Below, one piece after another: positions 1 through 64,000 of a DNA stretch of 64,000 bases; the stretch's first letter is position 1, and every line of letters begins with the position of its first letter. The position numbers and the translations under genes were made by a program. Origin of the DNA: Aureimonas sp. SK2 (GTDB taxonomy: Bacteria > Pseudomonadota > Alphaproteobacteria > Rhizobiales > Rhizobiaceae); the NCBI RefSeq assembly GCF_029813115.1, contig NZ_JAPZDS010000009.1:62001-126000 (forward strand), in the 5' to 3' direction. The notes beneath the pieces were generated by a model. It saw nothing but the letters and a program-made list of their open reading frames with translations, did not search any database and had not been told where the DNA came from.

Positions 1-1018
1 CGATCAGCACAGCGATCGGACCGGTGATCTGGCGGCTGATCAGGACGGCCGGCACTCCGATCTCGATCGTCTTGGGCTTCGCCTCGCCGAGCGCGAGGCC
101 GACGGGCACGAAGTCGCAGCCGACCTGTGCGTTGTAGGCGAACAGCGCCGGCAGGGCCATCGCCGGGGCGATGGTGCCGTTGGCGATCTGCGGGCCGATG
201 ATCGCGACGCCGATGACCTGCGCGATGACGGCGCCCGGTCCGAGGATCGGCGACAGGAAGGGCAGGGCGCAGATGGCCGACAGGACCACGAGGCCGAGGA
301 TGTTGTTGGCGAGCGGCCCGAGCGGCGCGGCGAGGAGATCGCCGATGCCGGTGTAGAGGATGATGCCGATCAGCATGGTCACGAAGGCCATGAACGGCAG
401 GACGTTGCGCACCACCATGTCGATCGTGCGCCGGCCGGCATTGAAGAAGATGCCGACCGCCCGGCCCATGACGCGGCCGACGGAGGTGATCGCGCCGATC
501 AGCCCGCCCTGGTTGGAGGCCGGCATCGCGCCGCCGAGGGCTGCCGTCGCTTCGGCAGGCGAGGCGAACGAGCGCGGCGCGGCGGTCGGCTGGCCCATGG
601 CGGCGGGCGAGGCGGTCTGCTGGCCGGCCGGGGCGGCGGAACCGTCGGCGGGCGCCATGTCGTCCGGCGTCACGCCGGAGACGTAGATGTCCTCGGTGAT
701 GAACTGGGCGAGCGGACCCGACTGGCCGACCGGCATGATGTTGATGGTGGGAATGCGCTTGCGGGCATAGACGCCGCAGCGGGCGGTGCCGCCGCAGTCG
801 ATCACGACGGCGGCCATCTCCGATTCCAGCGGCGGGTTGCGGAAGCCGTCGACGACGGTCGCGCCGGTCAGCTCGGCGAGGCGCTGGGCGACGGGCGGGA
901 TGCCGCCGCCGGTCACCGCCACGATCTTGTCGCGTTCGGGCGTCGGCTGGATCACCAGCGGGCCGCCCCAGCCGCCCTTGCCCTGCGAGACGCGAATGGC
1001 CTTGAAGGTCTTGTTCAT
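1..1018 (-). CDS. srlE: PTS glucitol/sorbitol transporter subunit IIB/IIC1 (partial)
   Basis: This is the enzyme IIB plus first membrane segment of the phosphotransferase permease that imports and phosphorylates glucitol (sorbitol) at the inner membrane. The protein starts at the ATG complementary to 1016-1018 and runs off the window after about 339 residues, so its C-terminus is missing. The N-terminal half is a soluble EIIB domain with a DCGGTARCG cysteine motif expected to carry the phosphate. A linker rich in Ala, Pro and Gly (about residues 120-165) leads to hydrophobic helices and the motif [15 protein letters not shown]. It lies 23 nt downstream of srlA on the same strand. EIIA (SrlB) and sorbitol-6-phosphate dehydrogenase are not seen and would be expected beyond position 1. 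Confidence 0.9.
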
Positions 1019-1041
1019 CGGTCGATCTCCCCCCAAAGGCC

Positions 1042-1893
1042 TTAGAGCGTCACGCCTTCGCGCGCGGCGAGGAAGCGCGTGACGCGCTCGGTGACGATGC
1101 CGCGCAGGAGGATCACCACCACGCCGACGAGGAAGTAGTAGATCGCGAGATTGATGTGGTAGCCGGCCGGGATGACGCCCCGGTTTTCGAGTTCCAGAAG
1201 CGCCACCAGCACGCCGCCCCACACGAAGTACTCGCCGGCATTGGCGTGCGGGAAGAGGCCGAGGATCGGGTGGCAGAAGGAGACGGCCGAATCGTAGAAG
1301 GCCGGCTTGTGCTTCTCCTCCAGGAAGGTCCCGAAGGTATAAGCCATCGGGTTGGTGAGGAAGAACATGGAAAGCACGGGCAGCACGGTGTAGCGCGTCA
1401 GGGCGATGCGGCCTGCCTTCTGGGCGAGCCCGTGGACGCGCTCCTCACCGATCATGCCGGTGAGGGCGTAGAAGGCGGTCATCAGCACGACCAGCGTCGG
1501 GATGATGCCGGTGACGAAGCCGAGAAAGACCTCGCCGCCCTTCTGGAAGACGCCGATGAAGTGGCGGCCGATCGTCGCCAGCCAGCCGAGCTGCTCTTCC
1601 TGGTTGCCGGACGCGGAGAGCTGCTGCACGCGCCGGGCGTATTCGTCGGCCGAGATCGCACCACCGCCCGAGGCCGGAGCGGTGGCGGCCGCCGTGCCGG
1701 CGGCGCCCGGATCGGTCGCCTGGGCCAGAAGGGACGCGCCCGCGTGGGCCGCGTCCGCGGCACCCCCGCCGTGATGGGCGGCGAGATCGGCCAGCGGGGC
1801 GACCAGCGCCGTGTCGCCCAGGGTCTGGGCGTGGACGGCGCCGTGCGCGGCGAGGTCCGCCGCTCCTTGCGCCAGCATCATCATCGTCAGCAT
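1042..1893 (-). CDS. srlA: PTS glucitol/sorbitol transporter subunit IIC (IIC2)
   Basis: Membrane subunit of the sorbitol PTS that, with SrlE, forms the translocation channel. The 283-residue product has an unusually long Ala/Gly-rich N-terminal region (about 100 residues) before the conserved part, which begins near EYARRVQQL and continues through [20 protein letters not shown] and several membrane segments. The start at 1893 was chosen because a GGGAGG ribosome-binding site precedes it; the same frame is open further upstream to 2004 but overlaps gutM and lacks such a site. It sits between gutM and srlE in one minus-strand operon behind a SorC-type regulator. The family match rests on the conserved C-terminal two-thirds. 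Confidence 0.88.
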
Positions 1894-1966
1894 GCTCGGC
1901 CCTCCCAGCCGTGCCCGAACGGGCGTTGCGACGTTTCGGTTGTCTGGAAAATCGAAGGCCCGCCGA

Positions 1967-2398
1967 TCAGGCGGGCAGGGCGCCGCCGAGGCCAGGCTCC
2001 TCATTCAGAGTCTGGCGCGAGCGGACCTGCGCCACCTGGTCGAGGGCGCTGAGGATCGCTGCAGCGAGCGGCTCGCGCCGCCGCCCTTCCGCATCGCTGC
2101 GGACGTCGGAGGCCGAGCGGCCCTCGAGCTCCTCGAGGCGCCGCGCCTTGGCGAAGACGGTACGGCCCTGCAGGCTGGTCGCCCGTCGCACCGTGCCGTC
2201 GGGCGCCACCACGATCATCGCGATCGCCGCGCCCTTGAGCGCGCCGCCGCCCTTTCCGACACCCAACCAGCCGTCATCGGACGAGTTGCTGAGGTCGCGA
2301 AACGCGTCGCGGTAGCGGCGTACCTGGATCACGGTGCCGACGCATTGGAGCGCCCATGCCAGCGCCAGAAGCGCCAGCGCGACCTGCCATCCCGTCAT
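1967..2398 (-). CDS. gutM: Glucitol operon activator GutM family protein
   Basis: A 143-residue protein of the GutM/SrlM family, which in enterobacteria activates the glucitol operon. One N-terminal membrane helix (about residues 5-22) is followed by a segment with the pattern GWLGVGKG, typical of the family, and then VRRATSLQGRTVF and a charged C-terminus. The start at 2398 is favoured by an adjacent GGAGGA site. It is the first structural gene after the SorC regulator gene and directly downstream of an AT-rich inverted repeat at 2446-2477, so it probably marks the 5' end of the srl transcript. Whether it acts as an activator or as a membrane accessory here is unknown. Confidence 0.82.
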   Translation of the reverse strand: MTGWQVALALLALAWALQCVGTVIQVRRYRDAFRDLSNSSDDGWLGVGKGGGALKGAAIAMIVVAPDGTVRRATSLQGRTVFAKARRLEELEGRSASDVRSDAEGRRREPLAAAILSALDQVAQVRSRQTLNEEPGLGGALPA

Positions 2399-2445
2399 TT
2401 CATCCTCCTCCGGAACGCTGGCCTCCCGGTTCCGTCGAGGCAAAT

Positions 2446-2477
2446 GAACATTTGACTTGTATCGTGTCAATATGTTC
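2446..2477. promoter_or_regulatory. Inverted repeat upstream of the sorbitol operon, candidate SorC operator
   Basis: An AT-rich inverted repeat in an otherwise GC-rich region has arms beginning GAACAT and ending ATGTTC, with inner TTGAC and GTCAA half-sites around a 9-nt centre. It lies between the stop of the SorC-type regulator gene (2509) and the start of gutM (2398), where an operator controlling srl transcription would be expected. Assignment to the neighbouring regulator is inferred from position. Confidence 0.6.
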
Positions 2478-2508
2478 CAAAAATTCGATCCACAGCGGCC
2501 GAGTGCGG

Positions 2509-3480
2509 TCAGTCGAGAAGGCGGCGAGCGGTGGTTTCGTCCGTGACGAGAACCGTGGGTCTCAGGAAGGCGAGCGTGGCGCGCAGGATGTCGATCTTAT
2601 CCGGTCCGCCCGAGGCGAGGATACGCTCGGGCGCACGCCGAATCGCCCCCATGTCCGCCGACACGATCCGCTCGTTGATCGGATGCTCCACCAGGGCGCC
2701 GTCGCGGTCCAGAAAATGAAACAGGAGGTCCCCCACTGCCCCGGCCTTTTCGAGGGAGCGGCGGTCGGTTTCGGCGATGTAGCCGGTGCGAAAGGTCGTG
2801 GCGTTGCGCGCGATGCCGCCGACGCTCAACACCACGAGGTCGAGCTTGGCAGCCATGTCGAGGGTGGAGCGCAGGCCGCAGCGATCCACCAGGGCGGTCT
2901 TGGTCTCGAGACTGTCGACGATGGCCGGCGCGCTGAGAAGGAACGCGTCGCCGTTGAAGATCTGGGCGAAGCGCCAGACGAACTCGGCAGGGTTGAAGCG
3001 ATGGGCCTGGCTGATGCCGCCGAGCAGCGAGACGACCCGCATGTCCTCCAGCGCTCGCGGCTCGATAAAGGGCAGGGAGTCCAGAAGCGTGCGCCCCCAG
3101 CCGAGGCCGACCGACATGCCGCTGCCGACCGCATCGGACAGGACCGCGCCGATGGCCGCGCTGATGGCGGGCGAGGGATCCTCGCTGAGGCCCGGCGCGG
3201 GCGCGACCACGGCGCTCCGCAGCCCGAAGCGCGCCTCGAGCGCGCGCTCCGTCGCCGTCAGTTCCGCCAGCGCGCCGGACAGGGACACGCGCACCTCGCC
3301 GCGGGCGCGCGCTTCGGCGAGAAGCCGCACCACGCTGACGCGGCCGATGTCGAGCGCGGCGGCGATGTCGCTCTGCGTCATCTCCTCGACATAGTACATC
3401 CAGGCGGCGCGAACCCGCATCCGGTCGGCCCTCGTGCCCGAGGCCGGCGCCTCGGCGCCGTTCTTGGACCGCCCCTTCAT
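2509..3480 (-). CDS. SorC/DeoR-family sugar-binding transcriptional regulator
   Basis: A 323-residue regulator with an N-terminal helix-turn-helix (about residues 22-60, including MTQSDIAAALDIGRVSVVRLL) and a C-terminal SorC-type sugar-phosphate-binding domain, seen in segments such as GMSVGLGWGRTL and the late VLVTDETTARRLL. Such proteins usually sense a phosphorylated sugar of the pathway they control. It precedes gutM, srlA and srlE on the same strand, so it is most likely the sorbitol regulator, and the inverted repeat at 2446-2477 is a plausible target. The ATG at 3478-3480 gives the normal length for the family. The divergent promoter region toward 3611 contains a second possible operator. 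Confidence 0.85.
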   Translation of the reverse strand: MKGRSKNGAEAPASGTRADRMRVRAAWMYYVEEMTQSDIAAALDIGRVSVVRLLAEARARGEVRVSLSGALAELTATERALEARFGLRSAVVAPAPGLSEDPSPAISAAIGAVLSDAVGSGMSVGLGWGRTLLDSLPFIEPRALEDMRVVSLLGGISQAHRFNPAEFVWRFAQIFNGDAFLLSAPAIVDSLETKTALVDRCGLRSTLDMAAKLDLVVLSVGGIARNATTFRTGYIAETDRRSLEKAGAVGDLLFHFLDRDGALVEHPINERIVSADMGAIRRAPERILASGGPDKIDILRATLAFLRPTVLVTDETTARRLLD

Positions 3481-3586
3481 CGCCCGCCCCGTTTCGCGTC
3501 GGCCGGAACACGATCTCGCGCGTTGCCGTCACACTCGCGCGCAATGCCTGCAAAACGTCTCATGCTTCAGCCGATCGTATGATACT

Positions 3587-3599
3587 CGTTGCGACAACG
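3587..3599. promoter_or_regulatory. Short palindrome and possible -10 box before the 3611 gene
   Basis: CGTTG-CGA-CAACG forms a 13-nt palindrome twelve bases before the ATG at 3611. A TATGAT hexamer at 3578-3583 resembles a -10 element pointing right. Together they suggest a regulated promoter for the two-gene unit; no convincing -35 hexamer was seen. Confidence 0.35.
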
Positions 3600-3610
3600 T
3601 GGAGAGACCC

Positions 3611-4315
3611 ATGCTGCCTCATCCCCATAATCTGACGTTGCCCCTGCGGGAAGGGATCCGCGATCTTCGCACGGCGATTCGCCTGGAGGCGGCTTCGGGA
3701 ACCCTGTCGGCGCGGCTGCTCGGGTCGCCCGAGCCGACCCGGCGACTGGCGCAGGTCGCCGACGGCGTGCTGACGCGGGCGGAGCGGGTGGCCGGACGCG
3801 TCCTGCCGCGCGGCTCGGCCGATGCGACACGCGCGCTGGATCGGCTGGCCGCGTCCTTGTGGCCCGGTGCGGCGCCGGTCGAGAGCGCCGACCTCTATGC
3901 GCTCTGCCGGACGGTTCTGGCGCTTGGCGGGCCGAACGATGCCGTCGTGTCGGAACTGCGCCTCGCGATGGCCGCCGAGACGCTGGCGGTCCCCGGCGGA
4001 GACGACGACACCATGTGCCTCGCCGCACGAGCGGCCGGTCGCCTTGCGGCCGTGGGCGCCGTACGTCCGTGCCTGACCAGCGCGTTCGGTCCGGTGGACC
4101 CGGAAGAGGGCGCTACCGCCAACGACTGCATGGCGCTGACCGTCTGGCTGGCGGTGCTGGTGCGGCGCGACAGCGGGGCGCCGGGCGAGCTCGCGCTCCT
4201 GGCGGCGCAGCGGGTGGTGGAGGCGGAAGGCGCGGACTGGCGCGCGATGCTGCGCGACGGGCGCTTCGCCGACCTGGCCGCTGCCTGGCGCGCGACCGTC
4301 CCCTATCTTCCCTGA
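3611..4315 (+). CDS. Uncharacterised protein, first of a two-gene unit
   Basis: A 234-residue protein I do not recognise. It is rich in Ala, Arg and Leu, without signal peptide or membrane span, and reads as mostly alpha-helical. Codon use matches the neighbours, which supports real coding. The ATG at 3611 follows a GGAGAG site and fits the promoter-like palindrome just upstream; the open frame extends to 3434, but that part overlaps the divergent regulator gene. The next gene starts 25 nt after its stop, so the two are probably co-transcribed. Nothing in the sequence links it to sorbitol use beyond its divergent position to the SorC regulator. Confidence 0.6.
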   Translation: MLPHPHNLTLPLREGIRDLRTAIRLEAASGTLSARLLGSPEPTRRLAQVADGVLTRAERVAGRVLPRGSADATRALDRLAASLWPGAAPVESADLYALCRTVLALGGPNDAVVSELRLAMAAETLAVPGGDDDTMCLAARAAGRLAAVGAVRPCLTSAFGPVDPEEGATANDCMALTVWLAVLVRRDSGAPGELALLAAQRVVEAEGADWRAMLRDGRFADLAAAWRATVPYLP

Positions 4316-4340
4316 GCCATCACCGGAAAGGTCGGCCCTC

Positions 4341-4997
4341 GTGAACGAACCCGTCCTGACGTTAAGCTTCGATGCGCCCACCTCCGGCGGTCGCCAGGAA
4401 CTGCGGCGCTCGATCCGGCGGCTGGGCGACTTCTCGCGCACGGTGGACACGGCGCTCGGCCAGTTCAACACGCGCTACGGCGTGAACCTCGCGCTGACGC
4501 GGCGAAGCCTTACCCGCGCCTTCCTGGAATGGGTGCGCCGGTTCGACGCCGAGCGGGTTCTGGCTGGTCGCGACCGCCGAGACTTCAGCCACTTCGCGGC
4601 CGGCATCCTTCTCGCGAGTCTGATCCGCAACCGGCCGGTGACCGCTAGCGAAGGTCCGTCCGCCGCGCGAGGCCTGGTGCGGCCGGAGGAGGCGCTGGTC
4701 GCCTTCTGGCCGGAGGGCGTGTTCTATTTCGAGTTCTGCATCACGGTTCTCGACAAGGTTCTCGCCGAACAGGACCTCGAAGGGATCCATCTGTCGGCGG
4801 AGGCGCTGGAGCTGCGGTCCTGGGCTTCGTTCCGCGAGAACGTTGCCAGCGACCCTGACCTTGCGATCCCGTTCCTCGACCTGTTCCTCGGCGGTGACCC
4901 GAACTGGGACTTCCCGAAGGCGGCCCGCTTCCGCTCGGCGCTGAAGGGCCGGATGCTGGACTGGGACAAGCGGTTGGAGAAGCCCGGGAGGGGCTGA
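4341..4997 (+). CDS. Uncharacterised protein, second of a two-gene unit
   Basis: A 218-residue protein of unknown family starting with GTG, preceded by GGAAAGG. It has a basic helical N-terminal half with a Tyr-rich middle (WPEGVFYFEFCITVLDKVL) and a late GGDPNWDFPKAARF segment. No signal peptide, membrane helix or known catalytic motif is visible. It follows the 3611 gene by 25 nt and ends four bases before the stop of a convergent GntR gene. The paired arrangement suggests the two proteins act together, but no function can be assigned. Confidence that it is expressed rests on codon use and operon spacing. Confidence 0.6.
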   Translation: MNEPVLTLSFDAPTSGGRQELRRSIRRLGDFSRTVDTALGQFNTRYGVNLALTRRSLTRAFLEWVRRFDAERVLAGRDRRDFSHFAAGILLASLIRNRPVTASEGPSAARGLVRPEEALVAFWPEGVFYFEFCITVLDKVLAEQDLEGIHLSAEALELRSWASFRENVASDPDLAIPFLDLFLGGDPNWDFPKAARFRSALKGRMLDWDKRLEKPGRG

Positions 4998-5001
4998 GGC
5001 G

Positions 5002-5700
5002 TCAGATCATCGCCGCCACGCGATCCCAGGCGCGTGACAGGTGGCGGGCGAGGATCTCGGCCAGCGCTTCGCCGTCCCGCTTCTCCAGGGCCGCAATCAT
5101 CTCCTCGTGCTCGGCCACGGCCGCCGCCCATTTCTCCGGACCCTCGTGGCCGATGAAGCGCACGCGCTTCAGCCGCATCTGCAGCCCGGCATGGACATGG
5201 GCCAGTGCCGCGTTGCCCGACAGCTCGACGATCCGCGTGTGGATCTCCTGGTTCAGCTTGTAATAGGCGAGGCGGTCGCGCGCCTGATAGCGTTCGACCA
5301 TCGCATCGTGGGCGCGCCGGACGGCCGCGATCCCCGCGTCGCTTCCCGCCTCGCAGGCGAGGCGCCCGGCCAGGTGCTCCAGCTCCCGGATCACGACCAG
5401 CATGTCGTGGACATCCTTGCGGTCGAAGCGCCGCACCACCGCGCCGCGGCTCGGCACCAGCTCCACCAGCCCTTCGCTTGCCAGATACTTGATCGCCTCG
5501 CGCAGAGGCGTGCGCGACACGCCGAGCGCTTCGCCGAGCTGTCCCTCATGCAGGCGGGTGCCGGGCTCCAGTGCGCCCTCGATGATCATGTCGCGCAGGC
5601 GGTTGACGATCGTGTCGTGCAGCGACGTGCGCGAGATGCGGCCGAGATCCGGGGCGCCCGCAAGATCGATCGGGCGCGGCACCGACACACTATCGCTCAT
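5002..5700 (-). CDS. GntR-family transcriptional regulator, FCD (FadR) type
   Basis: A 232-residue regulator with an N-terminal winged helix (LHDTIVNRLRDMIIEGALEPGTRL, then LGEALGVSRTPLREAIKYL) and a C-terminal FCD effector domain, in which acidic/His residues (for example LNQEIHTRIVEL) normally bind a metal and a carboxylate ligand. The start at 5700 was chosen because GGGAGG precedes it; the frame is open to 5775 without a good site. It is divergent from the PdxA2/DhaKL/TTT operon, and a perfect TGTAT/ATACA palindrome lies between them at 5805-5819. It is therefore the likely local repressor, probably released by an organic acid substrate or intermediate. Confidence 0.85.
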   Translation of the reverse strand: MSDSVSVPRPIDLAGAPDLGRISRTSLHDTIVNRLRDMIIEGALEPGTRLHEGQLGEALGVSRTPLREAIKYLASEGLVELVPSRGAVVRRFDRKDVHDMLVVIRELEHLAGRLACEAGSDAGIAAVRRAHDAMVERYQARDRLAYYKLNQEIHTRIVELSGNAALAHVHAGLQMRLKRVRFIGHEGPEKWAAAVAEHEEMIAALEKRDGEALAEILARHLSRAWDRVAAMI

Positions 5701-5804
5701 CGATCCCTCCCGGTGGCGTGACGCATTCGATGGCCGCAGCGGCAGGGCCGGCGGCGTCTCGCTCACAGACATCATAAAGGCGGCAATGCGTCAAACGCGA
5801 ATGC

Positions 5805-5819
5805 TGTATGCAGAATACA
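5805..5819. promoter_or_regulatory. Candidate GntR operator between divergent genes
   Basis: TGTATGCAGAATACA is a palindrome with 5-nt arms (TGTAT/ATACA) in the 192-nt space between the GntR gene and the pdxA2-like gene. Its form agrees with sites bound by FCD-type GntR proteins. It would cover the promoter region of both divergent units. Confidence 0.6.
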
Positions 5820-5892
5820 AAATGAAAAAGGCTTGATGCGTGTGTGCGGATGCGCTAGCCCTGTCGCCAAGCTTCATTCGGGAGAATTGGGA

Positions 5893-6930
5893 ATGGCTTC
5901 TGCGACCAACGGCACTGAGCGTCCGATCGTGGCCCTCGCCATGGGCGACCCTGCCGGCATCAGCCCGGAACTGACCGCCATGCTTCTGGCCGATCCGGAG
6001 ACGATCGAGCGCGCCCGCGTCGTGGTGTTCGGCGACCGTCGCATTCTCGACCGTGGCGCCCAGGAGGCCGGCGTCACCCTCGATCTCGGCGAGGCTGCCA
6101 ATGTCGCATCGATCGGCGACGGGTCCCGTCCCGTGATGATCGATCTCAAGAACCTCGCGGTCGAGGACGTGCGCCGGGGCGAGGCGACGCTGGAGGGCGG
6201 CACCTTCGCCACCACCAACTTCCGTCGGGCGCTCGAAATGGCCCATGCCGGCCAGGCCGACGCCGTGATCTTCACGCCCTTCAACAAGCAGGCGATGCGC
6301 CACGCCTATCCCGGCTACGACGACGAGATCCGCTTCGTGGTCGACGTCACCGGCTTCAAGGGCAAGGTCCGCGAGTTCAACGTTCTGGAGAAGGTCTGGA
6401 ACGCGCGCGTCACCTCGCACATCCCGCTGAAGGAGGTCTCCGACCACCTCTCGGTCGAGGCGATCCTGGCCGAGGTGAAGCTGACCCACGACTGCCTCAA
6501 GCAGTCGGGCATCGAGCGGCCTCGCATCGCGATCAACGGTCTCAACCCGCATGCCGGTGACGGCGGCGCCTTCGGCATGGAGGAGATCGAGATCATCGAG
6601 CCCGCCGTGCGCGCCGCCAAGGAGGCGGGCTACGAGGTGGACGGGCCGTTCCCCGCCGACACGGTCTTCCTGCGCGCCTTCAAGGAAGGCTGGCACGCGG
6701 TGCTGACCATGTATCACGACCAGGGGCAGATCGCGATGAAGCTGATCGGCTTCGACAAGGGCGTCACTATGATGGGCGGCCTGCCGTTCCCGCTCTGCAC
6801 GCCGGCCCATGGCACGGCCTACGACATTGCCGGAAAGGGCAAGGCCGATCTCGGCGCGACGCGCGAGGCCTTCCGCCTGGCCGTGCGCATGGCCAACCAG
6901 CGCCGCACGCTGGCCGCGGCCGCCGAATAA
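5893..6930 (+). CDS. pdxA2: PdxA2-family 4-phosphotetronate-type dehydrogenase
   Basis: A 345-residue cytosolic NAD-dependent dehydrogenase of the PdxA family. The three metal-binding histidines are visible at about 176 (TSHIPLKE), 220 (NGLNPHAGDGG) and 275 (MYHDQGQI), and the N-terminus carries AMGDPAGISPE. PdxA2 enzymes oxidise and decarboxylate D-threonate or D-erythronate 4-phosphate to dihydroxyacetone phosphate; a relative, TphB, acts on an unphosphorylated cis-diol acid. The start at 5893 follows GGAGAA. It heads an operon with a TIM-barrel enzyme, a DhaK-DhaL kinase and a TTT transporter, a catabolic setting rather than vitamin B6 synthesis. No DUF1537 kinase lies beside it, so the usual partner for making the phosphorylated substrate is missing here. 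Confidence 0.85.
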   Translation: MASATNGTERPIVALAMGDPAGISPELTAMLLADPETIERARVVVFGDRRILDRGAQEAGVTLDLGEAANVASIGDGSRPVMIDLKNLAVEDVRRGEATLEGGTFATTNFRRALEMAHAGQADAVIFTPFNKQAMRHAYPGYDDEIRFVVDVTGFKGKVREFNVLEKVWNARVTSHIPLKEVSDHLSVEAILAEVKLTHDCLKQSGIERPRIAINGLNPHAGDGGAFGMEEIEIIEPAVRAAKEAGYEVDGPFPADTVFLRAFKEGWHAVLTMYHDQGQIAMKLIGFDKGVTMMGGLPFPLCTPAHGTAYDIAGKGKADLGATREAFRLAVRMANQRRTLAAAAE

Positions 6931-6988
6931 GGGGCGGCGGCCCAGCCGCCCGCCATCCAGCGTCCGCATGCGTCAGGGAGGATTGCGC

Positions 6989-7942
6989 ATGTCCTTGAGC
7001 GCCGAGCGAAAGCTCGACCGAACCAACTGGCCGATCGCGGCCGCGATGATCCAGTATCCCGGCCTCCTGCCGGACGGCCGGTCCACGCAGGACCAGTCGG
7101 CCGAGGAATGGTCGGCGACGCTGGCCGACGTCGCGGATGCGGGCTTCACCGAACTCGATCCGACCGACGGCTGGCTGCGGATCGCCGACCTCGAGCCCTC
7201 CCGGCTGGACGAGTTCCTGGGCGTCGTCGCCAGCCACGGGCTCACGATTCCCGCGATCTCGACGGCCCGCAAGAACCTGGTCGACCCGGCTTTGGGCGAG
7301 GCGCATGTCGCCTATGGTCACCGCGTGCTCGACACGGCTGCCAAGGTCGGCGCGAGTGCGGTCTCCTTCGGCTTCTTCGGGCCGCTGACGGACGCACAGA
7401 GACAAGCGCTCTGGTTCTGGACCGTCCAGGGCGATCGCAACCCAACGGATGCGGAAACCTGGACACTCGCCGTGACGCGCCTGCGCGAACTCGGCCGCCA
7501 CGCCGCCGATCTCGGCGTCGAGATCTCGCTGGAGATGTACGAGGACACGCTGATCGGCACGGCCGACGGCGCGGTGCGCTTCGTTACCGAAGTCGATCTG
7601 CCGAACGTCAAGATCAATGCCGACATCGGCAACCTGATCCGCCTCCACCGGCCGGTCGAGCACTGGCAAGCGATGATGGAGAAGATCGCGCCCTTCGCCG
7701 GCTTCTGGCACGTCAAGAACTACACGCGCATCGAGGACGAGACGACGGGCGCGATCATGACCGCACCGGCACCCCTCGAATTCGGCACGATCAATTACCG
7801 CACCGCCATCCGCATGGCGCTGGCCCACGGCTTCCGCTCGCCCTTCCTGGTCGAGCACTACGGCGGCGATGGCCTGTCGGTCAGCGCCACCAATCGCGAC
7901 TATCTTCGCCGCATCCTTCCGCGACCGGAGACCACGGCATGA
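6989..7942 (+). CDS. Xylose-isomerase-like TIM-barrel enzyme (sugar isomerase, epimerase or decarboxylase)
   Basis: A 317-residue AP-endonuclease-2/xylose-isomerase-like TIM barrel. Likely metal ligands are visible in order: Glu in SLEMYEDT, Asp in INADIGN, His in FWHVKN and Glu in FLVEHYGGDG. The family includes sugar isomerases, epimerases, and the 3-oxo-isoapionate decarboxylase OiaC, which produces L-erythrulose for a DhaK-type kinase. That last option fits the next gene but is not proven by sequence. A strong AGGGAGGA site precedes the ATG at 6989, and the stop overlaps the start of the kinase gene by 4 nt, showing tight co-expression. The substrate is unknown. Confidence 0.75.
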   Translation: MSLSAERKLDRTNWPIAAAMIQYPGLLPDGRSTQDQSAEEWSATLADVADAGFTELDPTDGWLRIADLEPSRLDEFLGVVASHGLTIPAISTARKNLVDPALGEAHVAYGHRVLDTAAKVGASAVSFGFFGPLTDAQRQALWFWTVQGDRNPTDAETWTLAVTRLRELGRHAADLGVEISLEMYEDTLIGTADGAVRFVTEVDLPNVKINADIGNLIRLHRPVEHWQAMMEKIAPFAGFWHVKNYTRIEDETTGAIMTAPAPLEFGTINYRTAIRMALAHGFRSPFLVEHYGGDGLSVSATNRDYLRRILPRPETTA

Positions 7943-9651
7943 CCCTCATCCACGACGAACCCGAACGCTTCGCTAAGGACGCGTTGGAAGGCTTCTGCGA
8001 CGTCAACGCCCATCTCGTGCACCATGTGCGCGGCGGCGCTGTGCGGGCGACGCAGACGCCGGCCGGCAAGGTCGCGCTCGTGATCGGCGGCGGCTCCGGC
8101 CACTACCCGGCCTTCGGCGGCTATGTCGGCGTCGGCTTGGCCGATGCGACGGTCGCCGGCGACGTCTTCGCCTCGCCTTCCACGGAGTCGGTCGCCCGCA
8201 TCTGCCGCCAGGCCCATCGCGGTTCCGGCATCGTGCTCGGCTTCGGCAACTATGCCGGCGACGTCCTCAACTTCGGCGCGGCGGCGACGCGGCTGCGGGG
8301 CGAGGGGATCGACGTGCGGGTGCTGGCCGTCACCGACGACGTGGCGAGCGCGCCGAAGGAGACGCCGGAACTTCGCCGCGGCGTCGCGGGCGACGTGCCG
8401 GTGTTCAAGATCGCCGGCGCGGCGGCGGAAGCCGGCATGAGCCTCGACGAGGTCGAGCGGCTGGCCCGGCATGCCAACGCACGCACGCAGTCCCTCGGCA
8501 TCGCCTTTTCCGGATGCACCCTGCCGGGCGCCGACGCGCCGCTCTTCACCGTCGAGACGGGCAAGGTCGCCGTCGGCCTCGGCATCCACGGCGAGCCAGG
8601 CATCCGCGACGAGAAGGCCGTGTCGGCCAAGGCGCTCGCCGACCTTCTGGTCGATCCGCTGCTGGCCGAGCGCCCGACCCACGCGAACGGGCGCGTGGCC
8701 GCGCTCCTCAACGGGCTCGGAGCCACCAAGTACGAGGAGCTCTTCGTCCTCTGGACCCACGTCGCCCGTCGCCTGCGGGGTGCCGGCCTGACTTTGGTGC
8801 AGCCCGAGGTCGGCGAGTTCGTCACCAGCCTCGACATGGCCGGCTGCTCGCTCACCATCACCTGGCTCGACGACGAACTGGAGCCGCTCTGGCTGGCGCC
8901 CGCGCACGGTGCCGCCTTCCGGCGCGGCACCGTGGAGCCGCGCCCAACCGCGCAGAAGCCCGTCGAGGCGAATGCCGAGGCGCTCTCCTTCGCGCCGGCT
9001 TCCGATGCCTCGCGCCAGGATGCAGCCAAGGCCTACGCCATCGTCGAGCGGCTGGCGGCGGTGCTGGCCGAGGCCGAGGACGAGCTCGGCCGTATCGACG
9101 CGGTGGCCGGCGACGGCGACCACGGGCAGGGCATGCGCCGCGGTTCGGCGGCCGCCGCCGAAGCCGCGCGCAAGGCGCTGGCCGCCGGTGCCGGGGCGGG
9201 CTCGCTCCTCGCCCATGCGGGCGACCGTTGGGCGGACACGGCCGGCGGCACGTCCGGCGCGATCTGGGGCCTGCTCCTGCGCGGCTTCGGCACGGCGCTC
9301 GGCGACGAGGCCCCGGTGGAGGCGACCGCCGTCGCCCGCGCCGCCTCGACCGCCCGCGAGGCCGTCACCACGCTCGGCCGCGCCCGTGTCGGCGACAAGA
9401 CGCTGGTCGATGCGCTGGTGCCCTTTGTCGACACGCTCGACGCCGAGGTGAAGGGCGGGGCGCGTCTGCGCGATGCGTGGAGCCGTGCCGCCGCGGCGGC
9501 GACGCGGGCCGCCGACGAGACCGCCAAGCTGACCCCCCGCCTCGGCCGCGCGCGCCCGCTCGCCGCCAAGAGCATCGGCCATCCCGACGCCGGCGCGGTG
9601 TCGCTCGCACTTTGCGCGCGGACCGTTGGGGAGGCTCTGAACGCCGGCTAG
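7939..9651 (+). CDS. Fused DhaK-DhaL ketose kinase (dihydroxyacetone/erythrulose kinase family)
   Basis: A 570-residue ATP-dependent kinase with both halves fused. The DhaK part (about 1-330) has GGGSGHYP at 50-57 and LGIHGEPG with the substrate-binding His at about 217, which forms a covalent hemiaminal with a keto group. The DhaL part (about 360-570) has VAGDGDHGQGM, the acidic cluster that binds Mg-ATP. Relatives phosphorylate dihydroxyacetone or D/L-erythrulose. The ATG overlaps the stop of the TIM-barrel gene (ATGA), so both products probably act in sequence. The likely substrate is a C3 or C4 ketose produced by the preceding enzymes. It is read from ATP, since both domains are on one chain and no PTS-type DhaM is nearby. 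Confidence 0.85.
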   Translation: MTLIHDEPERFAKDALEGFCDVNAHLVHHVRGGAVRATQTPAGKVALVIGGGSGHYPAFGGYVGVGLADATVAGDVFASPSTESVARICRQAHRGSGIVLGFGNYAGDVLNFGAAATRLRGEGIDVRVLAVTDDVASAPKETPELRRGVAGDVPVFKIAGAAAEAGMSLDEVERLARHANARTQSLGIAFSGCTLPGADAPLFTVETGKVAVGLGIHGEPGIRDEKAVSAKALADLLVDPLLAERPTHANGRVAALLNGLGATKYEELFVLWTHVARRLRGAGLTLVQPEVGEFVTSLDMAGCSLTITWLDDELEPLWLAPAHGAAFRRGTVEPRPTAQKPVEANAEALSFAPASDASRQDAAKAYAIVERLAAVLAEAEDELGRIDAVAGDGDHGQGMRRGSAAAAEAARKALAAGAGAGSLLAHAGDRWADTAGGTSGAIWGLLLRGFGTALGDEAPVEATAVARAASTAREAVTTLGRARVGDKTLVDALVPFVDTLDAEVKGGARLRDAWSRAAAAATRAADETAKLTPRLGRARPLAAKSIGHPDAGAVSLALCARTVGEALNAG

Positions 9652-9729
9652 CCGGTCCGCCTATCGCCCGGACGATGACCGTCAGGGCACTTCCTTTCCT
9701 TCAACGATCCGTCTGGGAGGCATGATCCA

Positions 9730-10716
9730 ATGAAGCTCTTCGCAACCACCGCCCTGGTGACCCTCGCTCTCGCCGCGCCCGCCGTGGCGCAGTGGGCTCC
9801 GACCAAGCCCGTCGAGTTCATCGCGGCGGGCGGCGCCGGCGGCGGCACCGACCAGTTCGCGCGCCAGATCCAGGCCGCGATCGCCAAGGAGAACCTGTCG
9901 CCCACCAACGTCGTGGTGTCGAACAAGGGCGGCGGCTCGGGCGCGGAAGCCTTCATCTACGGGGCCGGCTCGAAGGGCGACGAGCACAAGCTGATCTTCG
10001 GCACGTCCAACGAGTGGCAACTGCCGCTGGTGACGCGCCTCGGCTACAAGTCCGAGGACTTGATCCCGGTCGCCACCATGGCCGTCGACGAGTTCGTGGT
10101 GTGGGTGCAGGCCGACAGCCCCTACAACACGATCATGGATCTCGTGGAAGCGGGCAAGGCGAACCCCGGCAAGATCCGCTTCGGCGGTTCGCAGTCCAAG
10201 GACGTGGACCAGACGCTGGTGCGCCGCATCGAAGCCGCGACATCAGCCAAGTTCCTCTACATCCCCTTCAAGTCGGGCTCGGAAGCCGCCGTCCAGCTCG
10301 CCGGCAACCATATCGACGCCAACACCAACAACCCGGCCGAGAACGTCGGCCAATGGCGCGCGGGCCAGGCCAAGCCGCTCTGCGTGATGTCGGACGAGCG
10401 CATGGCCGACACGACCAAGGTCACCGAGACGCAGTCGTGGAACGACATCCCGACCTGCCGCGAGCAGGGGCTGCAGGTGGACGCCTACCAGATGCCGCGC
10501 ACCGTCTTCGCCCCGGCCGACGTGCCGGCCGAGGCGATCGCCTGGTACACCGACCTCCTGAAGAAGGTCTCCGAGACGCCTGAGTTCAAGGCCTATCTCG
10601 AGAACACCTCGCAGACCGCCCGCTTCATGACGGGCGAGGACTTCAAGTCCTACATCGCCGCCGACGTCGAGCGCTCTCGCCAGCAGTTCGAAGCCGACGG
10701 CTGGCTCGTCAACTAA
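9730..10716 (+). CDS. tctC: Tripartite tricarboxylate transporter substrate-binding protein
   Basis: A 328-residue periplasmic binding protein of the TctC/Bug family with a cleavable signal peptide (about residues 1-20, ending APAVAQ). The Bug hallmark near the ligand pocket is seen as AAGGAGGGTDQFARQ, and the C-terminal lobe contains the FAPADVPAEAIAWY segment. Such proteins bind carboxylated or related small molecules for the TctAB membrane pair. It lies 78 nt after the kinase gene and 79 nt before tctB, in one operon. The substrate is presumably the sugar acid or polyol degraded by the upstream enzymes; Bug proteins vary too much in ligand to name it. Confidence 0.88.
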   Translation: MKLFATTALVTLALAAPAVAQWAPTKPVEFIAAGGAGGGTDQFARQIQAAIAKENLSPTNVVVSNKGGGSGAEAFIYGAGSKGDEHKLIFGTSNEWQLPLVTRLGYKSEDLIPVATMAVDEFVVWVQADSPYNTIMDLVEAGKANPGKIRFGGSQSKDVDQTLVRRIEAATSAKFLYIPFKSGSEAAVQLAGNHIDANTNNPAENVGQWRAGQAKPLCVMSDERMADTTKVTETQSWNDIPTCREQGLQVDAYQMPRTVFAPADVPAEAIAWYTDLLKKVSETPEFKAYLENTSQTARFMTGEDFKSYIAADVERSRQQFEADGWLVN

Positions 10717-10795
10717 GGCGAATGCGGGAAACGGGGTGGCCGCCGACCGGCCGCCCCTTCCGCACAACCGTCCTGCAAGGGGAGGAGGACGCGCG

Positions 10796-11341
10796 ATGGT
10801 CACCCGTCGTCACATCGAAGTCGCGACCGGGCTTTCGGCCGCCATCCTGGGGTCCGTCACGGCCTATGGAAGCTTGGAGAACGGTATCGGCTGGACCGAC
10901 TTCGGTCCGGCGGCCGGCTATTTCCCGTTTCGGATCGGGATCATCCTGGTCGTGCTCGGTCTCGTCATCGCCGTGAAGTACGGGCTGACGGGGCGCCGCC
11001 GCGCGCCGGCCAATCTCGAGGCGCAGGCGGCCGGCGGCGCCGTCGCCCTTCACGAGCCGACCGGGCTCGACGAGCGGTTCCTGGAGGACGGGGCGCTCGG
11101 GCGCATCGCCTCCGTCTTCGTGCCGACAGCCGTCTCGGCCGCGCTGATCCCTTGGCTCGGCGTCTACCTCTCCGGCGCGCTGTTCCTCGTCTTCTCGATG
11201 ATGACGCTCGGCAAGGTCGGCCTGGTGAAGGCGGTGACGATCTCGGTCGCGACGATGGCCGTATTCTTCGTCACCTTCGAGTTCTGGTTCCAGGTGCCGC
11301 TCGCCAAGGGCGTCGTCATGCCGCTGCTCGGCATCTACTGA
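10796..11341 (+). CDS. tctB: Tripartite tricarboxylate transporter small membrane subunit
   Basis: A 181-residue inner-membrane protein with four predicted membrane helices, separated by a hydrophilic loop around residues 65-100. It matches the TctB (DUF1468) layout, including the GPAAGYFPFRIGIIL segment near residue 40. The ATG at 10796 follows a GGGGAGGAGG site. It stands between tctC and tctA and forms the small subunit of the secondary transporter. The gene order C-B-A is standard for the family. Confidence 0.87.
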   Translation: MVTRRHIEVATGLSAAILGSVTAYGSLENGIGWTDFGPAAGYFPFRIGIILVVLGLVIAVKYGLTGRRRAPANLEAQAAGGAVALHEPTGLDERFLEDGALGRIASVFVPTAVSAALIPWLGVYLSGALFLVFSMMTLGKVGLVKAVTISVATMAVFFVTFEFWFQVPLAKGVVMPLLGIY

Positions 11342-11354
11342 GGAGACAGCCATC

Positions 11355-12857
11355 ATGGCCGATATCGCCAATCTCATGCACGGCTTCTCCGTCGCCTTCT
11401 CCTTCTATCATGTCGCGCTGATCGTCATGGGCGTGCTGCTCGGCATCCTGGTCGGCGTCCTGCCGGGTCTCGGCGCGCCCAACGGCGTGACGCTGCTCCT
11501 GCCGCTCACCTTCACCATGGACCCGGTGTCGGCGATCATCCTCCTGTCGTCCATGTACTGGGGCGCGCTGTTCGGCGGATCGACCACCTCGATCCTCTTC
11601 AACATTCCCGGCGAGCCGTCGTCCGTGGCCACCACCTTCGACGGCTACCCCATGGCCAAGCAGGGTAGGGCGACCGAAGCCCTGTCGACGGCCTTCTTCT
11701 CGTCCGGCGTCGGCGCCTTGACGGGGGTCCTCGTCATCACGCTCCTTGCCGGCTGGATCGCGGAGTTCGCGCTCCGGTTCTCCAGCCCGGAATTCTTCGC
11801 GATCTACCTTCTCGCCTTCTGCTCCTTCATCGGGCTCGGCGGCGGCGATCCTTTGAAGGCCGCCGTGTCGCTTCTGGCGGGTCTCGCTTTCGCAACTGTC
11901 GGCATGGACACGGTGTCGGGAGAGCTGCGTCTTACCTTCGGCTGGCCGGACCTCCTGCGCGGCATTTCGTTCCTCGTCGCCGTGATCGGCCTCTTCGGCA
12001 TCGGCGAGCTGCTGCTCACCGTGCAGGAAGAGCTGAAGTTCAAGGGCGTCTCGTCCAAGATCGAGGTGCGCGAAATCTTCAAGGCGCTCGCCCGCCTGCC
12101 GCACTACTGGGTGACCTTCGTCCGCTCCGCCGCCGTCGGCGTCTGGATGGGCATCACGCCGGGCGGTCCGACCGCGGCTTCCTTCATGAGCTACGGCCTC
12201 GGCCGGCGCTTCGGCAAGTACGGGAAGAACTTCGGCAAGGGCGAGCCGGAGGGCGTGATCGCGCCGGAAGTGGCCGACCATTCGGCCGGCACCTCGGCGC
12301 TGCTGCCCATGCTCGCACTCGGCGTGCCGGGCTCGGCGACGGCGGCCGTCATGATGGGCGGCCTGATGATCTGGGGCCTTCAGCCCGGCCCGCTTCTCTT
12401 CGTCGAGCAGCCCGACTTCGTCTGGGGCCTGATCGCCTCGATGTACCTCTCCAACATCATCGCCGTGGTGCTCGTGCTCGCCACCGTGCCGCTCTTCGCC
12501 TCGATCCTGCGCATCCCCTTCGGCATCATCGGCCCGATCATCATCGTGGTCTGCCTGATCGGCGCCTATACGGTCGCGAACGCCGAGTTCGACGTGATGA
12601 TGGCGGTGGCCTTCGGCATCGTCGGCTACGTGTTCAAGCGTCTGGACTATCCGATCGCGCCGCTGGTGCTGGCCATGGTGCTCGGCGACAAGGCCGAGGA
12701 CGCCTTCCGCCAGTCCATGCTCTATTCCGGCGGGTCGCTTTCGATCTTCTGGTCCAACGGGCTCGTCGGCACGCTGATGGCGCTGGCGATCCTGCTCCTC
12801 GGCTGGCCGTTGATCTCCAGGGCGATCTCGATGATGAAGCCCGCCCGGGCCGTGTAA
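11355..12857 (+). CDS. tctA: Tripartite tricarboxylate transporter large permease subunit
   Basis: A 500-residue permease with about ten to twelve membrane helices. The TctA signature is clear: GILVGVLPGLGAPNGVTLLLPLTF near residue 30 and the repeated-half motif GITPGGPTAASFMSYG near residue 265. It moves the ligand delivered by TctC using the ion gradient. It starts 14 nt after tctB and is the last gene of the operon; a strong bidirectional hairpin follows at 12880-12912. Length and motifs agree with full-length family members. Confidence 0.9.
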   Translation: MADIANLMHGFSVAFSFYHVALIVMGVLLGILVGVLPGLGAPNGVTLLLPLTFTMDPVSAIILLSSMYWGALFGGSTTSILFNIPGEPSSVATTFDGYPMAKQGRATEALSTAFFSSGVGALTGVLVITLLAGWIAEFALRFSSPEFFAIYLLAFCSFIGLGGGDPLKAAVSLLAGLAFATVGMDTVSGELRLTFGWPDLLRGISFLVAVIGLFGIGELLLTVQEELKFKGVSSKIEVREIFKALARLPHYWVTFVRSAAVGVWMGITPGGPTAASFMSYGLGRRFGKYGKNFGKGEPEGVIAPEVADHSAGTSALLPMLALGVPGSATAAVMMGGLMIWGLQPGPLLFVEQPDFVWGLIASMYLSNIIAVVLVLATVPLFASILRIPFGIIGPIIIVVCLIGAYTVANAEFDVMMAVAFGIVGYVFKRLDYPIAPLVLAMVLGDKAEDAFRQSMLYSGGSLSIFWSNGLVGTLMALAILLLGWPLISRAISMMKPARAV

Positions 12858-12879
12858 CCGGGCGGTTGCCGCAGACAAG

Positions 12880-12912
12880 AAGAAGGGGGCGCCGATGCGG
12901 TGCCCCCTTCTT
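12880..12912. terminator. Bidirectional intrinsic terminator between tctA and oppDF
   Basis: AAGAAGGGGGC (12880-12890) pairs perfectly with GCCCCCTTCTT (12902-12912) across an 11-nt loop. It lies in the 60-nt gap between two convergent genes and can serve both strands. Confidence 0.8.
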
Positions 12913-12917
12913 GCATA

Positions 12918-14540
<1,623 letters not shown>

Positions 14541-14542
14541 GG

Positions 14543-15709
14543 TCAGCGGTCCCTCGGATCGAAGGCGTCGCGCAAGCCGTCGCCGATGAAGTTGAGGGCG
14601 AAGAGCGTCACGCAGAACAGGATGGCCGGAAAGATCAGGAGCCAGGGCGCGGCCTGGATCGACTGCGCCCCGTCCGAGATCAGCGCGCCCCAGCTCGTCA
14701 GCGGCGCCTGGACGCCGAGCCCAAGGAAGGACAGGAAGCTTTCGAGCAGGATCACCTTCGGCACCACGATGGTGACGAAGACGACGACCGGGCCGATCGT
14801 GTTGGGCACGATGTGGCGCCGGACGATCTGGCGATCGGTGAGGCCCATGGCCTCGGCCGCCGCCACGAACTCGCGCCGCTTGATGGAGAGCGTCTGGCCC
14901 CGCACGATGCGCGCCATGTCGAGCCATTCCACGAGGCCGATCGCCACGAAGATCAACACGAAGGAGCGCCCGAAGAAGGCGACCAGCATGATGACCATGA
15001 AGACGAAGGGCAGCGAGTAGAGGATCTCGACGAGGCGCATCATCAGGTTGTCGACGCGGCCGCCGACATAGCCCGACACCGCGCCGTAGGTGACGCCGAT
15101 GACCAGCGACACGAGGCTGGCGAGAACGCCGATCACGAGCGAGATCTGCCCGCCGACCATGGTGCGCACCATCAGGTCGCGCCCGTTGCCGTCCGTGCCG
15201 AAGGGGAAATAGGTCTGCCCGACGGTGCCGGAGACGACCAGCTCTCGTCCGTCCTCGCGCGTTTCCGCGACCTCGGCACCGGTGCCGAGTTCGCCGGCCC
15301 GATCGAAATAGCGCAGGACACGCGGGTCGATGGGCTCGTCCGAGCGGATGGTCGCGAGGTATCGGCCGTCCTCCACGTCGAAGGCGACGAGGTCGACGCG
15401 CGCGCGCTGGGCGACGTTCTCGACCGCGCCTTGCAGGTTCTCCTCGCGCGGCCATGCCTCCAGCGAGGGCGGTACCGACACGTAGGACTGAAACACCTGG
15501 TCGTAGCGGTGGTCGGTGAACTGCGGACCGAGGAAGGAGAACAGCGAGACCAGGATCAGGATGACGAAACCGGCCATGGCCGCGCGGTTGCGGCGCAGAC
15601 GCAGGAGCGCGAGCTGGAAGAGCGAGCGGCCCCGCACATCCTGCACGGCGGCGGGCGCATCGCCCGGAAGCGGGCCGGGATCGGGCGTGGTGGAGGCGAG
15701 GTCAGTCAT
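14543..15709 (-). CDS. oppC: Oligopeptide-type ABC transporter permease, OppC-like with long periplasmic insert
   Basis: A 388-residue permease. After a first membrane helix (about 43-63) comes a roughly 110-residue periplasmic insertion, then NGRDLMVRTMVGGQISLVIG and five more helices. The EAA loop is recognisable as EFVAAAEAMGLTDRQIVRRHIVPN. The insertion makes it longer than typical DppC and is seen in OppC proteins of a subset of proteobacteria. Its start overlaps the oppB-like stop by 8 nt, indicating translational coupling. It pairs with the preceding permease to import peptides or similar solutes bound by the OppA-like protein. Confidence 0.88.
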   Translation of the reverse strand: MTDLASTTPDPGPLPGDAPAAVQDVRGRSLFQLALLRLRRNRAAMAGFVILILVSLFSFLGPQFTDHRYDQVFQSYVSVPPSLEAWPREENLQGAVENVAQRARVDLVAFDVEDGRYLATIRSDEPIDPRVLRYFDRAGELGTGAEVAETREDGRELVVSGTVGQTYFPFGTDGNGRDLMVRTMVGGQISLVIGVLASLVSLVIGVTYGAVSGYVGGRVDNLMMRLVEILYSLPFVFMVIMLVAFFGRSFVLIFVAIGLVEWLDMARIVRGQTLSIKRREFVAAAEAMGLTDRQIVRRHIVPNTIGPVVVFVTIVVPKVILLESFLSFLGLGVQAPLTSWGALISDGAQSIQAAPWLLIFPAILFCVTLFALNFIGDGLRDAFDPRDR

Positions 15710-16625
15710 GGCGGATCCTCGGGTCGAGGAAGGCGTAGAGGAGATCGACGAGGAGGTTGAAGCCGATGATGAAGACCGAGATCAGCACCACCGTGCCCAT
15801 GACCAGCGTGTAGTCGCGATTGAGCGCCCCTTCGACGAAGTAGCGGCCGACGCCCGGGATGGTGAACAGCGTCTCGACCACCGTCGAGCCGGTGAGAAGC
15901 GCCGCGCAGCAGGGCGCGAGATAGGTGACGGCCGGCAGCATCGCCCCGCGCATGGCGTGGGTCACGACGACCGAGCGCCAGGGCAGGCCGTAGGCTTTCG
16001 CCGTGCGCACATGGTCGGTGCGCATCGCCTCGATCATCGAGCCGCGTGTGAGGCGCGCGAACACGGCGAGTTGGGGAAGCCCCAGCGCGATCACGGGCAG
16101 AACGAGGTTGCGGAACGAGCCGTCACCCCAGCCGCCGGCCGGGACGAGCGAGAAGGTGATGGCGAAGATCAGCGTCAGGACCGGGCCGACCACGAAGTTC
16201 GGCACGGTGATGCCGACGGTGGCGACGCCCATCACGAGATAGTCCACCCAGCCGTTCTGGCGCAGCGCCGCGACGACGCCGGCGATCGTGCCGCCGATCA
16301 CGGCGAAGCCGAGCGCCCAGAGGCCGAGCGTCACGGAATAGGGCAGGGCCTGGAGGATCAGTTCGGCGACCGAGTAGTCGCGGTAGATGAAGCTCGGGCC
16401 GAAGTCGCCGTGCAGGACGTTGGTGAGATAGGTCCAGTATTGGACGACCAGCGGCTGGTCGAGCTGGTAGGTGGCCATGAGGTTGGCCATGGTGGAGGGC
16501 GGCAGTGGGCGTTCCAGGTTGAACGGCCCGCCGGGGGCCATGCGCATCAGGAAGAACGAGATGGTGACGACGATGAACAGCGTCGGCACCGCGCTGAGGA
16601 GGCGGCCGAGGACGAAACGGGTCAT
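15702..16625 (-). CDS. oppB: Oligopeptide-type ABC transporter permease, OppB-like
   Basis: A 307-residue inner-membrane permease with six helices. The OppB/DppB N-terminal pattern appears as FVLGRLLSAVPTLFIVVTISFFL, and the EAA loop as DHVRTAKAYGLPWRSVVVTHAM. It forms the channel with the OppC-like protein, whose gene overlaps its 3' end. It lies 57 nt downstream of the binding-protein gene, the usual order binding protein, B, C, ATPase. The exact solute cannot be read from a permease. Confidence 0.88.
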   Translation of the reverse strand: MTRFVLGRLLSAVPTLFIVVTISFFLMRMAPGGPFNLERPLPPSTMANLMATYQLDQPLVVQYWTYLTNVLHGDFGPSFIYRDYSVAELILQALPYSVTLGLWALGFAVIGGTIAGVVAALRQNGWVDYLVMGVATVGITVPNFVVGPVLTLIFAITFSLVPAGGWGDGSFRNLVLPVIALGLPQLAVFARLTRGSMIEAMRTDHVRTAKAYGLPWRSVVVTHAMRGAMLPAVTYLAPCCAALLTGSTVVETLFTIPGVGRYFVEGALNRDYTLVMGTVVLISVFIIGFNLLVDLLYAFLDPRIRHD

Positions 16626-16682
16626 GGAGGAGGTTCTCTCGAAAGGGGCGGACGGCCCGCAGGCCGCCCGCCGCGCCGCTCG

Positions 16683-18278
16683 TTAGCGGTTGACCGAGAG
16701 GTACTTCGACAGGTGCTCGTCGGCGGCGTTGTCGCCCCAGCCGGAGACCTTGTTCGAGACGAGCCAGAGCGAGGCCGAGTTGAGGAGCGGGACGATCGGC
16801 TGTTCCTTGAGGATCAGCGTCTCGGCCTGGTGCAGGATCTCTGCGCGCTTGGCCGGATCCTGCTCCTCGTAGGAAGAGGCCATCAAGCGGTCGTAATCCG
16901 GGTTCGACCACTTGGAATAGTTGAACGTCTTGTTGCCGGTCGTCGTCAGCGCCAGGAAGTTCTCGGCGTCGGCATAGTCGGCCACCCAGCCGGCGCGCGC
17001 CACGTTGAACGTGCCGCCTTCCTGAAGATAGGCGTAGTGCGAGGCCACGTCGGAGTTCTGCAGCGTCACGTTGGCGCCGAACTGTGTGCGCCACATGTCG
17101 GCTATGGCGGTGGCCACACGCTCGTGGTTGGTGTTGGTGTTGTAGCGGATCGAGATGTTGAGCGGCTTGCCGCCCTCGCCGTAGCCCGCGTCCTTGAGCA
17201 GGCGCAGCGCCTCGTCCTCGCGGTCGAGCTGGTCCAGCGAGGCGTAGGTGGGCTCGCTCGGGGTCTCGTAGGCGGGAATGCCGGGCGGCACGAAGGAAAG
17301 GGTCGGCAGGCGCGCGCCCTGGAAGATCTCCTTCGACAGGAACTCGCGGTCGATCGCCATGGAGAGCGCGTTGCGCACGTTGACGTCGTCGAAGGGCGCG
17401 GTGCGGGTGTCGAAGGCGTAGTACTCCGTGGAGAGCTTGGGCGTCACGCGGACCTGGTCGCCGAACTCGCGCTTCAGGAAGTCGAGCTGGTCGGCCGCGA
17501 AGTCGAAGGTCATGTCGAGTTCGCCGGCCTGGAAACGCCGCTGCGCGGCCGCCGCGTCGTCGATCGGGTAGAAGATCACCTCGTTGAGCTTCACGTTCGC
17601 CGCGTCCCAGTATTCCGGGTTCTTGGTGACGGTGATGTGGTCGTTGGCGACCTGCTCGGTCAGCTTGAAGGCGCCGTTCGAGACCATCACCCCCGGCCGG
17701 ACGAAATTGTCGCCCTGAGCCTCAACCGTGGCGGGATGGACGGGCAGGCCGGTCTGGTGGGCGAGAAGCTCTATGAAGAAGGGCGTCGGCCGCTCCAGCG
17801 TGATCTCGAGCGTCTTGTCGTCCACGGCGCGCACACCGAGCTGGTCGAGCGGCACTTCGCCCTTGTTGGCCTTTTCGGCGTTCTTGATCGGGTAGAGAAT
17901 GTTGGCGTAGGGCGCGGCGGTCTTCGGGTCCTGGATGCGGCGCATGGAGAACACGAAGTCCTCCGCCTTCACCGGGTCGCCGTTCGACCAGTTCGCGTCC
18001 GCCCGGATCTTGAACGTGTAGACCGTGCCGTCGTCCGAGACCTGCCAGCTTTCGGCGGCGCCCGGTACGATCTTGCCGTTCGGGTCGTAGATCGTCAGGC
18101 CTTCGTAGAGATCCTTCAGGACGAAGGCCTCGATGTTCACCGAGGTCCGCGCCTGGTCCAGCGTCTGCGGCTCGCCCGCGTTGCCCCGATGCAGGGTCTG
18201 GGCGAAGGCGGTGCCCGCCAGCAGCGTCGAGGAGAGGAGGGCGGCGCCGAGAAGGGCGCGGATCGGACGAAGGGTCAT
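16683..18278 (-). CDS. oppA: Oligopeptide-type ABC transporter substrate-binding protein
   Basis: A 531-residue periplasmic solute-binding protein of family 5 with a signal peptide (residues 1 to about 26, ending GTAFAQ). Family markers include EPQTLDQARTSVNIEAFVLKDLYEGL near the N-terminus, WSNGDPVKAEDFVFSMRR and the late VARAGWVADYADAENFL segment. E. coli OppA and MppA share this pattern, so oligopeptides or murein peptides are likely ligands. The ATG at 18278 gives a well-formed signal sequence; the open frame continues upstream without one. It is the first gene of the minus-strand operon, and the leader contains a 16-nt perfect palindrome at 18331-18346. Confidence 0.9.
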   Translation of the reverse strand: MTLRPIRALLGAALLSSTLLAGTAFAQTLHRGNAGEPQTLDQARTSVNIEAFVLKDLYEGLTIYDPNGKIVPGAAESWQVSDDGTVYTFKIRADANWSNGDPVKAEDFVFSMRRIQDPKTAAPYANILYPIKNAEKANKGEVPLDQLGVRAVDDKTLEITLERPTPFFIELLAHQTGLPVHPATVEAQGDNFVRPGVMVSNGAFKLTEQVANDHITVTKNPEYWDAANVKLNEVIFYPIDDAAAAQRRFQAGELDMTFDFAADQLDFLKREFGDQVRVTPKLSTEYYAFDTRTAPFDDVNVRNALSMAIDREFLSKEIFQGARLPTLSFVPPGIPAYETPSEPTYASLDQLDREDEALRLLKDAGYGEGGKPLNISIRYNTNTNHERVATAIADMWRTQFGANVTLQNSDVASHYAYLQEGGTFNVARAGWVADYADAENFLALTTTGNKTFNYSKWSNPDYDRLMASSYEEQDPAKRAEILHQAETLILKEQPIVPLLNSASLWLVSNKVSGWGDNAADEHLSKYLSVNR

Positions 18279-18696
18279 CGCGTGACGTCTCCATTTCGGT
18301 TGGTCGCCGGGAACCCGCGAATCGCCGCAGGCTCGACCGGTCGAGCGGAAACCGAAGTTCAAGCACGTCGTCGCGAGCGGAGGCAAGTCGCACCGCTCGA
18401 CTGTTGTCCCCGGCGATCGACTTGGACGGGAGAGCACATAAAGCCTCGTGAGTGCGCTCCACGGCGGGGCTCGACTTGCGGCGTCGCGCCGATATATTGC
18501 CATCGAACGACGCCAAGCTGCTTCCCGACCCTTCCGTTGCTGGCGACTGAGGGGCAAAGATGTCGCACGCTCCTCTCGCAACGTTGATGGGCTCGCGGCG
18601 GTCCTTGCGCGCCGGCAAGGGGCGTGCTTCGTCCCGCCTTGTGGCACGGGGCGCTTGGAGCATGATCGCACCCGTCCCGGTCCCGGATGCCGCGAG
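18279..18696. other. Intergenic region between divergent oppA and the flippase-like gene
   Basis: About 418 nt with no gene I can support. It holds the 16-nt palindrome described separately and an AT-rich TATATT stretch at 18493-18498 that could belong to a rightward promoter, though no well-spaced -35 hexamer was found. Open frames crossing it are extensions of the neighbouring genes without ribosome-binding sites. Confidence 0.5.
18331..18346. promoter_or_regulatory. Perfect 16-nt palindrome upstream of oppA
   Basis: GCTCGACCGGTCGAGC reads identically on both strands and lies 53 nt before the oppA start. A dimeric regulator could bind it, or the RNA could fold; nothing else identifies the factor. 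Confidence 0.4.
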
Positions 18697-19692
18697 ATGG
18701 GCGGCCCACGGCCCGATGGAGTGTTCTTGCGCCCGCAGTTCGCCTTTCCTCCCGCCCTCCAGCGGTTGCACAACGTTCTGCCGCCGCTTGCGGGGCTCGC
18801 CATCCTGGCGCTGGTGGCTGCGGCCCTCGGAGGCGGAGACGTGGTGCGGCGGCTGGCGCAGGCCGATCCCCTTTTCGTCACACTGGCGGTTCTCGCTGTC
18901 CAGCCGCAGATCGTCCTGTCGGCGCTGCGCTGGCGCTTCATCTCGCAACGCCTCGGCCAGCCGCTTCCGATCGGCCGCGCGGTGGGGGAATACTACCTCG
19001 CCACCCTCCTCAACCAGGTACTGCCCGGCGGCGTCGCGGGAGATGCGGTGCGTGTGGTGCGTGCCGCCCGCGAGGGCGGGGACGGGCGCTGGACCGGCCG
19101 CGCCGGCCAGGCGGTGGTGCTCGATCGGCTGTCCGGTCAGATCGTGCTGTTCGCCGTCGCCGGTTTCGGCCTTCTCCTCGCGCCCGTCGTCTTCGGGGTC
19201 GCGCCTCCCGGCGGGCTCGGCCTGCTCGTCGTGCTGGGCCTCGCGGGAGGCCTCGGGCTCGCGGCCTACGGCATCCTGCGGTTCATGGGCGAGCGGGCGG
19301 CCCGGTTTCGGCGCGCCTTTCGACCGGTCATGGCCGAGACCTTCCTGCGTCGCGGCGCCTGGGGCGTGCAAGGTGCGACTTCGGCCGGCGTCGTCGGGTC
19401 CTATCTCGCGGTGTTCGCCCTGGCGGCCGCGGCCGTCGGCACACCGCTGGGGTTGGCGGCGACGGTGCTCCTCGTGCCGCTGGTGCTCCTGTCCATGCTG
19501 CTGCCCCTGTCGGTCGGCGGCTGGGGGCTGCGCGAAGCCGCCGCCGCCGCGATCCTGCCGATCGCGGGGCTGCGTCCGGACGCGGCCTTTGCCGCCAGCG
19601 TCGTCTACGGCATCGCCTCGCTGGCGGGCGCCCTGCCGGGCCTCGTCGTGCTCCTGCGCCATGCGCTGGCCGGTCGGCGGGCGGCCGCCTGA
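18697..19692 (+). CDS. LPG-synthase transmembrane/flippase-like membrane protein
   Basis: A polytopic inner-membrane protein of the lysylphosphatidylglycerol synthase TM (UPF0104/AglD) superfamily, about 331 residues with 7-8 membrane helices. Supporting motifs are LSALRWRFISQRLG, LLNQVLPGGVAGDAVRV and LLPLSVGGWGLREAA, all typical of the family. Relatives act in lipid or polyprenol-linked substrate flipping. The start is uncertain: ATG at 18697 is used here, but GTG at 18721 also fits and the frame is open to 18448. Its stop lies 8 nt from the end of the convergent methyltransferase gene, so it flanks the 19.7-28.2 kb biosynthetic cluster and may move a lipid-linked intermediate made there. 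Confidence 0.75.
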   Translation: MGGPRPDGVFLRPQFAFPPALQRLHNVLPPLAGLAILALVAAALGGGDVVRRLAQADPLFVTLAVLAVQPQIVLSALRWRFISQRLGQPLPIGRAVGEYYLATLLNQVLPGGVAGDAVRVVRAAREGGDGRWTGRAGQAVVLDRLSGQIVLFAVAGFGLLLAPVVFGVAPPGGLGLLVVLGLAGGLGLAAYGILRFMGERAARFRRAFRPVMAETFLRRGAWGVQGATSAGVVGSYLAVFALAAAAVGTPLGLAATVLLVPLVLLSMLLPLSVGGWGLREAAAAAILPIAGLRPDAAFAASVVYGIASLAGALPGLVVLLRHALAGRRAAA

Positions 19693-19700
19693 CGAGCCTC

Positions 19701-20486
19701 TCAGCCTGCCGGCGGCAGCGCGAGGACGTCCCAGTGGCCGACCTGGCAGGCCGTGGTCCCTGTCCGCCGCGCCTCGGCCCATTCGGCGAGCCGCGCAGCC
19801 TCGACCTGACCGGTCTCCTTCACCGCTCCGACGAACCCGCCGAGCAGCGCATCGTGAAGCGGCTTGTCGGCAGGACCCAGCCGCCAAGGGCTCGGAACCG
19901 TCCGGACGCTGTAGCCACGCGCTTCGAAAGCGATCCGCAGCGCCCGCGCGGCGCCGGGTCCCAGCGCAGGACCGAGCCCCTTGTCGCCGGTCTGATGCGC
20001 GTTGAAGGCGCCCAGCACGGCGACGTCGCCTTCCAGCGGCGGATCCCATTCCATCCGCCCGTCGTAGTTCAGGGCGGCGTAGAGCCCGATCCGCTCGACC
20101 GCCAGGATCTCGGCGACCCGCTCCACCAGGGCTTGCGAGGCGAGGTCGAACAGCGCGGAGGCCGTGATCAGCCGGGCGCCCGCCACGACGGCCGGCGAAA
20201 GATCGGCGAGGTCGGCCTCCATCCGCTCGACGTCGCCGAAGCCGCCGAGCCGGGAGACGGCGGCCTCCAGAAGGCGCGGGTCGTGGTCCACCAGCCGCCA
20301 GCGGATCGGCACGTCGGCTCCGAAGGCGCGCAGCGTCGAACCGGTGCCCGATCCGAGATCGACGGCGAGCGGCGTGCTGCCGGCCGAGCGAAGGTGAGCC
20401 CGCGCGGCGTCGAGCAGCGAACGGTCCCGCGCGGCATGGTCGGCGGGTTCGCGCAGATCGAGCCAGGTCGTGTCGAAGCCGCTCAT
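19701..20486 (-). CDS. Class I SAM-dependent methyltransferase
   Basis: A 261-residue cytosolic methyltransferase-like protein with the SAM-binding motif VDLGSGTGST at about 43-52, followed by LVDHDPRLLE (motif II) and LITASALFDLAS (motif IV region). The C-terminal half is less typical and could set the acceptor. It is the last gene of the minus arm, and its ATG overlaps the stop of the glycosyltransferase gene by 4 nt, so the two are translationally coupled. Its acceptor is unknown; in this cluster it could methylate a pteridine-type ring, a sugar or a phosphate-linked group. Confidence 0.75.
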   Translation of the reverse strand: MSGFDTTWLDLREPADHAARDRSLLDAARAHLRSAGSTPLAVDLGSGTGSTLRAFGADVPIRWRLVDHDPRLLEAAVSRLGGFGDVERMEADLADLSPAVVAGARLITASALFDLASQALVERVAEILAVERIGLYAALNYDGRMEWDPPLEGDVAVLGAFNAHQTGDKGLGPALGPGAARALRIAFEARGYSVRTVPSPWRLGPADKPLHDALLGGFVGAVKETGQVEAARLAEWAEARRTGTTACQVGHWDVLALPPAG

Positions 20487-21541
20487 CGTACCGCCTCCAG
20501 GGTTTCGGACAGGATGCGGGCCGAAGCCTCCCACGTCGGCAGCGCGTCCGCGGCTTCCAGCGCGCCGTCGGCCAGCGCCTGCCGTAGCGAGGCATCCTCC
20601 AGAAGCGCGCCCAGCGCGCCGGCAAAACCGTCGGCGTCGCCGGGGCCGACGAGAATGCCGGCGCTCGGCGGCACGACGTCCGCCACCGCGCCGCCGTCGC
20701 AGCCCACCACGGGCAGGCCATGGACCATCGCCTCCGCGAAGGCCATGCCGTAGCCCTCGAAGCGCGAGGGAAGCGCGAAGATGTCGGCGCCGCGATACTC
20801 GGCCCCGATATCGGGCACGGCGCCAGCGAGGGTTACGCGGCCTTCCAGCCCCGCGGCTTCGATGCGGGCCGCGAGCGCCCGGGCCGTGGCGGGATCGGCG
20901 GTCCGGCTGCCGACGATGCGGCAGCGCCATGGTACATCGGCAAGCCGTTCCAGCGCGTCCACGAGGAGGGCATGGTCCTTGCGCGGGATCAGCGCGCCGA
21001 CCGACAGGATCATCGGGATGCGGAAGCCCCCGCGTACGGGAGGAACGGCCGGACGCTCGGTGCCGGGCGGCGCGACGCTGATCGCCGTATCGACCCCGAA
21101 GCCGACCGCCAGCAGTCGCGCCGTGGCGGGGCTCGTCGCCACCACCGCGCGCGCATGCGACAGCGCCTCGCGCTCGCTATGGCGCAGGGCCTCGGCGACG
21201 GGCGGGGCGAGCCCGTCCTCCAACGCCAGCGGATGGTGGACCAGCGCCACGAGGCGCAGCCGCCTGCCTTCCCGCCGAGCGAGATCGGCCAGGGCGCCGA
21301 AGGCGAGCCCGTCCACCAGGGCCAGCGCCCCGTCCGGCAAGCCCGCAAAGGCTGCTGCAGCCTCGGCCAGATCCCCGGGGCCGGGCATCGGAAACGAGGC
21401 TGGCAGGGAGAGGAGTTGCACCCGCCAGCCGAGCGCGCCGAGCTCGGCGATCATGCGCCGATCGTAGCCGTAGCCGCCGCTGGGGCTCGCGAGATCGCCG
21501 GGGATGGCGAAGACGAGATCGCGCTCCGGCGCCGCGTTCAA
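20483..21541 (-). CDS. Glycosyltransferase family 4-like enzyme
   Basis: A 352-residue GT-B fold enzyme. The N-terminal acceptor half begins VFAIPGDLASPSGGYGYDRR; the donor half has LSVGALIPRKDH and the family motif SRFEGYGMAFAEAMVHGLPVV, where the two Glu residues spaced by seven bind the nucleotide sugar. It overlaps both neighbours by 4 nt (methyltransferase downstream, PTPS-like upstream), so the three proteins are made together. It most likely glycosylates the small molecule made by the cluster rather than a surface polysaccharide, given the absence of other polysaccharide genes. Confidence 0.8.
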   Translation of the reverse strand: MNAAPERDLVFAIPGDLASPSGGYGYDRRMIAELGALGWRVQLLSLPASFPMPGPGDLAEAAAAFAGLPDGALALVDGLAFGALADLARREGRRLRLVALVHHPLALEDGLAPPVAEALRHSEREALSHARAVVATSPATARLLAVGFGVDTAISVAPPGTERPAVPPVRGGFRIPMILSVGALIPRKDHALLVDALERLADVPWRCRIVGSRTADPATARALAARIEAAGLEGRVTLAGAVPDIGAEYRGADIFALPSRFEGYGMAFAEAMVHGLPVVGCDGGAVADVVPPSAGILVGPGDADGFAGALGALLEDASLRQALADGALEAADALPTWEASARILSETLEAVR

Positions 21542-21936
21542 AGCGCTCCCTCGTACCAGGCCCGCGCGACGTGGCTCTCGTGGAGCGTCACGCGGATGCG
21601 CCGGATGCGTGCGCCGCCGGCCCCGAAGGCACCCGCGCGGATGCGGCCGGCGAGCATGTCGAAGACGTGGCGCGCCAGGACCTCCGTGGTCGTGACCTTG
21701 CCTCGGAAGATCTCCAGCGCATCCAGATTCTGATAGTTCAGCGGCGCCAGGACCTCTTTCAGCGTCGCTATGGCGAGGCCCATGTCGACCCCGAGCCCGT
21801 CCTCGTCGACGTCGTCGCTGAAGAAGGCGGCGTCCACCTCGAAGGTCGCGCCGTGCAGGCCTTGCGCCGGGCCGAAGACCGGCCGTGGCAGCGAATGGGC
21901 GATCATGATGTGGTCACGGACTTCGACGGCGTACAT
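21538..21936 (-). CDS. Divergent 6-pyruvoyl-tetrahydropterin synthase/QueD-like protein
   Basis: A 132-residue T-fold protein related to PTPS/QueD. The first zinc His is H14 (MIAHSL) and the second H28 (LHGATF); the canonical HGHNY motif reads HGATF, so the third zinc ligand is replaced by Ala30. The C-terminal pterin-anchoring Glu is present in TLHESH. Homologs of this shape are normal-length, not truncated. PTPS-family enzymes convert dihydroneopterin triphosphate to pterin derivatives; the altered zinc site suggests a changed reaction. It is embedded in an operon with a dehydrogenase, a glycosyltransferase and a methyltransferase, and lies opposite GTP cyclohydrolase II. No clear ribosome-binding site precedes the ATG. 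Confidence 0.75.
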   Translation of the reverse strand: MYAVEVRDHIMIAHSLPRPVFGPAQGLHGATFEVDAAFFSDDVDEDGLGVDMGLAIATLKEVLAPLNYQNLDALEIFRGKVTTTEVLARHVFDMLAGRIRAGAFGAGGARIRRIRVTLHESHVARAWYEGAL

Positions 21937-21963
21937 GGAGGGGCTTTCCGAAGGAGGAGGACG

Positions 21964-22893
21964 TCAGTCCGCGTAGCGGATGCGGTGGCAGAGCGTGTCG
22001 GGATCGGACAGAATCGCGGCGTAGTCGCGGGCGAGGTCGCCGAAATCGCTTTGCCCGGAAAACAGGCGATCGAGAAGCGGGTCGGCGAGGAGGCGAAGTG
22101 CCGCATCGAGCCGGCGCGCATGGGTCCAGCGGGCCTGCCTGTCGGCCGGGATCCGGCCGACCTGCGAGGACACGATGGAGAGCCGGCGTGAATGAAAGGC
22201 GCCGCCCAGCGGTACGGCGACGGGCCTCGTGCCGAACCAGCTCGCCTCGACCACGCGCGCCTCGACGCCGGCGCAGGCCAGCGCCACGGCAAGGCCCTCC
22301 GGGTGGCCGGACGCGTGGACGACCATGTCGAGATCGCTTGGCGCCCGGTCCGGCGGAGCGAGTTCGCAGCCCCAGCCCTCGAGGCGCCGCAGCCGCGCGG
22401 CGTTCGGATCGAGAAGCGCAATCTCCGTGCCGGGAACGCGGGCGGCGAGATAGGCGACCAGAGAGCCGATCAGCCCGGCACCGACCACGCCGACGCGGTC
22501 CCCAGGGCCGATGCCGGCGTCCCAGACGATGTTGAGCGCCGTTTCCATGAAGGGTGCGAGCACCGCGCGCTCGGGGGGCACGCCGGCCGGAACGGGGCGC
22601 AAGGCGGCGGCCGGCGCCGCGAAGCGGTCTTGGTGCGGATGGAGGCAGAACACCGTTCGGCCGACCAAGGCGTCCGGCCCGCTCTCCACGGTGCCGACGG
22701 CGCTGTAGCCGTATTTCACCGGAAACGGGAAATCGCCTTCCTGGAGGGGCGCGCGCATCCGCGCGAACTCCTCCGGCGGCACGCGCCCTTCGAAGACCAG
22801 CCGTTCCGTGCCGCGGCTGATCGCACCGAAGAGGCTGCGCACGCGGCAGTCGAAGCTCGGATCGGCCAGGGCGACGCTTCGACGCATCTGCAC
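21964..22893 (-). CDS. Zinc-type medium-chain dehydrogenase-like protein, start unresolved
   Basis: A medium-chain dehydrogenase/reductase of at least 309 residues. The Rossmann motif GVVGAGLIGSLVAY is clear, and the N-terminal GroES-like part shows YGYSAVGTVESGP. The usual catalytic Cys/His zinc ligands are not obvious. GTG at 22893 is the first standard start, but the frame stays open and protein-like to a stop at 22969-22971, and residues ALWITDAGEVQ upstream fit the family N-terminus. The true start is therefore probably further upstream, either a rare ATC at 22956 with GAGGAG before it or lost by a frameshift. It is the first gene of the minus arm and is divergent from ribA. Confidence 0.72.
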   Translation of the reverse strand: MQMRRSVALADPSFDCRVRSLFGAISRGTERLVFEGRVPPEEFARMRAPLQEGDFPFPVKYGYSAVGTVESGPDALVGRTVFCLHPHQDRFAAPAAALRPVPAGVPPERAVLAPFMETALNIVWDAGIGPGDRVGVVGAGLIGSLVAYLAARVPGTEIALLDPNAARLRRLEGWGCELAPPDRAPSDLDMVVHASGHPEGLAVALACAGVEARVVEASWFGTRPVAVPLGGAFHSRRLSIVSSQVGRIPADRQARWTHARRLDAALRLLADPLLDRLFSGQSDFGDLARDYAAILSDPDTLCHRIRYAD

Positions 22894-23125
22894 CTCGCCG
22901 GCATCCGTGATCCAGAGCGCAAGCCCGGCATCCTCAATGGTTTGCTGGGTATCGATCTCTTCCGCTCCTCATTCGCGTCTGCCTCGACGAACGCGTGCTT
23001 CACGCGGATGTTCTGAGCGCAATCTGGATAAAGATCGGGCGTCGTCTAGCTGTCATGAACAGGCGCGCGGCTGATAGGACGACCATCATCGGCCCCTGTG
23101 CGAGAGTTCCGAGGAGTTGCGTGCG

Positions 23126-24247
23126 ATGGAAAAGGGCAGTTCCGACATCCTGTTCGGCGGCGACGATTTTGCGGACGCCGCGAAGGTGAACACCGAGCGG
23201 GCCGTTTCGGAGTTGCGATACGGGCGGCCGGTGCTGGTCGCCACGGGCGACGCCCGCTTCGCCGTCCTCGCCGTCGATGCGGCGGCGCCCGGCGATGTCG
23301 ATCGCTTCTTCGGCACCGAGCCGGGCGAGACCAGCCTCTTTCTCAGCGCGCACCGGGCACGCGCCCTTGGGCTCTCCACGATCGGTCCGGTCTGCCTCGC
23401 AACGGGGCGGCAATCCTTCGCCGATCTCTCGCGCCTCGCCTTCGCACCGGACCTTCGGACCGACGCCGCCTGGCGTCCGGCTTCCGAACTCGCCTGCCTC
23501 GCCGATCTCGCGCGTCTCGCGCTCCTCCTGCCGGCCTTCCTGGTGCGGCCGGCCCGCGTGGAGGACGCCTCGCTCGCCCGCTGTCTGTCTGTGGACGAGG
23601 TCGAAATCCGCGCGGCGCTCGCCGAGGAGAGCCGGTTCACCGAGGTCGCCCGGACGCCCGTTCCCCTGCGCGACATCTCCGACTGCCGCTTCGTCGTGTT
23701 TCGCGGCGGTCTCGCGCAGCGCGACCAGCTCGCCATCGTGGTCGGCGAGCCGGACACCTCGCACCCCGTGCCCGTGCGCATCCACTCGTCCTGCATCACC
23801 GGTGACCTCTTCGGCTCGCTGAAATGCGACTGCGGCGACCAGCTCCGCGAGGGGCTGCAGCTTATCGCCCAGCGCGGCGGCGGCGTGCTCCTTTATCTCG
23901 ATCAGGAAGGGCGGGGCACCGGCCTTGCCGCCAAGATGCGGGCCTATGCGCTGCAGCACGAGGGTTTCGACACGATCGACGCCGATGCGCAGATCGGCTT
24001 CGAGCCCGACGGGCGGCGCTACGGGGCGGCGGTGGCGATGCTGCGCGGGCTCGGCATCGGCTCCGTCGAGCTTCTGACCAACAACCCGACCAAGATCGCC
24101 GCGCTCCAGGCCGCGGGTATCGAGGTGCGCGCCCGCACCGCGGTGATCGGCACCGTGACCGCCGAGAACCAGGGCTATCTCGTCACCAAGGCGCGGCGCG
24201 CCGGCCACCTTCTCGACTGGCCGGCAATCGCGGCCAAGCTCGGCTGA
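23126..24247 (+). CDS. ribA: GTP cyclohydrolase II
   Basis: A 373-residue enzyme that opens GTP to 2,5-diamino-6-ribosylamino-4-pyrimidinone 5'-phosphate, formate and pyrophosphate. The zinc site is intact (SSCITGDLFGSLKCDCGDQ, three Cys), and catalytic YLDQEGRGTGLAAKMRAYALQ follows. The first 170 residues form an extra N-terminal domain without the DHBP synthase active-site pattern, as in other alphaproteobacterial RibA proteins. ATG at 23126 follows GAGGAG with good spacing. It heads the plus arm of the divergent cluster, away from typical riboflavin genes (no ribB, ribH or ribE nearby), so it probably supplies a dedicated precursor. Confidence 0.85.
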   Translation: MEKGSSDILFGGDDFADAAKVNTERAVSELRYGRPVLVATGDARFAVLAVDAAAPGDVDRFFGTEPGETSLFLSAHRARALGLSTIGPVCLATGRQSFADLSRLAFAPDLRTDAAWRPASELACLADLARLALLLPAFLVRPARVEDASLARCLSVDEVEIRAALAEESRFTEVARTPVPLRDISDCRFVVFRGGLAQRDQLAIVVGEPDTSHPVPVRIHSSCITGDLFGSLKCDCGDQLREGLQLIAQRGGGVLLYLDQEGRGTGLAAKMRAYALQHEGFDTIDADAQIGFEPDGRRYGAAVAMLRGLGIGSVELLTNNPTKIAALQAAGIEVRARTAVIGTVTAENQGYLVTKARRAGHLLDWPAIAAKLG

Positions 24248-24253
24248 TCCCCC

Positions 24254-25054
24254 ATGCGCTTCGACCCCATCCGCATGCCCCGGGGCGGGGCGCCGCATCT
24301 GTCCCTTCCCCGCCGGCCCATGGCCGCCGCGCTCCCCCACGCCTGCACGACGCTCGCCGCCACGGCGCTGACGATGACGGTGGCCGCGAGCGTCCTCGTC
24401 GCGCAGGCGGTCATGGCCTGGCCGCTCCTGCCGCTGTCGCTGGCGCTGTTCCTGCCGGTCGCCGGTTTCGTCGTGTGGCGCATCGACGACCACCCGCATG
24501 ACCGCTTCGGCCCGGCCAACATCGTGACAGCGGCGCGCGGCGGCATGGCGGCGCTGATCGGCGCCTCCGCCTGGGAATACGGAGCACTGACACCGGCCGA
24601 CAGTCACCTGCAATGGGCGCTGGCCGCGACCGTCCTCCTGGCGCTGTCGCTGGATGGGATCGACGGCTTTCTGGCGCGCCGCACCGGACTCGCCTCGCGC
24701 TTCGGCGAGCGCTTCGACATGGAGGTGGACGCCTATCTCATCCTGATGCTCTGCGCCCTGGCGTTCGCCAGCGGCAAAGCGGGCGTCTTCGTCTTCGCCA
24801 TCGGGTTGATGCGCTACGCCTTCGTCGCCGCCGCGGCCTTCGACCCGCGGCTTGCCCGCCCGCTTCCGCCGTCCCTCCGGCGCAAGACCGTCTGCGTTCT
24901 CCAGATCGCGCTTCTCTGCCTCGTCCTCCTGCCGCCGGTCGTGCCGCCGCTGTCGCAGGCGCTGGCGGCGCTGGCGCTGGCGGCGCTGGCGCTGGCGCTC
25001 CTCGCGTGGTCCTTCGCGGTGGATGTCCGAATTCTCGTGCGGGTACGGGCATGA
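24254..25054 (+). CDS. CDP-alcohol phosphatidyltransferase family membrane protein
   Basis: A 266-residue membrane enzyme with about six helices. The CDP-alcohol phosphotransferase motif (D-G-x2-x-R-x8-G-x3-D-x3-D type) is visible as DGIDGFLARRTGLASRFGERFDMEVD, shown here in pieces, with all catalytic Asp residues present. Family members transfer a CDP-activated phosphoalcohol to another alcohol. It starts 7 nt after ribA and overlaps the FkbM gene by 4 nt. In this cluster it may attach a phospholipid-type group or make an activated lipid alcohol, which fits the nearby sulfatase/LTA-synthase-like protein and flippase-like protein. The substrates are unknown. Confidence 0.8.
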   Translation: MRFDPIRMPRGGAPHLSLPRRPMAAALPHACTTLAATALTMTVAASVLVAQAVMAWPLLPLSLALFLPVAGFVVWRIDDHPHDRFGPANIVTAARGGMAALIGASAWEYGALTPADSHLQWALAATVLLALSLDGIDGFLARRTGLASRFGERFDMEVDAYLILMLCALAFASGKAGVFVFAIGLMRYAFVAAAAFDPRLARPLPPSLRRKTVCVLQIALLCLVLLPPVVPPLSQALAALALAALALALLAWSFAVDVRILVRVRA

Positions 25055-25830
25055 GCGGGTCGCTCCTGGAGCGCCTCGGCGTCGATCCGGCGACGCTCGG
25101 CCTCTGGCGGTCCATTCTCGTCTACAACGGGCAGCCCTGGCGGCGGCGAGCGCTGGAGCGCTTTTTCGGCACCCTGATCCGGCCGGGCGACCTCGCCTTC
25201 GATATCGGTGCCCATGTTGGGAGCCGCAGCCGGGCCATGGCGAGGGCGGGAGCGCGCGTCGTCGCCTTCGAGCCCCAGCCGCTGTTTGCCGACTATCTCG
25301 CGAAACGGCTCGATGCGCGCGCCGTCCGGCTCGACCGCCGGGCCGTCGGAAGCAACCCCGGCCGGGCGGAACTCGCCGTTTCGGCCCGCCATCCGACGGT
25401 CTCGACCCTGTCCAGCGAATGGCGGGACCGCGTCGCGAGCGATGAGGGCTTTCGCAACGTCGAGTGGGGCGGGCGGGCCGAGGTCGAGGTTTCGACGCTC
25501 GACCTCCTGATCGCCGAGCACGGCGAGCCCGCCTTCTGCAAGATCGACGTCGAGGGGCACGAGGCCGAGGTTCTCGCCGGACTGTCGCGCCCCTTGCGCT
25601 GCATCGCCTTCGAATACACGCCCGCGACGCTCGACCTCGCCTTCCGCTGCCTCGACAGGCTCGGCCAGCTCGGGTCCTATCGCTTCAACATCGTGATCGG
25701 CGAGGAGGCGGAGTTCCGGCTGCCGGAATGGCTGCCCGACACGGCATTCCGCGCGCGGCTGAGCGAGGAGGCGGCGCGCAATCGACGCTCGGGCGACGTC
25801 TACGCACGCCTGGCGGAGAGCGGCGCTTGA
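25051..25830 (+). CDS. FkbM-family methyltransferase
   Basis: A 259-residue SAM-dependent O-methyltransferase of the FkbM family. The motif DLAFDIGAHVGSRSRAMA at about 47-64 and VVAFEPQP define the SAM pocket, and FCKIDVEGHEAEVLAGL is the family signature. FkbM enzymes methylate hydroxyls on natural products or glycan residues. The gene overlaps its neighbours on both sides (ATGA upstream; the next start lies within its stop), so it is fully inside the operon. It is the second methyltransferase of the cluster. Confidence 0.83.
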   Translation: MSGSLLERLGVDPATLGLWRSILVYNGQPWRRRALERFFGTLIRPGDLAFDIGAHVGSRSRAMARAGARVVAFEPQPLFADYLAKRLDARAVRLDRRAVGSNPGRAELAVSARHPTVSTLSSEWRDRVASDEGFRNVEWGGRAEVEVSTLDLLIAEHGEPAFCKIDVEGHEAEVLAGLSRPLRCIAFEYTPATLDLAFRCLDRLGQLGSYRFNIVIGEEAEFRLPEWLPDTAFRARLSEEAARNRRSGDVYARLAESGA

Positions 25831-27458
25831 GCCAGCGGGCCGTTATGGCTCCGACCGGGCGCGCTTCCAGCCGCGGGTGGCCGGCGGCCCGCGTCGCGTT
25901 CGGGCTTCTCCTGCTTCTCGCCGCCCTCGCACTTCCCGACCGGCCGGCCGGCGTCGGAAGCGTCCGCTTTCCGGTGGAGTGGTTCTGGATCGCCGGTCTT
26001 CTGGCGCTGGCAAGGGGGCGCGTCTTCGCCCTTCTGACAGCGCTCCTGCTCGCGCTGGTGGCGGCGATCACCGTCCTGAGGCTCGCCGACTGGGGCACGC
26101 TGCTCGCCTTTTCCCGTCCGTTCGATCCCGTGGTGGATCGGTCGATCCTCGTCGCCGGATGGCATCTCCTGTCGGGTACGATCGGGGACGGGCGGGCGCT
26201 TCTGGCCATCGGCGCCGCGCTGGCAGCCTTCGCCGCCGGTGTCGCGCTTCTGTCCTACGGGCTCGCGGGACTTCGGCGGCTCGGCATCCGCGCGAGGAAA
26301 CAACTGGCCGGCGCGGCCCTTGCGGCGGGTCTGGCGGCCACGGGGCTCCTCCTTGTGACGCCCGCCGCCCTGCCGCTGTCGGCCGGGTTCTCGTCCTATG
26401 CCGGCGCGAAGTTCGCGGCGGCGCGTCGGTCCTATGCCGCGCAGGCCGAATTCGCGCGCGAGATGGCGGTCGATCCGCTTGAGGATGCGCGACCGGACGC
26501 TCTCCTGTCGGCCCTCCAGGGGCACGACGTCCTTCTTGTCTTCGTCGAATCCTACGGTCGAAGCGCTTTGGAGAATCCCCTGTTGGCGCCGCGCACGCTG
26601 TCGCGGCTGCAATCGGTCGAGACGGAGCTGGCGGCAGCCGGCGTTTCGGCGCGCAGCGGCTGGATGGGCTCGCCGATTGCCGGAGGGCAGAGCTGGCTCG
26701 CGCACGGCACGATCCTGTCGGGCCTCCTAGTCGACAATCAGATCCGCTACGAGAGCCTGATCGGGAGCGACCGCGAGAGCCTCAACGCCTTGTTCCGCGA
26801 GGCCGGCTGGCGGACGGTCGCCGTGATGCCGGCCATCACTATGCCCTGGCCGGAGGCGCGATGGTTCGGCTACGACGAGGTGCTGGCCGCGAAGGATCTC
26901 GGCTATCGCGGCCTGCCGTTCAACTGGGTGACGATGCCCGACCAGTTCACGCTCCACCGGATCGGCGAGATCCTCGATCGCTCCGCGCAGCCCGTCATGC
27001 TCCAGACGGCGCTGATCTCAAGCCACGCGCCCTGGACGCCGATCCCGCACATGGTGCCCTGGGAGACGGTCGGCGACGGCCGCGTGTTCGACGAACAGGC
27101 CCGGAGTGGCGAGGCCCCGGAGGTGCTCTGGAGGAACCACGACCGCGTGCGCGAGAACTACGGCCTGTCGATCGACTACGCGCTGGAAGCCGTCGGCTCC
27201 TTCGTCGCGCGCTTCGCGCGCAGCGCCGTGGTCGTGGTGGTGGGCGACCATCAGCCGGCCGAACTCGTGACCGGTCCCGGCGCCTCGCGCGACGTGCCCG
27301 TCCATGTCCTGTCGAACGACCCCGACATTCTTCGTCGGCTGGACGGCTGGGGGTGGACGGACGGCATGATTCCGGCCGCGAATGCGACGAGCGTTCCGAT
27401 GAGCGCCTTCCGCGAGCGCTTCGTGCGCGCCATGAGCGGTGCGGGAGGGGCGACATGA
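25827..27458 (+). CDS. Sulfatase/LTA-synthase-like membrane phosphotransferase
   Basis: A 543-residue protein with four or five N-terminal membrane helices and a C-terminal alkaline-phosphatase-superfamily domain outside the membrane. The metal-site Glu is in VFVESYGRS, the nucleophile region in GGQSWLAHGTILSGL, and the final metal His in VVVGDHQPAEL. The layout resembles phosphoglycerol or phosphoethanolamine transferases (OpgB, LtaS, EptA). The start is taken as TTG at 25827, overlapping the FkbM stop, because GGAGAG precedes it; ATG at 25845 is the alternative. A role in adding or removing a phospho-alcohol on the cluster product in the periplasm is plausible but inferred. Confidence 0.75.
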   Translation: MSQRAVMAPTGRASSRGWPAARVAFGLLLLLAALALPDRPAGVGSVRFPVEWFWIAGLLALARGRVFALLTALLLALVAAITVLRLADWGTLLAFSRPFDPVVDRSILVAGWHLLSGTIGDGRALLAIGAALAAFAAGVALLSYGLAGLRRLGIRARKQLAGAALAAGLAATGLLLVTPAALPLSAGFSSYAGAKFAAARRSYAAQAEFAREMAVDPLEDARPDALLSALQGHDVLLVFVESYGRSALENPLLAPRTLSRLQSVETELAAAGVSARSGWMGSPIAGGQSWLAHGTILSGLLVDNQIRYESLIGSDRESLNALFREAGWRTVAVMPAITMPWPEARWFGYDEVLAAKDLGYRGLPFNWVTMPDQFTLHRIGEILDRSAQPVMLQTALISSHAPWTPIPHMVPWETVGDGRVFDEQARSGEAPEVLWRNHDRVRENYGLSIDYALEAVGSFVARFARSAVVVVVGDHQPAELVTGPGASRDVPVHVLSNDPDILRRLDGWGWTDGMIPAANATSVPMSAFRERFVRAMSGAGGAT

Positions 27459-28213
27459 CTGCGCTTCCCGTATCCAAAACGGTTTGGGACGCTCTTCTGA
27501 GGATGCGCGGCGGCGTGGCGGAGGACGACTTCGCCGGCGATCCGGCCTGGGACCTCTACGCGCCGCTGGCCCGCCGCAGCGGCGGCTCCTTCGTCGTCGC
27601 GCAGGTCGGGCAGAGCCTCGACGGGCGCGTCGCGACGGTGGACGGCGACGCCGCGCCGATCTCCGGTCCGGACGGCTTTGCCCATCTCCACCGCCTGCGC
27701 GCCCTGTCCGATGCCGTCGTGGTCGGCGCCGGCTGCGTCGTCGCGGACGATCCCCGTCTCACCGTGCGCGAGGTCGCGGGACCCTCGCCGGTGCGGGTGA
27801 TCATCGATCCGAGCGGCCGCGTGCCGGCCGGGGCGCGCAGCCTCTCGGGCGAGGGGATCACCATTCTGGTGCGGGCGGAGGAGTGCGACGCGCCCGCGCC
27901 GTGCGAGACGATCTGCCTGCCGCGCGGTCCCGGCGGGCGCCTCTGCCCGCAGGCGCTGATCGCGGCGCTGGCCGACCGCGGCCTGCACCACCTCCTGATC
28001 GAGGGCGGGGCGGCGACGATCCGGCATTTCCTGGAAAGCGGCCAGGTGGACCGGCTCCATGTGACGATCGCGCCGATCATCATCGGCTCCGGCGCGCCCG
28101 GACTGTCGCTCCAGCCGATCTCGCATCTCTCGCAGGCCCTGCGCCCGCGCTGCCGAACGGTCGATCTCGGCAGCGACCTCCTGTTCGACTGCGCCTTCGA
28201 CCGGGGTCGATAG
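27455..28213 (+). CDS. RibD C-terminal-like reductase
   Basis: A 252-residue NADPH-dependent reductase of the RibD C-terminal (dihydrofolate-reductase-like) family, without the N-terminal deaminase domain. Motifs VVAQVGQSLDGRVAT, DAVVVGAGCVVADDPRLTVR and LLIEGGAATIRHFL are characteristic. RibD reductases convert the ribosylamino side chain of the RibA product to ribitylamino, so it can act directly on what ribA makes. It is the last gene of the plus arm and overlaps the sulfatase-like gene by 4 nt. Its stop lies 1 nt before the convergent pbpC stop. A stand-alone reductase next to RibA but without other riboflavin genes suggests a specialised pathway. Confidence 0.82.
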   Translation: MTALPVSKTVWDALLRMRGGVAEDDFAGDPAWDLYAPLARRSGGSFVVAQVGQSLDGRVATVDGDAAPISGPDGFAHLHRLRALSDAVVVGAGCVVADDPRLTVREVAGPSPVRVIIDPSGRVPAGARSLSGEGITILVRAEECDAPAPCETICLPRGPGGRLCPQALIAALADRGLHHLLIEGGAATIRHFLESGQVDRLHVTIAPIIIGSGAPGLSLQPISHLSQALRPRCRTVDLGSDLLFDCAFDRGR

Positions 28214-28214
28214 T

Positions 28215-30290
28215 CTACTCCACGAAGACGCGCGTCGTGGCGGCGCTGCCGGCGGAATCCACCACCGAGATGTCCAGGAAGCCCGGCTCGCTCGGCCGCC
28301 AGGCGGCCTGACGGTCGAACAAGCCGGTGAGGGCCGCGTGCCCGTCGACATACCAGGTGAAGGGCGGGCGACCGTTGCGCACCTTGAGGCTGAGCGCGGC
28401 CGGGGCGCTCTCGGCGAGGCCGAGCTCGATCCGGGCGGCATTCGGCGGAAACACGATCTCGGGCGCGTCGGCGCGCGTCGCCGTGCCCTTCGGCGACAGG
28501 TGGCGCATGGCGGGCGGGAGGCGCGCGGTATCGGCGAGGATGCCGGGCGGAGGACCGGACAGCCGAGCGGGCGGGCCGATCCGCGCGAAGACGTCGCGCA
28601 TCACGGGGACGGCCGCATCCTGGCCGACGAGGCCCGGCACCGGCGCGCCATCGGGCCGGCCCAGCCAGACGCCGACGACATGGCGCCCGTCGAAGGCCAG
28701 CGTCCAGGCGTCGCGATAGCCGAAGGAGGTGCCGGTCTTGTAGGCGATCGTGCCGGGCGGTCCCTTGGCCGTCGAGGGTGCGCCGGCGAGGATCGAGGCG
28801 AGGTACCACGCCGCCTGTTCCGACAGGATGCGCCTAACGGGTCCGGCTTCGAGGGCCGTTCCGGCGTCGATGCGCAGCGGCTTGGCGAGGCCGCCGTTGG
28901 CGATGCCAGCATAGACCCGCACGAGGTCTTCCAGGGAAATGCCGAGGCCCCCGAGCCCGATCGCGAGGCCCGGCAGGGTGCGGTTGCCGAGTTCGAGGCT
29001 GGCGCCGGTGCGCCGGATGCGGCTGACGAGGCGCGAGGGGCCGACGGCCACGAGGAGTTCCACGGCCGGCAGGTTGCGTGAGAGCTGGAGCGCCCGGCGG
29101 GCCGTGAGCGTGCCCTCGAACCGCCCGTCGAAATTGCCGGGCGTGTAGCCCGCAAAGGAGGTGGGCCGGTCCTCCATCAGCGATTCGGGATGGGCGATGC
29201 CGCGCTCGAAAGCGAGGCCGAAGATCAGCGGTTTCAACGTCGAGCCCGGCGAGCGCTGCGCCTTCGTGAGGTCGACATAACCTTGGCGCCCGGCATCGAA
29301 CACATCGGGCGAGCCGACCGAGGCCAGAATCTCGCCCGTCGCGTGATCGGCGACGACGAGCGCGAGGCTTTGCGGGCGGGGCAGGGTCGCCGCCTTCTCC
29401 CGCGCATAGGCCTCGAGCCGGGCCTGGAGCGCCGCGTCGATCGTCAGCCGCGCGCTGCCCAGGCCCTGGCGCTCGTGCAGCGTGCGCTCGCGCGCCTCGC
29501 TCGCGGCATGGGCGGCCAGCATGGGCATCGCGCGGCGGCGCGTCGGGACCGGCTCGCGCTTGGCGCGGGCCACGTCGGCCGCCGGCAGGATGCCGATCTC
29601 GGCCATCCGGTCGAGCACGCGGTCGCGCGCCGCCCGTGCCCGCTCGGGATGAAGGTCCGGACGCAGGCGCTCGGGCGATTGGGGCAGCGCGACGAGGAGC
29701 GCCGCTTCGCCGGCCGTCAGCCGCTTCGGCTCGTGGCCGAACCAGACGAGGCTCGCCGCGCGGATGCCCTCGACATTGCCGCCATAAGGCGCGAGCCGGA
29801 GATAGAGCGCCAGGATCTCGTCCTTGGACAGCGCGCGCTCCAGCGCCAGCGCCCCGAGGAACTGGCGGCCTTTGGCGAAAAAACTGCCCGTGGGCAGCCG
29901 CTCGTCGAGGCGCGCCACCTGCATGGTCAGCGTCGACCCGCCGCCGACGATCCGGCCGTGGTGCAGGGAATCGAGGGCGGAGCGCGCCAGCGTCAAGGCG
30001 TCGATGCCGCCATGCGTGCGGAAGCGCTTGTCCTCCCAGGCTTCCAGGATCGTGACGAAGCGGGGGTCGACATCCCCGACGCCGGCCGCCATGCGCCAGC
30101 GCCCGTCGGAGGCGGCGAAGGCGCGCAGCAGGGCGCCGTCGCGCGCCTCCACCACGAAGCCGGTCTCGGGCTCCCGGATCGCGGCCGCGCGCGAGGCGAC
30201 GGCGCGCTCCAACTGCCACCAGCCGGAGAGGGCGGCGGCCAGCAGGAGCGTCAGCCCGAGCCCTGCGCCGAGGATCCGCCGCCGTGCCAT
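28215..30290 (-). CDS. pbpC: Penicillin-binding protein 1C
   Basis: A 691-residue bifunctional peptidoglycan enzyme in the inner membrane. An N-terminal helix (about 7-25) precedes the glycosyltransferase domain with EDKRFRTHGG and GGSTLTMQVAR. The transpeptidase domain has the Ser of SPGSTLKP, then SRN and KTGTS motifs, all intact, and a C-terminal PBP1C (BiPBP_C) domain of about 90 residues follows. It starts 2 nt after the alpha-2-macroglobulin stop, the same pairing known for E. coli YfhM-PbpC, where the two are thought to cooperate in periplasmic defence and wall repair. Confidence 0.92.
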   Translation of the reverse strand: MARRRILGAGLGLTLLLAAALSGWWQLERAVASRAAAIREPETGFVVEARDGALLRAFAASDGRWRMAAGVGDVDPRFVTILEAWEDKRFRTHGGIDALTLARSALDSLHHGRIVGGGSTLTMQVARLDERLPTGSFFAKGRQFLGALALERALSKDEILALYLRLAPYGGNVEGIRAASLVWFGHEPKRLTAGEAALLVALPQSPERLRPDLHPERARAARDRVLDRMAEIGILPAADVARAKREPVPTRRRAMPMLAAHAASEARERTLHERQGLGSARLTIDAALQARLEAYAREKAATLPRPQSLALVVADHATGEILASVGSPDVFDAGRQGYVDLTKAQRSPGSTLKPLIFGLAFERGIAHPESLMEDRPTSFAGYTPGNFDGRFEGTLTARRALQLSRNLPAVELLVAVGPSRLVSRIRRTGASLELGNRTLPGLAIGLGGLGISLEDLVRVYAGIANGGLAKPLRIDAGTALEAGPVRRILSEQAAWYLASILAGAPSTAKGPPGTIAYKTGTSFGYRDAWTLAFDGRHVVGVWLGRPDGAPVPGLVGQDAAVPVMRDVFARIGPPARLSGPPPGILADTARLPPAMRHLSPKGTATRADAPEIVFPPNAARIELGLAESAPAALSLKVRNGRPPFTWYVDGHAALTGLFDRQAAWRPSEPGFLDISVVDSAGSAATTRVFVE

Positions 30291-30292
30291 CT

Positions 30293-33200
30293 TCAGCGGA
30301 GCGGGCCGACAACCGACACGTGCCCTTCCTCCGTGCGCCCGCGCCGCTCGGGCCGGTACATATCCTCGACGATGGCGGCGGGATGGACGAACTCGCCGGG
30401 CGACAGGGCGCGCACGATATAGGCGAAACGGTAGGGCTCGGTGGAGCCTTCGGCCTTATCGACAGCAGCCAGGAAGCGGTCGGCGCGTAACTCGGTATGC
30501 GCGGCCTCGCCGGTGAGTTCCAGGAAGTCGAGCGCCGCGACGTCGCCGCCCTTCAGGATCGACGGGTTGTCGATGGCAAGGCCCGCCGGCAGCGGGTCGT
30601 CGATCATCAGCCGCGCGGCCGCCTTGTCCACCGGCAGGACGTCGATCACCGCGACCAGCCGATCGCCTTGCGCGATGGCGGCGGGGTCGGCCTCCTCACC
30701 CTCCAGTGTGTAGTAGGCGCGGGTGATCTCGTAGCCTGAGGCCTCGGCCGGCGGCGCGACCAGCGGCACGCCCGCGACCGTCACGGCCGCCGAGACCGGC
30801 GCCTCGCCCCGGTTGCGGATCCGGATCGGGGTGGCGAGGCGGGCGGCGTCGAGCGTCTGCGAATAGCCGCCTTCGCGCGGCGCTCCATCCACGTCGAGCT
30901 CGGGCGGCTGGCTGGCCAGCGCCGCATGGGCGGCGAGCAGCGACCACACGTCTTCTTGCGTCGAGGTGTAGTGCTTGGCCGCCCGCTCCGTGCCGACCTT
31001 GGCGAGAAGCGGCTGAAGGTCGACGCCGCCGACGCCCGTTTCGAGCGCCAGGGTCGCGACCGCCGCGCCGTCGCGCAAGGGAGTGCCGTAGTCGTCGCGG
31101 GCCGGGACGTCGGTCCCGCTCGCGGCATGGGCCGCAGCAAGTCGCATCAGCGTTTCGGCGCGGGCCGCGTCGCCGTAGAAGGAGAGGGCGGAGGCAAGCT
31201 GCGCCTGCGCGAGCGGCGTCTTGAAGCCGCCCGCCTCGTTGTCGGCGGTGTAGCGCAGGTCGCCGATCGCCGCGCGGCCGTTGCGGGCGAGCACGTAATA
31301 GGCATAGGCCGCCTTCGACCAGTCCGGCTGGTCGGGCAGGTAGGCGATCTGGTTGGCGAGGTTGTCGAGCGCCAGGGTGAAGCTTTCCTGCGGCACGTCG
31401 TGGCCGGTCTCGCGGGCGCGGGTCAGGAAGTCCGTGACATAGGCGTCGAGCCAGAGGTCGCCGCCGCCGGGTGACCAGAGGCCGAAGCTGCCCGCCGAAT
31501 CCTGGTTGGCGAGGACGCCCCGGATCGCGGTCGCCACGCGCTCGGACACGTCGTCCGTGCCGGGAAGGCCGGCGGCAAGCACCGTCTGGTCGAGATAGAG
31601 GAGGGGGAGGGCGCGGCTCGTGAGCTGCTCCGTGCAGCCATAGGGATAGAGGTCGAGCGCCGCCACGACGCCGGCGACGTCGAAGCCACCGAAGCGGGTC
31701 ACCGACAGGGTGGCGCGCCCGGTGTCCGGCTGGAAATCGGCGACGACGTCGGAGCCGAGTTCCAGCGAGCCTCCGGCCACGATCTCGAAGCGACTCTTCT
31801 TCACCTCGCGCGGCTGGATGGAGCGGACGGGAAGCGAGAAGCTCTTGGTCAGCGTCTCGCCGTCGGGCGTCACGACGGCGAGTTCCATGGCGCCATCGCC
31901 CGGCGCGACGGCTTCCACCGGCACGAGGAGCCGGGCGCGGCCGCCCTCGGTCAGCTCGATGTCGGCCTCGGCATTGGCCTCGATCCGCAGTGCCTCGCCT
32001 CCGCCCGAGAGCGCGAGGTGGACCCGGCCCGCCGGCCCTTCCACATGGTTGAGGTCGATCTGGATACGCGAGCGGTCGCCGGGGCTGAGGAAGGTCGGCC
32101 GGCTGACCTGCGCCACCACGGGATCCCGCACCAGAACGTCCGCATCCGCCTCGCCGACGCCGGACTTCGACCAGGCGACGGCCATCAGCTTCAAGGTGCC
32201 GTTGAAGTCGGGAATTTCGAGCGGGACGGTGGCGCGCCCATCCGCATCCGCCGTCACGACCCCGGAGAAGAGGGCGACGAGGTCGTCCATCGGCGGCGGG
32301 CGCGAGCCGTCCGCCCCGGCGTCGCCGCCAGAGCGCACCGAGCCGGGCGCTCCCTGCATCCGGTCGATCAGGCGGGAATAGAGGTCGCGGATCTCGACGC
32401 CGAGGCGCCGCTGACCGAAATAGTGGTCCTGCGGCGAGGGCGGCGCGAACTCAGTGATGTTGAGGATGCCGACATCGACGGCGGCGAGCGTCAGGTAGGC
32501 CGTCTCGCCCGGCTGGACGTTGGCGAGCTGTACGTCGACGTTCAGAACGTCGCGCGGCGCGATGCGCTCCGGTGCCGACAGCGAGACCGAGAGCGCCCGC
32601 TCGCCCGGCTCGACGCCGGCATGGGCAAGGCCGAGAGCCCGTCCGGGCATGCGCTTCTCGGCGAGGTCCATCGGGCGGTAGAAAATGGCGGCGACATAGG
32701 CGCTCGGCCCCCAGTCGCGCGTCACCGGAAGGCTCACGTCCACGCCCTCGGCCGGGATGTCGGCCGAGACGCTGGCGACCACGCGCTCGCCCATGACCAG
32801 CACTTGCGCCTTGCCGGCGAAGCGCGGCTCGATGTGGACCGTGGCCGTGTCGCCGACGCGGTAGCGTGGCTTGTCGAGCGAGAGCTTGAGGACGTCGGGC
32901 GTTTCCATCGAGCTCGGGGCGACGTACCAGCCGGCCTCGAAGGCGACGCTCGTGGGCAGGGCGTCCGGCGCGGGGTCGTTCAGCACGAGTTCGTAGCTGC
33001 CCCAGGCGACGGGGACGGTGAGGCGCGCCGGCGCGTCGGCGGGCACGGCGAGCGTGCCGCTGCCCACGCGCTCCTTGCGCTGCGTGGTCTCGTAGTTCCA
33101 GCGGCCGTTGACGGAATACCACTGGAAGTCGGTCGTCACCTTGTTCAACACCCATCCGATGCTCTCGCGCCCGATCCGCGCGCCGTCGGGACCGAGCGCG

Positions 33201-35779
33201 ACGATCTCGAAGCCGGCCTCGGCGTTCTCGCCGACCGCGCCGTCGAAGAGGGGGCGAAGGCCGAGGCGCGTCTTGGTGCCGAGGAGAGGACGCATCTGCG
33301 AGCGCTCCACCGGCCGTCCGCCCGCGTCGGTCACGCGAAGTTGGACGGAGGCTTGGAGCGGCTTCGTCGTCACCGGCGGCTCGAACGGGGCGAGGACGAT
33401 CGTGGCCGTGCCGTCCTCGGCGGTCGGGTCCGCCTCGAAGGGAAGGCGCGTCGGCGTCGGCGCGTCGTCGGCCAGGCCGAAGCGGAAGCCGGGATAGGCG
33501 GCAAGGCCATCGGCGGCAGAGAGCACCGTCTCGCCGGACACGCCGAGCCCCGCCGCCGGCGCGCCGAAGAGATAGCGGACGGCGACGTCGAGGTTCGGCG
33601 GCGCGGCCGGGTCGATCGGCGCATCGGGCAGGGCGAGGTCGAAGTCGATCTTCTCCGGCTCGAAGTCCTCGACGCGCAGGGAGGTGGAGGCAAGCGCCGG
33701 CTGCTTGGGGTCGGTGTGGAGCGCCAGCGTCCAGAGCCCGCGCATCGCGCCGGCGGGGAGGGGAAGGTCGAAGGCGAGGCCCCCGGCCTGCGAAGCCTGG
33801 AGCAGGAGGCGCCGGTCCTCGACGCCGTCCGGCCGCTTGAGAATCGCGGTCATGGAGAGGCCCTCCACCGCCGCGCCGCGACCGTCGCGCATCAGGGCCG
33901 TCAGGTGGGCGGTGTCGCCCGCCCGGTAGATGCCGCGTTCGGGCGTCAGGAAGACGTCGAGCGCGCCGGCCGGTTCCCGGCCTTCGACGCCCCGGTCCGT
34001 CAGGTCGAAGGGCGCGGCGGTCATGTCGAGAAAGGAGAAGTCGCCGTCGGCTCGGGTCGCCATCAGCAGCGCCGGCCGGTCGCCGCCCGTGCCCTTGAGA
34101 AGACCGGGCGAGAGGCGCGCATGGCCGGCGGCGTCGGTCTCGGCGGTGCCCAGGATCTCGTTGTTGACGGCGACGAGGTCGAGCTTGACGCCCCCCATCG
34201 GCTCGGCGGAGCCGAGCGAGCGGGCGAAGACGTGGAACCCGTCGGCGCCTGCAAAGCTCGTCAGACCGACATCGGTGAGGACGAACCATTGCGTAGCGGG
34301 CGCCTCGTCGCCGGCGCGCGCGTTCTTGGCCTTGGCCGACAGGATATAGACGCCGGGCTTGCGCTCGGGGAGGATCGCGGCCACCGGAATGGCCGTCGTC
34401 ACCTCTTCGTTGGCGGTGCGCTTCACGTCCACGGCGCCGGTCCAGACCGTCTCGCCGTCGGTCTCGTTCACCTCGTCCAGCGTGTAGCTTTCGAGCTGCG
34501 TCAGGAAGCGGCCGGCGCCGATCGTGCGCGCCAGCGCCCGGTCGCCGACGCGCAGGAGTCGAGCCTCGATCGTGTCGGTGTTGATGCTGGTGACCGGGAT
34601 CGAGGCCTCGCCGCCGGCCGGCAGCACATAGGCGTTGCCCGACAGGCGCACGGACGGGTCGCGGTCGCGCACATAGACGGAGCTCTCGACGTTCTTCGCG
34701 AGCACCTCGCCGCTTTCCGACGGGATGCCCTTGCGCGCGACGATCCGGTAGCGGGAGCCGTGCGTCACGCCCTCGACGCAGATCTGCGAGCCCGAGGCCG
34801 AGACGGGCAGCGTGTCGCCGCCCTCCACCTGAACGTAGTCGCACGCCGCTTCGCCGGATGTGATCGACGCGTTCAAGGGCTCGGAGAACGTCAGGCAGAT
34901 GCGGGGCGACGAGGCGTTGTTGTCGACCGTGTTGCCCATGATACGGAAGCCGTGTTCGGCGAGCGCCGCGTCGAGGCTCTTGCGCGCGTCCGGCCGTTCC
35001 TGGATGGCGAGGGCCGCCCGCCAGGTGCGGATCGCCTCCTTCCAGTTCTCGTCCGCTGCAAAGCCCTGGGCCAGGAAATCGAGGGCCGCCGCCTTTTCGC
35101 GGTCTTCGCCCGCCGTGAGATAGGCGTTGACGGCGGAGGACTGCCGTAGCGCCTTCGCGTCCTGCGCGGCCTGATAGTCGTCCGACGTGAAGGAGAGGCT
35201 GGCGAGCGCGAGGCCGAGCCAGGCACGCCCCGAGGACGGATCGCGTCGCAGCGCCTCGCGATAGGCCGCCATGGCGGCGGCGTAGTCCCGACGCTCCAGC
35301 GCCGCGTCGGCATAGGGCCACAGCGCCTCGCCGGCTGGGATCGCGGCGTCGCGCTCCTCTTCGGCAAGGCCGAGCCGGACGCTGCGTGCGGCGTCGAGAT
35401 CGAGGCGGGGAAGCTTTGCAAGTTCGGCGCTGCGCTGGCGCTCGCGCTCTTCCAGCTCGCCGGGCGCGGCGGCGACCGCGATGCGGCCCGACACGACGCC
35501 GGGCGCCGCCCGAAGCTCGCCCGCCTCGCTTTTGAGGAAGCACCAGCCCTTGGACGTGTTGAAGGTGAAGGCCTGGCACTGATTGTCCGACAGGCAGGCC
35601 GTCTCGCACAGGTTCTGGTCGACGTCCTTCAGGATGTCGAAGTCATGGCCGTAGTAGTCGGCATCGGGGGCAGGGACGATCGTTCGCTCGGGCATCTGTG
35701 CCTGGACCGGGGCGTCGGATGCCGCCGCGATCAGACCCCAGGCGAAAATGCCGGCGAGAATCCTTGCGGTGCGGCCCAT
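30293..35779 (-). CDS. Bacterial alpha-2-macroglobulin
   Basis: An 1828-residue secreted protease-trap protein. A signal peptide (about 1-28, ending VQAQ) lacks a lipobox cysteine, so the protein is probably periplasmic and soluble rather than a lipoprotein. A PAN/Apple-like Cys-rich domain (about 35-100) and a TPR-like helical segment (about 150-240) precede the macroglobulin domains. The thioester motif CTEQ is intact at about C1382, so covalent trapping of proteases is possible. GGAGGAGG precedes the ATG. It is the first gene of a two-gene unit with pbpC. It is longer than E. coli A2M (about 1650 residues), mostly through the N-terminal PAN and TPR additions. Confidence 0.92.
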   Translation of the reverse strand: MGRTARILAGIFAWGLIAAASDAPVQAQMPERTIVPAPDADYYGHDFDILKDVDQNLCETACLSDNQCQAFTFNTSKGWCFLKSEAGELRAAPGVVSGRIAVAAAPGELEERERQRSAELAKLPRLDLDAARSVRLGLAEEERDAAIPAGEALWPYADAALERRDYAAAMAAYREALRRDPSSGRAWLGLALASLSFTSDDYQAAQDAKALRQSSAVNAYLTAGEDREKAAALDFLAQGFAADENWKEAIRTWRAALAIQERPDARKSLDAALAEHGFRIMGNTVDNNASSPRICLTFSEPLNASITSGEAACDYVQVEGGDTLPVSASGSQICVEGVTHGSRYRIVARKGIPSESGEVLAKNVESSVYVRDRDPSVRLSGNAYVLPAGGEASIPVTSINTDTIEARLLRVGDRALARTIGAGRFLTQLESYTLDEVNETDGETVWTGAVDVKRTANEEVTTAIPVAAILPERKPGVYILSAKAKNARAGDEAPATQWFVLTDVGLTSFAGADGFHVFARSLGSAEPMGGVKLDLVAVNNEILGTAETDAAGHARLSPGLLKGTGGDRPALLMATRADGDFSFLDMTAAPFDLTDRGVEGREPAGALDVFLTPERGIYRAGDTAHLTALMRDGRGAAVEGLSMTAILKRPDGVEDRRLLLQASQAGGLAFDLPLPAGAMRGLWTLALHTDPKQPALASTSLRVEDFEPEKIDFDLALPDAPIDPAAPPNLDVAVRYLFGAPAAGLGVSGETVLSAADGLAAYPGFRFGLADDAPTPTRLPFEADPTAEDGTATIVLAPFEPPVTTKPLQASVQLRVTDAGGRPVERSQMRPLLGTKTRLGLRPLFDGAVGENAEAGFEIVALGPDGARIGRESIGWVLNKVTTDFQWYSVNGRWNYETTQRKERVGSGTLAVPADAPARLTVPVAWGSYELVLNDPAPDALPTSVAFEAGWYVAPSSMETPDVLKLSLDKPRYRVGDTATVHIEPRFAGKAQVLVMGERVVASVSADIPAEGVDVSLPVTRDWGPSAYVAAIFYRPMDLAEKRMPGRALGLAHAGVEPGERALSVSLSAPERIAPRDVLNVDVQLANVQPGETAYLTLAAVDVGILNITEFAPPSPQDHYFGQRRLGVEIRDLYSRLIDRMQGAPGSVRSGGDAGADGSRPPPMDDLVALFSGVVTADADGRATVPLEIPDFNGTLKLMAVAWSKSGVGEADADVLVRDPVVAQVSRPTFLSPGDRSRIQIDLNHVEGPAGRVHLALSGGGEALRIEANAEADIELTEGGRARLLVPVEAVAPGDGAMELAVVTPDGETLTKSFSLPVRSIQPREVKKSRFEIVAGGSLELGSDVVADFQPDTGRATLSVTRFGGFDVAGVVAALDLYPYGCTEQLTSRALPLLYLDQTVLAAGLPGTDDVSERVATAIRGVLANQDSAGSFGLWSPGGGDLWLDAYVTDFLTRARETGHDVPQESFTLALDNLANQIAYLPDQPDWSKAAYAYYVLARNGRAAIGDLRYTADNEAGGFKTPLAQAQLASALSFYGDAARAETLMRLAAAHAASGTDVPARDDYGTPLRDGAAVATLALETGVGGVDLQPLLAKVGTERAAKHYTSTQEDVWSLLAAHAALASQPPELDVDGAPREGGYSQTLDAARLATPIRIRNRGEAPVSAAVTVAGVPLVAPPAEASGYEITRAYYTLEGEEADPAAIAQGDRLVAVIDVLPVDKAAARLMIDDPLPAGLAIDNPSILKGGDVAALDFLELTGEAAHTELRADRFLAAVDKAEGSTEPYRFAYIVRALSPGEFVHPAAIVEDMYRPERRGRTEEGHVSVVGPLR

Positions 35780-35983
35780 GATCGCCTCCTCCGTTCCCCG
35801 ACGGGAGCCTAGAGCCTGTTATGTACCTTGGATAGGTGTTGTGTCGGATCCGCGAGGTTCGGCCCGGCTGCAGGGAAGAGAAATCGCCGTCCGCTGGTCC
35901 TGGGAGGGAAAAGCTTTCATGCGTTGAATGCGAGTCGGAAGTTTAAACCCCTTTTAGGAACTCGCGTCCTACACCTTCAATCC

Positions 35984-36556
35984 ATGGTAGCAAGTCTCGA
36001 GTCGATCATCGGCCGCGCGCGGGCGTCGGCCTTGCGTTTCCGTCGCGACAGGTCGGGCGCCGCGGCCGTGGAGTTCGCGCTGGTCGCGCTGCCCTTCTTC
36101 TTTCTGCTCTTTGCGATGATCGAGACGGCCCTCGCCACCACTGCGGGCGTGATGCTGAACCATGCCGTCAACGTCGCCGCGCGTCAGGTGATGACCGGCG
36201 CCGTCCAGAAGGCGGACACGGATGCCGACGCGTTCCGCCGGAAGATCTGCGGTGACATCTCCATGCTGATGTCCTGCGACCGGCTGTCGCTGGACGTGCG
36301 CACCTTTCCTGCAGGCCAGGCCATCCCAGTGACGGTCACGCTGCGCGACGGTGCGGTCGATCGCGACAATTTCTGCTTCAATCCCGGCGGCCAGGACACG
36401 ATCACGGTGATCCGCGCCTATTACGAATGGCCGTGGACCGCGGCGATGCTCAGCCGCCTGATGGAGGGCACCAAGGGCAACGCGGTCCTCGGGGCCACCG
36501 CGGCCTTCCTGAACGAGCCGTTCGGCGGCGCGACTTCCACCAAGGCCAATTGCTGA
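35984..36556 (+). CDS. TadE-like pseudopilin family protein
   Basis: A 190-residue protein of the TadE family, minor pseudopilins of the Tad (Flp) pilus apparatus. The TadE pattern DRSGAAAVEFALVALPFFFLLFAMIE places a short basic N-terminus before one membrane helix, with the processing-site Glu at position five of the hydrophobic stretch. The rest is outside the membrane. ATG at 35984 was chosen because it gives a short leader; the open frame upstream to 35828 is not needed. It is followed after 12 nt by a second TadE-like gene. No Flp major pilin or TadA/B/C genes are in this window. Confidence 0.82.
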   Translation: MVASLESIIGRARASALRFRRDRSGAAAVEFALVALPFFFLLFAMIETALATTAGVMLNHAVNVAARQVMTGAVQKADTDADAFRRKICGDISMLMSCDRLSLDVRTFPAGQAIPVTVTLRDGAVDRDNFCFNPGGQDTITVIRAYYEWPWTAAMLSRLMEGTKGNAVLGATAAFLNEPFGGATSTKANC

Positions 36557-36568
36557 GGACCGGCGGCG

Positions 36569-37114
36569 ATGTCGAAGACCAAGCGGTCGTCCCGCCCCCG
36601 TCTGATCCGCGACCGCAAGGGCGCCGCCGCGGTCGAGTTCGCGATGATCCTCCCGGTCATGTTGCTTCTCTATATCGGCACGTTCGAGGCCTCGGACGCG
36701 CTGATCACGAAACGGCGGGTGGACAACGCCGCGGAGACTGTGGGCGGCATCGTCGCCCGCTCGCCGGAAATGGACGACACGCGCATGCGCAACGTCCTCC
36801 TGATCTCCGACGCCATCGTCGGCAGACCCGGCGACAGGAAGCCCGAGATCACCATCACCACGGTGAAGACCGACGCCAACGGCAAGGCGACCGTCGACTG
36901 GTCACGCAAGGGCACCGCCGTCGCGGCCACCCGCGGCACTCCTTATTCGCTTCCCCCCGACCTCAAGGATCTGACCAACGCCTACTTCGTCTTCGCCAAG
37001 GTCACCTACCGCTATGTCCCGCTGATCGGGCTCGGCGGAGAGTTCGGAGCGCTGGACTTCGAGCGGACCTTCGCCTTTCGGCCGCGAAAGGGCTCCGAGA
37101 TTGCGTGGAAATGA
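36569..37114 (+). CDS. TadE/TadG-like pseudopilin protein
   Basis: A 181-residue protein with the same leader type as its neighbour: a basic start, then DRKGAAAVEFAMILPVMLLLYIG as the single membrane helix with its conserved Glu. The remaining 140 residues are extracytoplasmic and rich in beta-like segments. It belongs to the TadE/TadG family and sits between another TadE-like gene and the vWA TadG-like gene, an order common in alphaproteobacterial tad loci. Its 3' end precedes the next start by about 31 nt. Confidence 0.8.
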   Translation: MSKTKRSSRPRLIRDRKGAAAVEFAMILPVMLLLYIGTFEASDALITKRRVDNAAETVGGIVARSPEMDDTRMRNVLLISDAIVGRPGDRKPEITITTVKTDANGKATVDWSRKGTAVAATRGTPYSLPPDLKDLTNAYFVFAKVTYRYVPLIGLGGEFGALDFERTFAFRPRKGSEIAWK

Positions 37115-37145
37115 TCGCCTCTCCCGATCCGATGGAGGACCTGTC

Positions 37146-38879
37146 GTGAATCCGATCTCCTCCATGCGCCGCGACAGAAGCGGCAACGTCGCGATGATGT
37201 TCGGCCTGCTTCTCCCCGTCGTCATCGTGACGGCAGGCATGGCGGTCGACACGGCCAATGTCGAAGGCGCCAAATGGAGCATGCAGCGCTCCGTGGACGC
37301 GGCAGCGCTCGGGGCCGCCAAGGAATATGGCCGCACGCAGGACCCCGCCGAGCTTGAGCGGTGGGCCAAGGCCCTGTTCTTCTCGAACGAGGGACACGAC
37401 GCCAGCGACAACACCGTCTTCACCTATCAGGGCGTTAGCCGGGTCGACGGCAACAACGTCCTCAGCGTGAAGGCGACGCGCGACGAGCCGACCTTCTTCG
37501 GCAGCGCCGTGAAGCTCGTCACGAAGGGGAAAGTCAATCTCGAAACCTGGCGTCTGGAAGTGACCAGCGAGGTCGTCGTCTCCAACCGCTCGATCGAACT
37601 GGCGCTGGTGCTCGACAATTCGGGCTCGATGAATAACCCCCCGCTCGGCGGAGTTACACCGAAGATCACAACTCTGCGTGACGCATCCCAGAAACTTGTC
37701 GAGCAGATGCTGGCGCCTCAGCCGCTAGCCAACTCGAAAGATCCAGTTCGAATTTCCGTCGTGCCCTTCGCCGCATCGGTCAATGTCGGTGCAAAAAGTC
37801 CGCCGCCCTCGTGGATGGATACGGCAGGCCTCAGCCCTTCCAACCATGATGACTTCGACTGGAAGGTGCCGGGATTGACGCTGCCGACGTCCAAGTTCAC
37901 GATTTTTACAAAGCTCGGATTGCGCAATTCCAACTGGAAGTGGAAAGGCTGCGTTCAATCGCGTCCTTCGGGATACGCGATCACGGATGACGCGCCGACC
38001 GTAATCGATCCCGCCACGCTCTTCGTGCCCTTCCTGGCTCCGTCGGAATACAACTGGGGAGGAACACTCGTATCTCAGAAGAACGATTATCTCCCAATAT
38101 CTGCGTATGCGAACGACAATGACGCGCTTCGAGCGCAAAGGGACATAACGCGGTATCTGAACGCTACGGCTTACGCCGACTTCAATACTGACAAGGGTCC
38201 CAATAGGGGATGCACCACCGCAGCCATCACGCCGCTGACGGCTACGCAGTCCACCGCCGTAGCCGCCGTTCAAGGCATGATTGCAAGCGGCGGAACGAAC
38301 ATCGCCGAAGGTCTAGCCTGGGGATGGCGCACCCTCACCAGCGGGGAACCCTTCTCGGAAGGGCGCGCGCGGGGCACGAAGGATAATCTCAAGGTCATCG
38401 TCCTCATGACGGACGGCGAGAACACCTACAACGCCTCGTATACGAACGGCGACCAGATCGAACTGACGAACGCCAACCGCTCGCAGTTCGGCACATACGG
38501 CTATGGTCAGTTCATGGAGACGAAGAGCGGGGTGGAGAAGATCCGGACGGGCCGCATGTTCGACGCCACCAAGGCGACCACGCCCAGAGCCAACATCTCC
38601 AGCATCACTGCGGCCATGAACGAGACCATGAGTCTCACCTGCGAGAACATCAAGAAGGACGGCACCAACGACGACGGTGGCGACGGCGTGGTCATCTTCT
38701 CCATCGCCTTCGACCTGAAGGACGGCAGCCCGATCAAGGAGCGCCTGCGCGCCTGCGCTTCCAATGGTATCGACGGAAAGGGCGCCAAGCTCTACTACGA
38801 CGCCAAGAACTCCAACGATCTCCTGCGAGCCTTCGCGACCATCACCGACGAAATCTCGGCCCTGCGCATCGCGCGCTGA
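37146..38879 (+). CDS. TadG-like pilus-assembly protein with von Willebrand factor A domain
   Basis: A 577-residue protein with a TadG N-terminus (RRDRSGNVAMMFGLLLPVVIVTAGMAVD, one membrane helix) followed by an extracytoplasmic vWA domain. The metal-ion adhesion motif DNSGSM is at about residues 158-163, and VLMTDGEN gives the distal metal residue. The GTG at 37146 follows GGAGG; an upstream open frame to 37101 overlaps the preceding gene. The central part (about 37640-38300) uses AT-richer and rarer codons than the rest, which may mark a replaced segment or a surface-exposed, fast-changing loop. It ends the three-gene tad set. Confidence 0.85.
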   Translation: MNPISSMRRDRSGNVAMMFGLLLPVVIVTAGMAVDTANVEGAKWSMQRSVDAAALGAAKEYGRTQDPAELERWAKALFFSNEGHDASDNTVFTYQGVSRVDGNNVLSVKATRDEPTFFGSAVKLVTKGKVNLETWRLEVTSEVVVSNRSIELALVLDNSGSMNNPPLGGVTPKITTLRDASQKLVEQMLAPQPLANSKDPVRISVVPFAASVNVGAKSPPPSWMDTAGLSPSNHDDFDWKVPGLTLPTSKFTIFTKLGLRNSNWKWKGCVQSRPSGYAITDDAPTVIDPATLFVPFLAPSEYNWGGTLVSQKNDYLPISAYANDNDALRAQRDITRYLNATAYADFNTDKGPNRGCTTAAITPLTATQSTAVAAVQGMIASGGTNIAEGLAWGWRTLTSGEPFSEGRARGTKDNLKVIVLMTDGENTYNASYTNGDQIELTNANRSQFGTYGYGQFMETKSGVEKIRTGRMFDATKATTPRANISSITAAMNETMSLTCENIKKDGTNDDGGDGVVIFSIAFDLKDGSPIKERLRACASNGIDGKGAKLYYDAKNSNDLLRAFATITDEISALRIAR

Positions 38880-39167
38880 CGGTCTCGGGGACAATCAGCG
38901 CCGCCATCGACGTCGACCGTCTCCTTCGTCATGAAGCGCGATCCGGCCCACACGCGAACGGAACCGCTTCCGCCACCTCGGCGGACGCGCCGCGCCGGCC
39001 GAAGGGGCGTCCCTCCAGAGCGGCGCCAGTCGGGCGGGGGATCGGCAGCTCATGAAGCGTGTCCGATAAGCGACCGCCACGGTCGGCTTGACCGAGGTTT
39101 TGGCCGGCAATGGGGGATGCGGGCGAGCGGGGGAGCCCGAGGCTCTGGAGCCCCTCCGCTCAGGGCA
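38880..39167. other. Intergenic region after the tad genes
   Basis: About 290 nt without a gene I can support. Short open frames here lack ribosome-binding sites and codon bias. No hairpin with a T-run was noticed directly after the TadG stop. Confidence 0.5.
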
Positions 39168-39335
39168 TCAGTGGGCTCTTGCGAGTTTCAGGAAGTCTTC
39201 CAGCCTGTCGGCAAACGTCCGCTCTTCGATCTCCGGATCCGGTTCTGACGGAGCCAGTGCGAAAGCGGAGAGGACGTCGTCCTCTTCAGGCCTCGGCTGA
39301 GTTGCGACGATGTCGCTGGTCGTCAGAGTATCCAT
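39168..39335 (-). CDS. Small acidic hypothetical protein (55 aa)
   Basis: A 55-residue acidic protein beginning MDTLTTSD and containing PRPEEDDVLSAF and an amphipathic C-terminal helix (RLEDFLKLARA). No signal peptide, membrane helix or Cys. The start at 39335 was selected because AAGGGAAC precedes it and the upstream extension to 39398 has no site. It is isolated, with 246 nt to the next gene. I do not recognise a family; codon use supports translation. Confidence 0.45.
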   Translation of the reverse strand: MDTLTTSDIVATQPRPEEDDVLSAFALAPSEPDPEIEERTFADRLEDFLKLARAH

Positions 39336-39581
39336 CTTGCGTTCCCTTCGTTCGAATGGTCGTGGGTCCTGCACGGCTCCTGGGTTCGGGTCGCCCATAT
39401 CATGCGACCACTGTGATAGATTGATGGATCACGGCGTGTGTTGCAATGACGCATTTGCGTGATCGCGCAGCGATCGCGCCGCGTCGTGTGCGATCTGTCT
39501 GTTGTTGCAGGGCATTTTCTGCAAGCAAGGGCGTAGCGAAAGCCGGTCTCACAGTCTAACGACACGCCTTGCGAGGCGGGA

Positions 39582-40397
39582 TCAGACCAGTGCCAGCACG
39601 CGGGCCGGGCCACCGGTTCCGCCCTTGTGCTTCGGCGCGCCGACGAACACCGTGGCCCCCGTCACCGGGAGTTCCTCCAGGTTGTTCATGCACTCGATGC
39701 CGTAGCGGCCCCCCGGCAGCCACGACGTGTGGACGGCGAAGTCCGCCGAATTGCCGGGATCGAGCGACAGCGTATCGACGCCGATGGCGGCGACGTTCCG
39801 TTCAGCGAGAAGGTCGGTCGCCGACTTGCCGAAGCCGGGAAAGGCGAACTGTCCCGCCTCGTTGTTGCGAAAGGACGGGGTGCCGACCTTCCCGGCCCAA
39901 CCCGAACGCATGGCGACGCACGCTCCCGCAGGAATCTCGCCATTGGCCGAGACGAAGGCTTCGACGTCTTCCGCCTCCACCGTGGCGTTGGGATCGTCAG
40001 CCGCCTTCGCGGTGATGTCGATGATGCAGAGCGGGCAGACGAGGCTCTGGGGCTCCAACTCGTCGACGCTCGCGCCGTCCTTGCTGAAATGCAGCGGAGC
40101 GTCGATATGGGTTCCCGTGTGCTCGAAGATCGTGAGCTTGAAGAGCTGGTAGCCGCTCTTGTCGAAGTTCACGGCTTCCTCGGCGACGATGCCGGGGGCG
40201 CCGTCGAAGGTCGGGAACTGCCCATCATAGGCATGGGTGAGATCGACCACGCGTCCGCTTGTCTGCGCAAGCGCGGGGCGCGGCGAGACGAGGCCGGAGG
40301 CGAGCGATGCGCCGGCCGCGGCCGACGCGCCCCAGAAGAACGACCGGCGGGACAGCATGGAGCTCTTCACGCTTTCGATGACGCACTGGTGGCACAT
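39582..40397 (-). CDS. Tat-exported cyclase/kynurenine-formamidase-like family protein
   Basis: A 271-residue metal-dependent hydrolase of the cyclase family (kynurenine formamidase, isatin hydrolase). The metal motif HTGTHIDAPLHF lies at about 93-104. The N-terminus MCHQCVIESVK is followed by a twin-arginine signal, SRRSFFWG, and a hydrophobic stretch to PALAQ, so the folded enzyme is probably exported by Tat. The start at 40397 follows GGAGATGG and keeps the Cys-rich leader common in such homologs. It stands alone; the substrate is unknown. Family members hydrolyse N-formyl or lactam bonds. Confidence 0.8.
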   Translation of the reverse strand: MCHQCVIESVKSSMLSRRSFFWGASAAAGASLASGLVSPRPALAQTSGRVVDLTHAYDGQFPTFDGAPGIVAEEAVNFDKSGYQLFKLTIFEHTGTHIDAPLHFSKDGASVDELEPQSLVCPLCIIDITAKAADDPNATVEAEDVEAFVSANGEIPAGACVAMRSGWAGKVGTPSFRNNEAGQFAFPGFGKSATDLLAERNVAAIGVDTLSLDPGNSADFAVHTSWLPGGRYGIECMNNLEELPVTGATVFVGAPKHKGGTGGPARVLALV

Positions 40398-40544
40398 GCT
40401 GATCCATCTCCATGATGCCGGAACCGACGCTCACGAAGACTAGGCTGGGTGCTTTCGCTTCCGCAAGCGGTCGTTCCGGGCGAATTCCGCGTTCGGCAGT
40501 CGCGATCCAAGGATGGCGTGAGGGAGGGAATGACTGTAGCGCGC

Positions 40545-40584
40545 AAAAAAAGGGGGTGCGACGCCCGCGGTCGCACCCCCTTTT
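40545..40584. terminator. Intrinsic terminator, probably bidirectional
   Basis: AGGGGGTGCGA (40551-40561) pairs with TCGCACCCCCT (40571-40581), with an A-run before and TTTT after. On the minus strand it lies just after the small membrane protein gene ending at 40603. Confidence 0.85.
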
Positions 40585-40602
40585 CCGAGCGAGTGGCGAA
40601 AA

Positions 40603-40905
40603 TCAGTTGGCCGGAGCCGGGGTCGCGGAGCCCGACGACGCGCCGCCGGCCGGGGCCGCGGGGGAGCCGACATTGATGTCCGGCGTATCGACGGTGATAT
40701 TGGTCGTCCCGCCGCCCGCACTCGAGCCGACGCCCGTGCCAAGATTGCCGCCGAACAGGAAGAAGCCGCCGATCACCAGGGCGACGACGACGATCCCCGC
40801 GATGAACCAGCCGGAGCCGCCGCTGCGGCCACGATCGGTCACGACGACGGTGCGATCCACGTCGCGGTCGACGGGGCGCTCGTCACGGCTGTAGGAAGTC
40901 GACAT
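40603..40905 (-). CDS. Small single-helix membrane protein of unknown function
   Basis: A 100-residue protein with a charged N-terminus (Arg/Asp-rich, about 1-30), one membrane helix (GWFIAGIVVVALVIGGFFLF, about 32-51) and a Gly/Ala/Pro/Ser-rich tail. The start at 40905 has AGAGGG upstream. Similar small proteins are common in Hyphomicrobiales but I know no function. It is monocistronic and followed by a strong terminator. Confidence 0.65.
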   Translation of the reverse strand: MSTSYSRDERPVDRDVDRTVVVTDRGRSGGSGWFIAGIVVVALVIGGFFLFGGNLGTGVGSSAGGGTTNITVDTPDINVGSPAAPAGGASSGSATPAPAN

Positions 40906-41046
40906 AGTTGAACCCTCTCGATTGGCAGAGGAGCCCAGCGAGGCCGCCTCCGATACACAGTCCCATCGGGCAGGGAATGCGCATCCCATCTCGGGGTTGC
41001 ATGCGCGATCACTAACGCTGGAGCGGGTGAGCCGAAGCGGGCGCCC

Positions 41047-42147
<1,101 letters not shown>

Positions 42148-42161
42148 GTCGTTCGTGCCCT

Positions 42162-43004
42162 TCAGCCTTTGACCGCGCCGGCCGTAAGGCCCTGCACGAG
42201 GAAGCGCTGGATGAGGAGGAAGAAGAGGAGCGCCGGGATCAGCGCCAGGACGCCGGCCGCCATCATCTGTCCGAAGTTGACGCCGAACTTGGACACGAAG
42301 GACAGGAGCCCCACCGGAAAGGTGCTGGCATCCGTCTTGGAGATCAGCATGAGCGCGAACAGGAGTTCGCTCCAGGCAGCCGTGAAGACGAAGCCGAGCG
42401 TCGCGGCCATGCCGGGCAGCGTCAGCGGCACGATGATCTCGCGAAAGGCCTGGAAGCGGCTGGCACCGTCGATCATCGCCGCCTCATCGAGATCCTTCGG
42501 GATGGCGTCGAAGAAGGACTGCATCAGGAAGACGGCGAAGGGCACGTTGAAGGCGGTGTAGACGATGACGAGGCCGGTCAGGCTGTTGGTGAGGCCGAGC
42601 GGCGCCAGCATGCGGAAGATCGGAGCGATCAGCATCACTAGCGGGAACATCTGCGTCACCAGCATCAGCCCGATCAGCCACAGCTTGCCGCGGAACCGGA
42701 AGCGCGACATCGCGTAGCCGGCGCCGGCCGCGATCAGGGTCACGATCACGGCGGTCGACAGGGAGACGATCAAGCTGTTTCGGAAGAACAGCGGAAAATC
42801 GCTGTTCCGGAGCACGAAGGCGAAGTGTTCGAAGCTCGTGCGCGACGGCCACAGCCGCACCCCTTCGCTGTAGAGAAGGGCGTTCGGCGTGACCGAGACC
42901 TTGAGCAGCCAGAACAGCGGAAACAGCGCGACGGCGATATAGAGGAGGATGGCGGTGCGGTGGGCAATGGTGCCGGCAAGGCGCCGGTGTGCGACGGCGG
43001 CCAT
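42162..43004 (-). CDS. CUT1-type ABC transporter permease, MalG-like
   Basis: A 280-residue inner-membrane permease with six helices. The EAA loop reads DEAAMIDGASRFQAFREIIVPLTLPG, matching MalG/UgpE-type subunits. It ends with the short, charged cytoplasmic tail typical of the second subunit. It starts 3 nt after the MalF-like gene stop. The sugar specificity cannot be read from it. Confidence 0.9.
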   Translation of the reverse strand: MAAVAHRRLAGTIAHRTAILLYIAVALFPLFWLLKVSVTPNALLYSEGVRLWPSRTSFEHFAFVLRNSDFPLFFRNSLIVSLSTAVIVTLIAAGAGYAMSRFRFRGKLWLIGLMLVTQMFPLVMLIAPIFRMLAPLGLTNSLTGLVIVYTAFNVPFAVFLMQSFFDAIPKDLDEAAMIDGASRFQAFREIIVPLTLPGMAATLGFVFTAAWSELLFALMLISKTDASTFPVGLLSFVSKFGVNFGQMMAAGVLALIPALLFFLLIQRFLVQGLTAGAVKG

Positions 43005-43007
43005 GGG

Positions 43008-43940
43008 TCAGGACCTGTTCAGGAGCATCTGGCGCAGGCTCACGAGGAGCAGCGAATAGATCATCAGGAGCATGAGCAACACGAGCGCGATGGCCGAGGC
43101 GTAGCCGAAATCGAGGCGACGGAATGCGGTGGTGAAGATGTAGCTCGCGACGATCTGCGTCCGGTCGGCCGGCCCGCCATTGGTCATCACGACGATGAGG
43201 TCGGCGAAGTTGGCGATCCAAACGGTGCGGAGGAGAATGGTGATCGCGATCGTCGGCGCCAGGAACGGCAGGGTGATCGAGCGGAAGCGCTCGATCGCGC
43301 CCGCCCCGTCGATCGCGGCGGCCTCGTAGATGTCGCGCGGGATGGACTGGAGCGCGGCGAGCAGCGTGATCGCGAAAAAGGGTATGCCCCACCAGACGTT
43401 GGCGACGATCGGTCCCCACATGGCGAGGTCGGGATCGGCGAGGATGTTCGACGGTGTGTCCATCAGGCCGAGTGCCGTGAGCCAGTGCGGAATCGGCCCG
43501 ACCACGGGATTGAACAGCCAGGCCCAATCGAGGCCGGACAGGAAGCTCGGCACGGCCCAGGGCAGGAAGACGAGCGCCTGCGCGATCCCTCGGCCCGCGA
43601 AGGGGCGGTTCAGGAGAAGCGCAAGGATCAGGCCGAACACGAACTGAAGCGTCACCGAGGTGACCGTCCAGAACACCGTGTTGCCGAGGGCCAGGCGGAA
43701 GTTCCGGTCCGAGGCGAGCGTCACGAAGTGCTGGAGGCCGACGAAGCCGCCGCTGAACGGATTGAGCAGCCGTATGTCGCGGAAGGCGTAGGAAATCCCG
43801 ACCACCAGCGGCACCAGCATCACCGTGACGATCAGGATCACGGCCGGCGCGGCATAGAGATAGGGCTGCAGGCTGGTCGTCCAGCTCCGGCGCAGGGCTT
43901 GCGGGGCAGGCGGGACGCCTGTCTGGCCTATGGCGGTCAT
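43008..43940 (-). CDS. CUT1-type ABC transporter permease, MalF-like
   Basis: A 310-residue inner-membrane permease with six helices and the EAA loop YEAAAIDGAGAIERFRSITLPFLAP. The start at 43940 is favoured over the upstream open frame to 44069, which overlaps the binding-protein gene region and is low-complexity. It pairs with the MalG-like subunit. The gene is in the order binding protein, MalF, MalG, MalK. Confidence 0.9.
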   Translation of the reverse strand: MTAIGQTGVPPAPQALRRSWTTSLQPYLYAAPAVILIVTVMLVPLVVGISYAFRDIRLLNPFSGGFVGLQHFVTLASDRNFRLALGNTVFWTVTSVTLQFVFGLILALLLNRPFAGRGIAQALVFLPWAVPSFLSGLDWAWLFNPVVGPIPHWLTALGLMDTPSNILADPDLAMWGPIVANVWWGIPFFAITLLAALQSIPRDIYEAAAIDGAGAIERFRSITLPFLAPTIAITILLRTVWIANFADLIVVMTNGGPADRTQIVASYIFTTAFRRLDFGYASAIALVLLMLLMIYSLLLVSLRQMLLNRS

Positions 43941-44010
43941 GGGCTCTTCGCCGAGGTCTGGAGGAGAGGTGGGGGGCGGCCGGGCCGCCTCCCGCAGGCG
44001 ATGGTGCGGA

Positions 44011-45264
44011 TCAGTTGCCCATCTGCTTCTTCTTGGCGGCGGTGAGGTAGTCCGCCCATTGCTTGGCAAGGTCCTCCGGCGAGATCGAACCCAGAAGCGC
44101 TTCCTGACTGGTCTTGATCACCAGCGAATCCTTGAAGAAGGCGAATTCCTCGAGGTCGGTCGGCATCACGGTCGGCACGACGTTCGGATCGGAGAGCTGT
44201 TCGAACCAACCCTTGAACTTGTCCTGCGCGTAGAACGGGTCCTGTTCGGCCGACTTGTGGACGGGCAGGGCGCCCGTGCGCTTGTTCCAGGCGAGATTCC
44301 CTTCGGGGCCTTCCAGCGCCGCGATCAGCTTCCAGGCGAGGTCCTTGTGCTCGCTGGCGGCGAACATCGACCAGCCGGCATAGCCGATGGTCGGGAAGGC
44401 CTTGCCGGACGGACCCTTGGGCATGGGCGCGACGCCGTACTGCTCGGGCGTCAAGTGCTCGTCGATGGCGATCAGCGCGTCCGGGTCCTGATCGAGCATC
44501 GCGCAGGTGCCGGAATAGAAGCCCGCCACGATCTCGTTGAAGCCCCAGTTGATGGAGTCCTTCGGCGCATGGCCGTTCTTGTAGAGATCGACCACGTAGG
44601 TCAGGCCCTCGACCCAGCCGGGTTCGGTGAAGGTCGAGGTTCCGTCCTCCTTGAAGAAGGTGTTGTCGCCGTTCGCGGTCGCGCCGAACATCACCCAGCC
44701 GTTGAGCCCGCCCGGGCCGCCACGGAGGCAGTAGGCCGCCTTGCCGGCCGCCTTGATCTTCTCCGCGGCGGCCGTGAACTCGTCGAGCGTCTTCGGCGGC
44801 GCCTCGACGCCGGCCGCCTTGAACACGTCCTTGTTGTAGAACATGGCCCGCAGATAGAAGCCGTAGGGCAGCATATAGGCCGTGTTGTCGACCGCGCGGC
44901 CGAACTGGAGCGCCCGGTCGTTCAGGCCGGCCGTGTACTGCCAGTCCTTCAGGTAGGGCTCGAGATTCTCCAGCGCGCCGTTCTTGGCGTAGAGCGCCAG
45001 CCAAGTGTCGGGCATCTCCACGACGTCCGGCGTCTCGCCGGCCGAGACGGTGGTCGCGAACTGCTCGAAGGCCTGGCCCCAGGGCAGCGACGTGATCTCG
45101 ACCGTGACGCCGGGGTTCTCGGCCTCGAAGCCCTTCACGATCTCCCGGAGCGTGGCCGTGCGCTCGGGGCTGGTGATCACCTCCGTCAACTTGAGGGTTT
45201 GGGCCAACGCCGGGCCGGCGCCGAGGCCGGCCAGCATGGTGGCGGTGAGAAGCGTCCTGATCAT
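44011..45264 (-). CDS. CUT1-type ABC transporter substrate-binding protein
   Basis: A 417-residue periplasmic binding protein of the MalE/UgpB-like family with a signal peptide (1 to about 21, ending ALAQ). Markers are FEAENPGVTVEITSLPWGQAFEQF and a late GGWSM-like lobe (GYAGWSMFAAS). AAGGAGGA precedes the ATG. It lies 32 nt downstream of the PLP-enzyme gene and is the first transporter gene of the operon. The neighbouring Cys/Met-type enzyme makes an amino acid- or sulfur-linked ligand possible despite the sugar-type transporter. Confidence 0.9.
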   Translation of the reverse strand: MIRTLLTATMLAGLGAGPALAQTLKLTEVITSPERTATLREIVKGFEAENPGVTVEITSLPWGQAFEQFATTVSAGETPDVVEMPDTWLALYAKNGALENLEPYLKDWQYTAGLNDRALQFGRAVDNTAYMLPYGFYLRAMFYNKDVFKAAGVEAPPKTLDEFTAAAEKIKAAGKAAYCLRGGPGGLNGWVMFGATANGDNTFFKEDGTSTFTEPGWVEGLTYVVDLYKNGHAPKDSINWGFNEIVAGFYSGTCAMLDQDPDALIAIDEHLTPEQYGVAPMPKGPSGKAFPTIGYAGWSMFAASEHKDLAWKLIAALEGPEGNLAWNKRTGALPVHKSAEQDPFYAQDKFKGWFEQLSDPNVVPTVMPTDLEEFAFFKDSLVIKTSQEALLGSISPEDLAKQWADYLTAAKKKQMGN

Positions 45265-45296
45265 GCCATTCCTCCTTGGGTTGTCGTGGTGTCGGG

Positions 45297-46466
45297 TCAG
45301 AGCGTGGCGGCCGCGATGGCCGCTTCGATGTCGGCCCAGAGAAGCTCGGTGCCTTCGAGGCCGACATGCAGGCGCACGGATTTCGGATGGATGCCGAAGG
45401 CGACCGCCGAGTTGGGCTGCGCCGCCTGAGCGCGGACGATGGCGCCCGGCACGATAAGGCTTTCGTGCCCACCCCAACTGACGCCGAGACTGAAGGTCGA
45501 GAGCGCGTTCGTGAAACGGGCGATGTCGATGCCCTCGCGGAACACGAAGGAGAACAGGCCGGACGTGCCGCGCAGGCCAGGCGGCAGGGCGTTGCCGAGA
45601 CCGGGATGGGCGACGCTCTCGACCGCCGCATGCGCCTTCAGGCGCTGGGCGACCGCCAGTCCCGACGCCTCGTGCGCCTTCATGCGGATGGGGAGCGTGC
45701 GAAGGCCCCGGATCAGGAGCCAGCCCTCGAACGGCGACAGCTTGCCGCCGAGATAGGGATGCGTCTCGCCCCGGATGCGCCCGACAAGGGGTGCCGGACC
45801 CGCCACCACGCCCGCCACCACGTCGCTATGGCCGCCGAGATATTTCGAGGCCGAATGCAGGACGAGATCGACGCCGAGCGCGATCGGGTTCTGGAAGACC
45901 GGAGAGGCCCAGGAATTGTCGATGACGGTCATGACGCCAGCGTCGCGCGCGAGGGCGGCGAGCGCGCCGACGTCGTGCGCCTCCATCACCCAGCTCGTCG
46001 GGCTCTCCATGTAGAAGAGCCTGGCGCCTGGCAGCGCCGCTTTCACGGCCGTCTCGTCCAGCCCGTCGACATAGTCGACCTGGATGCCCATGCGCCGGGC
46101 GAAGGTCTCGAACAGGCGGTAGGCGTCGGGATAGACGTTGCGGACCGCCAGGATGCGCTCGCCCGGCGAAACGAAGGTCAGGACCGTGGAGGAGATCGCC
46201 GCCATGCCGCTGGCGAAGGACAAGGCGTCCTCCGTGCCTTCGAGCGCTGCCACCTTCTCCTCGAAGATGCGCGTCGTCGGATTCAACCCGCGCGAATAGG
46301 CCGGACGCTGCTTGAGGCCGCGATAGACCTCTTCCATTTCCGCGTAGGATTCGAAGGTGAAGAGCGACGTCTGCACGATGGGGGGCACCACCGCCGCATA
46401 GGCGTTGGGTGCATCGTGTGCGACGATGCCGGCCGCATGGTCGAGCCAGTCCATCCCGTCGATCAT
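45297..46466 (-). CDS. Cys/Met-metabolism PLP-dependent enzyme (gamma-synthase/lyase family)
   Basis: A 389-residue fold-type I PLP enzyme of the cystathionine gamma-synthase/lyase group. The Lys that binds PLP is about K208 in HSASKYLGGHSD, preceded by VIDNSWASPVF; the phosphate-binding part is SFASGMAAISS. The Tyr of YSRGLNPT (a substrate/PLP contact) is present. It overlaps the GntR gene by 4 nt and leads into an ABC transporter operon, which is unusual for cystathionine enzymes. It probably breaks or forms a C-S or similar beta/gamma bond of the imported compound; the reaction is not known. Confidence 0.82.
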   Translation of the reverse strand: MIDGMDWLDHAAGIVAHDAPNAYAAVVPPIVQTSLFTFESYAEMEEVYRGLKQRPAYSRGLNPTTRIFEEKVAALEGTEDALSFASGMAAISSTVLTFVSPGERILAVRNVYPDAYRLFETFARRMGIQVDYVDGLDETAVKAALPGARLFYMESPTSWVMEAHDVGALAALARDAGVMTVIDNSWASPVFQNPIALGVDLVLHSASKYLGGHSDVVAGVVAGPAPLVGRIRGETHPYLGGKLSPFEGWLLIRGLRTLPIRMKAHEASGLAVAQRLKAHAAVESVAHPGLGNALPPGLRGTSGLFSFVFREGIDIARFTNALSTFSLGVSWGGHESLIVPGAIVRAQAAQPNSAVAFGIHPKSVRLHVGLEGTELLWADIEAAIAAATL

Positions 46467-47167
46467 TGGGACATGTCCTTGATGTCTTCCTCGACGATGG
46501 CGAGGATTTCGAGCGTCTTCTCGCGCGCGGCCGCCGGATCGCGGGCTTGGATGGCGTCGAAGAGTTCGCGGTGGAACGGGAAGGAGCGGCGGGCAAAGTC
46601 CGGCCGGTCGAAGGGCTTGTCGAAGAAGAGCTCGAAGGCCTCCCGCATCTGCTCCAGAAGCTGGCCGAAAAGCGGGTTGCGGGTCGCCTCGTAGATCGAA
46701 AGATGGAAGGCGAGATCCTCGCGACCCGCGGTCCCCTTTTCCAGGTGGACGCGTTCCATCTCCTCCAGCGTCTCGCGCATCCTTTCGATGTCGGCCGCCT
46801 TGGCACGGACGGCGGCCAGCATGCTCGCCTCGACCTCCAGCCCGCGCCGCACGTCGAGGGTGCGCAGGAGGCCGTCGCGTACCGGTCCGGGATCGAAGGA
46901 AAGCGGAAGGTGGACGGTCGCGGCCGAAATGCTCCGACGCAGGAACGAACCGCTGCCCCGCCGCGTCTCGATCACGCCCAGCGCCTGGAAGTGACGCATG
47001 ACCTCGCGCACCGTCGAGCGCCCGATGCCCAGCGCACCCATCAGCTCGTGTTCCGTCGGCAGGCGCTCGGCCGGCTTGAGCCCGGCCTGCGCGATGTAGT
47101 TCGCGACGATGTCGATCGCGGCGCGCGTGCGGTTGGCAGGGGGCAGGCGGGCGAGCCCGTCGGTCAC
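46463..47167 (-). CDS. GntR-family transcriptional regulator, FCD type
   Basis: A 234-residue regulator: winged helix with LPTEHELMGALGIGRSTVREVMRHFQALGVIETRRGSGSF, then an FCD domain (DLAFHLSIYEATRNPLF). The start is taken as GTG at 47167 with GGAAGGGA before it; an ATG-type frame extends to 47197. Its stop overlaps the start of the PLP-enzyme gene. A TGTCAGACA palindrome lies 35 nt upstream. It likely controls the PLP-enzyme/ABC operon and perhaps the divergent Nramp-like gene. Confidence 0.85.
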   Translation of the reverse strand: MTDGLARLPPANRTRAAIDIVANYIAQAGLKPAERLPTEHELMGALGIGRSTVREVMRHFQALGVIETRRGSGSFLRRSISAATVHLPLSFDPGPVRDGLLRTLDVRRGLEVEASMLAAVRAKAADIERMRETLEEMERVHLEKGTAGREDLAFHLSIYEATRNPLFGQLLEQMREAFELFFDKPFDRPDFARRSFPFHRELFDAIQARDPAAAREKTLEILAIVEEDIKDMSQ

Positions 47168-47201
47168 GTTCGATCCCTTCCACAACCAGTTCGGCAAAAG
47201 T

Positions 47202-47210
47202 TGTCAGACA
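47202..47210. promoter_or_regulatory. Short palindrome TGTCAGACA, candidate GntR operator
   Basis: TGTC-A-GACA is a 9-nt palindrome 35 nt upstream of the GntR start. It resembles FadR-type sites. A related GTTGTnAGACA sequence is found upstream of the other GntR regulator of this half of the window. Confidence 0.45.
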
Positions 47211-47377
47211 GCAGACATCGTGGCGCTGGCGGAGTCAACCGGCTGGAATTGGGTCGGCGGGACTCAGCGGTCTGCAACTTCTTCAAAAGCGCAGGAAGGC
47301 AGCTGGTTTGCGGGTTCCGTCGCAGGGAATCAGTTTTGGTTGATTCGAGCTACACGTGAGCCGCGTGCTAGGCCGAT

Positions 47378-47392
47378 GGCAACGACGTTGCC
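47378..47392. promoter_or_regulatory. Perfect inverted repeat before the Nramp-like gene
   Basis: GGCAACG-A-CGTTGCC, with 7-nt arms and a single central base, lies 24 nt before the start of the Nramp-like gene. It may be an operator or a small hairpin in the leader. It overlaps the region where a ribosome or RNA polymerase would act. Confidence 0.45.
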
Positions 47393-47416
47393 TGAAGGCG
47401 ACGCAGGGAGGACCAT

Positions 47417-48841
47417 ATGAGCACCACCGCGAACGCTGCGCCCGCGCACGTCGTCGCCGATCGCGACGACCCCTATCACCTGACCAGCGAGGGCATCATG
47501 GAGCCCCCGACCGGCTGGGCTCATTCGCTGAAACATCTGGGGCCGGGCCTGATCCTGTCGGCATCGATCGTGGGTTCGGGCGAACTGATCGCCACCACGA
47601 CGCTCGGCGCCCGGACGGGCTTCGTTCTTCTCTGGATGGTCATCTTCTCGACCTTCGTGAAGGTCGCGGTGCAGATCGAGCTCGCCCGCTGGACCATCTC
47701 GACGGGCCAACCAGCCTTGACCGGCTACAACAAGGTGCCCCCGCATTTCGGCCGGGTCGGCTGGATCAACGTGCTCTGGGCCATCATGGCGCTGACCAAG
47801 ATCCTGCAGATCGGCGGTGTCGTCGGCGGGGCCGCCGTGGCCCTGTCGATCCTTCTGCCGATCGGCGGCGATCCCCTGGGCGGCACGTCGATCACCATCT
47901 GGACGCTCGTCACGGTCTTCACCTCGATCGTCCTTCTGTATTCGAATCGCTATTCGCTTATCGAACGCGGCGCCGTGCTTCTCGTCGTCGTCTTCTCGAT
48001 CGGCACCATCGTCATCGCGCTCGGCCTGCCCGCGACGCCCTACGCCTATTCGGTCGACGACGTGCTGTCGGGGCTGACGCTGGCCATTCCCGCCGGCGCG
48101 ATCGGCATCGCCATCGCGATGTTCGGCATCACAGGCGTCGGGGCGGACGAACTCACCTTCTACACCTATTGGTGCGTCGAAAAGGGATACGCCCGCTATG
48201 TCGGCCCGAACGACGGGTCGGAGGCTTGGAAGCGGCGCGCGCGGGGCTGGATCTCGGTGATGTACAAGGACGCCTTCGTGTCCTGGTGCATCTACACGTT
48301 CGGCACGCTTGCCTTCTACATCATGGGTGCCGCCGTGCTGCATCCGCAGGGGCTCGTGCCGGCGGGCAACGACATGATCGGGACCGTGTCGCGCATGTAT
48401 ACCGACACGCTCGGCGACTGGGCGGGGACGCTCTTCCTTGTCGGCGCGGTCGCCGTTCTCGGCTCGACGCTCTGGGCCTCGATCCCGAGCTGGTCCCGTA
48501 TGTACACCAACCTCCTGGCCGAGTTCGGCGTGGTGGACTGGCGCAACACGCGACAGCGATTGAAGTGGATCCGGATCTTCACGGTCGGCCTACCGATCGT
48601 CTGGGGTACGGCGTATCTGTTCATCCAGTCGCCCGTCCTGATGATCCAGATCGGCGGCGTCTCGACCGGCATCTTCCTCCTCGCGGCCGTGATCGCCACC
48701 TGGTACCTGCGCAACACCGAGACCGATCCCGCCATTCGGGGCGGCAGGGGCTTCAACATCCTTCTCGCCATCTCCTCGGTCGCGATCGTGCTCCTCGGCA
48801 TCTACACCGGCGCCAACGTCCTCGGGCTCGTCGCGCGCTAG
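47417..48841 (+). CDS. Nramp-fold transporter lacking the metal-binding motif
   Basis: A 474-residue inner-membrane protein with about eleven helices and the LeuT/Nramp fold. In Nramp metal carriers helix 1 carries DPGN; here the equivalent reads GSGE at about 53-56 (GPGLILSASIVGSGELIAT). The helix 6 metal site (MPHN in canonical members) is GITGVGADE. So it is probably not a Mn/Fe importer and may carry an organic solute or another ion. ATG at 47417 follows GGGAGG. It is divergent from a GntR regulator and is followed after 36 nt by a gulonate-dehydrogenase-like gene, which suggests a catabolic transport role. Confidence 0.72.
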   Translation: MSTTANAAPAHVVADRDDPYHLTSEGIMEPPTGWAHSLKHLGPGLILSASIVGSGELIATTTLGARTGFVLLWMVIFSTFVKVAVQIELARWTISTGQPALTGYNKVPPHFGRVGWINVLWAIMALTKILQIGGVVGGAAVALSILLPIGGDPLGGTSITIWTLVTVFTSIVLLYSNRYSLIERGAVLLVVVFSIGTIVIALGLPATPYAYSVDDVLSGLTLAIPAGAIGIAIAMFGITGVGADELTFYTYWCVEKGYARYVGPNDGSEAWKRRARGWISVMYKDAFVSWCIYTFGTLAFYIMGAAVLHPQGLVPAGNDMIGTVSRMYTDTLGDWAGTLFLVGAVAVLGSTLWASIPSWSRMYTNLLAEFGVVDWRNTRQRLKWIRIFTVGLPIVWGTAYLFIQSPVLMIQIGGVSTGIFLLAAVIATWYLRNTETDPAIRGGRGFNILLAISSVAIVLLGIYTGANVLGLVAR

Positions 48842-48877
48842 CATGGCGACCGACGCGCATTCATATCGGAGGCGTCC

Positions 48878-49819
48878 ATGAAACGAATTGCGATCGTCGG
48901 CTGCGGAACCGTCGGGGCCTCGTGGGCGCTCGTCTTCGCTCGGGCCGGACTGGAGGTGATGCTCTTCGACGAGGCGCCCGGCGCAGCCGATCGGGCGCAC
49001 GAGAGCGTCCGGGGTCGGCTCGACGCCGACGGCGGCCCTATGACGGCGAAGATAACCGTGGCCGACTGCCTGGAACGGGCGGTCGCCGACTGCGACTACG
49101 TGCAGGAAAGCGCACCCGAGCGGCTGGAGATCAAGCGCCCGCTCCATCAGCGCCTCGATACGCTCGTGCCGCCGACCGCGATCGTGGCGAGTTCGACATC
49201 GGGGTTTCCGGCTTCGGCCTTCACCGAGCCCCTGGCCCACCGCCGGCGCTGCCTGGTCGTCCACCCGATCAACCCGCCGCATCTGATCCCGCTGGTGGAG
49301 ATCGTGCCCGCGCCCTGGACCGACCCGAGCGTCGTGGAGCGCTCGGCCGCGCTGATGCGCGACGTGGGTCAGTCACCGGTCAGGTTGTCACGCGAGATCA
49401 ATGGCTTTCTCGTAAACCGCTTGCAGAGCGCCATTCTCGGCGAGGCGTTCCGGCTGGTCGAGGACGGCATCTGCAGCGTCGACGACGTCGACCGCGCCGT
49501 CTCGGACGGGCTTGGACTGCGTTGGTTCTTCATGGGCCCGTTCGAGACGATCGACCTCAACGCGCGGGAGGGCATCGCGGAGTACTGCCGCAACCTCGGG
49601 CCGATGTATCGCACGCTCGCCGAAGAGCAGGCCGACCCGCGCGATTGGAGTGAGACCCTTGTCGCCGACGTCGAGCGGCAACGACGGCTCTATACGAAGG
49701 CCGACGACCTTGCCGCCCGGCGGCAATGGCGCGACCGCTGCCTGACGCTTCTTGTGGAGGCCAAGCGGCAGGCGCTGGGAAACGCCGCAGCCGGCGGCGG
49801 CAAGCCGACGGACCTCTGA
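48878..49819 (+). CDS. L-gulonate 3-dehydrogenase/lambda-crystallin-like dehydrogenase
   Basis: A 313-residue NAD-dependent dehydrogenase of the 3-hydroxyacyl-CoA dehydrogenase family. The Rossmann motif IVGCGTVGASWALVFARAG starts at residue 5, the conserved SSTSG region follows, and VHPINPPHLIPLVEIVP and INGFLVNRLQ are close to animal lambda-crystallin/L-gulonate 3-dehydrogenase. The likely catalytic His is in HPINPPH. Related bacterial enzymes also oxidise L-carnitine or other 3-hydroxy acids, so the substrate is a 3-hydroxy acid of unsure identity. It lies 36 nt downstream of the Nramp-like gene and could act on what that protein imports. Confidence 0.78.
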   Translation: MKRIAIVGCGTVGASWALVFARAGLEVMLFDEAPGAADRAHESVRGRLDADGGPMTAKITVADCLERAVADCDYVQESAPERLEIKRPLHQRLDTLVPPTAIVASSTSGFPASAFTEPLAHRRRCLVVHPINPPHLIPLVEIVPAPWTDPSVVERSAALMRDVGQSPVRLSREINGFLVNRLQSAILGEAFRLVEDGICSVDDVDRAVSDGLGLRWFFMGPFETIDLNAREGIAEYCRNLGPMYRTLAEEQADPRDWSETLVADVERQRRLYTKADDLAARRQWRDRCLTLLVEAKRQALGNAAAGGGKPTDL

Positions 49820-49844
49820 TCCCCCGTTCCGCCGATCAGAGCCG

Positions 49845-49868
49845 TCGAGGCTTCATCTGAAGCCTCGA
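49845..49868. terminator. Strong hairpin after the gulonate-dehydrogenase-like gene
   Basis: A perfect 11-bp stem with a 2-nt loop (arms starting TCGAGGCTTCA and ending TGAAGCCTCGA) lies 25 nt after the plus-strand stop. The T-run is poor, so it may be a Rho-aided or bidirectional terminator between convergent genes. Confidence 0.6.
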
Positions 49869-50087
49869 TCCCCCAAGAGGTCGGCCCGTTCCCGGTCCGA
49901 GCGGCGGTCGATCGTCAAATGCGCCTTGTAGGGATCAGCCGCAAGGCGAAGCGCGGCAGCCGATGCCGGGAAGTCGAGGTCCTGCGGCGGTAGCCCGACG
50001 GCATGGGGATCAAAGGCCGCCGGCCGCCGTAAACTCCCGCGCACCCAAGCGGCACCGGGATCTACCGCACGATCGGTAGCGTTTCGA

Positions 50088-50873
50088 TCAGGGCTCCTGC
50101 TGCGCGCGCGGGAACCATCCCAGCCCGGCCCGCGTGTCGGCGCGCGGGCGGTATTCGCAGCCGATCCAGCCGTCGTAGCCCGCCGCGTCCAGACGCTCGA
50201 ACAGCCAGGGGTAGTTGACCTCGCCCTGGTCCGGCTCGTGCCGTTCCGGTACCGAGGCAATCTGGATGTGACCGACGGTTTCGCGGTGAGCCTCGAACAG
50301 GCGCCACAGATCGCCGTCCATGATCTGGGCGTGGTAGAAGTCCATCTGGACCTTGAGGTTCGGCGCGCCGATCTCGCGCACGAGTGCATGCGCTTCGCGC
50401 TGGTGGTTCAGAAGGTAGCCCGGCATATCGCGCGTGTTGATCGGCTCGATCAGAAGCGTCAGCCCTTCTTCGGCGAGCCGATGCGCCGCATGGGCGATGT
50501 TGGCCTTGTAGACATTCAAATGCGCATTCCTGTCGGCGCCTTCAGGCAGAATGCCCGCCATAGCGTGGAGACGCTGGCAGCCGAGCGCTTTCGCGTAGTC
50601 GATCGCGGTCTCGACGCTGTCGGCGAAATCGGCTTCCCGGCCCGGCAGCCCCGCAATGCCGCGCTCACCTGCCGACCAGTCGCCTGGCGGTAGATTGAAC
50701 AGGGCCTGCGTCAGACCATGGGCTTTCAGTGCGTCCGCGATCTCGGACGCATCCCATTCGTAGGGGAACAGGAACTCGACGCCGGAAAAGCCGACCTCAG
50801 CGGCCTCGGCGAAGCGCTCCAGGAAGGGTACTTCGTTGAACATCATGGTGAGATTGGCGGCAAAGCGCGGCAT
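50088..50873 (-). CDS. otnI: 2-oxo-tetronate isomerase (hydroxypyruvate isomerase family)
   Basis: A 261-residue TIM-barrel isomerase of the Hyi/OtnI family that interconverts 2-oxo- and 3-oxo-tetronate. Likely metal ligands are Glu in [10 protein letters not shown], Asp/His in MDFYHAQ and Glu in IGCEYRP. The N-terminal [18 protein letters not shown] is typical. The start at 50873 has AAGGAAG upstream; the upstream frame to 51116 is a shadow over otnC. It is the last gene of the L-threonate operon. Together with ltnD, otnK and otnC it completes a full set. Confidence 0.85.
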
Positions 50874-50898
50874 CGTGACTTCCTTGCTGGGACTGTCG

Positions 50899-51546
50899 CT
50901 ACCAGATGGCGTTGAAGGCTTCGCGCAGAGGCTGGATCTCCGCATCTCCGAGCGTGCGCACCGCTTGCCCCCGCAGGAGAAGCACAAGCCGGGCCGTTTC
51001 CTCCAGTTCCTCCATGGCGCTCTGCGCGGCTTCCAACGTCGGTCCCGAAACCACAGGCCCATGATTGGCAAGAAGAACGCTCGAGCGATGCGGCGCCACC
51101 TTCGCGACAGCCTCACCCATCGCCGGATCGCCTGGCCGGAAATAGGGTAGCAAGGGCAAGCGGCCGACGCGCATCACGAAGTATGGGGTGATAGGCTCGA
51201 TGCAGGAGTCCTCGTTCAAGCCTTCGAGGCAGGAGAGGGCAGTGGCGTGCGTCGCGTGCAGATGCACCACTGCGCCAGCTTCTGGTCGATTCTCGTAGAA
51301 GGCGCGATGCAGGAACGATTCCTTGGTCGGCTTGTCTCCGCTGACGAGCCTGCCGCCCCAGTCCAGCTTCGAGATGCGGGCTGGATCGAGATTGCCGAGC
51401 GCCACGTTGGTTGGCGTCATCAGCCAGCCGTCGTCGAGCCTGGCGCTGAGATTGCCGGACGTGCCGGGGGCGAGGCCGAGGGCGCGGAACTCGCGTCCCA
51501 TCCGGCAGATCGACTCGCGCAGACGGCTTTCGGAACTGAGGCTCAT
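50899..51546 (-). CDS. otnC: 3-oxo-tetronate 4-phosphate decarboxylase (class II aldolase family)
   Basis: A 215-residue class II aldolase/adducin-family enzyme. The zinc motif HLHATH at about 94-99 and a later His in ANHGPVV form the metal site; GTSGNLSAR binds phosphate. OtnC decarboxylates 3-oxo-tetronate 4-phosphate to dihydroxyacetone phosphate. Length and position next to otnK and otnI support this over fuculose-phosphate aldolase. The start overlaps the otnK stop by 4 nt, so the two are translationally coupled. Confidence 0.88.
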
Positions 51547-52814
51547 GGCAGCACCTCGAACGCCCGGGTGAGGAAGTCGGGCCCACCGAAATTGCCGGAC
51601 TTGAGCGCCAGCGCCAGCGGTTCACGGGTTCCCGTGGCCTGCGTCCATGGCACGCCGGGGTCGATGGTCGGTCCGATCCTGAGACCTGTCACGCCGAGCG
51701 CGCCGACCACCGCACCGGACGTCTCCCCACCGGCGACCACGATGCGGCGGACGCCGTGATCGGCCACGAGGCGCCGCGCGAGCGTGGCCAGGGCGCGCTC
51801 GACGATCTCGCCCGACGCCTCGACGCCAAAGCGCGACTGCACTTCGCGAAGCCGCTCGGCCGGCATGGAGGCGTAGAGAAGGACCGGACCGCCGTCGAGC
51901 CTCTCGCTCGCGAAGGCGGCCAGCGCTCCCACATGCGCCTCGAAGTCGGTAAAGAGCGCCTCGACCTCCACAGCCATTGACGGGACATGCGACCTGGCGG
52001 CCTCGATCTGGGCAAGCGTCGCGCGCGAGCAGCTTCCCGCCAGGATCAGCGCACGGCCTTCGATCCTGTCCAGCGCATCGGCATTGGAGCGCGGTGCGAA
52101 CCCCGGGAACGTCGCCGGTAAGGTGAGGCCAAGGCCGGAGCCGCCGGTGACGAGCTTCAGATCGCGCGTTCCCTCTGCGATGGCGCGGAGGTCGGCAAGG
52201 TCGAGCGTGTCGCATATCGCGATGCCGAAGCCTTCCCGACGCAACTCGGCAACGCGTGTCGCTACGGTCTCGCCGCCCCTGCCGGTCGCATCATGGCTGA
52301 TCAGGCCGACCCTTCGGCTCGTCTGCGGCTGCAACACGCGCGGCAGGAACGCGTCGCGCATCGGCGTCAGTGGATGATCCTGCATTCCGCTTTCGTTGAG
52401 CAGGACGTCGTTGGCGAAGAGATATCCGTTGTAGACCGTTCGGCGATTGGCCGGCAGCGCGGGCGCGGCAATGGTGAAGTCCTCGCCAAGCGCCTCCAGA
52501 AGGGCGTCGCTCACGGGGCCGATGTTTCCCCGATCGGTGGAATCGAACGTGGAGCAGTACTTGAAGTAGAATCGGTCTGCGCCCTGCGCTTGAAGCCATT
52601 CCAAGGCGTCCAGCGACTGTCGTACGGCTTCCCGTGGGTCGATGGTTCGGGTCTTGAGGGACACCACGACCGCATCGCAATCGGCGGCGAGCGCATCGGC
52701 CGGGACGCCGATGGTCTGCACCACCGCCATGCCGGCCGAGACGAGCTGGCTGGCGAGGTCCGTGGCGCCGGTGAAGTCGTCGGCGATGCAGCCGAGGCGG
52801 ACTCTGACGGTCAT
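51543..52814 (-). CDS. otnK: 3-oxo-tetronate kinase (DUF1537 family)
   Basis: A 423-residue four-carbon acid sugar kinase. The N-terminal DDFTGATDLASQLVSAG is the family hallmark for substrate binding; the C-terminal nucleotide-binding part has VVAGGETSGAVVGALG and GIDPGVPWTQ-like segments. It uses ATP to make the 4-phosphate of 3-oxo-tetronate produced by LtnD. It stands directly between ltnD and otnC, as in characterised L-threonate loci. Genes are nearly contiguous (3 nt to ltnD). Confidence 0.9.
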   Translation of the reverse strand: MTVRVRLGCIADDFTGATDLASQLVSAGMAVVQTIGVPADALAADCDAVVVSLKTRTIDPREAVRQSLDALEWLQAQGADRFYFKYCSTFDSTDRGNIGPVSDALLEALGEDFTIAAPALPANRRTVYNGYLFANDVLLNESGMQDHPLTPMRDAFLPRVLQPQTSRRVGLISHDATGRGGETVATRVAELRREGFGIAICDTLDLADLRAIAEGTRDLKLVTGGSGLGLTLPATFPGFAPRSNADALDRIEGRALILAGSCSRATLAQIEAARSHVPSMAVEVEALFTDFEAHVGALAAFASERLDGGPVLLYASMPAERLREVQSRFGVEASGEIVERALATLARRLVADHGVRRIVVAGGETSGAVVGALGVTGLRIGPTIDPGVPWTQATGTREPLALALKSGNFGGPDFLTRAFEVLP

Positions 52815-52817
52815 GGC

Positions 52818-53726
52818 TCAGTTCCCCTTCCGCGGCAGGTCGACGCCCGGAAAGATCTTGACGACGGCCGCGTCGTCCTCTCGGCCAAGGCCCATGGCCG
52901 AAGCCTGGGTGAACATGGTCAGCGCCTGCGCGGCCAGAGGCAGCGGGAACTTGCGGGCCAGCGCGCTGTTGTGCACGAGGCCGAGATCCTTGACGAAAAT
53001 GTCCACCGCCGAGCGCGGTGCGAAATCATCCTCCAGAATATGGGGAACGCGGTTCTCGAACATGAAAGAGTTGCCGGCGCTCGCGGTGATGACCTCGAAC
53101 AGCGCCTTCGGGTCGCATCCTCCCGAGATGCCGTAGGCCATCGCTTCTGCCGCGGCGGCGATATGGACGCCGGCAAGCAGTTGGTTGACGAGCTTGACCT
53201 GGGATCCGGCTCCGATCTCGGTGCCGAGGTTGAAGACCCGTGCGGCGACGGCGTCGAAGGCGGGACGAGCCCTCTCGAAAGCTGCCGGCGGACCGGACGC
53301 CATCACCGTGATCTGTCCGGCATGGGCCTTGGCCGAGCCGCCGGAGATCGGTCCGTCGATGAAGAGGACGTCGCTCGCCGCGATCTCGGCGGCCAGCGCC
53401 TTGACCGCGTCGGGCGCACAGGTGGCGCACTGGATCACGACGGAGCCGGGTGCCATCGCGCCGACCGCGCCGCCGGCGCCCGCCAGCACGGCTTCCGCCT
53501 GCTGCATGTTGACCACGACGCAGAACAGGACGTCGACCTTGCTGCCGATCTCGGCGGGCGAGGCGGCAATGTGGCCGCCTTCGCCCTTCAGCGCCTTGCA
53601 GGCGGCTGGGTTCAGGTCGCAGCCCCATGTCTCGATGCCCGCGCGCGCGAGCGACAGGGCCATGCCGAGCCCCATCGAGCCGAGGCCGATCACGCCGGCG
53701 CGGATTGGCACATGCTGGTCAGACAT
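52818..53726 (-). CDS. ltnD: L-threonate 2-dehydrogenase (beta-hydroxyacid dehydrogenase family)
   Basis: A 302-residue NAD-dependent dehydrogenase with GVIGLGSMGLGMALSLARAG at the N-terminus, the substrate-binding GGSAKAHAGQI stretch and the catalytic Lys in QVKLVNQLLAG. LtnD oxidises L-threonate at C2. Paralogues act on 3-hydroxyisobutyrate or tartronate semialdehyde, but the neighbours otnK, otnC and otnI support L-threonate. The start at 53726 gives the standard length; the frame continues upstream over the regulator gene. It is the first enzyme gene of the operon. Confidence 0.86.
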   Translation of the reverse strand: MSDQHVPIRAGVIGLGSMGLGMALSLARAGIETWGCDLNPAACKALKGEGGHIAASPAEIGSKVDVLFCVVVNMQQAEAVLAGAGGAVGAMAPGSVVIQCATCAPDAVKALAAEIAASDVLFIDGPISGGSAKAHAGQITVMASGPPAAFERARPAFDAVAARVFNLGTEIGAGSQVKLVNQLLAGVHIAAAAEAMAYGISGGCDPKALFEVITASAGNSFMFENRVPHILEDDFAPRSAVDIFVKDLGLVHNSALARKFPLPLAAQALTMFTQASAMGLGREDDAAVVKIFPGVDLPRKGN

Positions 53727-53748
53727 GGCGTTCAGTCCCTTGCTGTCT

Positions 53749-54495
53749 TCAATCCTGGAATGGGGGGCTTGCCGGCGATGCGATCGAACCTGCGCAGGCT
53801 CGAAGCCGCCGCTCGGCGCCGGCCAGATGAGCGGCCATCGCACCGGCGGCCCAGTCGCCTTCTGCCGCCGAAACAGCAAGGAGGATGCGCCGGTGCTCCC
53901 GATGCACTTCGTCGCGCAGCGCGGGGTCGCGACGCTCGTTGGCGCGGGTGGAGCGCATGGCCTGCAGAAGCACGCTCTGGCAGGCCTCATGCATCTGAAG
54001 GAGGTAGGGATTGTCGGCCGCCTCGGCGATCAGGCGGTGGAAGAGCATGTCCTCCGCGACTCCATCCCGGCCCTCCCGTTCCGCATGGATGACGGCCTCG
54101 CTCGCCGCGCGCATCGCGTCCAGTTTCTCGGTCGAGCGGCGGATCGCCGCCAGTCGCGTCGCCTCGCATTCGACCGCTCGGCGCAGTTCGATCATCCGCA
54201 CCACGGTCTCGGTGGAGTCGGTCGGCAGAGCAAGACGCAGTTCCAGCCGGGGCTGGGCAGTGACGTAAGAGCCCGAACCGCGCCGGGACTCGGCCAGATC
54301 CTGGCTCCGAAGGATGGCGATCGCCTCGCGAACGGACGGGCGGCTGAGCCCGTATTGCGCGCTCAGCTCGGCCTCGGTCGGGAGCTTCGCGCCCGCCTTC
54401 CGCTCACCGGCCAGGATCTCGCGGCGCAACTCGGCCGCGAGGCGTTGCGACTGGGCCTTCGATCCCTCGTGCGGCTCCGTCCGCTTGGTCTTCAT
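53749..54495 (-). CDS. GntR-family transcriptional regulator, FCD type, of the L-threonate operon
   Basis: A 248-residue regulator with a winged helix (LPTEAELSAQYGLSRPSVREAIAILRSQDLAESRRGSGSY) and an FCD domain with EDMLFHRLIAEAADNPYL. The start at 54495 (MKTKR) is preferred over 54522. It is 22 nt upstream of ltnD in the same direction. A palindrome GTTGTAAGACAAC lies 61 nt upstream of its start and is a likely self- and operon-operator. The effector is probably L-threonate or a related acid. Confidence 0.86.
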   Translation of the reverse strand: MKTKRTEPHEGSKAQSQRLAAELRREILAGERKAGAKLPTEAELSAQYGLSRPSVREAIAILRSQDLAESRRGSGSYVTAQPRLELRLALPTDSTETVVRMIELRRAVECEATRLAAIRRSTEKLDAMRAASEAVIHAEREGRDGVAEDMLFHRLIAEAADNPYLLQMHEACQSVLLQAMRSTRANERRDPALRDEVHREHRRILLAVSAAEGDWAAGAMAAHLAGAERRLRACAGSIASPASPPFQD

Positions 54496-54555
54496 GGTCG
54501 CCCCAATCATAGGCACCGCCACTCAACTCAGACATTCTCGCCTCTCAAACTCCGA

Positions 54556-54568
54556 GTTGTAAGACAAC
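54556..54568. promoter_or_regulatory. Palindromic GntR operator upstream of the L-threonate regulator
   Basis: GTTGT-AAG-ACAAC is a 13-nt perfect palindrome, a form used by FadR-type regulators. It is 61 nt upstream of the regulator start. A half-site GTTGTCAGAC recurs at about 54770. Confidence 0.6.
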
Positions 54569-54809
54569 ATAGCGGCAGAGCGCCTCTTGAGCCAGGGCTT
54601 TCTGCAGGCGTCGCTGATTGACCAGCCCACGGCGAAGCGCTCTGCCGGCCAACGAGCCGGGCAAAGCCTTATCGGAACAGAACTGCCGCTGAATTGACGC
54701 CATTCTCGGGGAGCACCATCGTGCTCCCGACCGCCCATGTCGGGCGGGGAAATGACCTAGTTGTCAGACTTCCTGCGCGACCTTGCAACGCCGCAGCCGA
54801 TCGTTCGGA

Positions 54810-55307
54810 TCAGTGGTCTCGAGGGGCGGATCTGCGTCCGACATGATCGAAACTGTATGGGACGCCTTGCGATCCGACGAGGCGATCGGCGGCGGCCCGC
54901 TCGAAATCCTGTGCGAGGTCCTCGACGGAGATCCGCGAGAACTGATCGAGGAGACGAGCCTCCGCCTCCTTGAGTGTCGCGTCGATACGCGCGTCCACAG
55001 CCTTTTCGACGAGGCATTCGGAGGGATCGACGCCTGGGCCGATGTTGAACAGGGGTGGTGCCCCGACGGCCTCGTAGACATCGCGCAGGGACACCTCCGC
55101 CAGCGGCCTTGTGAGCTGCCAGCCTCCGCCATGCCCCTTCTCGGACGAGACGATTCCTCGATCCCGGAGTCCCCCCATCATCCGTCGAACCACGACGGCA
55201 TTCGTGGAGATCATGGTCGAGATCTCGTCGGACGTCGCACGAGGGACGTGTCGGTCCAAATGGATCAGCACGTGCAGGATGCGGGAGATGCGAAGGTCGC
55301 GGGGCAT
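54810..55307 (-). CDS. Rrf2-family transcriptional regulator
   Basis: A 165-residue regulator with an Rrf2 winged helix: SRILHVLIHLDRHVPRATSDEIS, NAVVVRRMMGGLRDRGIVSSEKGHGGGWQLTRP and VSLRDVYEAVG. Only one Cys (SECLVEKAV) is present, so it does not have the three-Cys iron-sulfur site of IscR/NsrR. It is divergent from a thioredoxin-reductase-like flavoprotein and a methyltransferase. It probably senses a redox or small-molecule signal and controls them; homologous pairings with an NAD(P)/FAD oxidoreductase are common. Confidence 0.82.
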   Translation of the reverse strand: MPRDLRISRILHVLIHLDRHVPRATSDEISTMISTNAVVVRRMMGGLRDRGIVSSEKGHGGGWQLTRPLAEVSLRDVYEAVGAPPLFNIGPGVDPSECLVEKAVDARIDATLKEAEARLLDQFSRISVEDLAQDFERAAADRLVGSQGVPYSFDHVGRRSAPRDH

Positions 55308-55436
55308 GGGTCAGTCCTTCCGTTGCCGCCGTCCGTCCTAACAGGCGTCATGCAACGTGGAAAGTTTCATGTCTTGCCGTGCTTTCCGTGATCATGTAAC
55401 TCGTCTTGTGGCATGACGAGCGAAGGAGCCGGGATT

Positions 55437-56351
55437 ATGGACTACGACGTCGTCGTCATCGGAGGAAGCTTCGCGGGCCTGTCCGCGGCCATGCAACTGG
55501 CAAGGGCCCGGCGCCGGGTCCTCGTCCTCGACACGGATGCCCCGCGCAACCGCTACGCGGCGACTTCGCACGGCTTTCCGGGGCAGGATGGTCGGCGCCC
55601 GGCCGAAATCAATGCAACCCTGCGCGCCGACCTTCTTGCCTATCCGACCGTGACGTTCCGCACCGAAGCGGCGGTCGCCGCTGAAGGGCGCGATGGCGAG
55701 TTCCGGGTCTCTTTGGCCGCGGGCGACGAGGTCGCGGCGCGCCGGCTCGTCCTTGCCTACGGTGTTCGCGATACGCTGCCCGATCTTCCGGGGCTGGCCG
55801 AGCGCTGGGGTGTCAGCGTCCTGCATTGTCCATACTGTCATGGCTACGAACTCGGCCAGCGACCCCTCGGGGTTCTGGCGCGAAGTGAAGCGGCGTTTCA
55901 TCAGGCGATGCTTCTTCCCGACTGGGGCGCCACGACGCTTCTCACGCAAGCGGCATTCACGCCGACGTCGGATGAACTCCGATTGCTCGGCCTACGGGGC
56001 GTGACGATCGAGACGACACCCGTGACAGGCCTGATCGGCACTTCTCCCAATCTCGAGGCGGTGCAGCTTGCCGACGGGCGGACGATCCCGCTCGCCGGGC
56101 TCTTCGTCGCTCCACTGACGGCCCCCGCCGGCGATCTCGCTCGCCAACTCGGCTGCAGGACGAAGGAGGGGCCAACGGGACCCTATGTGGAGGTCGACGC
56201 CATGCAGGCGACGACTGTCGCGGGCGTCTTTGCCGCCGGGGACCTCGCCAGCCCCATGCCGAACGCGACCCTCGCCTCGGCTGCCGGCGTTCTGGCCGGC
56301 GGCGCTGCACATCGCTCGCTCGTGTTCGACGCCGCGTTGGCCGCAGCCTGA
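55437..56351 (+). CDS. Thioredoxin-reductase-like NAD(P)/FAD oxidoreductase
   Basis: A 304-residue flavoprotein with the FAD motif VVIGGSFAGLSAAMQL near the N-terminus, a redox-type CPYC in LHCPYCHGYELG at about 131-142, and the late FAD contact GVFAAGDLASPM. It resembles the thioredoxin reductase family without the classic NADPH GxGxxA motif. ATG at 55437 follows GAAGGAGCC; an upstream frame is open to 55413. It is divergent from the Rrf2 regulator and followed by a methyltransferase gene 12 nt away. The reductant partner is unknown. Confidence 0.83.
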   Translation: MDYDVVVIGGSFAGLSAAMQLARARRRVLVLDTDAPRNRYAATSHGFPGQDGRRPAEINATLRADLLAYPTVTFRTEAAVAAEGRDGEFRVSLAAGDEVAARRLVLAYGVRDTLPDLPGLAERWGVSVLHCPYCHGYELGQRPLGVLARSEAAFHQAMLLPDWGATTLLTQAAFTPTSDELRLLGLRGVTIETTPVTGLIGTSPNLEAVQLADGRTIPLAGLFVAPLTAPAGDLARQLGCRTKEGPTGPYVEVDAMQATTVAGVFAAGDLASPMPNATLASAAGVLAGGAAHRSLVFDAALAAA

Positions 56352-56363
56352 ATGGAGGCGTCG

Positions 56364-56978
56364 ATGCAAACGGAGGCGTTTTGGAACGACCGCTACCGCC
56401 AGGGCTCGCCCTTGTCTTCCGGAAGGCCTGGACTGGCGTTCAGCCTGTTTGCCGGACCGCTCCAACCCGGACGGGCACTGGAACTCGGCTGCGGCAAAGG
56501 GGACGACGCCGTCTGGCTGGCGCGTCAGGGCTGGGACGTGACGGCGGTCGACGTTTCGACCGTGGCGCTCGAACTGGCCGGGCGCAACGCCGACAAGGCC
56601 GGCATGGCGGGGCGCGTTCGTTTCGAAGCGCACGATCTCGCCCAGTCGTTCCCGGCCGGCGCATTCGACCTCGTCGTCGCCAGCTTCCTGCAATCCCCAC
56701 AAGAATGGCCCCGTGCCGAAACCCTGGCGCGTGCCGCGACGTCCGTGACGCGGGGAGGGCACTTCCTCGTCATCGAGCACGGATCGCGCGGATCCTGGTC
56801 CGCCGCGTCGGAGGATCAGCGGTTCGCAACGGCGGACGAGACCTTCGCGGCGTTGCGGCTTGCGCCCCGCGCATGGCGGATCCGTGGCCTGTGCCCGATC
56901 GCACGCATGGCGGAGTGGCCGGACGGGACGAGCGCCACGCTGGTCGACAACGTCATCTTCTTGCAGCGCAGGATCTGA
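56364..56978 (+). CDS. Class I SAM-dependent methyltransferase (TehB/thiopurine-like)
   Basis: A 204-residue methyltransferase starting MQTEAFWNDRYRQGSPL, with the SAM motif LELGCGKGDDAVWLARQGWDVTAVDVS at about 39-65 and LVVASFLQSP as motif IV. This form is close to TehB/TPMT-like enzymes that methylate metalloids, thiols or similar toxic compounds. ATG at 56364 has GGAGGCG before it; ATG at 56352 lacks a site. It is in the operon of the Rrf2-linked flavoprotein, so a detoxification role is plausible. Confidence 0.78.
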   Translation: MQTEAFWNDRYRQGSPLSSGRPGLAFSLFAGPLQPGRALELGCGKGDDAVWLARQGWDVTAVDVSTVALELAGRNADKAGMAGRVRFEAHDLAQSFPAGAFDLVVASFLQSPQEWPRAETLARAATSVTRGGHFLVIEHGSRGSWSAASEDQRFATADETFAALRLAPRAWRIRGLCPIARMAEWPDGTSATLVDNVIFLQRRI

Positions 56979-57357
56979 CACCTTCTGGAAGTCCCCATCT
57001 CGGCAAGGCAGGGGCTATGTCGAGGTGAAGTTCGAAGAGGCCTGCTTCCGCGTCTCAACTGATGGCAAGGGGGGCGTTAAGCCGATCAGTTTTCCCGCAG
57101 CCGGGAGCGATGTGGAGCGGTCGAACTGGCGTAGGACGCGGCGGAACCGAAGGCGAGTGCGTCGTCCAGGCCTCGTCCCTGCCGGACAGCGATGTATCGA
57201 CCATGCGGACCATGGATGTGGACACCATTCCGCGACGACGACCCGGAGCCTTCTGGCAGCAGGGTGCATAATGTTCGGGTTGTAGAGGGGTAGGAAGCGC
57301 GATCTGCCGCATGTCGAGGGGCGCGACTTCTGGGATCGGGCGCACCATCTCCTTTTC
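56979..57357. other. Intergenic region with no supported gene
   Basis: About 379 nt between the methyltransferase and DUF393 genes. Open frames on both strands are present but have no ribosome-binding site and mixed codon use. No clear terminator or promoter was found, and the DUF393 start has no good Shine-Dalgarno sequence. Confidence 0.45.
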
Positions 57358-57720
57358 ATGTCGGAGCTGACAGTCTGGTTTGATGGATCCTGCCCTTTGT
57401 GCAGACGGGAGATCGCGCTGATGCGCCGCCTCGATCGGCGGGGCGTGATCCGCTTCGTCGATGTCGACCAGGCCGAGTCGGCGACATGCCCGCTCGACCG
57501 GGGCGAACTCCTCGACCGCTTCCACGCATCGGAGAACGGACGCCTGCTCAGCGGCGCGGAAGCCTTTGCGGCCATGTGGCGGGCCATTCCGATCCTTCGC
57601 CCGCTCGGGCTCGCGTTCCGGGGCCCGTTCGCATCCGCGCTGCTTGAGCGCTTCTACCGGGCCTTCCTGCGAGCGCGCCCGTCGCTGCAGAAATTTGCCC
57701 ACCGTCTGGAGCGCCCATGA
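57358..57720 (+). CDS. DUF393 (DCC family) thiol-disulfide oxidoreductase-like protein
   Basis: A 120-residue protein with the DCC motif DGSCPLCRRE at about 9-18, characteristic of DUF393. The middle DGLLxxxAF-like pattern is seen as GRLLSGAEAFAAMW. It has no signal peptide. The DNA before the ATG (ATCTCCTTTT) lacks a Shine-Dalgarno site, but the start matches the family. It is the first of three tightly spaced genes; the next gene overlaps it by 4 nt. Confidence 0.78.
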   Translation: MSELTVWFDGSCPLCRREIALMRRLDRRGVIRFVDVDQAESATCPLDRGELLDRFHASENGRLLSGAEAFAAMWRAIPILRPLGLAFRGPFASALLERFYRAFLRARPSLQKFAHRLERP

Positions 57721-58211
57721 GACCGAAGCCCGAGCCGATCGCCGCGGGCCAGGAGAGCGTCTGGTCCTTCCCCAGACCCGCCATCGCCCAGCCGACCGAA
57801 GCCCGCATCGTCATCGAGCATCGGGGGCACCGGATCGCCGACAGCCGGCGGACGATCCGAACGCTCGAGACCAGCCATCCGCCCAGCTATTACATCCCCA
57901 CGGACGATATCGAACCCGGCATCTTGCGCCGGGCTGAGGGCAGTTCCTTCTGCGAATGGAAGGGGGCGGCGGTCTACTGGGACGTCGTGGTGGACGGCCA
58001 CGTGCTGGAGCGCGTCGGATGGAGCTATCCGTCGCCAACACCCTCCTTCGCCATCCTGAAGGATCACGTCGCCTTCTACGCGCGGCCGTTCGACCGCTGC
58101 TCCGTCGACGGGCAGATCGTAACGCCGCAGGCCGGCGGGTTCTATGGCGGATGGATCACCGACGGCTTCGCAGGCCCGTTCAAGGGCGGAGCTGGCAGCG
58201 CGGGATGGTGA
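57717..58211 (+). CDS. DUF427 domain protein
   Basis: A 164-residue protein of the DUF427 family, seen in AEARIVIEHRGHRIADS, PSYYIPTDDI and FCEWKGAAVYWDVVVDG. The function is not known; members often lie beside light- or redox-related genes. It overlaps the DUF393 gene (ATGA) and is followed 4 nt later by an ABC1 kinase-like gene. No membrane helix is present. Confidence 0.78.
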   Translation: MRPKPEPIAAGQESVWSFPRPAIAQPTEARIVIEHRGHRIADSRRTIRTLETSHPPSYYIPTDDIEPGILRRAEGSSFCEWKGAAVYWDVVVDGHVLERVGWSYPSPTPSFAILKDHVAFYARPFDRCSVDGQIVTPQAGGFYGGWITDGFAGPFKGGAGSAGW

Positions 58212-58215
58212 GACG

Positions 58216-59559
58216 ATGAGTACAAGAGACGGCGGCACGAAGGGGCGGCCGGTGCCGAGCGGTCGTCTGTCGCGGCTCGGACAGTTCGGGCGGCTCGCCG
58301 GCGGTCTTGCTGGCGGCCTGCTCGCAGAGGGCGCCCGGCGTCTTGCCGACGGCGAGCGCCCCGCCATGCGTGACATGCTGTTGACGCCCGGCAACCTCAT
58401 GCGCGTCGCCGACCGTCTGTCGCACCTGCGCGGCGCGGCGATGAAGCTCGGGCAGATGATCTCGATGGACGCGGGCGACGCGCTGCCCGTCGAACTCTCC
58501 CAACTCATGGCCCGGCTTCGCGCCCAGGCCGATCCCATGCCGCCGGTTCAGCTTCAGCGCATGCTCGCTGCCGAATGGGGTCAGGAGTGGCGCATCCGCT
58601 TCCAGAGGTTCGACGACAAGCCCATCGCCGCGGCATCCATCGGGCAGGTCCACCGCGCGGTGACGCTGGACGGACGCGAGCTGGCGATCAAGGTCCAGTA
58701 TCCCGGCGTTCGCGGGAGCATCGACGCCGATGTCGACAATGTTGCGACACTCCTGCGCGTTTCAGGCCTCCTGCCGCCCAAGCTCGACATCACTCCGCTC
58801 TTGGCCGAGGCGAAGGTACAACTGCACGAGGAGACCGACTATCGGCGTGAAGGCGTCCAGATGGAAGCCTATGGGCATCTCCTCGCTGGCAGCGACGCTT
58901 ACGTGGTACCGGCTTTGGCGCCGGACTTCACGACCGACAGCATCCTGGCCATGTCGTTCGTCGAGGGTGTGCCGATCGAGGAGATGGTCGGCGCCCGGCA
59001 GTCCGAGCGCGATCGCATCGCCGCCCTCCTGATCGATCTGGTTCTCGACGAACTCTTCCGCTTCGGGGTGATGCAGACCGATCCGAACTTCGCGAACTTT
59101 CGCTACCAGCCGGCGACGGGGAGGGTCGTCCTTCTCGATTTCGGCGCGACGCGCCCGGTCTCGCCAGCGACGGCGCAGGCCTATCGCTGGCTGCTGGCTG
59201 CCGGCCTCTCCAGAGACGGCGGAGCGGTGAAGAAGGCCGCAGTGGACGCAGGCTTCCTCGGCGCGGCGGCCGTCCGGCGACACGGGGATCTGATCGATCG
59301 CATGATCGGGCTCATCCTGGCCGAAGCGTCGAAGAGTGAGGCCTTCGACTTCTCCGACCGGCGCGTCCTCGCCCTCCTTCGCGATCAGGCCGCCACGGTG
59401 GCAGGCGACCGCGAGACCTGGCATGTCCCGCCGACCGACACGCTCTTCGCGCAACGAAAGATCAGCGGGATCGCGCTTCTCGCGGCGCGTCTGGAGGCCC
59501 GCGTCGACGTGCGGTCGATGGTCGCCAGGCACATCGGCGTGGACCCGACAGGGGTTTGA
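58216..59559 (+). CDS. ABC1/UbiB-family protein kinase-like ATPase
   Basis: A 447-residue ABC1/AarF/UbiB family member. The KxGQ motif is at AAMKLGQMISMD (about 75-86), replacing the kinase nucleotide loop, and the substrate-binding AAASIGQVHRA, KVQYPG and later DFGATR (metal-binding DFG) follow. Such proteins act in quinone biosynthesis or lipid homeostasis. It closes the three-gene unit with DUF393 and DUF427. A hairpin terminator follows at 59797-59826, 238 nt downstream. Confidence 0.85.
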   Translation: MSTRDGGTKGRPVPSGRLSRLGQFGRLAGGLAGGLLAEGARRLADGERPAMRDMLLTPGNLMRVADRLSHLRGAAMKLGQMISMDAGDALPVELSQLMARLRAQADPMPPVQLQRMLAAEWGQEWRIRFQRFDDKPIAAASIGQVHRAVTLDGRELAIKVQYPGVRGSIDADVDNVATLLRVSGLLPPKLDITPLLAEAKVQLHEETDYRREGVQMEAYGHLLAGSDAYVVPALAPDFTTDSILAMSFVEGVPIEEMVGARQSERDRIAALLIDLVLDELFRFGVMQTDPNFANFRYQPATGRVVLLDFGATRPVSPATAQAYRWLLAAGLSRDGGAVKKAAVDAGFLGAAAVRRHGDLIDRMIGLILAEASKSEAFDFSDRRVLALLRDQAATVAGDRETWHVPPTDTLFAQRKISGIALLAARLEARVDVRSMVARHIGVDPTGV

Positions 59560-59796
59560 CAACCGCCCCATTCGATTGAATGGCATCGTCTCCCAGCGTG
59601 AGGCGGCGGCTGTAGGACGCGCAGCGTCGCCAAAATCACTGTGTAGCGCGGCGGTAACCGGGACCGAGCTTCGGCCAATCGGAGGCGCGGCGCATCGACG
59701 TCTCCAAGCGTTCGCCGCAATTCGGGCAGCGGTGGCGCAGGGTCATCGGCATCCGGGCTCTTCCCTCAAATTCGCGAAATGTTCCCTCAACAATTT

Positions 59797-59826
59797 CCGA
59801 CCGCCCCATGAGCGGCGGTCGGTTTT
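59797..59826 (+). terminator. Intrinsic terminator downstream of the ABC1-family gene
   Basis: CCGACCGCC (59797-59805) pairs with GGCGGTCGG (59814-59822) and is followed by TTTTCGTT. Good rightward terminator, though 238 nt after the nearest stop. Confidence 0.75.
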
Positions 59827-59871
59827 CGTTATTGCCGTCCGGTTGCGACCTTTCGGACGCCGCTGGAGGTG

Positions 59872-60018
59872 AGCGAACTTCCTGCGGGATCAAGCGAACC
59901 TTTGCGACGCCGAGCGAAATTCGTGCGACGCAGCCCGACTCGCATGTCGTTTGGATCCGACTCGCGAACTGTATGGATCTGACTCGAATGCTTTTTGGAT
60001 GGATATAATAATGGCGGA
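59872..60018. repeat. Degenerate direct repeats with 20-22 nt period
   Basis: AGCGAA recurs at 59872, 59893 and 59913 (spacing 20-21 nt). GACTCG recurs at 59937, 59959 and 59981 with exact 22-nt spacing; the last two units begin GGATCYGACTCG, and a fourth GGAT begins at 59997. The period near two helix turns suggests a protein-binding array or the terminal repeats of a decayed mobile element. Confidence 0.55.
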
Positions 60019-60023
60019 GCGGG

Positions 60024-60096
60024 TGGGCCCGGCAGGACTCGAACCTGCAACCAAGCGGTTATGAGCCGCCGGCTCTAACCATTGAGCTACAGGCCC
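60024..60096 (-). tRNA. tRNA-Ile2 (anticodon CAU)
   Basis: A full cloverleaf is visible: acceptor GGGCCTG with CGGGCCC, D-loop AGCTCAATGGTTAGAGC, anticodon loop CTCATAA with anticodon CAU, and TTCGAGTCC T-loop. The GCTCATAA context with CCGCTTGG matches tRNA-Ile2 rather than Met; it needs lysidine from TilS to decode AUA. CCA is not fully encoded. The gene lies between the phased repeats and the adenine deaminase gene. Confidence 0.9.
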
Positions 60097-60244
60097 GACC
60101 CGAGGCGGAAGGCCTATCGTAAAGGCGGCAGTAGCTCAAGCGGGCGGCCAGACGATGGACGCTATTTCGCGGCCCCCGCCGGGCAGGTTAGAGCTTCGGG
60201 AAACAGTCGGTGCTTGGCGCCGGCGCCGGCAACGAGGAAATCCC

Positions 60245-61960
60245 ATGGTATCGGATCTATCCCACCGCATTCTCGCCGGCCAGGGGCGTCGGCCCGCCGA
60301 TCTCGTGATCCGCGACGTGGGGCTGCTCGATCTCGTCACAGGTGCGGTGGAGACAACCGACATTGCGGTCGTCGGCGACCGGATCGTCGGGATCTTCGGA
60401 CGCTACGAGGGCGAGCGAGTGATCGAAGGGCAGGGGCGTTTCGCCGTTCCCGGCTTCATCGACACGCATCTCCACATCGAGTCTTCGCTGGTTTCCCCGT
60501 TGGAATTCGATCGATGCGTGCTGCCGCGGGGGGTCACCACAGTCTTCTGCGATCCCCACGAGATCGCCAACGTGCTCGGCGCGGAAGGTCTTTCATACTT
60601 TGCCGCCTGCGCCGAGGCGAGCGTGATGGACATCCGCATCAACCTGTCCTCCTGCGTTCCCGCGACGCCCTTCGAGACGGCGGCTGCCCGGCTTGAGATC
60701 GAGGATCTTCTGCCGTTCCTCGCCCATCCAAAGGTTCATGGCCTTGCCGAGATGATGAATTACCCCGGCGTCCTCAATCTCGACCCCGGTATCCTCGCCA
60801 AGCTCGGAGCGTTTTCGGATCGGCATGTCGACGGTCATGCACCTCTCCTGCGCGGCGCCGCGCTGAACGGTTACCTTGCCGCCGGCATCCGCACCGACCA
60901 CGAGGCGACCAGCGCCTCCGAGGCGATGGAGAAAATAAGGAAGGGCATGGCGATCCTCATCCGCGAGGGGTCGGCTTCCAAGGATCTCGACGCCCTGGCC
61001 GAAATTCTCAATGCTGACACATCCGCTTTCGTGGCCCTCTGCACCGACGACCGCAGTCCTCTCGACATCGTCGAGGAGGGGCATCTGGACGCCATGATCC
61101 GGCGACTCATCGCCAAGGGCTGCCCTGCGCACCATGTTTATCGCGCGGCATCGCTTTCCGCGGCGCGCATCTTCGGCCTATCCGATCGCGGCATGATCGC
61201 GCCTGGCTGGCGTGCCGATATGGTGCTGCTCGATGATCTGAAGGCCTGTCGGGTGTCAGGCGTCATCGCCGGCGGGCGATTGGTGGAGCCGGCGATTTTC
61301 GCGGCGCGAGGGGTTGTGGCGCCTGTGGGGCTCGACTCGATGAAGGCGGCTCCGGTATCGCCGGAGCAGTTCCGTCAGCCGGCCGGGCACGGCAATGGGG
61401 CCGTTCCGGTGATCGGCGTCAAGGCGGGCCTCCTTCTTACCGCGGCGCTGGAGGCGACACTTGCGGAATTGGACGGCGAATGGCAGCCCGACCTCTCCGG
61501 CGACGTTCTGAAACTGGCCGTCGTGGAACGCCATGGGCGGAACGGCAATGTGGGGCTCGGCTTCGTCAACGGCTTCGGCCTACAGCGGGGCGCGATCGCA
61601 TCCTCGGTCGGTCATGACAGCCACAACATCACGGTGGTCGGCACCAATGCCGCAGATATGGCCGCTGCAGTGAACGGCGTCATCGAACGCGGCGGCGGCT
61701 TCGCGGTCGCGGATGAGGAGCGGGTGACGGCCGCGCTCGCTCTTCCGATGGCCGGCCTCATGAGCCTCCAATCCTTCGAAGCTGTCGTCCATGACCTCGA
61801 AACGCTCGTAGCTGCCGCTCGTGCGCTCGGCTGCACGCTTCCGGAGCCCTTCCTCCAACTGGCTTTCCTGGCTCTCCCAGTGATCCCCCACCTCAAGCTC
61901 ACCGATCGCGGCCTCTTCGATGTCGATCGTTTCGCGTTCGTGTATTCAGAAGAGGCCTGA
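60245..61960 (+). CDS. ade: Adenine deaminase
   Basis: A 571-residue amidohydrolase of the adenine deaminase family that converts adenine to hypoxanthine. The metal site HLHIESS follows FAVPGFIDT (about 72-86), and later VHGHAPLL-type (DGHAPLL), TDHEAT and TDDRSPL segments are conserved. The C-terminal ADE domain has VGHDSHNITVVGTN. ATG at 60245 has GAGGAA upstream; the open frame extends to 60155. It is a single gene between tRNA genes, which suggests purine salvage. Confidence 0.9.
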   Translation: MVSDLSHRILAGQGRRPADLVIRDVGLLDLVTGAVETTDIAVVGDRIVGIFGRYEGERVIEGQGRFAVPGFIDTHLHIESSLVSPLEFDRCVLPRGVTTVFCDPHEIANVLGAEGLSYFAACAEASVMDIRINLSSCVPATPFETAAARLEIEDLLPFLAHPKVHGLAEMMNYPGVLNLDPGILAKLGAFSDRHVDGHAPLLRGAALNGYLAAGIRTDHEATSASEAMEKIRKGMAILIREGSASKDLDALAEILNADTSAFVALCTDDRSPLDIVEEGHLDAMIRRLIAKGCPAHHVYRAASLSAARIFGLSDRGMIAPGWRADMVLLDDLKACRVSGVIAGGRLVEPAIFAARGVVAPVGLDSMKAAPVSPEQFRQPAGHGNGAVPVIGVKAGLLLTAALEATLAELDGEWQPDLSGDVLKLAVVERHGRNGNVGLGFVNGFGLQRGAIASSVGHDSHNITVVGTNAADMAAAVNGVIERGGGFAVADEERVTAALALPMAGLMSLQSFEAVVHDLETLVAAARALGCTLPEPFLQLAFLALPVIPHLKLTDRGLFDVDRFAFVYSEEA

Positions 61961-61969
61961 CGGGAGGGG

Positions 61970-62044
61970 TGGCTGGGGCGCCTGGATTCGAACCAGGGGA
62001 TGGCGGTACCAAAAACCGCTGCCTTACCGCTTGGCTACGCCCCA
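61970..62044 (-). tRNA. tRNA-Gln (anticodon UUG)
   Basis: A full cloverleaf on the minus strand: acceptor TGGGGCG/CGCCCCA, D-arm AGCCAAGCGGTAAGGC, anticodon loop TTTTGGT (UUG) and TTCGAATCC T-arm. A 3' CCA is encoded. It is convergent with the adenine deaminase gene end. Confidence 0.92.
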
Positions 62045-62162
62045 AGAACCAACGATCAGCGAGCGCCTCTATAGTCGCTCGCTGCGCCCGGCGCAAGGAA
62101 GCGGGATCGCGCGGAATCCTGTTGCACGTGGCGTCCTGTCCCGCTATAGACCCACTCGGCCA

Positions 62163-62239
62163 CGGAGTGTAGCGCAGTCTGGTAGCGCACCTCGTTCGGG
62201 ACGAGGGGGTCGCAGGTTCAAATCCTGCCACTCCGACCA
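62163..62239 (+). tRNA. tRNA-Pro (anticodon CGG)
   Basis: A 77-nt cloverleaf: acceptor CGGAGTG/CACTCCG, D-arm GCGCAGTCTGGTAGCGC, anticodon loop TTCGGGA (CGG) and TTCAAATCC T-arm with encoded CCA. Its 3' end borders a region of mobile-element character (62240-64000) and is a typical integration site for phages and islands. Confidence 0.92.
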
Positions 62240-62295
62240 GCCAACCCCCTGAAAACAAAGCGGTTTTCGAAAGCTTCCCGAGAGCTTGGGGCGGC

Positions 62296-62319
62296 ACCGC
62301 GACAGAAACCGCGACAGAT
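62296..62319. repeat. Tandem 12-nt direct repeat near tRNA-Pro
   Basis: ACCGCGACAGAA is followed directly by ACCGCGACAGAT, differing in the last base. It is 57 nt after the tRNA-Pro end and could be an integrase arm site. Confidence 0.45.
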
Positions 62320-62590
62320 ACAACGCCGGAAACCCCGGTCGAAACGGTCAGTTTCGAAGCCAGGGCATGCTTCCGGCATCGTGATTCCCTCCCACGCAAC
62401 ATTCGACGGCGGCCGCTTGGTTCTCGCTGCAACCGTCGCTACCATTCCCAATGTCGCAAAGAGCATTCTGGTCGTCCGCCCCTGTCGAGGCCCGACCGCC
62501 AGGGCGACCGGGCCGGACAGGCGGCCCGTCGGCAGGACACCTCGGGTGGGATCGGACCCTTCAAGCTAACGAGCCGCTTCTACTGCCAAC

Positions 62591-62620
62591 GCCCCGGCCA
62601 TCGAGCCGGGGCTTTCTCGT
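62591..62620 (+). terminator. Intrinsic terminator, copy 1
   Basis: GCCCCGGC (62591-62598) pairs with GCCGGGGC (62605-62612), followed by TTTCTCGTT. It is almost identical to the hairpin at 63848-63877. Confidence 0.75.
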
Positions 62621-62696
62621 TCTCGGATCCCGCCGGCGGTTTTGCGCACGCGCCCCGGCGCCCCATGCTGGTCCTCCACCCCTGAAGGAGAGCACC

Positions 62697-63002
62697 ATGC
62701 CCGACCCGAACTCCGATGCCATATACGCCGCCCTCGAACGCGAGTTCGGCGGCCCGATTCACGGCTGGCCGCTCCCCGACGGGAGTGTGATGTCCAGGAT
62801 TCGAATCAACCCCGCACTCGCAGCCGTCGGTCTACCCTCTGCCGATGACGAATTCGCTGGGCGTTTCATGGATGAACTCCAGCACGGCCAGATCGACGAG
62901 GACTTCGGCGGCTTCCTGTGGCGGTGCTGGTGCGCCGCGCTGGAGATCCCGAACGAGTTCCTCGAACGCTACGGGCGGGCGTCCGCACCTCAGGCAGCCT
63001 GA
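62697..63002 (+). CDS. Hypothetical small acidic protein, mobile-element region
   Basis: A 101-residue protein beginning MPDPNSDAIYAALEREFGGPI and containing DDEFAGRFMDELQHGQIDEDFGGFLWRCW. It is acidic with no signal peptide. GAAGGAGAG precedes the ATG. I do not recognise a family. It begins just after a terminator and is followed by two more small genes; the module is likely of phage or island origin. Confidence 0.55.
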   Translation: MPDPNSDAIYAALEREFGGPIHGWPLPDGSVMSRIRINPALAAVGLPSADDEFAGRFMDELQHGQIDEDFGGFLWRCWCAALEIPNEFLERYGRASAPQAA

Positions 63003-63106
63003 TGATTCCCGCCGGCGGATCACTCCCGTTTTTTGACGCCAGCCCGCCGGCGCCTCACGCTCTCAGTAGGCCGCTGGGGAGCGGCCTCCACGAGGGAGCG
63101 AAATCC

Positions 63107-63430
63107 ATGAACACCATCCAGATCTCCGACCGCGTCGCCCGCACGATCGCCGCCTTGGATTTCGGCGCGCCGGAGGCGGCCACCTCGACCGACGCGGAGC
63201 CGATGCCCGCCAGCGTCGCCCGCACGCTGGCCGCGCTGGACCACGGCGCACCCGTCGCGGCCGCCCCGGTCGACGCGGTGCCGCCCAGCGTCCGTCGGAT
63301 CGCCGCGTTGCTCGGCTGCTCGGTCGAAGCCGCCGCTTACATCGACGCCCTCGAGACCCGCGTCGCCCGGCTCGAGGAGAAGGTGTCCGAGCTGCGGTTC
63401 GACGTCCGCAAGGCCCGGAGGGCTGCGTAA
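63107..63430 (+). CDS. Hypothetical protein with internal repeats and a coiled coil
   Basis: A 107-residue protein. Three degenerate repeats start near residues 10, 37 and 62 (VARTIAALDFGAP, VARTLAALDHGAP, VRRIAALLG), about 25-27 residues apart, followed by a coiled-coil-like tail (IDALETRVARLEEKVSELRF). ATG at 63107 has GAGGGAGCG upstream; the open frame from 62918 overlaps the previous gene. The ATG of the next gene overlaps its stop (TAATG). Function unknown. Confidence 0.55.
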   Translation: MNTIQISDRVARTIAALDFGAPEAATSTDAEPMPASVARTLAALDHGAPVAAAPVDAVPPSVRRIAALLGCSVEAAAYIDALETRVARLEEKVSELRFDVRKARRAA

Positions 63431-63825
63431 TGGGTGGTCAGTGCGCACGAGATCGCCGAGATCAGCGGATGTTTGACGATCTATGGAAGCGGGTGTGCTT
63501 CTACCGCGATATAGAGTTCAAGAACTACTCCGAGGCTCTGGGCCTCGCGAAGCGTCGGTATGGGGAGACATGCTCGAAGGCTACGTCCCTTTGGATCGAA
63601 ACTGGAGCGGACAACACAGACGCTTTGAAGCCCTTGGTCGAAGCCAAAGCAGCATACGAACAGGCCCTCATACAGATCAACGGTGACTGGGGTCAGTACC
63701 AGACGGATACCGCGAACCTAGCTCGGTCAGCCAGATGGGGTGAGATCAGCATGGCGCAGGCCAACGCCGCACTGACCTCCATGCATGAACCTACGTTCGC
63801 AAGATGGCTTTCTTGGGCACCCTGA
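63430..63825 (+). CDS. Hypothetical protein with lower GC content
   Basis: A 131-residue protein, probably alpha-helical (WKRVCFYRDIEFKNYSEALGLAKRRYGETC). The DNA is visibly AT-richer, and Tyr, Lys and Asn are more frequent than in most genes of the window, suggesting transfer. Its ATG overlaps the previous stop. The start could be the later MFDDLW at 63469. No family recognised. Confidence 0.5.
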   Translation: MGGQCARDRRDQRMFDDLWKRVCFYRDIEFKNYSEALGLAKRRYGETCSKATSLWIETGADNTDALKPLVEAKAAYEQALIQINGDWGQYQTDTANLARSARWGEISMAQANAALTSMHEPTFARWLSWAP

Positions 63826-63847
63826 CCCATGCCTTCGACGACCACCA

Positions 63848-63877
63848 GCCCCGGCCACCGTGCCGGGGCTTTCGCGT
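63848..63877 (+). terminator. Intrinsic terminator, copy 2
   Basis: GCCCCGGC (63848-63855) pairs with GCCGGGGC (63862-63869), followed by TTTCGCGTTT. It follows the last small gene by 22 nt and almost repeats the hairpin at 62591-62620. Confidence 0.75.
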
Positions 63878-64000
63878 TTACGAGTCTCACACCACGCGAG
63901 ACACCCTGACTTGACGCCTGCCCATCCGACGCCGCACAAGGCGTGATGTTCTCGCGCACGCTCATACGCCGCCGCATCGCCTGACGGCCCCGCTCCCGGG

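Follow-up and report, generated by a model that had tools for sequence, protein, structure and literature searches.

The ten genes at positions 18697-28213 of the window (the whole 64,000-nucleotide stretch that was analysed) form a unit conserved beyond chance, and the cluster is common to many Proteobacteria and some Actinobacteria. With a little less than an even chance of being right, we read the locus as a dedicated biosynthetic cluster for a GTP-derived glycoconjugate, and a route from GTP to a decorated product is proposed below. The evidence consists of the conserved gene set, the protein families, the catalytic motifs and the presence of riboflavin genes elsewhere in the genome. No paper describing this gene set was recognised in the open-licence PubMed Central literature.

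All ten reading frames were open, and Pfam and NCBIfam searches bore out the families named in the initial annotation; the ten genes lie in two divergent arms (Table 1). That annotation had also described the arms as translationally coupled; the divergence at about 23.0 kb stands, and coupling is plausible for the overlapping pairs. Such 4-nt overlaps join the GT4 and methyltransferase genes, the CDP-alcohol phosphotransferase and FkbM genes and, provided that GT4 starts at TTG, the PTPS-like and GT4 genes, and the reductase gene starts 4 nt inside the gene before it. The start of the dehydrogenase is uncertain because ATG, GTG and TTG are absent upstream of its conserved N-terminus. The class I methyltransferase gave a weak Pfam match (Methyltransf_25, 22.2 bits, cut-off 27) and a predicted model of the corresponding fold (pLDDT 94.9); searches with it returned generic methyltransferases and no hint of a substrate.

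Table 1. Features of the divergent locus, with coordinates in the window.
Feature	Position	Strand	Basis or remark
Flippase-like membrane protein (LPG_synthase_TM)	18697..19692	+	PF03706 E=3e-37; TIGR00374 43.5 bits, cut-off 43.2
Class I SAM methyltransferase	19701..20486	-	Methyltransf_25 below cut-off; predicted model fold
GT4 glycosyltransferase, TTG start	20483..21541	-	PF13692 E=9e-30
PTPS-like T-fold protein, SCO6650 family	21538..21936	-	PF01242 E=1e-19; 3d7j E=4e-52
BchC-like medium-chain dehydrogenase, start uncertain	21964..22968	-	NCBIfam bchC 53.9 bits, cut-off 291
Conserved 15-bp element, divergent promoter region	23041..23055	+	alignment of intergenic regions
RibA, GTP cyclohydrolase II	23126..24247	+	PF00925 E=1e-53; NF006456; alternative TTG start 23117
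CDP-alcohol phosphotransferase	24254..25054	+	PF01066 E=6e-14
FkbM-family methyltransferase	25051..25830	+	PF05050 E=5e-16; TIGR01444
Alkaline phosphatase superfamily membrane protein, LtaS/EptA-like	25845..27458	+	PF00884 E=5e-10; model
RibD_C, stand-alone pyrimidine reductase, no deaminase domain	27455..28213	+	PF01872 E=6e-38

Conserved co-occurrence had been put forward as a check on the cluster idea and, when this was run, the gene set was found to be kept together in relatives and across phyla, where the GT4, the methyltransferase and the membrane parts co-occur. Within about 10 kb of the PTPS-like gene in its 80 best relatives, the dehydrogenase was present in 78 loci, the methyltransferase in 77 and GT4 in 69; all four genes were found in 64 of the 80, and in 51 they followed the order dehydrogenase, PTPS, GT4, methyltransferase on one strand. 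The RibD_C reductase lay within the same distance in 56/80, the CDP-alcohol phosphotransferase in 45/80 and RibA in 36/80, and a homologue of the flippase-like protein occurred in 35/80 of the related loci. Twenty of these loci end early; among the 60 of full length, RibA was near in 28 and the phosphotransferase in 37. In the ORF clustering of related loci, generic ABC, LysR, SDR and wrong-frame groups were set aside. The counts for RibA (36/80) and the phosphotransferase (45/80) are weighed against our best reading.

A phylum-wide sample gave the same four genes together in all nine neighbourhoods opened (L148 is apparently from the same genome as L121). A closely similar gene set is also seen in Streptomyces, Microbacterium, Thiodictyon and Xanthomonas, and S. 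globisporus holds the CDP-alcohol phosphotransferase, dehydrogenase, PTPS-like protein, GT4, methyltransferase, flippase-like protein, RibD_C, a creatininase and RibA together. Across 61 relatives, PTPS and the phosphotransferase (E<1e-20) were both present in 14 genomes, with PTPS alone in 6, the phosphotransferase alone in 2 and neither in 39; the corresponding figures for PTPS and the cluster-type reductase (>150 bits) were 12, 8, 0 and 41. All 12 of these reductase matches were in PTPS-positive genomes, 11 of them no more than about 6 kb from the PTPS gene, and in the twelfth (G002) the contig ends inside the cluster and a PTPS fragment lies at the end of another contig. The lack of the reductase in 8 of the 20 PTPS-positive relatives also counts against the best reading, as do three Streptomyces plasmid loci (L123, L127, L130) with a PTPS gene outside any such cluster. 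A one-genome-per-species collection contained at least 583 candidate places encoding a relative of the PTPS-like marker, so the cluster may represent a biosynthetic pathway that is widespread yet has no known product.

The "PTPS-like" label of the initial annotation holds at the level of the T-fold family (PF01242), which the protein shares with QueD and PTPS-I, II and III (COG0720), and can be refined to membership of the SCO6650 family. The match to the solved structure of Streptomyces coelicolor SCO6650 (PDB 3d7j) is full-length, covering profile positions 1-130. The active PTPS/QueD residues are missing: both the catalytic Cys and the third zinc His are Ala in 101/101 sequences, A24 aligns with the catalytic Cys of 2g64 and HGA with the HGH of 3i2b and 2g64, and an HGH motif was found in 0/101. 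The catalytic Cys and three-His zinc site of QueD/PTPS (CxxxHGH or CxxxxxHGH) is therefore absent, and the protein is not a normal QueD/PTPS. In public records the marker is named as the queuosine-synthesis enzyme 6-carboxytetrahydropterin synthase, a label against which the missing catalytic residues argue; the queuosine pathway was rejected on the same ground. The genome contains no second PTPS-family match. PMC5041015 gives CxxxHGH, CxxxxxHGH and ExxHGH as motifs of QueD and PTPS-I, II and III, in contrast to the AxxxHGA of the cluster protein, and calls the function of PTPS-V unclear.

In the route proposed from these families, RibA would convert GTP to 2,5-diamino-6-ribosylamino-4(3H)-pyrimidinone 5'-phosphate (DARPP), and RibD_C would reduce DARPP to its ribitylamino form, probably prior to any deamination, which would leave the 2-amino group in place. 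Judging from the company it keeps, the PTPS-like scaffold may bind this diaminopyrimidine or a derived pterin and, with the BchC-like dehydrogenase, may build or oxidise a pterin-like ring system. The product would then be methylated by the methyltransferase and glycosylated by GT4, their substrates being predicted, while the CDP-alcohol phosphotransferase probably couples it, via its polyol or sugar, to a phospholipid. The LtaS/EptA-like and FkbM proteins could decorate it further and the flippase-like protein could move it outward; lipid linkage and export, like the ring chemistry, are suggested by gene company. The product could be a pterin-like lipid or cofactor of a new kind, and identifying it would explain what SCO6650 and SCO6655 do, two proteins that have reportedly each been studied singly.

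The membrane steps of this route are where the strongest alternative applies, namely that a soluble, glycosylated and methylated pterin or pyrimidine is either secreted or retained as a cofactor or pigment, with the CDP-alcohol phosphotransferase, LtaS/EptA-like, FkbM and flippase-like proteins forming an envelope pathway that is often found alongside. We consider this somewhat unlikely. The phosphotransferase was not seen in 35/80 loci and the LtaS/EptA-like protein in 39/80 (20 of the 80 end early), and the dehydrogenase, PTPS and methyltransferase are kept in 30 of the 35 and 34 of the 39, respectively, as a soluble product would allow. Furthermore, a module of phosphotransferase, LtaS/EptA-like protein, GT4 and cytochrome b561 can stand apart. 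Three genomes in which GT4 is missing from the PTPS locus have it at a second site, an arrangement that is also counted for the best reading; in G014 and G057 it occurs without PTPS, which is weighed against that reading. Against a soluble product, both the phosphotransferase and the flippase-like homologue are present in two Streptomyces clusters and one Microbacterium cluster, where the LtaS/EptA-like and FkbM proteins found no match, and the phosphotransferase co-occurs with PTPS over the 61 relatives, at separate places in three. Its motif, D-x2-DG-x2-AR-x8/9-G-x3-D-x3-D, is complete in 54/55 sequences and missing in L059; no close relative was found among solved structures. The LtaS/EptA-like protein, in which N-terminal helices precede an alkaline phosphatase superfamily domain, had no solved relative by sequence search and was placed by fold comparison. 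Its model (pLDDT 87.0) was matched best in Foldseek by LtaP, MCR-1, LtaS and GacH, at low TM-scores; the fold resembles LtaS/LtaP, GacH and phosphoethanolamine transferases, with 10-15% identity and TM-scores that stay under about 0.6.

A cytochrome b561 gene is nearby in 45/94 loci, in Thiodictyon and at the second site of the split clusters, and no b561 relative was found in the window. We consider it distinctly unlikely that the product is a redox cofactor of pterin- or flavin-like type, glycosylated and anchored in the membrane: a phospholipid-attached ribityl-pteridine that would be flipped to the periplasmic face and would transfer electrons with cytochrome b561.

RibA has an N-terminal extension and narrowly passed NCBIfam NF006456/PRK08815 (467.1 bits, cut-off 464). 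Its zinc cysteines (C-x10-C-x-C) are intact in 47/47 sequences, and the switch position, Tyr277 in the window (numbered from 23117), is Tyr in 42/44 and Met in 2/44. In GTP cyclohydrolase II, Tyr at this position gives the deformylated product. The proteobacterial RibAs examined carry Tyr, in contrast to SCO6655 of Streptomyces coelicolor, whose residue we take to be Met and which, as Spoonamore and Bandarian reportedly found in 2006, makes FAPy. Two Streptomyces plasmid clusters likewise have a Met-type RibA, adjoining a creatininase-family gene whose product is likely a FAPy deformylase. Creatininase genes lie beside RibA in L122, L134 and L143, and none was found by Pfam among the ten window genes. 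A strict pairing with Met-type RibA is weakened by L143, where the neighbouring RibA is of the Tyr type; this locus, and L036 and L100, whose creatininases are not beside RibA, are counted against the best reading. PMC9478397 describes the creatininase-family protein BrbF as a FAPy formamidase in Sinorhizobium; in Sinorhizobium/Brucella it likewise acts on the GTP-opening product, but it serves riboflavin.

These RibA features bear on a quite improbable alternative: the locus would serve an envelope glycan or glycolipid, and the substrates of PTPS, RibA and RibD_C would have no relation to pterins. GT4, FkbM, the LtaS/EptA-like enzyme and the flippase-like protein would suit it, as would an MdoH-like GT2 in 22/94 loci. 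However, the zinc cysteines in 47/47, a switch Tyr or Met in 44/44 and the creatininase gene that adjoins RibA in each of the two Streptomyces clusters speak against it and for the GTP-derived glycoconjugate.

The claim of a GTP-opening enzyme with a deaminase-less reductase is supported at family level (PF00925, PF01872). By profile against solved structures, the reductase scored 145.6 bits with 6p8c, 133.6 with 2azn and 112.4 with the best RibD, and three other enzymes named DARPP reductase (4ha7, 9l1f, 9l1h) fell below RibD. The NCBIfam models, all below cut-off, gave 130.3 bits for the RibD C-terminal domain, 105.9 for bacterial RibD and 103.8 for the archaeal reductase. Likeness to the archaeal type, presumably the class acting before deamination for which "archaeal-type DARPP reductase" is the label, is thus favoured by 6p8c and 2azn and not by NCBIfam, and we count this lack of a clear-cut result against the best reading. 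The early archaeal riboflavin/F420 trunk is ArfA-ArfB-ArfC. Features common to it and the cluster are the opening of GTP and a reductase free of any deaminase; the Streptomyces form of the cluster adds a creatininase-family protein. The cluster differs in using GTP cyclohydrolase II and not ArfA, and in having GT4, methyltransferase and phosphotransferase steps instead of later riboflavin/F420 enzymes among the ten genes.

As first noted, ribB, ribH and ribE are missing from the cluster: within the ten genes, Pfam matched none of the RibH, RibE and RibB families. On contig C8 of the same genome RibH sits with a RibD-type frame, and C12 holds a second GTP cyclohydrolase II domain, which supports the earlier view of a dedicated cluster apart from riboflavin synthesis; a riboflavin operon was rejected. 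A second riboflavin or flavin-secretion pathway, with RibA and RibD_C duplicating early riboflavin steps to feed flavin export, as PMC9478397 proposes for Sinorhizobium RibBA apart from internal riboflavin, is highly improbable given these missing matches, the RibH and RibD-type genes elsewhere and the company of PTPS, GT4, methyltransferase and dehydrogenase, for which it gives no reason.

In the divergent gap, a simple scan gave no sigma-70 promoter, and no riboswitch was found, Rfam at the gathering threshold returning just three tRNAs in the window. The idea that the 15-bp element accompanies every divergent layout in the genus was not upheld, as G001, in which the layout apparently spans a contig break, lacks the element. 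The element is conserved in six aligned intergenic regions and, with one position free, is present in eight same-genus genomes; the genome itself holds it twice, once exactly and once with a mismatch.

The ten genes of the cluster were assigned to families with Pfam and NCBIfam, which confirmed the families named for both arms in the initial annotation. Adjacent frames overlap by 4 nt at GT4/MT and CDP/FkbM, and also at PTPS/GT4 provided that the TTG start of GT4 is correct. The dehydrogenase frame lacks an upstream start codon, and a canonical start may be missing at the same place in two relatives (L023 and L025). The neighbouring penicillin-binding protein 1C-like and alpha-2-macroglobulin-like frames were left out of the ten-gene set.

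Features of the cluster and its surroundings (window positions)
Feature	Position	Strand	Remark
Ten-gene cluster	18697-28213		
Minus arm		-	BchC-like dehydrogenase (DH), PTPS-like protein (PTPS), glycosyltransferase (GT4), class I SAM methyltransferase (MT)
Plus arm		+	GTP cyclohydrolase II (RibA), CDP-alcohol phosphotransferase (CDP), FkbM methyltransferase (FkbM), LtaS/EptA-like membrane protein (SULF), stand-alone pyrimidine reductase (RibD_C)
Flippase-like protein (FLP)		+	adjoins MT
DH frame, start region	22893-22970		no ATG/GTG/TTG 5' of conserved N-terminus
DH/RibA intergenic stretch	23020-23056		non-coding, nearly invariant in six aligned regions
RibA N-terminal region	23117-23640		~170 aa, PRK08815 type
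Adjacent frames	28215-35779		presumably penicillin-binding protein 1C-like and large alpha-2-macroglobulin-like

The cluster is almost certainly real. Of the 61 relatives searched, which span 41 genera, 20 from 8 genera encode the PTPS-like protein. When the regions around 19 matches, the window's own being left out, were mapped with the window proteins, DH, PTPS and MT occurred together in 18, with other cluster genes nearby in rearranged order; the sole exception (L041) is cut off by a contig edge. When one genome per species was scanned, at least 592 pattern matches were obtained, and at least 583 of them encode a PTPS relative. The best 80 of these at least 583 loci, which share several genomes with the 19 regions, contained PTPS (80), DH (78), MT (77), GT4 (69), RibD_C (56), CDP (45), SULF (41), RibA (36), FLP (35) and FkbM (33). 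The conserved co-occurrence expected for a cluster was borne out, DH, PTPS, GT4 and MT all being present in 64 of these best 80, and in that order on a single strand in 51. Twenty of the 80 were shorter than 20.3 kb owing to contig ends; counted separately, the other 60 held DH (60), MT (60), GT4 (50), RibD_C (42), CDP (37), SULF (34) and RibA (28). A phylum-wide sample of 150 genomes yielded 16 matches, 11 of them strong (the window included), and the same four genes stood together in all nine neighbourhoods examined from the ten non-window strong matches; one of these nine (L148) seems to be the Methylopila genome of L121.

Among the 61 relatives, 14 have both PTPS and CDP, 6 have PTPS but not CDP, 2 have CDP but not PTPS, and 39 have neither (Fisher p 1.6e-7); for PTPS and cluster-type RibD_C the counts were 12, 8, 0 and 41 (p 7e-8). 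These p-values are too favourable, since the thresholds (CDP, E <1e-20; RibD_C, >150 bits) were chosen post hoc from lists already inspected and 21 of the 61 genomes belong to one genus. Three genomes (G005, G011, G013) have a PTPS locus without GT4 and a second site with cytochrome b561, CDP, SULF and GT4, and two others (G014 and G057) carry this b561-CDP-SULF-GT4 module but lack PTPS, a TGA being present in the CDP match of G014. Loci L139 and L140 represent relatives of this kind, where PTPS is missing genome-wide, and the L139 CDP match includes an in-frame TGA.

The core of the proposal of a dedicated cluster for a GTP-derived metabolite was upheld, with the correction that the PTPS-like protein lacks the PTPS/QueD catalytic residues. 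Its profile matched SCO6650 (3d7j) at 4e-52, whereas no PTPS or QueD enzyme scored better than 9e-6. In the latter alignments Ala takes the place of the catalytic Cys (2g64) and of the third His of the zinc site, and Asn-Tyr that of the Asp-His pair (3i2b); the motif A-x3-HGA was found in 101 of 101 PTPS-like sequences and HGH in none. SCO6650 reportedly binds no zinc and has no PTPS activity, while retaining a pterin-like pocket.

The product is quite likely GTP-derived. The zinc Cys residues are intact in 47 of 47 RibAs, and the position that we take to be the SCO6655 product switch is Tyr in 42 of 44 and Met in two, both from Streptomyces clusters; four further RibAs (L143, L147, L149, L150) have Tyr. 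A creatininase-family gene adjoins ribA in both Met-type loci, and the creatininase-family BrbF of Sinorhizobium removes the formyl group from FAPy (PMC9478397). In contrast to this pairing, the creatininase gene of L143 adjoins a Tyr-type RibA. The RibA N-terminal region possibly represents a degenerate RibB domain, judging from its sequence. The RibD_C profile scored 145.6 bits on 6p8c and 133.6 on 2azn, against 112.4 on the best RibD, while 4ha7, 9l1f and 9l1h, likewise named DARPP reductases, scored 69-71 bits; the NCBIfam scores for the archaeal and bacterial models, 103.8 and 105.9, were too close to tell the two apart. For a ribityl-bearing product the chances appear even. The cluster had been held to stand apart from riboflavin synthesis, and elsewhere in the genome RibH lies ~1 kb from a RibD-type 399-aa frame (contig C8) and a second GCH II domain is encoded on contig C12; the cluster is therefore probably not required for riboflavin supply.

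Glycosylation and methylation of the product are fairly likely. The MT model is that of a class I methyltransferase, and its comparison gave no hint of the substrate. Lipid linkage is proposed tentatively. The full CDP catalytic motif was present in 54 of 55 sequences, and the SULF model resembled LtaP/LtaS, GacH and MCR-1 at 10-15% identity with modest TM-scores. Of the 94 loci subjected to ORF clustering, 45 have b561, 22 an MdoH-like GT2 and up to 19 a group of the inositol-phosphatase family; no relatives of these three were found in the window.

Eleven of 20 plasmid records with a PTPS gene were examined. Three Streptomyces plasmids (L123, L127, L130) carry the PTPS gene without the cluster, as stand-alone SCO6650-family genes (at ~10001-10400 of these loci) with cupin, BTAD regulator and sigma-factor genes nearby. 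The Streptomyces fungicidicus locus contains CDP, DH, PTPS, GT4, MT, FLP, a creatininase-family gene and RibA, to which that of S. globisporus adds RibD_C. A Microbacterium locus has CDP, DH, PTPS, GT4, MT, FLP and RibD_C; that of the gammaproteobacterium Thiodictyon has DH, PTPS, GT4, MT, b561, RibD_C, CDP and a SULF match; and that of Arthrobacter has matches to DH, PTPS and GT4 only. Xanthomonas sp. AmX2 (L059) also has a cluster, and its PTPS is 71% identical to that of the alphaproteobacterial window, which suggests horizontal transfer.

The nearly invariant DH/RibA intergenic stretch is a candidate shared operator or, possibly, an unusual promoter. A search of the divergent region for a sigma-70 match found none, and the 15-bp core of the stretch was absent from G001, a relative with a seemingly divergent arrangement also. 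With one free position, this core is present in eight same-genus genomes, and the window's own genome has it twice, once perfectly matched and once with a mismatch.
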